This document shows positions 1-33,390 of a stretch of 33,390 nucleotides of DNA, one piece after another. The stretch covers positions 1 to 33,390 of the forward strand of contig JAHCBA010000054.1 in NCBI GenBank assembly GCA_019634625.1, read 5' to 3'. The number at the start of each line of letters is the position of its first letter. Position 1 is the stretch's first letter. The notes under the pieces were generated by a model. It had not been told where the DNA came from, did no database searches, and saw nothing but the letters and a program-made list of their open reading frames with translations. Made by a program: the position numbers and the translations under genes. The stretch comes from Verrucomicrobiia bacterium. GTDB lineage: Bacteria; Verrucomicrobiota; Verrucomicrobiia; Limisphaerales; CAIMTB01.

Positions 1-195
1 GTAGGGAGCAGCGTCAGAATCATGATATAGGCCACCCTCACGATGGCGCACACGCCTCGGCACCGCAGTGCCTGGGGCAGTCGATCCCACCCGCGTCCAA
101 ATTCCTAACCCCACCCGTCCCCCTCAATCCCCGTCCGCCCGCTCCCGAAAGTTTGCTGTGCCGGAAACGCTCCTCCGTTAGGCTCACGGAACGAC

Positions 196-3000
196 ATGAG
201 CGAGATCCCGAAGGCCTACGAGCCAAAGTCCGTGGAAGAAAAATGGTATGCTTTCTGGCAGGAACACGGCTGCTTCACCGCCGATCCCGCACGCGTCACC
301 GACCGCCGTCCGGCCTACGCAATCGTCATCCCGCCCCCAAACGTCACCGGCGTCCTCACCCTCGGACACGTCCTCAACAACACCATCCAGGACATCCTCG
401 CCCGCAAGGCACGGATGGACGGACGAGAAGTCCTCTGGCTACCCGGCACCGACCACGCCGGCATCGCCACCCAAACCGTCGTCGAACGGCACCTCAAGAA
501 GGAAGGCGTCCTCCAGCACCGCAATGATCTCGGACGCGAACCCTTCCTCGAACGGGTCTGGGAATGGAAGGAGAAACACGGCGGCATCATCATCCATCAA
601 CTCAAGAAGATCGGCGCCTCCTGCGACTGGAGCCGGGAACGGTTCACCATGGACCCGGAATACTCCCGCTGTGTCCAGAACGCCTTCGTGTCGCTCTACC
701 GCAAGGGCCTGATCTATCGCGGCCGCCGGATGGTCAATTGGTGTCCGGTCTCCCTGACCGCCCTTTCCGACGAGGAAGTGATCATGAAGGAACAAAAGGG
801 CTTCCTTTACCACTTCCGCGTCGAGGTCGTCGAGGAACCCGGCACCTTCCTCACCATCGCCACCACGCGCCCTGAAACGATCCCCGCCGATACCGCCGTG
901 GCTGTGCATCCCGGCGACCCCCGCTACGCTCATCTCATCGGCAAGCACGTCCGGCGCCCCCTTCCTGTCGAAAAGCAAACCCCCATCCCCATCCTTGGTG
1001 ACGCTCACATCGATCCCCAATTTGGAACCGGCGTCCTTAAAGTCACCCCCGCCCATGACCGGGCCGACTTCGACATCGGTCAGCGCCATCAATTGCCCGT
1101 CCTCGATGTCCTCAACCCCGATGGCACCCTCAACACCCTCGCCGGTGCCGGACTCGCCGGGCTCGACCGGATGACCGGCCGTCAGCGAGCCGCCGAACTC
1201 CTCGAATCCATCGGTGCCCTCGACAAGGCCGAACCCTACGTCAACAACGTCGGCTTCAGCGAACGCGCCGACGTTCCCATCGAACCCCGCCTCAGCGAAC
1301 AGTGGTTCCTTCGCTACCCGGCAGTCGATGCCGCCCGCGCCTGCGTCCGTCCCGGCGGCAGCGAAGACGCCGCCACCGACACTTCTCAGTCCCACTCCAC
1401 CAGTGCCCCTCCGACCGCCAGCGGCCCCCTGCGCTTCTTCCCCGGCCGATGGGCCAAGGTGTACGATCACTGGATGGATCATCTCCAGGACTGGTGCATC
1501 AGCCGCCAGTTGTGGTGGGGACACCGCATCCCGGTCTGGTACCGCCGTCGAACCTCCTCCGACCCCGGCATCGAAACCCGTCCGGATACCGCCCAGCCCG
1601 CGATCTGGTGCGATGTCCAGCCGCCTCCCGACCCGGAAAACTGGGAGCAGGACCCCGATGTCCTCGACACCTGGTTCAGCTCGTGGCTCTGGCCCTTCGC
1701 CACCATGGGTTGGACCGGCAACCCCGACCGCGATGCCCAGAACGCCACCCTCCGCACATTCTTCCCGACCACCGACCTGGTAACCGGCCCCGACATCCTC
1801 TTCTTCTGGGTCGCCCGCATGATCATGGCCGGCTACGAGTTCATGGGGGAAGTGCCGTTCCGCAACGTGTACTTCACCGGCATCGTCCGGGACCGACAGG
1901 GCCGCAAAATGTCCAAGAGCCTCGGCAATTCCCCCGACCCGCTCGTCCTCGTCGATCGCTACGGCGCCGATGCCCTCCGCTTCGGAGTCATGCGCTCCGC
2001 CCCCCTGGGCCAGGACGTCATCTACGACGAGGGCAACGTCGAACTCGGCCGCAACTTCTGCAACAAGCTCTGGAACGCCTGTCGCTTCCGCCAACTCCAG
2101 GGCGGTGCCGTCCAGGCTGAAATCCAGCCCGAACTCCTCACCCACGACGACCGCTGGATCCTCCTCCGCCTCGACCAGGCCATCGCCGAACTCGACCTCG
2201 CCTACGCCGGCTACCGCTTCAACGAAGTCACCCAGATCCTCCACCGCTTCTTCTGGAGCGAGTACTGCGACTGGTACATCGAGGCCAGCAAGGCCGCCTT
2301 CGCCGCCGATCCCGGACCCGCCCGTGCGAACAAGCTCGCCGTCATCGACTTCGTCCTCAGCCACACCCTCCGCCTCTTCCACCCGGTGCTGCCCTTCATC
2401 ACCGAGGAACTTTGGCACGGCCTGGGCTATGCCATCGACATGCCCCCACAGCAGGGCGGCACCACCATCATGAACGCCCCCTGGCCCAAGCCGCTCGAGG
2501 ACGAGGAACGCGCCCTCTGGGGCCTTGAACCCGCCGTCGATACCTTCGCCGCCGCCAAGTTCGAACTCGTCACCCTCGGCCGTAACCTCCGCGCCCAGTT
2601 CCAGATCCCTGCCAATCGCAAGGCGCGCTTCATCCTCCGCCCCGCCGGAGCCCTCCCCCCCGACGCCTGGGATACCCTCCGCATCCTCCTTAACGCCGCC
2701 CCTCTCGACCCCGCCGCCCACGACTGGACCCCCGAGCGCGGCACCCCCAGCGTCGGCAACGCCCTCGGTGACCTCTTCCTGCCCCTGGCCGGCCTGGTGG
2801 ATCCGGAAATCGAGCGCACCCGCCTCACTCGCGAACTCGAGAAGGTCCGCGCCGAGATCGCCAAGGTCGAGGAACGCCTCGCCAATCCGGACTTCACTGC
2901 CAAAGTCCCCCCCAAGGTCCTCGAGGAACACCGCCAGCGACTCGCCGACTGGCGCGATCGTTCCGCCCGGACCCAAGCCGCTCTCGCTCAGTTGCCCTGA
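196..3000 (+). CDS. valS: Valyl-tRNA synthetase
   Basis: Class I aminoacyl-tRNA synthetase of 934 residues that charges tRNA-Val with valine in the cytoplasm. The N-terminus MSEIPKAYEPKSVEEKWYAF is typical of ValS. The HIGH-type signature reads LGHVLN at about residues 57-61, the CP1 editing domain begins near the TTRPETIPADTAVAVHP stretch, the WCISRQLWWGHRIP block is present, and KMSKS is at residues 571-575. The last ~70 residues form the charged coiled coil (IERTRLTRELEKVRAEIAKVEERLAN) characteristic of ValS and absent from IleS/LeuS. Length matches the family. The ATG at 196 is preceded only by a weak GGA. One oddity is a Ser/Thr/Pro/Ala-rich insertion at residues ~386-411, just before the conserved RFFPGRWAKVYDHWM block. 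It is followed by a 339-bp gap, so it is probably monocistronic. Confidence 0.97.
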   Translation: MSEIPKAYEPKSVEEKWYAFWQEHGCFTADPARVTDRRPAYAIVIPPPNVTGVLTLGHVLNNTIQDILARKARMDGREVLWLPGTDHAGIATQTVVERHLKKEGVLQHRNDLGREPFLERVWEWKEKHGGIIIHQLKKIGASCDWSRERFTMDPEYSRCVQNAFVSLYRKGLIYRGRRMVNWCPVSLTALSDEEVIMKEQKGFLYHFRVEVVEEPGTFLTIATTRPETIPADTAVAVHPGDPRYAHLIGKHVRRPLPVEKQTPIPILGDAHIDPQFGTGVLKVTPAHDRADFDIGQRHQLPVLDVLNPDGTLNTLAGAGLAGLDRMTGRQRAAELLESIGALDKAEPYVNNVGFSERADVPIEPRLSEQWFLRYPAVDAARACVRPGGSEDAATDTSQSHSTSAPPTASGPLRFFPGRWAKVYDHWMDHLQDWCISRQLWWGHRIPVWYRRRTSSDPGIETRPDTAQPAIWCDVQPPPDPENWEQDPDVLDTWFSSWLWPFATMGWTGNPDRDAQNATLRTFFPTTDLVTGPDILFFWVARMIMAGYEFMGEVPFRNVYFTGIVRDRQGRKMSKSLGNSPDPLVLVDRYGADALRFGVMRSAPLGQDVIYDEGNVELGRNFCNKLWNACRFRQLQGGAVQAEIQPELLTHDDRWILLRLDQAIAELDLAYAGYRFNEVTQILHRFFWSEYCDWYIEASKAAFAADPGPARANKLAVIDFVLSHTLRLFHPVLPFITEELWHGLGYAIDMPPQQGGTTIMNAPWPKPLEDEERALWGLEPAVDTFAAAKFELVTLGRNLRAQFQIPANRKARFILRPAGALPPDAWDTLRILLNAAPLDPAAHDWTPERGTPSVGNALGDLFLPLAGLVDPEIERTRLTRELEKVRAEIAKVEERLANPDFTAKVPPKVLEEHRQRLADWRDRSARTQAALAQLP

Positions 3001-3339
3001 CGACGGCCCTCGAATGGAGCGGCGGAGCAACGTGAAACGCCCGCACGGACCGACAGGCAACCCGCCAGCTGGTTGTCCCCGCGATGACGTCTCCCAATCC
3101 GCCAGCACGTCGCCGCACCTTCCCCGCAACGAGGGCTCGATCCCACCAGACCCCCAGGAAGGCCTCAACCATCCTCAAGGCAATACGCTCGCCCAGGATT
3201 CGGGCCGCCGGCTTTTCCATCCCTCGGCGCTTGTCGCTTCGGAGCCGGTGAGGCAAGGTCAGTCGCGTCTTACTTGTCGCGATGTCGTGACATTCCGGTG
3301 ACAGCCTGGTGGCGCGCCGGAGCACGATGAACCGGGCCC
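3001..3339. other. Intergenic stretch with no supported gene
   Basis: 339 bases separate valS from the VTC gene. A minus-strand reading frame crosses it (about 3325 down to 2894) but overlaps the 3' end of valS, has an Arg-rich composition typical of GC shadow frames and matches no family I recognise. No strong hairpin followed by a T-run is visible. The promoter of the downstream VTC operon presumably lies here, but I cannot point to clear -35/-10 boxes. Confidence 0.4.
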
Positions 3340-4170
3340 ATGAACGAAGATCGGTTGCAGATGCAACGCCTGGAATTGAAGTACCAGGTGTCCGACGATG
3401 TTGCGCTGGCCGCCAGGGACTTCATCAGCTCCTACCTCGAGCTGGACGAATTCGGCGCCACCCGCCCCAATCTCTCCTACCCCGTCCACAGCCTGTACCT
3501 CGATTCCCCTGGGCTCGCGACCTACCACCACACCATCAACGGCAATAAGAACCGCTTCAAACTCCGTGTCCGCTTCTACGAGAATCGCCCGTCGGCGCCC
3601 GTCTATTTCGAAATCAAGCGCCGCATGAACAATGCCATCCTCAAACAGCGCGGCGCCGTCCACCGCGACGCCGTGGACCGCCTCGTCGCCGGCCAGCTCC
3701 CCGCACCCGCCGAACTGGCCACGGCCGACCCGCGGCACCTCGCCGGCCTCCAGGCCTTCGTCACCCGTATGATCGAGCTGCGCGCCCGTCCTGTCGCCCA
3801 TGTCGCCTACCAGCGTGAAGCCTGGATGAGCCCCCGCGACAATTCCGTCCGCGTCACCCTCGACCGCGACGTCCTGTTCGAACCCGAACCGGTCGCCCGC
3901 CTCGAAACCCGCATGGCCGATCCGCTCCGCGTCTTCGGTCACCGCGTCATCCTCGAACTCAAGTTCACCGGCCGTTTTCCCGATTGGTGGCAGGAACTCG
4001 TGCGGGTGTTCAACCTGCGCCAGTCGTCCGCCGCCAAGTACGCGGACGGCGTGGCCCGCTACGGCGAGGACCGGCTGAAGGCCGCCCTCCGCGGCGAGGC
4101 CTGGGGCTGGGCCGCCCCGGTCTCCGATCCCGAACTGCCCGCCAACCGACCGCTGCCGGTCTCCCCCTAG
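3340..4170 (+). CDS. VTC-domain polyphosphate polymerase-like protein
   Basis: 276-residue cytosolic protein of the VTC/CYTH-like triphosphate tunnel superfamily, related to the catalytic Vtc4 domain that makes polyphosphate from ATP in yeast. The tunnel-lining charged residues can be read directly: E12 and K14 in RLELKYQV, YLDS at 53-56, R72/K74/R76/R78 in RFKLRVRF, EIKRR at 91-95, R171/T173/D175 in RVTLDRD, E206 and K208 in ILELKFT, and the C-terminal SAAKYADG (S230, K233, Y234). It has no membrane segment. It is 16 bp upstream of a DUF4956 membrane protein, a pairing seen repeatedly in bacteria, which suggests a membrane-coupled complex. The ATG at 3340 puts the first catalytic strand at residue 10, as expected. 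Polyphosphate synthesis is inferred from the family and not proven for bacterial members of this type. Confidence 0.9.
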   Translation: MNEDRLQMQRLELKYQVSDDVALAARDFISSYLELDEFGATRPNLSYPVHSLYLDSPGLATYHHTINGNKNRFKLRVRFYENRPSAPVYFEIKRRMNNAILKQRGAVHRDAVDRLVAGQLPAPAELATADPRHLAGLQAFVTRMIELRARPVAHVAYQREAWMSPRDNSVRVTLDRDVLFEPEPVARLETRMADPLRVFGHRVILELKFTGRFPDWWQELVRVFNLRQSSAAKYADGVARYGEDRLKAALRGEAWGWAAPVSDPELPANRPLPVSP

Positions 4171-4186
4171 CTCCGCAGCCCCTCTC

Positions 4187-4870
4187 ATGGACTGGCTCCG
4201 AACCGCCGACATGGCCGCCGTCCCCACGGACTTTGCCGCCGTGATCCTCGGCATGCTGCTCGCCTTCCTTGGCGGCCAGGCGCTCGCCTGGACCTACATG
4301 TACACCCACCCCGGCCTCTCCTACTCCCGAAGCTTTGTCAGTTCCCTCATCGTCATCCCGGTGGTGGTCTCCCTCGTGATGCAGGTCCTTGCCAACAACC
4401 TCGTCACCGCCTTCGGCCTGATGGCCGTCTTCGCCATCGTCCGCTTCCGCAACATCCTCCGCGACACCCTCGATACCAGCTACATCCTCACCACCATCGT
4501 CCTCGGCATGGCCGCCGGCACCCAGAAATACGCCACCGCCGTCCTCGGCGCCGGCTTCGGCGTCGCCCTCTTCCTCTACCTACGCATCTCCGACTTCGGC
4601 GCCCGGCACCGCTACGACATGATCCTCAACCTTCACTGGTCCCGCCCCCTCCCGGAACTCGCCTCCCTCGACCGCCTCCTCACCCGCCACAGCCGCGCCA
4701 TGGTCCGCGCCAGTCAGCGCACCAACGAGGGATACGGCGGCGTGGACCTTTCCTACCGCCTCCTCCTGCGCGATAGCAGCCGCACCCCCGATCTCATCGC
4801 CGAACTCCGCGATCTCCACGGCGTCTCCCGCGTCACCACCGTCAAGGCCGAAGACGAGTCGGAACTCTAA
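4187..4870 (+). CDS. DUF4956 family membrane protein
   Basis: 227-residue inner-membrane protein. Hydrophobic helices can be read at about residues 15-36, 47-70, 72-84 and 97-127, with the family-typical FAIVRFRN and DTLDTSYILTTIVLGMAAG segments between them, followed by a soluble C-terminal domain (~130-227) ending in TTVKAEDESEL. DUF4956 proteins commonly neighbour VTC-domain proteins; here the gene starts 16 bp after the VTC stop and ends 2 bp before an HlyD-type adaptor, so the three are almost certainly co-transcribed. A role as membrane partner or channel for the VTC enzyme is inferred from this linkage; no activity has been established for the family that I can name. Confidence 0.88.
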   Translation: MDWLRTADMAAVPTDFAAVILGMLLAFLGGQALAWTYMYTHPGLSYSRSFVSSLIVIPVVVSLVMQVLANNLVTAFGLMAVFAIVRFRNILRDTLDTSYILTTIVLGMAAGTQKYATAVLGAGFGVALFLYLRISDFGARHRYDMILNLHWSRPLPELASLDRLLTRHSRAMVRASQRTNEGYGGVDLSYRLLLRDSSRTPDLIAELRDLHGVSRVTTVKAEDESEL

Positions 4871-4872
4871 CC

Positions 4873-5949
4873 ATGGAATCCCGCTTGGAACCGATCCCCA
4901 GCCCGCCGGGCCATCTCCTGCGGGAGTTCTGCCATCGCGTCCTGCCCACCCTCGCCTTCCTCGGCGCCATCCTCGCCAGCACCATCCTCTGGAACGTCCG
5001 CTTCAATGGCTTCCAGATCTTCGGCGAGGTCGAACCCATCCGCGCCAATGTCACCGCCGTCGAAGGCGGCCACCTCATCCACTGGTCCGTCGAACGCTTC
5101 CAGCCCGTCACCAACGGCCAGATCCTCGGCGCCCTCCAGATCCTCGACCCCGATGCCATCCGCTCCGAACTCGCCGTCCTCGGCTCCGAACTCTCCCTGA
5201 TGCGCTCCCGCATGGCCCTCGACGAGGCCCGCAACGAACAAAACGTCGAAACCATGCGCGCCCGCTGGCTCGAAGCCCGCGTCAACCTCGCCACCGCCCG
5301 AGTCACCCTCGAAAACGCCCGCCGCGACCTCGAACGAAACCGCAGTCTCCGCGCCGATCGCATCGTCTCCGATGCCGAGTTCGATCTCGCCCAGTCCGCC
5401 TTCGACGCCCTCCAGGCCGAGGTCCACGAACGTACCCGCGTGGTCGAGGGTCTCGAAGAGGCCGTCCATACCCTCGACACCACCCACCGCCGCACCCAGG
5501 GCGGCGCCCTCGATGTCATTTCCGAAGCCCTCGCCGCCCAGGAGCGCCTCCTCCTGCGCCAGCGCGATCAACTCCTCCGCGCCCCCATGGACGGCATCAT
5601 CAGCGTCGTCAACCACCGCACCGGGGAACGCCTCGTCCCCGGCTCCGTCGTCGCCATCGTCGCCGCCCCCACCTCCGAACGCATCCTCGCCTACGTCCGC
5701 CAGCCCCTCATGCTCGACCTCAAGCCCGGCATGCAGGTCCAGGTCCGCACCCGCGGCCGCCCCGCCCGCACCGCCACTTCCCACATCCTTCACATCGGTG
5801 CCGAAATCGAACCCATCCTCGCCCCGTCCTTCCTCCGCCCCTTCAACCTCACCATGGACCACGGCCTCGCCTTTTCCGTCGCCCTGCCCCCGGAGCTCCA
5901 CGTCCTCCCCGGCGAAATGGTGGACCTCACCGTCTGGCCCGGTCGGTAA
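4873..5949 (+). CDS. HlyD-family periplasmic adaptor (membrane fusion protein)
   Basis: 358-residue membrane fusion protein. One N-terminal transmembrane helix (~24-46, [18 protein letters not shown]) anchors it in the inner membrane. It is followed by a first lipoyl/barrel half ([23 protein letters not shown]), a long Arg/Glu/Ala-rich coiled-coil hairpin (~105-235), the second lipoyl half ([30 protein letters not shown]) and a beta-barrel domain ([26 protein letters not shown]). This order is that of HlyD/EmrA adaptors. It is the third gene of the VTC-DUF4956 operon (2-bp gap). No ABC, RND or MFS pump gene and no TolC gene is adjacent, so the usual partner is missing from the locus. Confidence 0.85.
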
Positions 5950-5950
5950 T

Positions 5951-5985
5951 CTCCACTCTCCACTCTCCACTCTCCACTCCCCACT
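5951..5985. repeat. Heptanucleotide microsatellite (CTCCACT)n
   Basis: Four perfect CTCCACT units (5951-5978) followed by one imperfect unit, CCCCACT (5979-5985), starting one base after the stop codon of the HlyD-type gene. A similar CTCCACTCTCCAC string recurs downstream of the AIM24 gene near 33160, again just after a stop codon. Confidence 0.85.
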
Positions 5986-5989
5986 CACC

Positions 5990-6019
5990 AGCCCCAGCCC
6001 CAGCCCCAGCCCCAGCCCC
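5990..6019. repeat. Hexanucleotide microsatellite (AGCCCC)5
   Basis: Five perfect AGCCCC units, 30 bp, immediately after the CTCCACT microsatellite. Non-coding position. Likely prone to slipped-strand length variation. Confidence 0.85.
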
Positions 6020-6109
6020 TTCGGCCTCCGGAAATCGTTCGTTCCTGCTTCCCCCTCTCCCTCGTGGCCGCATGCACCCCATTCGATGGAGGATGGCGGG
6101 AGTCTTGCA

Positions 6110-6135
6110 GCGATCGCGCGCTGCGATCGCGCGCT
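6110..6135. repeat. 13-bp perfect tandem duplication containing GCGATCGC
   Basis: GCGATCGCGCGCT occurs twice head to tail (6110-6122 and 6123-6135). Each copy contains the octamer palindrome GCGATCGC, known as HIP1 in cyanobacteria. The second copy abuts a TTGACA box. Confidence 0.8.
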
Positions 6136-6162
6136 TGACACACACGACCCCCTGCGTACCGT
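6135..6162 (+). promoter_or_regulatory. Candidate sigma70-type promoter of the TSP3 gene
   Basis: A perfect -35 hexamer TTGACA (6135-6140) is followed after 16 bases by TACCGT (6157-6162), a weak -10 match. It would give a leader of about 120 bases before the ATG at 6290. The overlap of the -35 box with the 13-bp duplication may be regulatory or chance. Confidence 0.3.
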
Positions 6163-6289
6163 CGGTCCTCAGTCCGGAGGTATTCCCCACCCACTTTCGG
6201 GAACTGTCCTGGGATCGACTTGGCGGAGTCTTTGGGCCCCGCCGAAAAGCTCCCGGGACCCTGTTAACATTCGGAATCGAAGTCGTACC

Positions 6290-7252
6290 ATGAGTATCCG
6301 AACCCCCCTGATCGTCATCGCGGCCCTCGCTTGCGCACCCATGTCTCAGGCCGCCTCCATCGTCTATTACAACCTGTCCGAACCACTGGGCACCTATCTA
6401 GCCGGATTCCCCTATGTGGAAGCCGCGGATGAAGTCACCCTCGGTCCCGGCCACCGTGTCTTTCACGGAGCAACCATCGCCTATCATGGTGAGAACTTCG
6501 ACGGCGATGAAACCCTTACGCTGACTCTTTACAGCATGGACGGAGCCCCCACCCCCGGAAGCTTCGGCTTCAATACCCCGGGTACCGTGCTGTTCTCTGA
6601 AACCGTGCCCATCGTCGCCTCCGAATCGGGTTGGGCCGTCTTCACCGATCTCACCGGCACCGTCGTGCTCCCCGACGTGCTGGCGGTCAGTGTGGCCTTC
6701 GGCGGTCTCTCGGTCGCCGAAGGCGACGCCGGACCCATCCTCTACGACCCTCCCACCACCGGCACCAGCTTCGCCGACTACTGGCTGCGTGGTTATCCCA
6801 ATCCCGGGGATGACTGGGCCCTGTTCACCTTCGATGGAGAACCCAACATCAATTTCGGCATCGAGATCCGCGCCACGGCCGACCCGTCCGCCGACGCCGA
6901 TGGCGACGGCATCCCCGACATCCTCGATAACTGCCCCCTCATCCCGAACCCGGACCAGGCCGACGCCGACGGAGACGGCATCGGGGATGCCTGCGACGCC
7001 TTTCCGAACTCCCGCGGCGTTGGCGGCAATGTGACCATCGGAGGTTGCGACACCCACGTGCCCAATCTTCTGTTCCCCGATGGCAGCACGCTCAACGACC
7101 TCATCGATGCCCTCGCCGCCCACTCGAAAAATCACGGACAGTTCGTCAGCGGACTCGCGAAGCTGAACCAGTCGTGGCGCGATCAGGGCCTTCTCACGCC
7201 ACGCCAGGCGGCCGCCATCCAGAGCTGCGGCGCCCGCGCCCGCGGACGATAG
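6290..7252 (+). CDS. Exported protein with thrombospondin type 3 calcium-binding repeats
   Basis: 320-residue exported protein. The ATG at 6290 gives a clean Sec signal peptide ([21 protein letters not shown], cleavage near residue 21). Residues ~22-195 form a beta-rich domain of unknown family ([17 protein letters not shown]...). Two TSP3-like calcium-binding motifs follow at ~201-236 ([15 protein letters not shown] and [15 protein letters not shown]). The C-terminus (~249-319) contains [28 protein letters not shown] and [12 protein letters not shown], a tail found in many exported proteins of Myxococcota, Planctomycetota and Verrucomicrobiota. No PEP-CTERM anchor is present. It is likely surface or secreted with a structural or adhesive role; the function is unknown. 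The reading frame is open upstream, but the signal peptide and a preceding repeat-rich non-coding region fix the start. Confidence 0.8.
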
Positions 7253-7275
7253 GCGGACGATAGGCCGACGATAGG
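7243..7275. repeat. 11-bp tandem repeat overlapping a stop codon
   Basis: Three units: CGGACGATAGG (7243-7253), CGGACGATAGG (7254-7264) and CCGACGATAGG (7265-7275). The TAG stop of the TSP3 gene (7250-7252) lies in the first unit, so the array began as duplication of the gene's last codons. Confidence 0.85.
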
Positions 7276-7284
7276 CATCCGTTG

Positions 7285-7325
7285 CGGACGCCCGCCCCGG
7301 CCTCGCCGGGAAAAGCGGGCGTCCG
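7285..7325. terminator. Candidate bidirectional terminator hairpin between convergent genes
   Basis: An 11-bp perfect inverted repeat, CGGACGCCCGC (7285-7295) and GCGGGCGTCCG (7315-7325), with a 19-base loop. It sits between the stop of the TSP3 gene (+) and the stop of the oxidoreductase (-), the expected place for a shared terminator. There is no T-run on either side, so intrinsic termination is uncertain. Confidence 0.5.
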
Positions 7326-7359
7326 GTCAAACTCGCCGGGGAAAAGCCGACGGGCCGGT

Positions 7360-8727
7360 TCAGTACTCCCGGTCCCGTTTCCGTCCCGGTTCCGGCTGAG
7401 GATACAGACCGTTGGCGTCGGCCAGAAGCGGCGCCGGCGAATCCGCGGTCAACCGGTCCACCTCCGGGGCAAACTCGTGCGGACAGTCCATCATCTGATC
7501 GAAGGTGATCACCTGTCCCGTATGAGCCGCCATGCGGCCCATCGAAGTCACCAGGCTGGCAATCGCCCCGCGCCGGGCCTCGTTGTACGGCTGGTCCTTC
7601 CGGATCGCCACCATCAGGTCGTCCCATTCGAGCTGATACGGATTCGGTTCCGGCTGCGGAAACGCCCAGATCATGTCCGCCCTCGCGAAGTTCTGACCCC
7701 GGAATGTCCGCACCCGCCCCGGCGTGTGCACATGGGTCGAGACAATCGCGCATCCTGTCGTCCCGTGGGCGTAACTCGCAAACTCGTCGTGGCACCCGTT
7801 CACGCTCCGGCCCGTGAAGAAGAACTTCATCCCGTCGGCGAACGTGTATTCGATCGAGTAGTTGTCGAAGTTCTGGTCGATCGAATTCCCCCGATACAAC
7901 CGCGCCCCCGTGGCGTGCGCCCGCACCGGCCACTCATTCTTCATCCAGCAGCACTCGTCGATCTGGTGGATGTTGTAGTCGCTGAACAACCCGCCGCTCG
8001 CCCACAGAAAACCGTGGAATCGCTGGACCTGGTACATCAGCTCGCTGATCCCCGCCGGTCGCGGCCCCGGGTTCCCCGCCGGGCCCCCCATCCGGTACGC
8101 CCGCATGTACGTCAACTCGCCGATCTCCCCGTCCTGAATCCGCTGGTGCAACTGCTGCCGCCCCCGGCAATGCCGCACCATCAGCCCCACCCCGACCTTC
8201 AACCCCTTCCGGTCCGCCTCATCCGACAACTCCAGCAACCGCCTCGTCGAGGGGCCGTCCACGGTGATCGGCTTCTCCATGAACACGTTCACCCCCTTCT
8301 CGATGGCGTACTTGAAATGCACCCACCGGAACGCCGGCGGCGTGGTGAAGATCGCCACATCGCCCGGACGCAGACAGTCGATGGCCTGCTTGTACGCATC
8401 GAACCCCAGGAATCGGCGGTCCTCCGGCACATCCACCCGCTCCGAGTACTCCCTCTGCAGCCCTTCATGGCTGTTGCGGATCCGCCGATCGAACACGTCC
8501 GCCATCGCCACCAGCTTCACCGGCCCCTCCTGCGTCGCCAGCGCGTTCGCCGCCGCTCCCGTGCCCCGTCCCCCGCACCCCACCAGCGCCACCTGCACCG
8601 TCTGGCTGTCCGCCGCATGCACGTGCGGCAACGCCACCCCGGCCAGTGCCGAGGCCGCCGCCAACCGGCCGGTGGTCTTCAGAAAGGCACGACGGTTCGT
8701 CCGCAAGGCGGGGCGCATGGGCTTCAT
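7360..8727 (-). CDS. Tat-exported Gfo/Idh/MocA family oxidoreductase
   Basis: NAD(P)-dependent dehydrogenase of the Gfo/Idh/MocA family, ~455 residues from the ATG at 8727. The N-terminus carries a Tat signal, TNRRAFLKTTGRLAAASALA, ending near LPHVHAADS, so the enzyme folds in the cytoplasm and is exported. The Rossmann motif is VALVGCGGRGTG, followed by the family hallmark EKPITVDG (the EKP lysine contacts cofactor and substrate). The C-terminal half has the usual alpha/beta domain (GGLFSDYNIHQIDECCWM). Tat-exported members of this family are very numerous in Planctomycetota and Verrucomicrobiota and are thought to act on sugars or inositols released from polysaccharides; the substrate here cannot be read from sequence. 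An upstream in-frame extension to 8808 exists, but it places extra residues before the twin arginines. The ATG at 8718 is an alternative start. Confidence 0.92.
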   Translation of the reverse strand: MKPMRPALRTNRRAFLKTTGRLAAASALAGVALPHVHAADSQTVQVALVGCGGRGTGAAANALATQEGPVKLVAMADVFDRRIRNSHEGLQREYSERVDVPEDRRFLGFDAYKQAIDCLRPGDVAIFTTPPAFRWVHFKYAIEKGVNVFMEKPITVDGPSTRRLLELSDEADRKGLKVGVGLMVRHCRGRQQLHQRIQDGEIGELTYMRAYRMGGPAGNPGPRPAGISELMYQVQRFHGFLWASGGLFSDYNIHQIDECCWMKNEWPVRAHATGARLYRGNSIDQNFDNYSIEYTFADGMKFFFTGRSVNGCHDEFASYAHGTTGCAIVSTHVHTPGRVRTFRGQNFARADMIWAFPQPEPNPYQLEWDDLMVAIRKDQPYNEARRGAIASLVTSMGRMAAHTGQVITFDQMMDCPHEFAPEVDRLTADSPAPLLADANGLYPQPEPGRKRDREY

Positions 8728-8920
8728 GCCCCCAAGCAAGAAACCTCCACCCGCACTTTTCAACCGGAAAGGGACGGATAGCGCCATCCACCCCAACTCC
8801 ACCTCCACAACCCCACCCCCTTACCCGCCAACGTCTGTCGGCGCTCGCCCCCCGTGCCTCCACATCGCCCCCATCCACCCCACCCGCGCAATCCCGTGCC
8901 CAAGAGACGTACGGCTCAAC

Positions 8921-9286
8921 ATGAAGAATTGGGCCGTTGCCTTCCACCTCTTTGCGGCGGCCAATGGAAACCGCTTTCCCGCATCCCTCGAGGAAGCTGC
9001 TCCCCATCTGCCCGAAGGCTCCATGGACGGAATCCTTGGTGCATTTGATCCGGACCGGTTCGAGGTCGTCTATCGCGGTGCCGCGCATGCCATCGCCGAC
9101 CCCGCCCGCGCCATCCTGATCCGGGAGAAGGACCCCTTCCATCGTCCAGCCGCCGACACAACGCCCGAAGGCTATTACAAGACCTACGCCTTCGCTGACG
9201 GCCACACGGAAATCAAGCGCTTCGATCGGCCTGCCGACTTCGAGGCCTGGGAGCGCGACCGGATGGCCTTCACAGACTCGCCGTGA
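8921..9286 (+). CDS. Small prepilin-like (H-X9-DG type) protein, probably truncated
   Basis: 121 residues from the ATG at 8921. The opening MKNWAVAFHLFAAANGNRFPASLEEAAPHL resembles the segment 'NLKQLGLAFHMYAxDNxxxFP' that follows the N-terminal helix in type II secretion/prepilin-like proteins of Verrucomicrobiota and Planctomycetota. The end (YAFADGHTEIKRFDRP) resembles their 'FADGHVE' C-terminal motif. The methylation motif and hydrophobic helix that should precede it are absent: upstream codons read CPRDVRLN and then dissolve into the intergenic region. It may therefore be a decayed or N-terminally deleted prepilin-like gene, or a soluble derivative. No good ribosome-binding site precedes the ATG. 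The surrounding genes are on the opposite strand. Confidence 0.55.
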   Translation: MKNWAVAFHLFAAANGNRFPASLEEAAPHLPEGSMDGILGAFDPDRFEVVYRGAAHAIADPARAILIREKDPFHRPAADTTPEGYYKTYAFADGHTEIKRFDRPADFEAWERDRMAFTDSP

Positions 9287-9369
9287 TGCGCCCCGTCGCC
9301 GCCCTCCATCATCGCCCCCCGCCCATTCGCCGCTCCCGGTGTGGCGGCAAATCGCCGCATCCGCCTCCC

Positions 9370-11175
9370 TCAAAGCTCCTCGGCCCCGCCGTCCCCCGCC
9401 TCTTCCATCCCCCGGCTCACCGCGCCCGCCAGGTGCGGACGCAGCAGTTCGCGCTCTTCAGGGTGCAGCCGCGCCAGCGGCACCCGGGGTAGAAGCCGCG
9501 CCACCGAGGACGACCGCCCGTTGGCCCCCAGCGTGGCCACCACCACCGCCCGCGCCGACGGAGGCAGATCCCTCCAGACCACCATCTGTCCCTCGATCAG
9601 GGCACCCGCCCGCTCCGGTTCGCCCCGGCGCAGATGCCCGAGCGCCAGTGCCACCCGCCGCTGGAAATCCCGCGGACGCGCCTGGTGCAGCCCCTCGATC
9701 GTCGCAAACGCCCGGTCCACATCCTCCTCCAGCAACAGGTCGTAATAGGCCACCTGCAGCCGGGCCGACTCGTCGTCCGGCCGCAGGGCCGCCAGCTTCC
9801 GCGCGTAATCCCGGGCCGCCCAGGTCTCGCCCTCCGCCGCCGCGGTCCGCAGCAGCGACCGGTACGCAGCCTCCGCTTCCCGGGGATGCCGGCTCAGAAT
9901 CCGGTTCGCTTCCGTCGCGATCTCCGTGCGCCGATGCCGCAAGGCAAACTCCGCCACCGCCCGCATCTGCCGCGGCTGCCGCCGGGTCAGCGTCAGCAGG
10001 TTGCGCAGATGCCCGTCCACCGCCGCGTCGTCGTTCAATCGTGCCGCCGCCGCACACCTCAGAAACTCGAGCGCAACCGCTTCGCCCGGAACACCATCCG
10101 CCCGGATGAAATCGTACGCCGCCCGGTCCTGTCCCACCCCCACCAACGCCTCGTAACGCAATTGCGTCAGGCGTGGATGCGTCCGCGCCACGTCCGGCAA
10201 CACCAGCCCCAGCGTCCGCGCAAACTGTTCCTGCCGGTTCAGCCAGTGCGCCGCCGCCGCCATCGCCTCCGGCGAACTGCGCCCAATCCGCTCCACCACC
10301 TCGTCCGCAATCCGCACCCGCATCGAGGGATCCAATGACACCACGGCCTCCAGCCGGAGCAGTTCCTCGTCCACCGTCCGCGACGCCTTGGCCCGCAACA
10401 GCGCCTCCGCCTTTTCGCGGTCGGACCGCGGCGTCCCGGGGGCCCTGACGATCGTGGCCAGGGCCCGAATCTGCAGCGGCCCCTCCGCCTCAGCGTAGGG
10501 CCACAGGACCGACATGGCCTCCTCGCGGTCCACCTCCCGCGGACTCGTGCTCAGGAAGGTGGCGAGCGCCAGCGCGTTGGTCGGGTTGTTCGGCTCGACC
10601 TTAAGGCACTCCCTCGCCAGCCGGATGGCCTCCGTCGGTTGCTGCTGCAACGCCCGGTATTGCGCCCCCAACAGAAGCGTACGCGCCGTCGGCCGCGGCG
10701 ACGAAAGCAGTTCCTCGATCAAGGCACCCGCCAACCCCGCATCCCCCAGCCCGAACGCCACCGCCGCATACTGCTCCCGGTCCGACGCCTTCGCCTTCCC
10801 CGTCGCCAGCAACTGTTCGTAATACGTCAGCGCCCCCTCCGACCCGAACCGCCCATGAAGCTCCGCCGCGTGGCGCAACACCGTCGGGTGCGTGGGCGCC
10901 AGTTGCAGCGCCGACCGCGTCCGCTCCAGGGCCCGCGTCCATTCCTCCTGTTGAATGAAGGTCTCCGACTCGGCCAGAAATCGCTCGGCCCGCACCGCCT
11001 TCACCCAACGCCATGCAGGACGCGCCGACAGCCAGCCCCCGACCAGCAGGGCCGCCACCATTCCAAGAATGATCCAGCGCCACCGACGCCGGCCCCGGGA
11101 CCGGCCACCTCGCCCCGGTCCCCTGCCCCCCGCCGGCTGACCTCCCTCCGAAGATGCCGTCCGCTCCGTCTTCAC
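9370..11175 (-). CDS. Membrane-anchored tetratricopeptide repeat protein
   Basis: About 601 residues. An Arg/Gly-rich cytoplasmic tail (GRGPGRGGRSRGRRRWRW) precedes a single transmembrane helix (~33-52, IILGMVAALLVGGWLSA). The rest is alpha-helical with TPR-like units, e.g. FIQQEEWTRALERTRSALQLAPTHPTVLRHAAEL, PTEAIRLARECLKVEPNNPTNALALATFL and YARKLAALRPDDESARLQVAYYDLLL. It is probably a periplasmic scaffold for protein-protein contacts; the partner is unknown. The open frame extends to a TTG at 11211, but I prefer the GTG at 11175, which has a GGAGGG just upstream, although its spacing is short. It is transcribed divergently from the 11438 gene, with a 75-bp inverted-repeat element in the shared upstream region. 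Confidence 0.8.
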   Translation of the reverse strand: MKTERTASSEGGQPAGGRGPGRGGRSRGRRRWRWIILGMVAALLVGGWLSARPAWRWVKAVRAERFLAESETFIQQEEWTRALERTRSALQLAPTHPTVLRHAAELHGRFGSEGALTYYEQLLATGKAKASDREQYAAVAFGLGDAGLAGALIEELLSSPRPTARTLLLGAQYRALQQQPTEAIRLARECLKVEPNNPTNALALATFLSTSPREVDREEAMSVLWPYAEAEGPLQIRALATIVRAPGTPRSDREKAEALLRAKASRTVDEELLRLEAVVSLDPSMRVRIADEVVERIGRSSPEAMAAAAHWLNRQEQFARTLGLVLPDVARTHPRLTQLRYEALVGVGQDRAAYDFIRADGVPGEAVALEFLRCAAAARLNDDAAVDGHLRNLLTLTRRQPRQMRAVAEFALRHRRTEIATEANRILSRHPREAEAAYRSLLRTAAAEGETWAARDYARKLAALRPDDESARLQVAYYDLLLEEDVDRAFATIEGLHQARPRDFQRRVALALGHLRRGEPERAGALIEGQMVVWRDLPPSARAVVVATLGANGRSSSVARLLPRVPLARLHPEERELLRPHLAGAVSRGMEEAGDGGAEEL

Positions 11176-11249
11176 CCCTCCACCCAACCAGATCCCCCAC
11201 CGTCCAGTCAAAGACGGAGCGCCTCAGGTTCCCAACCCTGCTTCACCTC

Positions 11250-11372
11250 TCGGAGGGACGAGCTCCGCGAGTCCTCATTCCATCGCACCACTCCGTTGCG
11301 GCCTCGTGGAACTCGGCCCTCCGAGGCGAGGCTTCGCTGAGTTCGCACCACACCCCACAACTCCGGGATGCA
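11250..11372. repeat. Dispersed inverted-repeat element, copy 1
   Basis: The core 11250-11324 (75 bp) has imperfect 22-bp terminal inverted repeats: the left end begins TCGGAGGGACGAGCTCC, and the reverse complement of the right end begins TCGGAGGGCCGAGTTCC (19 of 22 positions match). A degenerate further arm and a tail ending GGGATGCA extend to 11372. The same element occurs inverted at 17413 and in this orientation at 28191. It lies between two divergent genes. In translation it yields the spurious peptide RRDELRESSFH. Confidence 0.8.
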
Positions 11373-11437
11373 TGAAATGAACTCTTCCGCATCCCTCGGC
11401 GATTGACCTTCCCCCGCGTCGCAACCCACATTCCAGT

Positions 11438-13093
11438 ATGATCCGTCGAAGCCGGCTGCCGTTCGCCTTCGTGCTCGCCCTGCTCCTTGGCGTGGCGGGT
11501 TTCCTGGCCTTCCATCATGGGCAAGGCAGACTCCAACTGGCCTCGGCACTCTCGGAACTGCAGAGCCGTGGCGTGACCTTCGAGGTCGATCCGACGCCGC
11601 CCGCACCTTCGCCCGCCTCCGACACGGCCCTCCCCGATCTCCTGACCGCAGCCGAGTCGTTGGGTGCCACCCGCCTGCAGGTTCCCATGGTACCGTCCAT
11701 CGCCCCGGGCCGCATCGTGCCGGCCACGCGGGTGGAGCGTTGGGGTCATCCCGGAAGTCAGACCCATTCCTGGGAGGATATCGCCCGATGGGCGCAGACC
11801 CACGCCGGGGCCCTCCAATCGCTCCGTGACACCCTCAACGCCCCTCGCCGTCCGTCCGTCGAGGATCCCCTCGACCCTGGGCCCAAGCTCCTGACCAGAC
11901 TGTCCGCCTCCAAGAGCGCGGCTCTCGCCCTGGGAATGGCCTCCCTGGAGGCGGCTCGTCGAGGAGACTTCGAGACCGCCGTCTCGGATCTCGAATCCAT
12001 GGCCCGAATCGAACGGGACCTCGCCGATGCGCCCTTCCTTATCGCCCAACTGGTCCACCTCTCGGTGGCCGGTACCGCCGCCAGCCGGGCCGCCTCCGTG
12101 CTGCACGCCGGGGATTGGACCGAGCCGCAACTCGCCCGGCTCCAGGCGGCGCTTCCCTCCTCCGATGCGCCCGAGGGCGCCCTCCTGGGCCTGCACGGGG
12201 ATGCCACTTCCATGGTCCGTGCCCTGCACCGCCTGCGCCAATGGAACCCCGGTGAACCCTCGCCCTACGCCGCGTTGGACTTCGGTACCCGGACCCACAC
12301 CCTCCACCTCGATGGCAACACCGAGCCTCCGCGCGAACCCACCCTGTTCCAGCGGGCCGTGGGACGCCTGGTGCTGGGTTCGGTCCGGATGGCCGACCGT
12401 ATCCGTCGCATCGGCTGGCACGATCAAGCCTTCGCGCGTTTCCTCCTGGACCTGGAACCGGTCATCCTGTCCCGACAGGAAATCCTCAGGGAAGGCTCGG
12501 CGAATCGCCTCAAGGAATGGACCGCCGACCGTTCGACCGACGCCCCCGCCGCCCCATGGCGCCGTTTCTATTCCGCGCATGTCCTCCCCGGATTCGTCGA
12601 GTCGCTCGACAAGACCGTCGCGAAAGTCCTGCAGGCACAAACCCAACGCTCCCTCCTGGAAACCCGCATCGCCCTGGAACGGTTCGACCGCCGCCATGCC
12701 CGTCTCCCCGACACCCTCGCGGAACTCGTACCGGACTTCCTCGCATCCGTGCCGATCGACAGAATGGATGGTCAACCCATCCGGTACCGCCGGGACACAG
12801 GTTCCGGATTCACCCTTTGGAGCGTCGGCGAGAATGGCATCGACCACGGAGGCGACGCGACCTGGGATGATCCGAACCCCGGAACCCGCCAATGGTGGCT
12901 CGCCCGCGATGGCGTCTGGCCTGAACCCGCCGACGAGAATGCAATGGCCGACTGGCATCGCGCCGAGGCCGAGCGTCGGACCAGGGCCCGTGTCCCGTTC
13001 CAGATGGACGAGGAAACCATGCGCCGCTACGGCCTGCGGGCTCCCGACGGGACCCCCGCTCCGGAATCCCCGGTCCCTACGCCCACCCAGTGA
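11438..13093 (+). CDS. Exported/membrane-anchored protein of unknown function
   Basis: 551 residues. MIRRSRLPFAFVLALLLGVAGFLAFHHG is an N-terminal signal anchor. The body is mostly helical with no motif I can assign. Near the C-terminus, LPDTLAELVPDFLASVPIDRMDGQPIRYRR and FTLWSVGENGIDHGGD (~residues 425-475) match a pattern recurring in Planctomycetota/Verrucomicrobiota exported proteins ('YP.tL.eLvP.yl..vP.DP..G.plrYr...gf.lYSvG.dg.DdGG'), often associated with type II secretion pseudopilin-like proteins. This supports an envelope location, not a specific activity. The gene is monocistronic, and eight bases after its stop the 145-bp tandem array begins. Confidence 0.75.
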   Translation: MIRRSRLPFAFVLALLLGVAGFLAFHHGQGRLQLASALSELQSRGVTFEVDPTPPAPSPASDTALPDLLTAAESLGATRLQVPMVPSIAPGRIVPATRVERWGHPGSQTHSWEDIARWAQTHAGALQSLRDTLNAPRRPSVEDPLDPGPKLLTRLSASKSAALALGMASLEAARRGDFETAVSDLESMARIERDLADAPFLIAQLVHLSVAGTAASRAASVLHAGDWTEPQLARLQAALPSSDAPEGALLGLHGDATSMVRALHRLRQWNPGEPSPYAALDFGTRTHTLHLDGNTEPPREPTLFQRAVGRLVLGSVRMADRIRRIGWHDQAFARFLLDLEPVILSRQEILREGSANRLKEWTADRSTDAPAAPWRRFYSAHVLPGFVESLDKTVAKVLQAQTQRSLLETRIALERFDRRHARLPDTLAELVPDFLASVPIDRMDGQPIRYRRDTGSGFTLWSVGENGIDHGGDATWDDPNPGTRQWWLARDGVWPEPADENAMADWHRAEAERRTRARVPFQMDEETMRRYGLRAPDGTPAPESPVPTPTQ

Positions 13094-13100
13094 TCCGGAT

Positions 13101-13816
13101 CGGCCTGTTCAGCCAATCCCCGGGAATGCACCCACCCACCCTCGCCCACCAATGACCGCGTTCCGTTCCCACACCGGCACCCTCCTTCCCATCGCCCTAA
13201 TCTCCGTGCATATGCACGCCGTTTACGCTCATTTCCCTCTCGCCCCGGCCTGCTCAGCCAATCCCCGGGAATGCACCCACCCACCCTCGCCCACCACTGA
13301 CCGCGTTCCGTTCCCACACCGGCACCCTCCTTCCCATCGCCCCAATCTCCGTGCATATGCACGGCGTTTGCGCTCATTTCCCTCTCGCCCCGGCCTGCTC
13401 AGCCAATCCCCGGGAATGCACCCACCCACCCTCGCCCACCACTGACCGCTTTCCGTTCCCACACCGGCACCCTCCATCCCATCGCCCCAATCTCCGTGCA
13501 TATGCACGCTGTTTACGCTCATTTCCCTCTCGCCCCGGCCTGCTCGGCCAATCCCCGGGAACGCACCCACCCACCCTCGCCCACCACTGACCGCTTTCCG
13601 TTCCCACACCGGCACCCTCCATCCCATCGCCCTAATCTCCGTGCATATGCACGCCGTTTACGCTCATTTTCCTCTCGCCCCGGCCTGCTCAGCCAATCCC
13701 CGGGAATGCACCCACCCACCCTCGCCGCCCCACCGACCGCGTTCCTTTCCCACACCGGCACCCTCCATCCCATCGCCCCAATCTCCGTGCATATGCACGG
13801 CGTTTACGGTCATTTG
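13101..13816. repeat. 145-bp tandem repeat array, five units, with a palindromic core
   Basis: Units begin CGGCCTG(C/T)TC at 13101, 13246, 13391, 13536 and 13681; the period is exactly 145 bp, with one extra base in the last unit, and similarity fades after about 13816. Units differ by only a few substitutions. Each holds the 12-bp palindrome GTGCATATGCAC at 13206, 13351, 13496, 13641 and 13787; in units 2 and 5 it extends to the 16-bp perfect palindrome CCGTGCATATGCACGG. Because 145 is not a multiple of three, the array cannot encode an in-frame repeat protein; the Pro/His-rich ORFs crossing it are artefacts. It fills nearly the whole gap between two convergent genes (stops at 13093 and 13848). 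The same core occurs at 21149 and 33239. Confidence 0.95.
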
Positions 13817-13847
13817 TCGAGCGTGCCACACCGGCTTCGGCTTCCCG

Positions 13848-14924
13848 TCAATCCGCCAACCACTTGTCCCGCTGCGCCGCCACAAAGGCGTCATCGGGCA
13901 GTTCCGGGTACAGCCTTCGAATCCGTTCGATCTCCTCCGCCTGCCCCGCAGACAGCGTCTCCTTCGGATCGAGGCAGCGCGTGCCCGCCATCAGTCCCTG
14001 CCCCGACAGCACCTGATGAATCCCCGCAATGCACCCGGCATACCCGTTCGCGGCATCGAACAGCGCGGCATTCGCCTCGGTGACGCGCGCCGACAACCTC
14101 AACAGGTCCGCCGGCACCGCCCCCGCCTGCCTCGCCTCCCTGCACGCCCGCCAGAACGCCACCGCCTGCCGCGTCCAGCAGGCCCAGTGCCCCAGCAACC
14201 CTCCCGCAAACGCCAATCGCACCCGGCCTGCATCCGTCCCGATCTCGTACCCGGTCAACAGGTCCGCCCCGATGGTGTCGTCGTTGCCGGTGTACAAGGC
14301 GATCTCCCCCGCCCGACCCGATTCCGCAACGGCCCGCAACACGTCCAGCGTCCGGTACCGATCGAAGGGCGCGACCTTGATGGCGACGACCTTCGCAATG
14401 GCCACGAACCGGCGCCAGAACGACAACGTCAGGACCCTCCCCCCCACCGAGGGCTGCAGGTAGAAACCGAATACCGGAATCGCCTCGGCCACCTCCTCGG
14501 CGTGCCGGATCAACGCATCGTCATCCGCGTCCCGCCAGGCCGAGAATGACACCAATCCGGCGTCATACCCCAACCGGCTCGCCAGCGTCGCCTCCCGCAC
14601 GGCCTGCTCGGTCCGTCCGCAGATTCCCGCCACCCGCACGGTCCGTGTGCCGGCCGCCCGGTCACAGGCGGACACCGTCTCAGCCGCCAGTTCCAGAACC
14701 GGCTCCAGCAACCCGTGCTCCGCGTCGCGAATGGCGAACTGCGTCGTGTGAACGCCCACCGCCACCCCGCCCGCCCCCGCCGCATGATAGTACCGCGTCA
14801 GCGCCCGCTGGTGTCGCACATCGAACCGCCCTTCCCCGGTCAGTGCCAGCGGATGCGCGGGGATGACCATTCCCTCCAGCAACCGCTGACGCGTCTCCTC
14901 CACGCTGCTGACCGCGGCGTTCAT
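13848..14924 (-). CDS. Dihydrodipicolinate synthase / N-acetylneuraminate lyase family aldolase
   Basis: 358-residue class I Schiff-base aldolase/lyase of the DapA/NAL TIM-barrel superfamily. Catalytic residues are visible: Y155 in PVFGFYLQP and the Schiff-base lysine K183 in VVAIKVAPFDR, 28 residues apart exactly as Y133 and K161 in E. coli DapA. The substrate-carboxylate loop reads GVHTTQF (T60/T61) instead of GTTGE. It is longer than true DapA (~292 residues) with an extended C-terminus, and it is not in a lysine operon, so it is more likely a sugar-acid or 2-keto-acid aldolase or dehydratase than a lysine enzyme. It starts 3 bp after the stop of an SDR gene, so the two are surely co-transcribed and may act on one pathway. 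Confidence 0.87.
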   Translation of the reverse strand: MNAAVSSVEETRQRLLEGMVIPAHPLALTGEGRFDVRHQRALTRYYHAAGAGGVAVGVHTTQFAIRDAEHGLLEPVLELAAETVSACDRAAGTRTVRVAGICGRTEQAVREATLASRLGYDAGLVSFSAWRDADDDALIRHAEEVAEAIPVFGFYLQPSVGGRVLTLSFWRRFVAIAKVVAIKVAPFDRYRTLDVLRAVAESGRAGEIALYTGNDDTIGADLLTGYEIGTDAGRVRLAFAGGLLGHWACWTRQAVAFWRACREARQAGAVPADLLRLSARVTEANAALFDAANGYAGCIAGIHQVLSGQGLMAGTRCLDPKETLSAGQAEEIERIRRLYPELPDDAFVAAQRDKWLAD

Positions 14925-14927
14925 TCC

Positions 14928-15974
14928 CTAGTAACGACCGTCCCGCACCTCGAAATGGGTCGGCTTCCCGATCTGCCGTCCTCCCCGCCGAACCCACTCC
15001 GCAATCCATGAAAGCACCGTCTCCACCGGAGTCGCCGGCTCACCGAACCGCGCCGCCAACCGGGAGGCATTCGAGAGAAGCGCGTCATCCGCCTCCGTTC
15101 CATGAAAGGTCGCCGGGCGCTCGAAGGCGTCGGCGAACCATCCGGCAATCCGCCGCACCGAAAGCGCCTGGGGATGGGTCAGGTTCCAGACCGTGGGCGG
15201 CACTTCGGCCAGCGGAAACGCCCGCAGCATCCAGTCATTGCCGTCCCCCTGCCAGATCCAGTTGATCCACCCGTTCGCCAGTTCAATGGGCTCTCCGTCC
15301 CAGACCCGCCGGGCAATGTCCACCAGGACCCCGTACCGCAATTCCACCGCAAAACTCAACCGCAGCAGCGTTGCCGGCGTCCCCTGCCGCCGCGCCAGGT
15401 GCTCGACCACCCGCTCACGCGCCACGGCGGCATTGGCGTATTCGCCAATCGGCGTCAGACCGTGATCCTCCGTCGCTCCGCCATCGGCCACCGGGACCCG
15501 GGGATAAACGTTGCCTGTGGACAGCACCACGAGTTGCGCCCGTGGATACCGCTCCACCAGTCGCGCCGTGCCCAGGGCGTTCACCGCCCACGTCAGGGAA
15601 GGGTCCCGGTCCGTGCCAAACTTCAAGCCCAGCAACGACATCACCCGCTCCGCATCCGGCAGCAGCGATTCCGCCCCCGGTTCCAGCAGGTCACACCGAA
15701 CGGTCCGCACCCCCTGCCCCTCCAGCCAGTCGCGCACCGCCGGATCGGAAAACCGGCTTGCCGCCACCACCTCGACCGGTCGCCCCGCCGCCATGCCCGC
15801 CCGCCGGGCCATGACACACAGGCTGGGTCCGATCTTCCCCGCGGCGCCCGCCACCACCAACCGCCCCGTCCATCCCGCCATCTCCGCCACCAGGGCTGGC
15901 GACGGACGCGTCAGCACCTCCAGAAGCTGCTCCTCGGATTCAATGACGCAGGGCGTCGGGGCGGACGATGTCAT
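14928..15974 (-). CDS. NAD-dependent epimerase/dehydratase-like extended SDR
   Basis: 348-residue extended short-chain dehydrogenase from the ATG at 15974; a GTG at 16004 is an alternative start. The Rossmann glycine motif is GAAGKIG at residues 43-49. The catalytic region has Ser152 (STGNVYP) and Tyr179 (GEYANAAVARERVVE), but the lysine expected four residues after the Tyr is Ala183: the motif is YxxxA, not YxxxK. This may mark a subfamily with altered chemistry or a non-catalytic binder. The C-terminal part (INWIWQGDGNDWMLRAFPLAE, NLTHPQALSVRRIAGWFADAF) is substrate-binding. It is upstream of and coupled to the DapA-like lyase, suggesting a sugar-acid or similar catabolic pair. Confidence 0.85.
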   Translation of the reverse strand: MTSSAPTPCVIESEEQLLEVLTRPSPALVAEMAGWTGRLVVAGAAGKIGPSLCVMARRAGMAAGRPVEVVAASRFSDPAVRDWLEGQGVRTVRCDLLEPGAESLLPDAERVMSLLGLKFGTDRDPSLTWAVNALGTARLVERYPRAQLVVLSTGNVYPRVPVADGGATEDHGLTPIGEYANAAVARERVVEHLARRQGTPATLLRLSFAVELRYGVLVDIARRVWDGEPIELANGWINWIWQGDGNDWMLRAFPLAEVPPTVWNLTHPQALSVRRIAGWFADAFERPATFHGTEADDALLSNASRLAARFGEPATPVETVLSWIAEWVRRGGRQIGKPTHFEVRDGRY

Positions 15975-16052
15975 GGCGGACGATACGCGTTGCCGGGTTC
16001 GCACGTTGCGTGCGCGAAGGGCGAAGCCGGGACGCTGCCAGACGTCCGTGGG

Positions 16053-17312
16053 TCAGGACAGCATTTCCTTCACCCGGTAGGCACTCATGGCCAGCAGCGC
16101 GCCGATGGCCAGCAGCGCCACCGCATTCTGCCACGCGCGATTCCGGTGCGGCCCCACCACGCGCGGATCGTTGGCCAGCATCAGCAGCACCACCGCCACC
16201 AGCGGGACGGTCAGGATCGTGGTCTTCTGCGCGATCACGATCCCGCTCAACGCGGACCCCGAGCGCATCAGGTAGAACGCCGCCGCCAATCCCACCGCCA
16301 TCCCCACCGTGGTCCACACCCGCGCCACCCATCCGCTCAAACGGGCCTCCCACCCCATCCCGTCCGCCAGCAGCGCCCCGCCCACCATCGCATTGACCAC
16401 CACCGACGAGAATCCCGCCGCCAGGAATCCCACGCCGAACAGGACCACCGCCGTCGGACCCAGCAGCGGCCGCAATTGATTCGACAGATCCGCGGCGCTG
16501 CCCACCTCGACTCCGCGCAGCACCGTGGCCGCCGTCCACATGATCGTCAGGGACACCGCAAACAGCACCCCGATCCCCACCACCGCCTCCCGCACCCCGA
16601 CCGACAGATCGTCGCGACCCCATCCCTTCTGCCTCGCCAGCGACGCCTGGTACAGGGCGGCGATCACCGAAAACGTCGTCGCCGACAGCCCGATGGCCAG
16701 CCCCGTCAGTTCCCCCGGCCACACGCCCGGCACCAGGCCCCGCAGCAGCTCCATCGGATTGGGCCGCGCCAGGGCAAGATTGAAGAGAAACGCCAGCAGC
16801 ATCACGGCGATCAGGGCCGTCATCGCCTTCTCGAGAAAGCGGTACAGTTGGCGCGCTCCGAACACGAACACCACCCCCGCCCCGCCCACCACCAGCATCC
16901 AGACCGATTCGCCCACCCCCGTCAGCGTGCTCAACGCCGTCGCGCACGCGATGTAGTTCGAGGACTGAAACCCGGCGCACACCACAAAGGCCAGCAGGCC
17001 GATCGTCACCGCCAGCCAGCGCCCGTAATGGCGCCCCACCACGGTGAGGATCGAATCGGCGTTGAGGATCCCGATCCGTGCCGACATCGCCGTGAACACC
17101 ATCATGAACGAGGCCGTGATCACCAGGGCCCATACCATCGACATGCCCACCGCCGCCCCCAGCTTCGAGGTGATGGTGATCGTGCCCGGCCCGACGACCA
17201 CCGCCGCCGTGATCAACCCCGGACCCAGATTGCGCCACAATCGTCCCGCCGACACCGCATGACCCGCATCCGGCGACGGCAGGGAACCCTGGGAGGAATG
17301 GTCGGTCGGCAT
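16053..17312 (-). CDS. Nramp-family transporter lacking the canonical metal-binding motif
   Basis: 419 residues from the ATG at 17312, chosen because GGAGGG lies five bases upstream and because frames further upstream run into a dispersed repeat. About 11 hydrophobic helices in the LeuT fold as in Nramp proteins; TM1 follows RNLGPGLITAAVVV. In canonical Nramp, TM1 carries DPGN, which binds Mn/Fe; here it reads GPGT (41-44) in GPGTITITSKLG. The TM6 region that normally reads MPHNLYLHS reads FSVIAALYQAS (~214-224). Both metal-coordinating elements are therefore replaced, so classical proton-coupled Mn2+/Fe2+ transport is doubtful. It is upstream of the SDR and lyase genes on the same strand (gap ~78 bp), and it may import a metabolite or a different ion for them; this is inference. 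Confidence 0.85.
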   Translation of the reverse strand: MPTDHSSQGSLPSPDAGHAVSAGRLWRNLGPGLITAAVVVGPGTITITSKLGAAVGMSMVWALVITASFMMVFTAMSARIGILNADSILTVVGRHYGRWLAVTIGLLAFVVCAGFQSSNYIACATALSTLTGVGESVWMLVVGGAGVVFVFGARQLYRFLEKAMTALIAVMLLAFLFNLALARPNPMELLRGLVPGVWPGELTGLAIGLSATTFSVIAALYQASLARQKGWGRDDLSVGVREAVVGIGVLFAVSLTIMWTAATVLRGVEVGSAADLSNQLRPLLGPTAVVLFGVGFLAAGFSSVVVNAMVGGALLADGMGWEARLSGWVARVWTTVGMAVGLAAAFYLMRSGSALSGIVIAQKTTILTVPLVAVVLLMLANDPRVVGPHRNRAWQNAVALLAIGALLAMSAYRVKEMLS

Positions 17313-17317
17313 GGAGT

Positions 17318-17323
17318 CCCTCC
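17318..17323 (-). promoter_or_regulatory. Strong Shine-Dalgarno site deciding the Nramp-like start
   Basis: GGAGGG on the minus strand, five bases before the ATG at 17312. Few other genes in this window have such a clear site, so it settles the start and rejects the 65-residue upstream extension, which would be encoded by the repeat at 17413-17521. Confidence 0.7.
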
Positions 17324-17412
17324 ACTCTCCCGTCAATCCCCCATCCGACGCAATCCGGGACCCCGGCCCCAAAGAAACACCCGTCCCTCCCGAATGAAGC
17401 GCAGGTGTGAAT

Positions 17413-17521
17413 TCGGAGGGCCGAGTTCCACGAGGCCGCAACAGCATGGAGCCTTGGGTGGTGGACTCGCGGAGCTCGCCCCTCCGATTCGCTGCCGCCT
17501 CACCCACAATTCAGGGATGCA
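17413..17521. repeat. Dispersed inverted-repeat element, copy 2 (inverted)
   Basis: The core 17413-17487 is 75 bp, the same length as copy 1. Its reverse complement matches copy 1 closely at both ends (TCGGAGGGGCGAGCTCC... and ...GGCCTCGTGGAACTCGG). A tail similar to that of copy 1 (CACCCACAA...GGGATGCA) runs to 17521. It lies upstream of the Nramp-like start and just beyond the terminator of the LamG-like gene. Confidence 0.8.
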
Positions 17522-17531
17522 CCAGCAAAAC

Positions 17532-17562
17532 ACCCCCCTTGAGCCCTAAGCTCAAGGGGGGT
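17532..17562 (-). terminator. Rho-independent terminator of the LamG-like gene
   Basis: A 12-bp perfect stem, ACCCCCCTTGAG (17532-17543) and CTCAAGGGGGGT (17551-17562), with a 7-base loop. It lies 23 bases beyond the stop of the 17586-20990 gene. In that gene's direction the stem is followed by GTTTTG, a short T-run. It should insulate the downstream Nramp-like gene from read-through. Confidence 0.8.
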
Positions 17563-17585
17563 GATCGCTTTCGAAGATCCGGGGG

Positions 17586-20500
17586 TTACTGCACGACCCG
17601 GAAGTACCGTGCCGCCCCGGTCGCAGGCGTACTGTGGCTGTTGCCGGCCGGCGCCGGCGTCACATCCTGCCAGTTCGCCGCGGGCCCCACCGCATCCGAC
17701 TGCTGCAACCGGCCCGCCCCGGTCCAGGTCACCACCACATTCGCTCCCTGCACCGTGGCGCTGAGCACCGCGGGAGGCGTGAGGTCCTCGCCACCCAGGA
17801 CCCGGGCATTGTCGAAGTGGCCCCGGACCACATTGCCCGTCTCATCCACATACGCCCCGAAGCCGAGGGACAGGCCCTGCGAGAACGGGAAGGGAACCTC
17901 CGCCCCAAACACGTCGTCCAGGTACAGTTTCACCGTGGCGCCATTGGCCACCAGGCGCATCCGATGGTTCCCCCGGTCATCGAAGGTCCCGCCGTCGAAG
18001 GCGGCGATGTTCACCCCGGGCCCGGAAGGATCGTCGTTGGCAGCCCCGATCGATTGATTGTACCGCCACCCGTAATTCCGGCCGTCATGCGCCAGGTAGT
18101 CGTTGAAGAAGATCGAGGCGCCACCCGGCTCGCGGATCCAGATGCCGGTCCGCTGTTCCGCCCCCGTGCCCGTGGTCAGGACGAAGCCCACGAAGACGCG
18201 GTCGATCTCGAAGATCAGCGGGGTGGTCAATGCCGCCGAGTAGGTGTTGGCCGTGAACAGCGACAATCCGGGCCACAGCGAAAGCTCCGCCGTCACCTCG
18301 AACCTCGCCAGGCCGCCCTCCAGGAAGACACGTGAATCTTCCGTCGCCAGTCCGGTGTCGAGCGCCGTGTCATCGACCACCCACTTCGAGGTGTCAATCG
18401 CGCTCCCGGTGAAGTCGTCGGTCAGCAGCACCTGCGGCACCGCCACCACATCGACCACCATCGTGCCCGCCACACAGGTCGCCGGACTGGTGGCGATGTC
18501 GAATACCGTGGAACCCTGGCTCAAGCCCCCGATCCCGAAGGTCTGCGAGTTGGCCGCCCCTGCCGCAAAGTTCAGCGTGAGCACGCCGTTCACCGCCCCC
18601 GCCGGAGCTGCCACCGCCGGATTCCGGCTGGTGATCGTCACGGTCACCGGCGCCGCATCGTTCAGGAGCTGGGGAATCGTCACCGTCGCCTGCCGGCCCG
18701 ACTGACCGACATTCATCGAGGTGTACGCCGGCGACACCGTGGTGCACGGCAGCACATTCTCAATGCGGACATTGTCGAACTGGCCGTAGCCGTAATCGCC
18801 CGAGGCGCGGCCGTACACGCCCAGTTCGAAGTGGATCCCGGTGGTCACCTCGAAGGGGAACCGCCCGCCGGACACCCCGTTCAGGAACACCTCCACCGTC
18901 CGCCCGTCGGCCACCAGGCGCAGCTTGCGATTGCCCCAATCGGTGTCCTCCGAAAACATCCCCAGCGTGGTCCCGCCCCCGGTCGGATTCCCGGGGTTCA
19001 CGTTCACCTGCCAGTTGTTCTCGCCCACGTTCTGCCCGAAGAACACGTAACGCGACCGGTCCGCCGTGGTGATGTACACCCCGGACCGCACCGCCGTGCC
19101 GCCCTGATCGGTGGCCACCCGGTCCACCTCGAACACCAGGTTCAGGTCGCGCGTGGCCACGAAGCTGTTCACCGTCTTCACCGACGCTCCCGCCCAGAAG
19201 TCCGTCTCCGTCGTCCCCTGGATGTCCAGCACCCCGCCGGTCTGCGTGACAAAGTACGATCCGGTCCCGGCCTCGAATCCCTGTTCCGACACCTGCCACT
19301 TGGTGGCGTCGAGGGTCGTCCCGGTGAACGTCTCCTCCAACTGAACGCCCGGTCCCGAAATGACCGCCACGGCCAGCCGGTTGCCGCCCGCGATGGCGCC
19401 CTCAATCGAGAATTGCGCCCCGCCCAGCGCCAGACCCCGGACCCGGAAGGTCGCCGTGTTCGCGCCCCCGGCCGGGAAGTTCAGGGTCAGACTTCCGCCG
19501 GTCCCGCCTTCCGGCACCGCCACCGCCGGATTGCTGCTCACCACCCGCACCTGGACCGCGGACTGCGAATTCAACCCCTGTGGAATCCGTACCGTCACCT
19601 CGGAACCCAACTGCCCCTCCCGCACGCTCGCTTCGGTACTCCCGAAGGTCGCCAGACCCGAGGATTCGATCAGAAGATTGTCCCACGTGGTGTCCGCCGT
19701 GTCCCCGTTGGCCCGTGCATAACTCCCGAAATGGAAGACCACCGGCGAGAACGGAAACCGCACCTCCGCCCCCTGCACACCGTTGAGCAGCAGCTTCACC
19801 GTCTTCCCATCCGCCACCATGCTCATCCGGTGCAGGCCGCCATTGTCATAATCCCCCCCGTTGAAGGCCGCGATGTCCGTCCCGCTCCCCGTCGGGACGT
19901 CGCCATCCTCCCCGATCTTCCGGTTGTACCGCCAGCCGCCCTCGGCCCGCACATCCGCGAACAGCACGTAATGCGTCTGCGTTTCATCCATGATCCACAA
20001 CGCGCTCCGTGAGGCCGTGCCCACCCCGGCTTCCGCCACCCGGTCGATCGAAATCGTCACAATCTCCGATTCGGAAGGCGCAAACGTCGGCACGATCCGC
20101 AGCGTGGACCCCGACCACCATTGCTGGGTCGTCGTTCCCACGAACCGGATCACTCCATCCCCCGCTTCCGCCCGGATATCCCCCAACCCGCCCTCGAAGA
20201 ACGGCGCGTCCGGCTGGTACTTCGCCGGATCGATGGTGTTCGACGAAAAATCGTCCTCGAACAGCGGCGGCGGCGGCGGCGCCACAATGGTCTCGATCCG
20301 CAGGTTGTCCCACGTGGTATCCGCCGTGTCTTCGTTGGCCCGCGCATAGCTCCCGAAATGGAACACCACCCTCGAGAACGGGAACCGCACTTCCGCCCCC
20401 TGTACCCCGTTCAGAAACAGCTTCACCGTCTGCCCGTCCGCCACCATCTGCATCCGGTGCAATCCCCCGTTGTCGAAATCGCCCCCGTTGAACGCCGCGA

Positions 20501-20990
20501 TGTCCGTCCCGCTCCCCGTCGGCACGTCGCCGTCCTCCCCGATCTTCCGGTTGAACCGCCAGCCCCCTTCCGCCCGCACATCCGCAAAAAGCACATACTG
20601 CGTCTGCGTCTCGTCCAGAATCCACAAGGCGCTCCGCGACGCCGTTCCCACCCCCGCCTCCGCCACCCGGTCGATCGAAATCGTCACCGGCGTCTCCGGC
20701 GTCGCCGTAAAGGTCGGCACGATCCGCAGCGTGGACCCCGACCACCATTGCTGCGTTGTCGTCCCCACAAACCGCATCACCCCGTCCCCGGCCTCCGCCC
20801 GGATATCCCCCAACCCGCCCTCAAAAAACGGCGCGTCCGGCTGGTACTTCGCCGGATCGATGGTGTTCGACGAAAAGTCGTCTTCGAAAACAACGGTGGG
20901 AGTCTGCGCGTGGGTCAGATTCGGGGCGGCCAGCAAGACTGCCGCCCAAACCCACGCGGACACAATGGCGCCGCGGGCAATTCGGTTCAT
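17586..20990 (-). CDS. Large exported multi-module LamG-like surface protein
   Basis: 1134 residues with a signal peptide (MNRIARGAIVSAWVWAAVLL... cleaved after LTHAQ). It contains four concanavalin/LamG-like modules starting near residues 35, 244, 548 and 857, each opening with a '(F/L)EDDF/ETF...G/N..D..KW/Y' strand and containing 'NGGLHRM.MVADG..VKL.LNGV.GAEVRFPF'. Modules 1 and 2 are nearly identical and spaced exactly 209 codons (627 bp), a recent in-frame duplication. Ig-like linkers lie at ~455-545 and ~765-850 ('V.IPQ.LN....V.V...NPAVA.P...GG.LTLNF.AG.AN...F'). The C-terminus (~1068-1134; VVVTWTGAGRLQQSDAVGPAANWQDVTPA...ARYFRVVQ) is the terminal domain common in verrucomicrobial exported proteins. 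It probably binds carbohydrate or matrix at the cell surface; no catalytic motif is visible. Confidence 0.85.
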   Translation of the reverse strand: MNRIARGAIVSAWVWAAVLLAAPNLTHAQTPTVVFEDDFSSNTIDPAKYQPDAPFFEGGLGDIRAEAGDGVMRFVGTTTQQWWSGSTLRIVPTFTATPETPVTISIDRVAEAGVGTASRSALWILDETQTQYVLFADVRAEGGWRFNRKIGEDGDVPTGSGTDIAAFNGGDFDNGGLHRMQMVADGQTVKLFLNGVQGAEVRFPFSRVVFHFGSYARANEDTADTTWDNLRIETIVAPPPPPLFEDDFSSNTIDPAKYQPDAPFFEGGLGDIRAEAGDGVIRFVGTTTQQWWSGSTLRIVPTFAPSESEIVTISIDRVAEAGVGTASRSALWIMDETQTHYVLFADVRAEGGWRYNRKIGEDGDVPTGSGTDIAAFNGGDYDNGGLHRMSMVADGKTVKLLLNGVQGAEVRFPFSPVVFHFGSYARANGDTADTTWDNLLIESSGLATFGSTEASVREGQLGSEVTVRIPQGLNSQSAVQVRVVSSNPAVAVPEGGTGGSLTLNFPAGGANTATFRVRGLALGGAQFSIEGAIAGGNRLAVAVISGPGVQLEETFTGTTLDATKWQVSEQGFEAGTGSYFVTQTGGVLDIQGTTETDFWAGASVKTVNSFVATRDLNLVFEVDRVATDQGGTAVRSGVYITTADRSRYVFFGQNVGENNWQVNVNPGNPTGGGTTLGMFSEDTDWGNRKLRLVADGRTVEVFLNGVSGGRFPFEVTTGIHFELGVYGRASGDYGYGQFDNVRIENVLPCTTVSPAYTSMNVGQSGRQATVTIPQLLNDAAPVTVTITSRNPAVAAPAGAVNGVLTLNFAAGAANSQTFGIGGLSQGSTVFDIATSPATCVAGTMVVDVVAVPQVLLTDDFTGSAIDTSKWVVDDTALDTGLATEDSRVFLEGGLARFEVTAELSLWPGLSLFTANTYSAALTTPLIFEIDRVFVGFVLTTGTGAEQRTGIWIREPGGASIFFNDYLAHDGRNYGWRYNQSIGAANDDPSGPGVNIAAFDGGTFDDRGNHRMRLVANGATVKLYLDDVFGAEVPFPFSQGLSLGFGAYVDETGNVVRGHFDNARVLGGEDLTPPAVLSATVQGANVVVTWTGAGRLQQSDAVGPAANWQDVTPAPAGNSHSTPATGAARYFRVVQ

Positions 20991-21013
20991 GAAGTTGGTT
21001 AGGTGACCCGATG

Positions 21014-21042
21014 TCCCTACCGATCACGTCCGTAACCGTCAA
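21014..21042 (-). promoter_or_regulatory. Tentative promoter of the LamG-like gene
   Basis: On the minus strand TTGACG (21037-21042) is followed, after 17 bases, by TAGGGA (21014-21019), about 23 bases before the ATG at 20990. The -35 match is good and the -10 match is poor. Confidence 0.25.
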
Positions 21043-21140
21043 TGCATTCCTGCGCCCGGACGTGAATTTGTGCTCGTCAACCGGTTCCTGCCCCCCAGGG
21101 ACGGCGCCGGACCTTCCCGCCATCCGCCTGAAAATAGCCT

Positions 21141-21168
21141 GAAACTTCGTGCATATGCATGAAGTTTC
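21141..21168. repeat. 28-bp near-perfect palindrome sharing the array core
   Basis: The left arm GAAACTTCGTGCAT (21141-21154) and right arm ATGCATGAAGTTTC (21155-21168) are inverse complements except for one position, where a G faces a T. The centre GTGCATATGCAT differs by one base from the core of the 145-bp array. As RNA it would give a 12-bp stem, including one G-U pair, with an AUAU loop. It lies in the divergent upstream region between the LamG-like and FG-GAP genes. Confidence 0.9.
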
Positions 21169-21233
21169 GGTCCTATTGCGGCCCCGGTCTCGACCCCTCC
21201 CTCCCGGCACGGCAACCTCCGCCCGCCGTTCCC

Positions 21234-24200
21234 ATGCCATCGCGCCCCGCCCTCCTCTTCCTCATCCTGTCCCTCGTTCAGGCCCAGGTCGCCCCAGCTG
21301 CCCCGATCCCCTGGGAATCGTTTCCCTCCCATCGCCGCATCCCCCTCCCCCAAGCCAGCGCCGAACGTTCGGGCTTCACCCTCCTCCATGCCGCCGCCGC
21401 CGGCATCCTCTTCACCAACCGTCTCTCCGAGGAACGTTCCCTCACCAACCAGGTCTTCCTCAACGGCTCGGGCGTCGCCCTCGGCGACATCGATGGCGAC
21501 GGCCTCGCCGACCTCTACTTCTGCGGTCTCGACGCCCCCAATGCCCTCTACCGCAACCTCGGCAACTGGCGCTTCGAGGACATCACAGCCCGCGCGGGAG
21601 TCGCCTGCGCCGACCAGGCCTCGACCGGTGCCGCCTTCGCCGATGTCGATGGCGACGGTTCCCTCGATCTCCTCGTCGCCGGCATCGGACGCGGTGTCCG
21701 CCTGTTCCTCAACGATGGCCGGGGCAACTTCCGCGAGGCGACCGACGCGGCCGGCCTCCGGTCCACCGCCGGGACGGCAACCCTCGCCCTCGCCGACATC
21801 GACGGCGACGGCTGGATCGACCTCTACGCGGTGAACTACCGCAACGACACCATGCGCGACCTGCCCGGCATCGAATTCACCGTCGGGGTCACCCAGGGCG
21901 TCCGTCGCCTCCTCACCGTCAACGGCCGCCCCGCCGACGCCGAGGATCTCCGCGGCCGTTACGTCTTCGACCAGGCCTCCGGCATTCTCGAAAACGGCCA
22001 GGCGGATGTCCTCTATCGCAACCTCGGCAACGGTCGCTTCGCCGCGGTTCCCTGGACCGAAGGCGCCTTCCTCGACGCCAACGGTCAACCGGCCGAAGTC
22101 CCCTACGACTGGGGCCTTGCCGCCATGTTCCGCGATCTCACCGGCAACGGCGCCCCCGATCTCTTCGTCTGCAACGATTTCCATTCTCCCGACCGGCTCT
22201 GGCTCAACGACGGTTCAGGCCGCTTCCATGCCGCCGATCCCTCGGTCCTCGCCCAGACCAGCCTGTTCTCGATGGGCGTGGACTTCGCCGACCTCGACCG
22301 CGACGGCCATGACGATTTCCTGGTCGTGGACATGCTCAGTCGCGACCATGCCCGCCGTCAGGTCCAGGTCCTCGACGCCACCTCGTTCGCTCCCTCCCTC
22401 GCCCGGGTCGCCGGCCCCCCCCAGTCCTCACGCAACACCCTGTTCCGCTCCCGCGGCGACGGCACCTTCGCCGAAATCGCACGCCTGGCCGGCCTCGCCG
22501 CCTCCGAATGGTCCTGGTCCCCCGTCTTCCTCGATGTCGATCTCGATGGTTACGAGGATCTCCTCGTCACCACCGGGCACTGGCGCGACGCCATGAATGC
22601 CGACGTCGCCCGCGACCTCGACGCGCGCCAACGCCAACGCCCCCTCCCTCCACGCGAGCAACTCCGACTCCGTCGCCTCTTCCCACGCCTCGACACCCCC
22701 AACCTCGCCTTCCGCAATCGTGGCGACCTCACCTTCGAGGATCGCAGCGCGGAGTGGGGCTTCGATTCCCGCCGCATTTCCCACGGCATGGCCCTCGCCG
22801 ACCTCGACCTCGACGGCGACCTCGACGTCGTCATCAACTGCCTCAACGACGGCCCCCTCCTCTATCGCAACGAATCGACCCGGCCCCGCATCGCCGTCCG
22901 CCTGCTCGGCCGCCCCCCCAACACCCGCGCCATCGGCGCACGGGTGTCCATCCATATCCCCGGGCTCCCCGTTCAATCCCAGGAAATCGTCGCCGGCGGT
23001 CGCTACGTCTCCCACGACGAAGGCAGCCGCACCTTCGCCGCAGGGCCCACCCGGCAGCCCGCCCGCATCGAGGTCACCTGGCCCGGAGGGGAACGCTCCA
23101 CCCTCGATACCGCGCCCCCCCAATACCTCTACGAAATCCGCCAGCCGCCCGCCCCCGCGCCATCGAACCGCACCCCGGTTCCCTCACGGCCGCCCCCGCT
23201 CTTCACCGACGCCACCGACCGCCTCGGACACCTGCACGTGGACCAGCCGTTCGATGACTTCGCCCTCCAACCGCTCCTGCCCCGGCGCCTGAGCGATCTC
23301 GGACCCTCCCTCGCCTGGTTCGACTTCAACGGCGATGGCCGGGACGATCTCCTCGTCGGGGCCGGACGTGGCGGCCGCCTCGGTGTCTTCCGCAACGATG
23401 GAGCCGGCGGCTTTGTCCCCCAGCGCTCCCGCCTGTTCGAGACCCCCCTCGACCGCGATCTCAATACCGTCCTCGGCTGGCGCCCCCATCCCGCCGAACG
23501 CGCCCTGCTCCTCGGCCATTCCCACTACGAAACCGCCGAACCCGTCGCCCCCGCCGTCCATCACCTCTCCCTCACCACCGGTCAACTCGACACCCGGCTC
23601 GCCCGGTCCCGCAGCAGCGCGGGCCCCATGACACTCGGCGATCCCGATGGGGACGGGCACCTCGATCTCTTCGTCGGCGGCCGCGTCAACCGCGCCCGCT
23701 ACCCGGAACCCGCCGACGCCACCTACCTCCGCCACGATGGCACGGTCTTCCGCGAAGATCCTGAAGCGACCCGCACCTTCTCCCGTGTCGGCATGGTTAG
23801 CGACGCCCTCTTCACCGATCTCGATGGCAACGGCCGCCCGCTGCTCGTGCTCGCCTGCGAATGGGGAGCCATCCGGATCTTCCGCTGGACCGAAGGCGCC
23901 TTCCGCGAATGGAACCCGCGCCTCGTCGGGAACCTCGGCCCTTTCCTCCCCGCCACGCTCGCCGATCTGACCGGCTGGTGGAACAGCGTCGCCTCGGGCG
24001 ATTTCGACAACGACGGCCGCCTCGACCTCGTGGCCGGCAACCTCGGCCGCAACACCTCCCGCCAACCCTACCTCCACCAACCCATCCGCCTCGCCCATGG
24101 CGAACTCGAACCCGGCGGCCCCCTTGCCCTCCTCGAATCCCACGTCGATCCCCTCCGCCACCGCCACGTCCCCACCCGCGATCTCAATGCCCTCTCCCGA

Positions 24201-24962
24201 TCGTTTCCCGCCCTGATTCCCAGCTTCCCCACCTTCGCCGCCTTCGCCGAGGCCTCCGCCAGCGACCTCCTCCTCGCCGGACTCCCGCCCATGCGCCACG
24301 TCGAGGCCGCCACCGCCGACTCCGTCCTCCTCCTCCATCGCGGCGATCACTTCGAAATCCGTCCCCTCCCCCTCGAAGCCCAGTTCGCCCCCGTCTTCGG
24401 CATCGGCGTCGGCGACTTCGATGGCGACGGCAACCTCGACCTCGTCCTCGCCCAAAACCTCTTCGGCACCAGCCCCGCCGAGAGCCGTCACGATGCCGGC
24501 GCAGGCGTCCTCCTCCAGGGCGACGGCCAGGGCGGCTTCACCGCCCAACCCCCGGCCCTCAGCGGCATCCAGGTCCTCGGCGAAGGTCGTGGAGTGGCCG
24601 TGGCCGACTTCGACGACGATGGCCGCCCCGACATCGCCATCGCCCAGCATCGCGGCCCAACCCGGCTGTTCCGCAACACCCGTGGGCAACCCGGACTTCG
24701 CGTCCGCCTGGAAGGCCCGCCCACCAACCCGGAAGCCATCGGTGCCACCGTCCGCATCCGCTTCGCCGACGGTCGCCTCGGCCCCGTCCAGGAACGACGC
24801 GTGGGCGGCGGCTACGGGTCCCAGGACGGTTCCACCCTCCTCCTCGCCACCCCTTCCACTCCAGACTCCCTCGAGATCCGCTGGCCCCTCGGGCGAACGG
24901 AAAGCGTCCCGATCCCGGCCGGCTCCACCCGCCTTGTCGTCCCCTGGTCCACCGGACGCTGA
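21234..24962 (+). CDS. Exported FG-GAP/VCBS protein with two ASPIC/UnbV domains
   Basis: 1242 residues from the ATG at 21234, which opens a signal peptide (MPSRPALLFLILSLVQAQVAPAAP). The longer frame from 21159 is rejected because that ATG falls inside the 28-bp palindrome and would bury the signal. Two similar halves follow. The first has FG-GAP/VCBS repeats with calcium-binding DxDGDG loops (DIDGDGLADLYFCGLD, DVDGDGSLDLLVAGIG, DIDGDGWIDLYAVNY) and ends in an ASPIC/UnbV domain (GARVSIHIPG...QEIVAGGRYVSHDEG...IEVTWPGG). The second (~residue 680 on) has more FG-GAP repeats (DFNGDGRDDLLVGAG, DFDGDGNLDLVLAQN, DFDDDGRPDIAIAQH) and a second UnbV domain (GATVRIRF...RRVGGGYGSQDG...LEIRWPLG). The protein should form beta-propellers outside the cytoplasm; CRTAC1-like adhesion or polymer binding is likely. 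First of three co-directional genes. Confidence 0.9.
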   Translation: MPSRPALLFLILSLVQAQVAPAAPIPWESFPSHRRIPLPQASAERSGFTLLHAAAAGILFTNRLSEERSLTNQVFLNGSGVALGDIDGDGLADLYFCGLDAPNALYRNLGNWRFEDITARAGVACADQASTGAAFADVDGDGSLDLLVAGIGRGVRLFLNDGRGNFREATDAAGLRSTAGTATLALADIDGDGWIDLYAVNYRNDTMRDLPGIEFTVGVTQGVRRLLTVNGRPADAEDLRGRYVFDQASGILENGQADVLYRNLGNGRFAAVPWTEGAFLDANGQPAEVPYDWGLAAMFRDLTGNGAPDLFVCNDFHSPDRLWLNDGSGRFHAADPSVLAQTSLFSMGVDFADLDRDGHDDFLVVDMLSRDHARRQVQVLDATSFAPSLARVAGPPQSSRNTLFRSRGDGTFAEIARLAGLAASEWSWSPVFLDVDLDGYEDLLVTTGHWRDAMNADVARDLDARQRQRPLPPREQLRLRRLFPRLDTPNLAFRNRGDLTFEDRSAEWGFDSRRISHGMALADLDLDGDLDVVINCLNDGPLLYRNESTRPRIAVRLLGRPPNTRAIGARVSIHIPGLPVQSQEIVAGGRYVSHDEGSRTFAAGPTRQPARIEVTWPGGERSTLDTAPPQYLYEIRQPPAPAPSNRTPVPSRPPPLFTDATDRLGHLHVDQPFDDFALQPLLPRRLSDLGPSLAWFDFNGDGRDDLLVGAGRGGRLGVFRNDGAGGFVPQRSRLFETPLDRDLNTVLGWRPHPAERALLLGHSHYETAEPVAPAVHHLSLTTGQLDTRLARSRSSAGPMTLGDPDGDGHLDLFVGGRVNRARYPEPADATYLRHDGTVFREDPEATRTFSRVGMVSDALFTDLDGNGRPLLVLACEWGAIRIFRWTEGAFREWNPRLVGNLGPFLPATLADLTGWWNSVASGDFDNDGRLDLVAGNLGRNTSRQPYLHQPIRLAHGELEPGGPLALLESHVDPLRHRHVPTRDLNALSRSFPALIPSFPTFAAFAEASASDLLLAGLPPMRHVEAATADSVLLLHRGDHFEIRPLPLEAQFAPVFGIGVGDFDGDGNLDLVLAQNLFGTSPAESRHDAGAGVLLQGDGQGGFTAQPPALSGIQVLGEGRGVAVADFDDDGRPDIAIAQHRGPTRLFRNTRGQPGLRVRLEGPPTNPEAIGATVRIRFADGRLGPVQERRVGGGYGSQDGSTLLLATPSTPDSLEIRWPLGRTESVPIPAGSTRLVVPWSTGR

Positions 24963-25040
24963 AGCACGCTAACGACTTGGCACCCACCCCGGACGACGCT
25001 TCACTCGGCCGTCAACGATGCCGTCCGGTCCCGTCCCGAC

Positions 25041-26075
25041 ATGAAGCCCAAGCCTTTCCCGCTCCGATCCCTCCGGATCGCCGCCCTGTTGATTCTCATC
25101 GCCACCGCCAGTGCCTCCGCCCAGCGCGCCCCTTCCACCGCCCGGGGTGTGGCCCGCGCCGGGTTCCAAGGCTGGACGGACGTCCTCCGTATCGAGTCCC
25201 GCGACGCCCTCCCTCGCGCCATCGTCGCCCCGTCCGTGGGCGGACGCGTCCTCTTCTACGGCTTTCGCGACGACAACCTTCTCTGGCTCGATCCCAGCCT
25301 CACCGGATCCACCCTGGCCACCGTCGGCTCCGGCTTCGAACCCGGCGGCTTCCAATGCGCCATCGGCCCCGAGGTCGAAGCCATCCCCTCCCTTCCCGAA
25401 CTCTCTGTCGGCCCCTGGTCCTGGACCTCGCGCCGCCCCTACTCCCTCCAGCTTCGCGCCCCCGAGGACAGGAGCGTCCGGGTCGAACTCGAGAAGGACA
25501 TCGTCTTCGACCCCGCCACCGGCGACCTCGGGTTCGTCCATCGCATGAAGAACACCGCCGACCGCGACTCGGCCTACTGCCTCTGGCATCGCATCGCCTG
25601 CCAACCGGGCGGCTTCGCCCTCCTCCCCGTCCACCCTCAAAGCCGCTTCCCCGCCGGTTGGTCCATCCGACGCGACACCGACCGCGGATACCGCTACGAC
25701 GGGGTCCAGCCCGAATCCCCCGATGTTCGCATCCTCGACGGCGTGCTGGTGGCCCGTACCGGGGGCGATTTCACTCAACTCGGAACCGATGGCACCGAAC
25801 AATGGCTCGCCTACGCGCTCGGTCGCTCGCTCTTCGTGATCCACTTCCCCACCTTTTCCACCGCCGTGTACTCCGAGGGCGGCAACACCGCCACCATCAC
25901 CTGGGACCGGCGCCGCACCGAACTCCAGCCCCTCAGCCCGGAGGCCCGCCTCCGTTCCCGCCGCACCTACGAGTTCCCCATGAAATGGGCCCTGGTTGAA
26001 CTCCCGTCCCCGGTCACCAGCCACGAGGAGGCGCGGGCCGTCGTCAGCCGCATCCCCGGCTCGCCGTTCCAGTGA
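25041..26075 (+). CDS. DUF4380-like exported protein (galactose-mutarotase-type fold)
   Basis: 344 residues with a signal peptide (LRIAALLILIATASASAQ). The segment APSVGGRVLFYGFRDDNLLWLDP (~residues 63-85) is characteristic of DUF4380 proteins ('P..GGRI....-G.N.LW.NP'), beta-sandwich proteins related to aldose epimerase/carbohydrate-binding folds. It continues with GGFQCAIGPE and WPF-like WSW segments and a C-terminal RRTYEFPMKWALVELP. It is likely periplasmic and sugar-binding or sugar-modifying; catalysis is not established. The gap to the upstream FG-GAP gene is 78 bp, so co-transcription is plausible. Confidence 0.75.
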   Translation: MKPKPFPLRSLRIAALLILIATASASAQRAPSTARGVARAGFQGWTDVLRIESRDALPRAIVAPSVGGRVLFYGFRDDNLLWLDPSLTGSTLATVGSGFEPGGFQCAIGPEVEAIPSLPELSVGPWSWTSRRPYSLQLRAPEDRSVRVELEKDIVFDPATGDLGFVHRMKNTADRDSAYCLWHRIACQPGGFALLPVHPQSRFPAGWSIRRDTDRGYRYDGVQPESPDVRILDGVLVARTGGDFTQLGTDGTEQWLAYALGRSLFVIHFPTFSTAVYSEGGNTATITWDRRRTELQPLSPEARLRSRRTYEFPMKWALVELPSPVTSHEEARAVVSRIPGSPFQ

Positions 26076-26115
26076 ATCGCCCGTCCGATCGTCCTCCGAC
26101 CTCGCCTCCACGGCC

Positions 26116-26967
26116 ATGAATCCGCCTTCGGACCCGGTGCCGCCGCGAATGCCCGACGCCACCCTGTCGCCGGTACTGTCTCCCAGTCCCCACCACGGCG
26201 TCGGGTTGGCCCGCCTGGCCGTGGCCCTCGGCATCCTCGCTCTCTACGTCCTGGTCCCCGCCATCCTCGGAGCCGGACGCACCACCCACGACAGTGCCAT
26301 CCTTCCACCCACCGTCCGGGGGGTCCTCCTGCTCTCCGCCTGGGAACTCACGCTCTTCACCATCGCCTTCGCGGTCTGCGTCCTCCTCGGCCGCCTTCGC
26401 CTCGACGAACTGCTCCTGCGCTGGCGCGGCGGTTGGTGGCCACTCCCCCGGGGACTCGCCTGGTCCATCGCCCTCCGTTTCGGCGTCGGCCTGTTCCTCG
26501 TCGGCTCCCTCCTCCTCTGGCGCTTCCTTTCAGGAAGTGCCCCGGAATCCCTCGGTGGCCTTCGCCCCCAGATCGAATCCATGGTCGATGTCTCCGCCCT
26601 CCGAAATCCCTGGTACCTCGCCGTGATGCTGACCATCGTCAGCTTCGTCCTTGCCGGGTTCCGCGAGGAACTCTGGCGTGCCGGCATGCTCGCCCTCCTG
26701 GCCAAGGCGCTCCCCCGCGCCTTCGGAGGTCGCTTCGGTCCCTGGCTCGCCCTGATTCCCGTCGCCCTCCTCTTCGGTCTCGGCCACACCGCCCAGGGAC
26801 CCGTCGGCGTCGCCGCCACCACCCTCCTCGGCATCGGCCTCGGCGCCATCATGCTCTTCCACCGCTCCATCTGGGATGCCGTCCTCGCCCACGGCTTCTT
26901 CAACGCCACCACCTTCGCCCTCCTTCCCCTGCTGGCCGAACACTTCCCCGAACTCCTCGGCGGCTGA
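26116..26967 (+). CDS. CPBP-family intramembrane metalloprotease
   Basis: 283 residues from the ATG at 26116 (40 bp after the upstream stop); the 40-residue extension upstream in frame is Arg/Ser-rich and non-membranous. Six or more hydrophobic helices. All three family motifs can be read: FREELWRAG with E184, E185 and R188; FGLGHTAQ with H224; and LAHGFFNATTF with H259 and N263. These residues form the catalytic/metal site in CPBP (Rce1-like/Abi) proteases. Bacterial members cleave or process prenylated or short membrane peptides; the substrate here is unknown. No bacteriocin gene is adjacent. Confidence 0.88.
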   Translation: MNPPSDPVPPRMPDATLSPVLSPSPHHGVGLARLAVALGILALYVLVPAILGAGRTTHDSAILPPTVRGVLLLSAWELTLFTIAFAVCVLLGRLRLDELLLRWRGGWWPLPRGLAWSIALRFGVGLFLVGSLLLWRFLSGSAPESLGGLRPQIESMVDVSALRNPWYLAVMLTIVSFVLAGFREELWRAGMLALLAKALPRAFGGRFGPWLALIPVALLFGLGHTAQGPVGVAATTLLGIGLGAIMLFHRSIWDAVLAHGFFNATTFALLPLLAEHFPELLGG

Positions 26968-27339
26968 TCCCAGCCTCGGGCGCATCGCCATTTCCCGGCA
27001 CTCCCCCAAGCCATCCATCCTTCGCACTTGTGGTCAGCCCGCAGGTAAGTCGGTGCGATAGCGGGCCAAGCTTCCAGATAGTAGGTCATTCCAGATAGTA
27101 GGTCAGGCATTTTATTGTTCATTGTTGACGCCACTTCTGCCCGGTACCCCCCCCTCATGCTCATGAATCCCATCGGGCCGCTGGGACCAGCGGATGGCAG
27201 GTCATCCACATCAACACCATCTTGCCAGGTTCATTCTAGGCGAGCCGTGGTCAACAACAGGATGCCGGCCTTATTGATATTGAATTAGCCCCCCCCCGGC
27301 TGGCCCTCTCCCCGGCCCCGGCGTACTGTCTTCCCCTCC
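26968..27339. other. Atypical low-GC intergenic segment
   Basis: 372 bases, with 27060-27290 visibly richer in A/T than its surroundings (for example TTTTATTGTTCATTGTTG and TTATTGATATTGAATTAG). It holds a 17-bp tandem duplication (annotated separately) and a 43-codon open frame (27157-27288) with no recognisable family. It has no terminal inverted repeats or transposase, so it may be the scar of a degraded insertion. The promoter of the methyltransferase gene should be near its right end. Confidence 0.5.
27072..27105. repeat. 17-bp perfect tandem duplication
   Basis: TTCCAGATAGTAGGTCA occurs twice head to tail (27072-27088, 27089-27105), inside the A/T-richer segment. The unit is unlike any neighbouring coding sequence in composition. 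Confidence 0.85.
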
Positions 27340-28095
27340 ATGCGCCCGAACATCGCCTCCCGCCCCTTGCCGCCCCTGCTCCCCGTCCTCGCCGCACTCG
27401 CTCTCCCCCTTCCAACCGGCGCCGACGCCCCCGAATCCCCGGCCCGCCCCGCCTACGAACAGCGCGCACCCAGCCTCGACGGCACCGGCCGGTTCTTCAT
27501 GGGCCGCGAAATCGCCCGCGTCATGGGCCACCTCGGCGCCCCCTGGCTCGAACGTCCGGAACGCATCGACGAGGAACGCCCCGATCTCCTCCACTCCATC
27601 CTCCCCGTGAAGCCCGGTCACATCGTCGCTGATATCGGCGCCGGCACCGGCTATCACTCCTGGCGCCTCGCCCGCCAGGTCGGCCCGACCGGAAGAGTGT
27701 ATGCCGTCGAGATCCAGCCCGAGATGCTCCAACTCCTCGCCACCAACATGCACGCCCGCGGCGTGACCAATGTGGTGGGCATCCTCGGTTCCACGACCGA
27801 TCCCGCCCTCCCCGAAGCCTCCGTCGATCTCGCCCTCATGGTCGATGTGTACCATGAATTCGATCATCCCTACGAAATGCTCGCCGCCATCACCCGCGCC
27901 CTCAAACCCGGCGGACGCGTCGCCTTCGTCGAGTTCCGCGGCGAACAGGCCTCCGTCCCCATCAAACCCCTTCACAAAATGACCGAGGCCCAGGTCCGCC
28001 GGGAAGCCGAACTCCATCCGCTCGAATGGGTCGAAACCCGACGGGAACTCCCCTGGCAGCACCTCATCCTCTTCCGCAAAACCCCGGCACCTTAG
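27340..28095 (+). CDS. Exported class I SAM-dependent methyltransferase-fold protein
   Basis: 251 residues. The core is a seven-strand class I methyltransferase: motif I VADIGAGTGYHS (G100-G104), the acidic ribose-binding residue E124 in YAVEIQPEM, the motif IV region LALMVDVYHEFDHP and motif V/VI LKPGGRVAFVEFRG. In front of this sits a Sec-like leader (RPLPPLLPVLAALALPLPTGADA) and a linker with YEQRAPSLDGTGRFFMGREIARVMGH. If cleaved, the protein would be periplasmic, where S-adenosylmethionine is not expected. Similar leader-bearing methyltransferases occur in Planctomycetota and Verrucomicrobiota. The substrate is unknown. A dispersed repeat follows the stop. Confidence 0.85.
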   Translation: MRPNIASRPLPPLLPVLAALALPLPTGADAPESPARPAYEQRAPSLDGTGRFFMGREIARVMGHLGAPWLERPERIDEERPDLLHSILPVKPGHIVADIGAGTGYHSWRLARQVGPTGRVYAVEIQPEMLQLLATNMHARGVTNVVGILGSTTDPALPEASVDLALMVDVYHEFDHPYEMLAAITRALKPGGRVAFVEFRGEQASVPIKPLHKMTEAQVRREAELHPLEWVETRRELPWQHLILFRKTPAP

Positions 28096-28190
28096 AGCCG
28101 GCCTTTTCCGCGACAACAGGGCCCCTTCCAGTTTTCAGACAGGCTCTTGGCCGGCTCCGGAGGGAAGATCCGCAACCTCACTCCGAAGTT

Positions 28191-28322
28191 CCGGAGGGAC
28201 GAGCTCCGCGAGTCCTCATTCCATCACTCCACTCCCCTGCAGCCTCATCGACCTCGGCCCTCCGATCTCACCTCTCCCGCTTCACTCCGGAGGGACGAGC
28301 TTCGCGAGTCCTCATCCCACCA
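28191..28322. repeat. Dispersed inverted-repeat element, copy 3 plus a half copy
   Basis: A full 75-bp core at 28191-28265, in the orientation of copy 1 (CCGGAGGGACGAGCTCC... to ...CTCGGCCCTCCGA), followed at 28287-28322 by a second left arm (CCGGAGGGACGAGCTTCG) without its right partner. It lies between the convergent methyltransferase and GntP genes. A separate 9-bp inverted repeat, GAGCCGGCC (28095-28103) and GGCCGGCTC (28149-28157), is just upstream and could form a long-loop hairpin. Confidence 0.8.
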
Positions 28323-28356
28323 GCCCCCACCAGCCCCCCGCTCCACCTCGCGAAGT

Positions 28357-29865
28357 TCATCCCGCCAGCGGCAGCAACTTCGCCATCAACACCGTCATCA
28401 GCATCCCCGCCACCGACACCACGGTCAGCATCACCGTCCAGCTCCGCAGGGTCTCCACCTCGGTCATCCCGCTCAGCCGGTTCACCACCCAGAACCCGCT
28501 GTCGTTCATCCAGGAACAGGCAAACGCCCCGAATCCCACCGCGAGGAACACGTACACCGTGTGGTACGGCAACACCGCCCCCGCCGCCGGATCCACCATC
28601 GGCAGCACCATCGCCGAGGTCGTCAGCATCGCCACCGTCGCCGAACCCTGGGCGATCCGGATCACCGCCGCCACGGCCCAGCACAATACCAGCAGATTGA
28701 TGTCGTACCCTCCGGCCGCCGCCTTGATGGCGTCACCCACCCCCGCGTTGCGCAGCATCAGCCCGAACGCCCCGCCCGCACTGGTGATCAGGATGATCAC
28801 CCCCGCCGTCTCGATCGGCGGCCCGATCAGCGACTCGATCTTCTTGAATCCCATTCCCCGCTGCCGCGCCAGCACCCCCAACGCCAGGAACGCCCCGATG
28901 AACAGCGCAATGTTCTTGTTCCCGATGAACGTCACCCATCGGTGGATCGCCGCGAACGCCTCCGGCCCGCCCATCGCCGCCACCACCCCCGGGTAACTCC
29001 CCCGGATCAGCACGAACACCGACGACACGCTGATCAGCAGGATCGGCAGGATCACCGGCAGAATCGCCCAGAAAAACGAAGGCAGCTCGGTTTCCGGCTT
29101 CCGCGATATCCCCTCCAGATCCGCCAGACTCGCACCCCGCGTTTCCCGCAACGGAATATCCACCCTCCGGTTGATCCACTTCGCCACGTAATACCCCACC
29201 CCGCACGGCAGTATCCCCGCCACGATCCCCCAGATCAGCGACATCCCCACGTCGAGCTTCAGATTGTCCACCATCGCCAGCGGACCCGGATGCGGCACGG
29301 TCAGGGAATGGGTGATCACCCCGCCGCAGCAGATGCACAGCAGGTACAGCGTGTAATCCTTCCCCGTCCGCAGCCGCAACGCCCTCGCCAGCGGCACCAT
29401 CAGCATGAACATCGTGTCGAAAAAGATCGGGATCGACAGGAAGTAGGTGCTCCACAACAACGCCGCCCCCGCCCTCTTCTCCCCGAAGAACGCCAGGAAC
29501 CGCCGCACCACCTTGTCCGCCGCCCCGCTCTCCATCAGCGCCATCCCGATGATCGCCGCCAACCCGATCGAGATCGAAATCGCCGCCGCCGTGTTCCCGA
29601 ATTCGACCATCGTCAACTCCACCGTCGCCAGCCACTGATTCCCCTCCGCCGACGCACGCGCCCCCGCCGACAGCTTTCCCAATACCGCACCCGAAAACGG
29701 CTCCGACAGGAAACCCGCCAGGAACGCCGCGAAGATCAGCGCAAAAAACGGATGCAGCCGCAGCTTGGTGATCGCCACGATCACGAACGTCACGCTCACC
29801 AGCAGGACCACAAAGGGCCAGCGGGTGCTGGCCGCGACTTCGGCGGCGGCAATGATCGGTTCCAT
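28357..29865 (-). CDS. GntP-family permease (gluconate/sugar-acid transporter)
   Basis: 502-residue polytopic protein with 12 or more hydrophobic helices. Typical GntP blocks are present: LHPFFALIFAAFLAGFL near the N-terminus, GMALMESGAADKVVRRFLAFFGEKRAGAAL, STYFLSIPIFFDTMFMLMVPLARAL, THSLTVPHPGPLAMVDNL, and near the C-terminus RIAQGSATVAMLTTSAMV and FACSWMNDSGFWVVNRLSGMTEVETLRSWT. GntP proteins import gluconate, idonate, glycerate or related acids by proton symport. Exact substrate is not readable. The neighbouring Kef gene on the same strand is 161 bp away, so an operon is possible but not clear. It is not next to gluconate kinase. Confidence 0.93.
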   Translation of the reverse strand: MEPIIAAAEVAASTRWPFVVLLVSVTFVIVAITKLRLHPFFALIFAAFLAGFLSEPFSGAVLGKLSAGARASAEGNQWLATVELTMVEFGNTAAAISISIGLAAIIGMALMESGAADKVVRRFLAFFGEKRAGAALLWSTYFLSIPIFFDTMFMLMVPLARALRLRTGKDYTLYLLCICCGGVITHSLTVPHPGPLAMVDNLKLDVGMSLIWGIVAGILPCGVGYYVAKWINRRVDIPLRETRGASLADLEGISRKPETELPSFFWAILPVILPILLISVSSVFVLIRGSYPGVVAAMGGPEAFAAIHRWVTFIGNKNIALFIGAFLALGVLARQRGMGFKKIESLIGPPIETAGVIILITSAGGAFGLMLRNAGVGDAIKAAAGGYDINLLVLCWAVAAVIRIAQGSATVAMLTTSAMVLPMVDPAAGAVLPYHTVYVFLAVGFGAFACSWMNDSGFWVVNRLSGMTEVETLRSWTVMLTVVSVAGMLMTVLMAKLLPLAG

Positions 29866-30026
29866 GCGCAGGGGAATGACCCGCCTTGGCTATCGAAACC
29901 CCACCCCCCCGCGCAAGCCCCGACTCAACCCGGTCAGGCCGGACCTTGCATCCCCGGGTTGTCGAACAGGGTCAACCCCTCGGCAGGGCCCAGGCTCCAA
30001 GGAAGCGCCTTCCAAGGAAACGCTCA

Positions 30027-32375
30027 TCACTCGTTCCCCTCCGTCGCCTCCATCACCGGCTCGTCCGGCACGATCCAGGCCCGGAACCGCTTGATCTGCT
30101 CCGAGGTCCCAAGAACCAGCAACTCGTCTCCCGCCAACAGGGTGTCTCTCCCCGATGGCGCCAGATTGCTCTGCCCGTTCCGCCGGATCCCGCCCAACTG
30201 CACACCCGCCTGCCGGATCAGGTCCAACTCGATGAGCGTCCGTTCCAGCAGCCTCGAACCGCGCGGCACCACCACCATCTCCATGGTGAGCTCATCGAAT
30301 CCCGTCGGGCCCTCCGCCGAAGATGCCGAGGCTCCCAGCATCCGGGCGGCCTTCGCCAGTTGCTCCGGAGCCCCAAGCACCAGGAGCTTGTCCCGCGGGT
30401 ACAGAATGGTGTCCGCACCCGGATTCACGATCCCGAATCCCTGCCGGTCGATGCCCACGATCGAGCACCCGTACTCCTTCCGCAGCGCAAACTTCCCGAT
30501 CGCCTTGCCCCCGTGCGCCGAGTCGCGTGGCAGCGTCACCTCGTCGATCTCCAATTCCCAGTCGTTCGACGGCTTCACCAGCTCCGCCGACCACGCCGAG
30601 GTGGCGGTCGCATGGCTCGCCCGCTTGAGCTGCTGCAGCAACTCGACCTCCAGCCGGCTCTGCCACCGCGCCAGCCGCCGCCGCAGGATGAACGCCACCA
30701 CGGAAAGGAACAGCACCACCAGCAATACCACGCCCGCCACCGCCTGACCCGACGGCAGCAAAGCCAGCAGCCATGCCCCCAGCAGAAAGAAGCCAACCGT
30801 CCGCAACGTGAACTCCAGCACCGGCCGCATCCGCCGCTCCCGCACCCCCCCCTGCGTCGCCCCCTCCGCCAGCATCATCGCCAGCGCCGAAACACTCCTC
30901 CAGATCGCGATCGTCGGCGCCAGCACCACCAGCCCGAGCAGCGACCAGTACACCACCCCCACCCCCATCGGGAACAGCCAGTCGTCCCCCAAGACCCCTC
31001 GCACCCGGTCATACAACGGATTCGCCACCAGGATCACCGCCGAGACCACCAGCATGGACAGCCCCACCTGGACCAGCCGCTTGCGCGTGAGCTGCCACAG
31101 GAGGTTTGCGTTCGACCGCCCCCTCAACCGGTACAGCCAGTCCCGGTACAACCCCACCCACGCCCGCATCGCCGGCGGTTCCACCCGCAATACCCAATCC
31201 GCCAGAGGCTCCGCCCTCCGCATCAACACCGGCGCCGCCAGCGAGGTCAGGAGCGATGCCCCCACCGCCACAGGGAAGAAACTCGCCGGCACCGCCCCGC
31301 TCTCCGTCCCCAGTTGCGCGATGATGTACGAGAATTCCCCCAACGGCACCAGCGCCACCGCCGCCGGTACCGCCTCCCGCGTGCTCGTCCCCACCGCCAT
31401 CAGGCCCAGAGCGCACGCCAGCGGTCGCAACAGCAACGCCAGCGCCGTCACCCCCAGCACCATCGGCCACACATCCACCAGCAGCCGGAAATCCACCAGC
31501 ATCCCCACCGCCACGAAAAACACCGCCCCGAAAATGTGCCGCACCCCCTCGAACACGTCGTCAATGTCCGCCTTGTGCCGGGTGCTCCCGATGATCGCCC
31601 CCAAGAGGAACGCCCCCAGCGCCAGCGAATACCCCATCTCGAACGCCAGCCAACCCAGACTCAACAGCAGCCCGGTCACCACCAGCGTCCGGATCTCCGC
31701 CGGCGCCCCCGCGCTCAGCCGCCCCAGCAGCTTCGGCACCAACAGCAGCGCCACCAGCACGATCAACACCACAAAAGCCCCCAATCCCCCCAGCGTCGGC
31801 AGCAACCCCTTCCCGTCCGCTTCGCCCCCGCCGAATTGCATCAGCGACGTCAGCAGCGTCAGCATGATCACCGCCACCACGTCCTCCAGCACCGTCATCC
31901 CCAGCGCCAGCTGCCCGAACCGCTCGTGCGTCGCGTTCAACTCGTCCAGCACCTTGCTGATGATCGCCGAACTCGACACCATCAGGATCCCGGCCAGAAA
32001 CAACCCCTGCGCCACCGTGCCCCCCATGGCAAACACCAGCACCCGCGCCCCCAGCAACACCAGGATCGCCCCCACCGCCGTGGCCACCACGATCGACAGT
32101 CCAAGCCGTCTCAGCCGGCTGAAACTCAGGTTCAACCCGATCGCAAAAACCAGGAACACCAACCCCACCTGCGCCAGTGTCTGCACCCGGTCCACATTCG
32201 ACACCAGCGCGAACGGCGGCGTATGCGGCCCGACCACCGCCCCGGCCACCAGATACCCCACCACCACCGACAACCCCACCCGCTGGCAGAACCATGCGGC
32301 GGCCCCGGCGGCCACCATGACCACCGCCAGGTCCCGTATGAACAGAATCCCCGTCACCGCCCCTCTTGTAACCAC
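30027..32375 (-). CDS. Kef/CPA2-type monovalent cation:proton antiporter with two RCK_C domains
   Basis: About 782 residues from a GTG at 32375, which has GGAG five bases upstream; the frame is open up to a TTG at 32474, and a GTG at 32357 is a further option. The antiporter domain (~10-400) has the CPA2 signatures LVAGAVVGPHTPPF, FAIGLNLSFSRLRRLG, SSSAIISKVLDELN, TVLEDVVAVIMLTLL and VPLGEFSYIIAQLG. A second group of helices (~450-600; LLGLVVLAPTIAIW, VGFFLLGAWLLALLPSG) precedes two tandem RCK_C/TrkA_C ligand-binding domains (IGKFALRKEYGCSIVGIDR...LLVLGAPEQL and LLERTLIELDLIRQAGVQLGGIRR...LLVLGTSEQI). The NAD-binding RCK_N domain found in KefB/KefC is absent, so gating by NAD/glutathione adducts is unlikely. 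Divergent from the AIM24 gene with ~100 bp between them. Confidence 0.9.
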   Translation of the reverse strand: MVTRGAVTGILFIRDLAVVMVAAGAAAWFCQRVGLSVVVGYLVAGAVVGPHTPPFALVSNVDRVQTLAQVGLVFLVFAIGLNLSFSRLRRLGLSIVVATAVGAILVLLGARVLVFAMGGTVAQGLFLAGILMVSSSAIISKVLDELNATHERFGQLALGMTVLEDVVAVIMLTLLTSLMQFGGGEADGKGLLPTLGGLGAFVVLIVLVALLLVPKLLGRLSAGAPAEIRTLVVTGLLLSLGWLAFEMGYSLALGAFLLGAIIGSTRHKADIDDVFEGVRHIFGAVFFVAVGMLVDFRLLVDVWPMVLGVTALALLLRPLACALGLMAVGTSTREAVPAAVALVPLGEFSYIIAQLGTESGAVPASFFPVAVGASLLTSLAAPVLMRRAEPLADWVLRVEPPAMRAWVGLYRDWLYRLRGRSNANLLWQLTRKRLVQVGLSMLVVSAVILVANPLYDRVRGVLGDDWLFPMGVGVVYWSLLGLVVLAPTIAIWRSVSALAMMLAEGATQGGVRERRMRPVLEFTLRTVGFFLLGAWLLALLPSGQAVAGVVLLVVLFLSVVAFILRRRLARWQSRLEVELLQQLKRASHATATSAWSAELVKPSNDWELEIDEVTLPRDSAHGGKAIGKFALRKEYGCSIVGIDRQGFGIVNPGADTILYPRDKLLVLGAPEQLAKAARMLGASASSAEGPTGFDELTMEMVVVPRGSRLLERTLIELDLIRQAGVQLGGIRRNGQSNLAPSGRDTLLAGDELLVLGTSEQIKRFRAWIVPDEPVMEATEGNE

Positions 32376-32476
32376 CCCGCTCCACCCCGCAAAACGGTAA
32401 TTGCCCTGCCCCGCACTTTTTCCCTCCGATCCCTTCCCATCCCGGATTTCAATCCCACTCAACCCCACCCTCAACC

Positions 32477-33145
32477 ATGCACTACGCCATCGAAGGCACC
32501 CTCGCCCAGACCGCCGTCCTCACCCTCGAACCCGGCGACGCCTGCTGGGGCAGCAAGGGCTCCCTCATGTCCCTTGACCCCGATGTCCGCTGGAGCCTCA
32601 AGATCCCCGGCGGCCTCTCCGGAACCGTCCGCCGCATGCTCTCCGGCGAAGGCCTCGCCCTCACCCACATCGAAGGCCACCGCCCCGGCCAGCGCGTCAC
32701 CCTCAGCGCCAACGCCCCCGGCAAGATCATCCCCTGGGACCTCGCCGATGGAGGCGTCCTCACCACCCGAGGCTCCTTCCTCGCCGCCTTCGGCGCCCAG
32801 GTCCATATCGATGTCACCATTGCCCGCCGCGCCGGTGCCGCCCTCTTCGGCGGGGCCGGACTCTTCCTCCAGAAGATCTCCGGCTCCGGCCTCGTCCTCG
32901 TCCATGGCTCCGGCGACTTCGTCGAACGTTACCTCGCCCCCGGCGAATCGCTCGTCGTCAGCACCGGCAACCTCGCCGCCTTCGCCGAGTCCGTCGACTA
33001 CAACATCCAGATGACCGGCGGCGTCCGCCGCGTCCTCTTCTCCGGCGAAGGCCTCTTCATGACCCGCCTCACCGGTCCCGGACGCGTCCTCCTCCAAACC
33101 CTCAAGCGCTCCAGCCTTCGCGCTTCCAGTTCCTCCAACGGCTGA
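32477..33145 (+). CDS. AIM24 / TIGR00266 family protein
   Basis: 222-residue soluble protein. It is beta-rich with the Gly-rich pattern of the AIM24 family: FLAAFGAQVHIDVTIARRAGAALFGGAGLFLQKISGSGLVLVHGSGDFVERYLAPGESLVVSTGNLAAF, then VDYNIQMTGGVRRVLFSGEGLFMTRLTGPGRVLLQT. The family has a double-beta trefoil-like fold; bacterial function is undefined, although the yeast relative is mitochondrial and affects inner-membrane organisation. Ends in a short Ser-rich tail. Directly downstream are CTCCACT-type repeats and a palindrome-bearing repeat. Confidence 0.93.
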   Translation: MHYAIEGTLAQTAVLTLEPGDACWGSKGSLMSLDPDVRWSLKIPGGLSGTVRRMLSGEGLALTHIEGHRPGQRVTLSANAPGKIIPWDLADGGVLTTRGSFLAAFGAQVHIDVTIARRAGAALFGGAGLFLQKISGSGLVLVHGSGDFVERYLAPGESLVVSTGNLAAFAESVDYNIQMTGGVRRVLFSGEGLFMTRLTGPGRVLLQTLKRSSLRASSSSNG

Positions 33146-33170
33146 GCCCCTGACGGAAACTCCACTCTCC

Positions 33171-33390
33171 ACGTCTCCCCGCCCCGCGCCTCGACTCCAC
33201 CTCCCACTTACCCCCTCCTCCAAATCCACTCAAACTTCGTGCATATGCACGATAATTCAGTCCTTTTCGCCGGCCCCGTTCCGTTTCCCGCCCGCACCCG
33301 GTGCCAATCTCGCTCCCTCGCCCAATCCGCACGTCTCCCCGCCCCCCGCCTCTTCTCCACCCCCACCTTCCCCCCTCCTCCAAATCCACT
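33171..33390. repeat. Start of a second palindrome-bearing tandem array (160-bp period)
   Basis: The 60-bp block beginning ACGTCTCCCC (33171-33230, ending CAAATCCACT) recurs at 33331-33390 with a period of exactly 160 bp, ending again in CAAATCCACT at the last base of the window. Between them lies CAAACTTCGTGCATATGCAC (33231-33250), with the same 12-bp palindrome as the 145-bp array at 33239-33250. The second unit is cut by the window edge; one expects another CAAACTTCGTGCATATGCAC just beyond. The array lies 3' of the AIM24 gene. Confidence 0.85.

Follow-up and report, generated by a model that had tools for sequence, protein, structure and literature searches.

In the yeast VTC complex, synthesis of polyphosphate is reported to be coupled to its translocation through a basic channel (PMC9911596; this and the other papers cited here were available in excerpt). 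In Gram-positive bacteria, gene sets have been described that combine CotH and a polyphosphate (polyP) polymerase with either a DUF4956 protein or a membrane-ACT protein, and the excerpts of the two reports name no adaptor in these sets (PMC7112168, PMC12345266). The streptococcal protein encoded beside the polyP polymerase gene possesses four membrane segments, which together constitute an MgtC part, and an intracellular ACT domain (PMC12345266); it is our own reading that this membrane-ACT protein corresponds to the DUF4956 protein of PMC7112168. According to the excerpt of PMC12345266, the three-gene arrangement of CotH, polymerase and membrane protein was not found outside the Pel locus. 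For CotH itself, the source of ATP in the spore coat has been called an unanswered question (PMC7821199).

Judged by title and abstract among the matches listed, no report in the open-licence literature describes a set that joins VTC and DUF4956 genes to a gene for an HlyD-type adaptor; the one paper found to combine any two of DUF4956, HlyD, DUF3616 and a polyphosphate polymerase domain places DUF4956 and HlyD at separate loci.

Layout and conservation of the gene triplet

The window, i.e. the whole stretch of DNA that was analysed, comprises 33,390 nucleotides and is one (C54) of the 88 contigs in the assembly of a 6.74 Mb genome; it contains the locus of interest (3340-5949). Three genes follow one another on the plus strand: one for a VTC-domain protein of 276 aa (3340..4170; Pfam VTC, E 4.4e-37, 128.3 bits against a cut-off of 23), one for a DUF4956 membrane protein of 227 aa (4187..4870; Pfam DUF4956, E 1.4e-11, 44.9 bits against 30.6) and one for an HlyD-type periplasmic adaptor of 358 aa (4873..5949; Pfam HlyD_3, 34.6 bits against 22.2). 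The operon that the first-pass annotation had proposed here is thus confirmed by the open reading frames and the Pfam cut-offs, including its gaps of 16 bp between VTC and DUF4956 and 2 bp between DUF4956 and HlyD. Upstream, the valyl-tRNA synthetase gene valS ends 339 bp away, and the 3′ neighbour encodes a secreted TSP3-repeat protein. Among the 17 other frames of the window that were scanned, no gene for an ABC, RND or MFS component or for an outer-membrane factor was found; distant from the triplet, the window also encodes an Nramp protein (16056-17507) as well as a Na/H exchanger at 30030-32474. The same scan of window frames placed no CotH gene beside the triplet.

Elsewhere, the window genome carries a second VTC-DUF4956 pair (G000:C1), which adjoins a gene for a secreted CotH protein. 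PelG (PF16933) has no match in this genome, which is 96.98% complete, so the CotH-VTC-DUF4956 arrangement does occur outside the Pel locus. The genome also encodes PPK1 on contig C3, meaning that polyphosphate can be made without the triplet and that the VTC protein is not its sole possible maker.

How widely the triplet is kept was addressed by two surveys, which share some assemblies (loci L121-L124 correspond to G004, G002, G003 and G001, congeners of the window genome). In the first, 286 genomes of the class were searched for the adaptor, DUF4956, VTC, TolC-type OEP and CotH. For 73 of the 88 DUF4956 matches, a VTC gene is encoded no more than 1.5 kb away, and an adaptor of the triplet type lies within 2.5 kb of 40 of the 88. 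Seen from the adaptor, 35 of 39 full-length proteins of the triplet type are encoded within 2 kb of DUF4956, with VTC also within 3 kb for 29 of the 39; six are beside DUF4956 with no VTC alongside, and four are not beside DUF4956. Among 26 other adaptor hits, hand-picked from the same listing for comparison, only one was near DUF4956, and this exception (G244) belongs to a triplet whose own adaptor is more distant (L202).

The second survey covered named genomes in GTDB. A profile of 18 adaptor sequences proved too divergent as a query for contig scans, and the triplet-type DUF4956 subfamily was used as bait instead, which makes this survey independent of the adaptor. From 325 relatives, 80 loci were kept, and 67 of these contain the intact triplet, a count that is to be read with a bait and a ranking biased towards the triplet subfamily. 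The remainder comprises two loci with an interrupted adaptor, three with a short divergent adaptor, three with DUF4956 and adaptor but no VTC, three with VTC and DUF4956 but no adaptor, one with DUF4956 alone and one at a contig edge. Both gaps measure at most 50 bp in 64 of the 67 intact triplets, these sizes being lower bounds since each frame was taken from its most upstream start. Going by their titles, most bait loci belong to Verrucomicrobiota, and others come from Balneolales, Balneolaceae, Bacteroidetes, Hydrogenedentota and Omnitrophota. The association of the three genes is therefore more than chance, and the triplet extends far beyond the single strain to which it might have been confined. 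Likewise, co-evolution of the adaptor with a pump encoded elsewhere, which the first-pass annotation had named as grounds for abandoning its idea, was not seen: the adaptor tracks DUF4956.

Outer-membrane partners and CotH kinases in the neighbourhood

Some relatives carry further components in the operon itself. Loci L167 (identical to L083) and L168 show the order VTC-DUF4956-HlyD-DUF3616-OEP, with the last genes overlapping, and L076, from a single-contig genome, shows DUF4956-HlyD-DUF3616-LTD protein-OEP. In four loci (L027, L028, L029 and L089), a second adaptor with no DUF4956 next to it forms part of an HlyD-DUF3616-LTD-OEP set; three of them (L027, L028 and L029) come from congeners of the window genome. 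Flanking genes were called by a simple scoring that misses some, such as the LTD gene of L027, which was recovered later. In some relatives, the likely outer-membrane partner of the adaptor thus lies within the operon, and in those OEP-bearing operons that contain DUF4956 no other inner-membrane component was found next to the adaptor. The earlier remark that no outer-membrane factor is adjacent accordingly holds for the window, but it does not extend to those relatives whose operons carry a TolC-type gene.

Flanking proteins were also tallied by Pfam family, using 72 chosen from 173 near-flank proteins (150 of which were listed) together with valS of the window. OEP occurs five times in this tally (L134, L153, L174, L167 and L168); the genes of L134, L153 and L174 lie on the opposite strand and were not counted as in-operon. 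Co-occurrence at the genome level is uninformative here since TolC-type proteins are present in 284 of the 286 class genomes. One generic OEP of the window genome, at G000:C5, shares 35% identity with the OEP that L076 has in its operon. It was considered as the partner of the triplet and set aside, as proteins of the same type occur in genomes of the order that have no triplet, a comparison in which at most five candidates were scored per genome.

A second recurrent companion is CotH. Among the seven loci titled Balneolales or Balneolaceae, five (L177, L180, L181, L194 and L197) have a CotH gene 14-112 bp after the adaptor and in the same orientation, and four of these (L177, L180, L181 and L194) additionally carry LTD together with a type IX sorting domain. 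Of the other two, L172 gave no CotH hit after the adaptor and L187 ends at a contig edge. The genes of L202 are arranged as CotH-VTC-DUF4956-adaptor, and another CotH gene lies further on. Across the 286 class genomes, CotH is present in 64 of 66 genomes with VTC as against 13 of 220 without it, and in all 42 genomes that possess an adaptor of the triplet type. The pattern recurs within families: in the 11 families that contain both states, CotH occurs in 41/41 VTC genomes and in 5/81 of the others. Stratified by family, the association reaches a p-value of about 2e-18 and, stratified by family and genome size, of about 1e-11, values that are rough because the genomes are related. The link between CotH and the triplet is thus strong. 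CotH did not figure in the first-pass annotation.

Sequence features and predicted structures of the three proteins

A profile built from 17 relatives of the VTC protein matches yeast Vtc4 (3g3q) with an E value of 1.2e-24, and 19 columns are invariant among the 17 aligned sequences. The invariant residues K14, R76, R78, E91, K93 and K102 align to Vtc4 K200, R264, R266, E279, K281 and K294, while R159, R171, E206, K208 and K233 align to R361, R373, E426, K428 and K458. Apart from K458, we take these Vtc4 residues to line the active site. K458 is catalytic in Vtc4, and four basic residues of Vtc4 stand where tunnel phosphatases have an acidic patch (PMC4641920). At these places, assigned by motif position with an equivalence to AtTTM3 that is our own reading, the protein has basic residues at two of four (R10 and K208) and keeps a Glu at the third (E12). 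Searches of the VTC protein for an SPX or a membrane domain gave no match. The annotation as a VTC polymerase-like protein is upheld, the aligned Vtc4 polymerase residues being kept and invariant in 17/17 relatives, and the protein is probably, to go by these residues, a triphosphate tunnel enzyme acting as a polyphosphate polymerase.

For the DUF4956 protein, an AlphaFold2 model based on 53 sequences (mean pLDDT 81) predicts five helices of membrane-spanning length, followed by a C-terminal domain of the ferredoxin-like, ACT type. In a fold search, this C-terminal domain resembled both ferredoxin-like domains and ACT domains (Z about 10), and it was the only part that the search could place, the membrane part returning no clear match; a sequence search of solved structures found no relative. 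R86, R88, D96 and G107 are invariant in the 53 sequences, and positions 86, 88, 93 and 96 are invariant or nearly so. Residues 86-95, RFRNILRDTL (codons at 4442..4471, plus strand), make up a conserved basic turn between predicted helices 3 and 4 (72-89 and 94-111); loop 86-94 carries 3.0 K+R per sequence on average over 12 sequences. By the positive-inside rule, loops rich in basic residues face the cytoplasm, and from the loop charges we read the RFRNILRDTLD turn, like the C-terminal domain, as lying on the cytoplasmic side. The MgtC profile scores 12.1 bits on this protein, which is not significant at a cut-off of 31.4.

The adaptor model (AlphaFold2, mean pLDDT 90.7) comprises a short cytosolic N-terminus, one membrane helix (within 12-44), a barrel-sandwich, a long alpha-hairpin (residues 93-161 and 167-229) and a beta-barrel. 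Its best Foldseek matches are MacA (E 9e-17) and EmrA (E 2e-16), and it is predicted to be EmrA/MacA-like. At the hairpin tip (residues 155-166; 5335..5370, plus strand), R155, L159 and S166 form the TolC-docking motif R-x3-L-x6-S as defined in PMC3391258. Over 98 distinct hairpin-bearing adaptors, R155 is kept in 96, L159 in 82 and S166 in 74, with all three positions of the aligned RL[ST] in 72; R155 is the most conserved of the 141 hairpin columns, whose mean conservation is 0.42. Six distinct adaptors lack the hairpin and keep the rest (L097, L098, L099, L100, L103 and L148); L148 was judged by its length only, and the records L154 and L191 duplicate L098 and L097. Eight adaptors are shorter than 300 aa, of which L102 and L182 lie at a contig end and were not counted as hairpin-less. 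Five of the six genes (L097-L100 and L148) are oriented divergently from VTC-DUF4956, and in L099 and L100 CotH comes directly after DUF4956. Reaching a TolC-type protein is thus not universal among these adaptors.

A candidate export route and its relation to known systems

We lean, if only slightly, towards regarding the triplet as part of one envelope-spanning, pump-free export unit made of the VTC protein, DUF4956, the adaptor and a TolC-type channel, which serves secreted CotH kinases. The VTC protein would polymerise phosphate from ATP in the cytosol and pass the chain to DUF4956 as the component in the inner membrane; the conserved basic turn of DUF4956 would face the cytosol. We propose this RFRNILRDTL turn as the cytoplasmic mouth of a conduit, at which a polyphosphate chain could enter in the way suggested by the basic channel of yeast (PMC9911596). 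The HlyD-type adaptor would then take the path across the periplasm, its hairpin tip docking a TolC-type outer-membrane channel that would come from elsewhere in the window genome and from inside the operon in some relatives. The chain would be driven by polymerisation together with the membrane potential, a mechanism close to the one suggested for yeast VTC, and an ABC, RND or MFS pump would thus be dispensable. At the cell surface, the exported polymer would be used by or for CotH. The adaptor variants fit the need to cross a second membrane: the excerpted accounts of the Gram-positive sets name no adaptor. The original idea of a polyphosphate synthesis-and-export machine is supported in part. 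The conserved triplet, the Vtc4 residues, the TolC-docking tip and the in-operon TolC-type genes stand in its favour; folds and topology come from models, and polyphosphate as the cargo, DUF4956 as the conduit, contact between the proteins, the recruitment of TolC and the driving force are what we infer.

Three other explanations deserve attention. Were the adaptor part of an ordinary pump encoded elsewhere and placed here by chance, with VTC and DUF4956 working without it, one could understand why the solved structures nearest to it are those of pump adaptors and why four of the 39 adaptors do not stand beside DUF4956. Yet the other 35 do adjoin it, the triplet recurs at 67 of 80 loci that were collected with DUF4956, and not with the adaptor, as bait, and no ABC, RND or MFS family is among the 25 commonest of the 108 in the tally of 73 flanking proteins, which renders this explanation very improbable. 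A regulatory role, in which the tunnel enzyme produces or detects some small phosphate compound, DUF4956 with its ACT-type domain works as an MgtC-like regulator, the adaptor passes on a signal, and secreted CotH kinases or phosphate balance are controlled without any polymer export, accounts for the ACT-like C-terminal domain, for the streptococcal counterpart with its MgtC membrane domain and ACT domain (PMC12345266) and for the strong CotH association. It sits less easily with an MgtC match far under the cut-off and with the retained polymerase-type residues of the VTC protein; moreover, the conserved TolC-docking tip and the in-operon TolC-type genes suit transport better than signalling, and we consider such a role unlikely, though worth keeping in mind.

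The export route could also carry something else, be it short phosphate chains, a phosphorylated carrier made by the VTC-fold enzyme or a polysaccharide, as the link to Pel might suggest: genes for CotH, polyP polymerase and DUF4956 flank pel operons (PMC7112168), and mutants in the CotH gene and in the adjacent membrane-ACT gene showed altered Pel levels and less aggregation (PMC12345266). Given that the window genome lacks a PelG match, a different cargo appears rather improbable to us. Within the polyphosphate export reading, which we prefer, a more specific version can be put forward with considerable reserve, as it is unlikely to hold in every part: in a new type of exporter that runs with no pump powered by nucleotides or protons, polyphosphate pushed by its polymerase through an MgtC-like protein, the adaptor and a TolC-type channel would become, at the cell surface, the phosphate donor of secreted CotH kinases, which lack ATP outside the cell, the adaptor being the Gram-negative solution for two membranes and Gram-positives managing with CotH, VTC and DUF4956 alone. 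That polyphosphate is the phosphate donor of CotH is speculation. If true, the export unit would constitute a dedicated bacterial route to make and export polyphosphate or a related polymer, add to the tripartite envelope machines a type that is driven by a polymerase, provide a function for DUF4956 and offer an answer to the question of the phosphate source of extracytoplasmic CotH kinases.

MgtC proteins carry a C-terminal ACT-like domain, and DUF4956 resembles MgtC/SapB in likewise combining helices with such a domain, even though the MgtC match is weak and not significant. The accessory sets of Gram-positive pel loci, as excerpted (PMC7112168, PMC12345266), share with the window genome the VTC-DUF4956 pair accompanied by CotH, as it is found at G000:C1; at 3340-5949, by contrast, an adaptor is the third gene, CotH is encoded elsewhere and PelG is absent. 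With the yeast VTC complex, which consists of Vtc4 and membrane subunits (PDB 8i6v, 7ytj), the VTC protein of the triplet shares the active-site residues of the polymerase domain, whereas it has no SPX match, its membrane partner is DUF4956 and a periplasmic adaptor is added. Finally, the adaptor has the fold, the membrane anchor and the R-x3-L-x6-S tip in common with the TolC-dependent exporters of EmrA, MacA and HlyD, and a TolC-type gene is likewise present in the operons of some triplet relatives. Unlike these tripartite exporters, however, the window revealed no ABC, RND or MFS component, and it is DUF4956 that occupies this place in the operon.

A second pair in the same genome

The genome also carries a second VTC–DUF4956 pair, which lies on the minus strand of another contig (G000:C1:41014-44681, corresponding to positions 5015-8682 of the fetched locus L005) and has a secreted, EF-hand-bearing CotH kinase as its neighbor. 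The adaptor is absent at this locus.

Adaptor sets and flanking genes in relatives

An adaptor of the hairpin-less type, i.e. lacking the long α-hairpin, is found at locus L103 (G152:C12). Its home genome, G152, encodes CotH and returned neither a VTC nor a DUF4956 match. A set comprising HlyD, DUF3616, LTD and OEP recurs at L027, L028, L029, L076 and L089; in L027, the DUF3616 protein has a weak phytase-like match. Downstream of the triplet, several Verrucomicrobiota harbor a FIST-domain sensor gene (L184 as well as L126, L131 and L142, the latter three each scanned singly), and FIST occurs in six of the 73 selected flanking proteins.

Repeats and further frames in the window

Directly past the adaptor stop codon, short tandem runs of the units CTCCACT and AGCCCC occupy window positions 5950-6025, followed 3′ of the operon by a repeated GCGATCGCGCGC stretch (6106-6134) that possibly forms a hairpin. 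Opposite valS, a 909-aa open frame on the minus strand (439-3168) is most likely spurious, the DNA here being G+C-rich. The window further encodes a 1267-aa FG-GAP/UnbV-ASPIC repeat protein (21159-24962).

Follow-up and report, generated by a model that had tools for sequence, protein, structure and literature searches.

A species-private family of 46-bp extragenic palindromes as the probable source of a tandem array between convergent genes in a Verrucomicrobiia bacterium

Introduction

Short extragenic palindromes of the REP type carry an unpaired GTAG or CGTC end tag (PMC3733652; PMC6006769), and their length is given as 20-40 bp (PMC3733652). GTAG REPs often lie beside Y1 transposase genes, whereas CGTC ones do not (PMC3733652; PMC6006769). 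CGTC-tagged repeats and the dRS3/RS arrays (NIMEs) are intergenic palindromes with spacers of 30-160 bp and no linked transposase gene (PMC3733652; PMC3898611). Here we describe a 46-bp palindromic element from a Verrucomicrobiia bacterium (GCA_019634625.1) that resembles REP, REPIN and BIME sequences in being a short extragenic palindrome of many copies, species- or lineage-specific, situated near gene ends and sometimes clustered (PMC3733652; PMC6006769). In contrast to REP/RAYT systems, however, the element exceeds 20-40 bp, is symmetric and paired from end to end and lacks an unpaired tag of the GTAG or CGTC type (its CGTC-like letters sit inside the paired arms), and no Y1 transposase gene lies beside any copy examined; it also differs from REPs in combining a fixed centre with variable arms. 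Because it has neither the unpaired tag nor a linked Y1 gene we do not call it a REP proper, and on these comparisons it may be described as a variant form of extragenic palindromic repeat.

In layout, the arrays formed by the element come closest to the neisserial dRS3/RS arrays (PMC3898611), yet dRS3 is a 20-bp sequence, ATTCCC(N8)GGGAAT, in which the ends are fixed and the centre varies, opposite to the pattern of the element (PMC3898611), and neisserial spacers are RS families whereas those of the element arrays are mostly locus-specific. Like MITEs the element is a small, non-coding, dispersed inverted repeat; unlike them it has no interior and no target duplication. Among the best 100 of 226 half-site matches listed, those followed up all belong to palindromes, and none represents an autonomous copy of the MITE type with the element's ends.

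Results

The tandem array and the element within it

The window, by which we mean the whole stretch of 33,390 bp that was analysed (contig JAHCBA010000054.1), holds a tandem array (Table 1) for which TRF gave a period of 145, 4.9 copies and 95% matches. An earlier note on this DNA had described five 145-bp units, a palindrome identical in all of them that widens to a perfect 16 bp in two, and an array nearly filling the gap between two convergent genes. All of this was borne out: the core GTGCATATGCAC is the same in 5/5 units, spaced at 145, 145, 145 and 146 bp, units 2 and 5 carry it as part of the perfect 16-mer CCGTGCATATGCACGG, and the array takes up 715 of the about 755 bp between the stop codons at 13093 (+) and 13848 (-). 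The inventory of the note was right for the five array cores and missed a sixth perfect core as well as a copy with one mismatch (Table 1), so that seven cores with at most one mismatch were observed in the window against 0.01 in shuffles.

Table 1. Positions of the array, the palindromic elements and the adjoining genes in the window.
Feature	Position	Strand	Remarks
Upstream convergent gene	11438..13093	+	551 aa, no known family
Tandem array, five 145-bp units	13101..13815	.	each unit a spacer then one 46-bp palindromic element; TRF and spacing
Element 1	13189..13234	.	core 13206-13217
Element 2	13334..13379	.	core 13351-13362, perfect 16-mer
Element 3	13479..13524	.	core 13496-13507
Element 4	13624..13669	.	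core 13641-13652
Element 5	13770..13815	.	core 13787-13798, perfect 16-mer
Downstream convergent gene	13848..14924	-	358 aa, DHDPS family
Single element	21132..21177	.	core GTGCATATGCAT (one mismatch, at 21149); gap between divergent genes
Element in second array	33222..33267	.	perfect core at 33239; array cut by contig end

At its right end (33173-33390) the window shows an assembly break within this second array, whose units measure about 160 bp and which is also found, in opposite orientation, at the end of another contig (C55, locus L120). Elsewhere in the window, TRF detected adjoining short tandem repeats of TCTCCAC and CCAGCC between two genes (5950-6019).

The earlier note had taken the 12-16 bp palindrome as the conserved part of the unit. 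It is indeed the recurring part, but alignment of 40 copies shows the recurring object to be a 46-bp palindrome, AAATnGnCGnAAACnnC-GTGCATATGCAC-GnnGTTTnCGnCnATTT, of which the 12-mer is only the centre. The element divides into two 23-bp half-sites and is nearly invariant over its 12-bp centre. The half-site logo, AA(T)nGnC-nn-AA(A)CttC-GTGCAT, amounts to AAnnnnC twice with a 9-bp period followed by GTGCAT, and little information lies outside the 46 bp. In four sampled copies all 23 pairs are perfect, and across the family the arms co-vary: shuffles gave 45.4 +- 4.9 double changes where 72 were observed, and sliding the pairing gave far fewer.

Conservation had also been read as a sign of function. 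The invariance of the core within the window array is not significant by itself, because the spacers barely differ either (9/396 positions), and only about 1.4 changes would be expected over the 60 core positions. Taking arrays together, 2.3% of positions differ in the core, 4.5% in the spacers and 6.6% in the arms, so that the core is marginally more conserved than the spacers (p = 0.046 when true spacers are compared); at this p value core conservation was dropped as a proof of function. Of the family-wide core changes, 24/41 fall on the two central positions, which could form the loop of a hairpin or a lax spot in a protein site.

Copies and arrays across the genome

The core does not occur at chance frequency in the genome, in agreement with the earlier note: there are 77 perfect copies, compared with 0 for the reversed control. 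A covariance model gave 224 strand matches, equal to about 113 element sites, totals that are lower bounds as elements were counted in fetched loci. They comprise dispersed single elements and tandem arrays; the latter number more than 20 and have units of 84-163 bp that differ between loci. In 37/61 loci the flanks are common to no other locus, while one group of 18 loci has common spacer or flank sequence that is partly another dispersed repeat. Near-identical 46-mers lie within unrelated flanks (L040/L113 and L050/L117), and the 46-mer itself is thus the dispersed unit. A further dispersed repeat of ~90-165 bp, with 82-92% identity between loci, adjoins some elements (L020, L036, L047 and L114; L042 and L113; L045, L051 and L120).

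An element lies within 300 bp of about 17 of the 176 contig ends, where our chance estimate is about one, and matching array ends pair contigs C54-C55 (the right end of the window), C11-C39, C20-C28 and C8-C19. Judging from these contig ends, contigs break at arrays, so that the true arrays probably exceed their assembled length.

Position relative to genes

With gene positions taken from a home-made codon-usage gene caller, the elements are intergenic and, where a gene 3' end adjoins, lie at a median of 39 bp from the stop codon, which upholds the position at gene ends put forward in the earlier note. In co-directional gaps they sit on average at 0.26 of the gap, counted from the upstream stop (KS p about 1e-5), and at six loci (L040, L044, L050, L054, L117 and L123) the stop codon, read from the sequence, falls inside the element or at its edge. 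Eleven elements appeared to lie inside genes; the five examined were over-extended frames or overlapped only a gene end, and the remainder look like start-codon artefacts. Cytosine makes up 41% of the sense strand beside elements and 35% at gene ends that have none, and a Rho-related effect of this C-rich flank is conceivable.

Occurrence in other genomes

The element family is private to one bacterial species. Within the genus no element was found in four congeners by either 12-mer or covariance model, and in the order a single core was present in 18 of 319 other genomes and in none of the rest. The congeners, at about 60% protein identity, are too diverged to offer an empty site. Among about 85,000 species, a collection that may lack entries for the window's own species, the extended pattern occurred at 12 places, one per contig and in unrelated phyla, which is near chance expectation (our own estimate is about 4). 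Viral contigs, again a collection that may leave out records of this species, contained no element, a plasmid collection gave no match, an Rfam search returned nothing credible, and the 12-mer is absent from the relevant literature.

Discussion

Our data suggest that the array probably arose when a single REP-like extragenic palindrome, a member of a family private to the species, was amplified locally in tandem. The single-locus readings offered in the earlier note, namely an operator array, a segregation site or a terminator serving two genes, do not fit because the motif is scattered over dozens of gene ends that are unrelated to one another and occurs in one species only. We infer that the element spread as a mobile unit. 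The self-complementary 46 bp could have been acted on by an enzyme as a single-strand hairpin or cruciform, the location at gene ends would have been retained because insertion elsewhere is harmful, and arrays may have arisen by slippage or unequal crossing-over that copied some 40-115 bp of flank along with the palindrome. Against this explanation stand the regular AAnnnnC motifs, two per half-site, which would also suit a protein-binding site, as well as the lack of a target-site duplication (direct repeats of 2-9 bp are at the shuffled level) and of a mobilising enzyme linked to any element in the Y1 loci of the genome that were examined. The 20 fetched Y1 loci, with flanks of up to 1.5 kb, contain no element, a test limited by the draft assembly, and a RAYT link was accordingly set aside.

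A 326-aa Y1 transposase has nevertheless expanded species-specifically, with 67 matches of which about 16 are full length at 90-97% identity, and its relatives in congeners are only about 40% identical. The parallel expansion of transposase and palindrome in the same species is no more than suggestive of a link. The Y1 gene, represented by the Y1_Tnp loci L095-L112 (for example 1456-2436 of L110), has no fewer than 16 full-length copies and, mostly at contig ends, dozens of partial ones. Similarity between copies runs from start codon to stop codon, beyond which the flanks bear no relation to one another, and it is apparently only the ORF that has multiplied. We would only tentatively entertain the idea, which we consider rather doubtful, that the palindrome is of a kind not described before: fully self-complementary over 46 bp, fixed at the centre and co-varying in the arms, prone to seeding tandem arrays where it lands, and dispersed within one species by some enzyme that is not a repeat-flanked RAYT, perhaps the ORF-bounded Y1 transposase.

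That the element might instead be the binding site of a dimer or larger assembly of a DNA-binding protein, for instance a nucleoid or segregation factor, with arrays acting as high-occupancy clusters, is suggested by the fixed positions at 9-bp spacing in both half-sites and by the slight excess of core over spacer conservation. Co-variation of the arms is not expected if each half were selected alone, the arms are more variable than the spacers inside arrays, and the position at gene 3' ends together with the absence from relatives fits a dispersed repeat better; we regard such a site as unlikely. An RNA hairpin at transcript 3' ends, whether a terminator, a Rho-linked end or an mRNA stabiliser, would agree with the short distance to stop codons, with the concentration of core changes on what would be two loop positions, with the somewhat C-rich sense-strand flank and with the strong predicted folds of perfect copies (-36 to -39 kcal/mol). 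However, the window's own copies are predicted to fold weakly (-8 to -14 kcal/mol), a terminator does not need one fixed 12-mer, and the hallmark of an intrinsic terminator, a GC-rich stem then a T-run, is not seen, as T-runs are absent from the sense strand after the stem. Moreover, sense-strand mismatches show no G-U excess (33 G-U against 48 A-C) and so give no sign of selection on an RNA hairpin, and the terminator or stabiliser role once proposed for the array is, in our judgement, improbable.

That the arrays are artefacts of assembly would be in keeping with a draft of 88 contigs in which elements lie at so many contig ends. Substitutions distinguish the units, though, the more than 20 array loci have different spacers, many arrays are inside long contigs, and breaks at arrays suggest longer real arrays and not invented ones; we consider an artefact highly improbable.

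The species-private palindrome family from which, in our preferred reading, the array was amplified has a counterpart elsewhere in the genus. Congener G003 possesses a palindrome of its own, GCCCCGGAGGGGCG, with 95 matches, nearly absent from the other genomes tested. Like the window family it is species-private and has a member beside the DHDPS gene, in this case 3' of the orthologue (L206); unlike it, most of the palindromes form inverted pairs spaced by about 85 bp, and their sequence is unrelated. Private palindrome families at gene ends thus arose more than once in the genus. In a further genome, G006 (L209), several inverted repeats, for example GGAACAGGCCACTGGCCTGTTCC, directly follow the stop codon of the DHDPS orthologue, and the one used for a search matches only two places in that genome. 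Our de novo palindrome scan covered about 650 kb of congener DNA, too little to exclude other families.

For the genome itself, the element arrays account for part of the breaks in the draft assembly. For the genus, the presence in two congeners of unrelated private palindrome families beside the same DHDPS gene implies independent origins. The copies of the family, more than 100 in number, have decayed to different degrees, and some are amplified in tandem while others are not; they provide material for testing how such repeats spread and are also suited to testing how palindromes seed tandem arrays.
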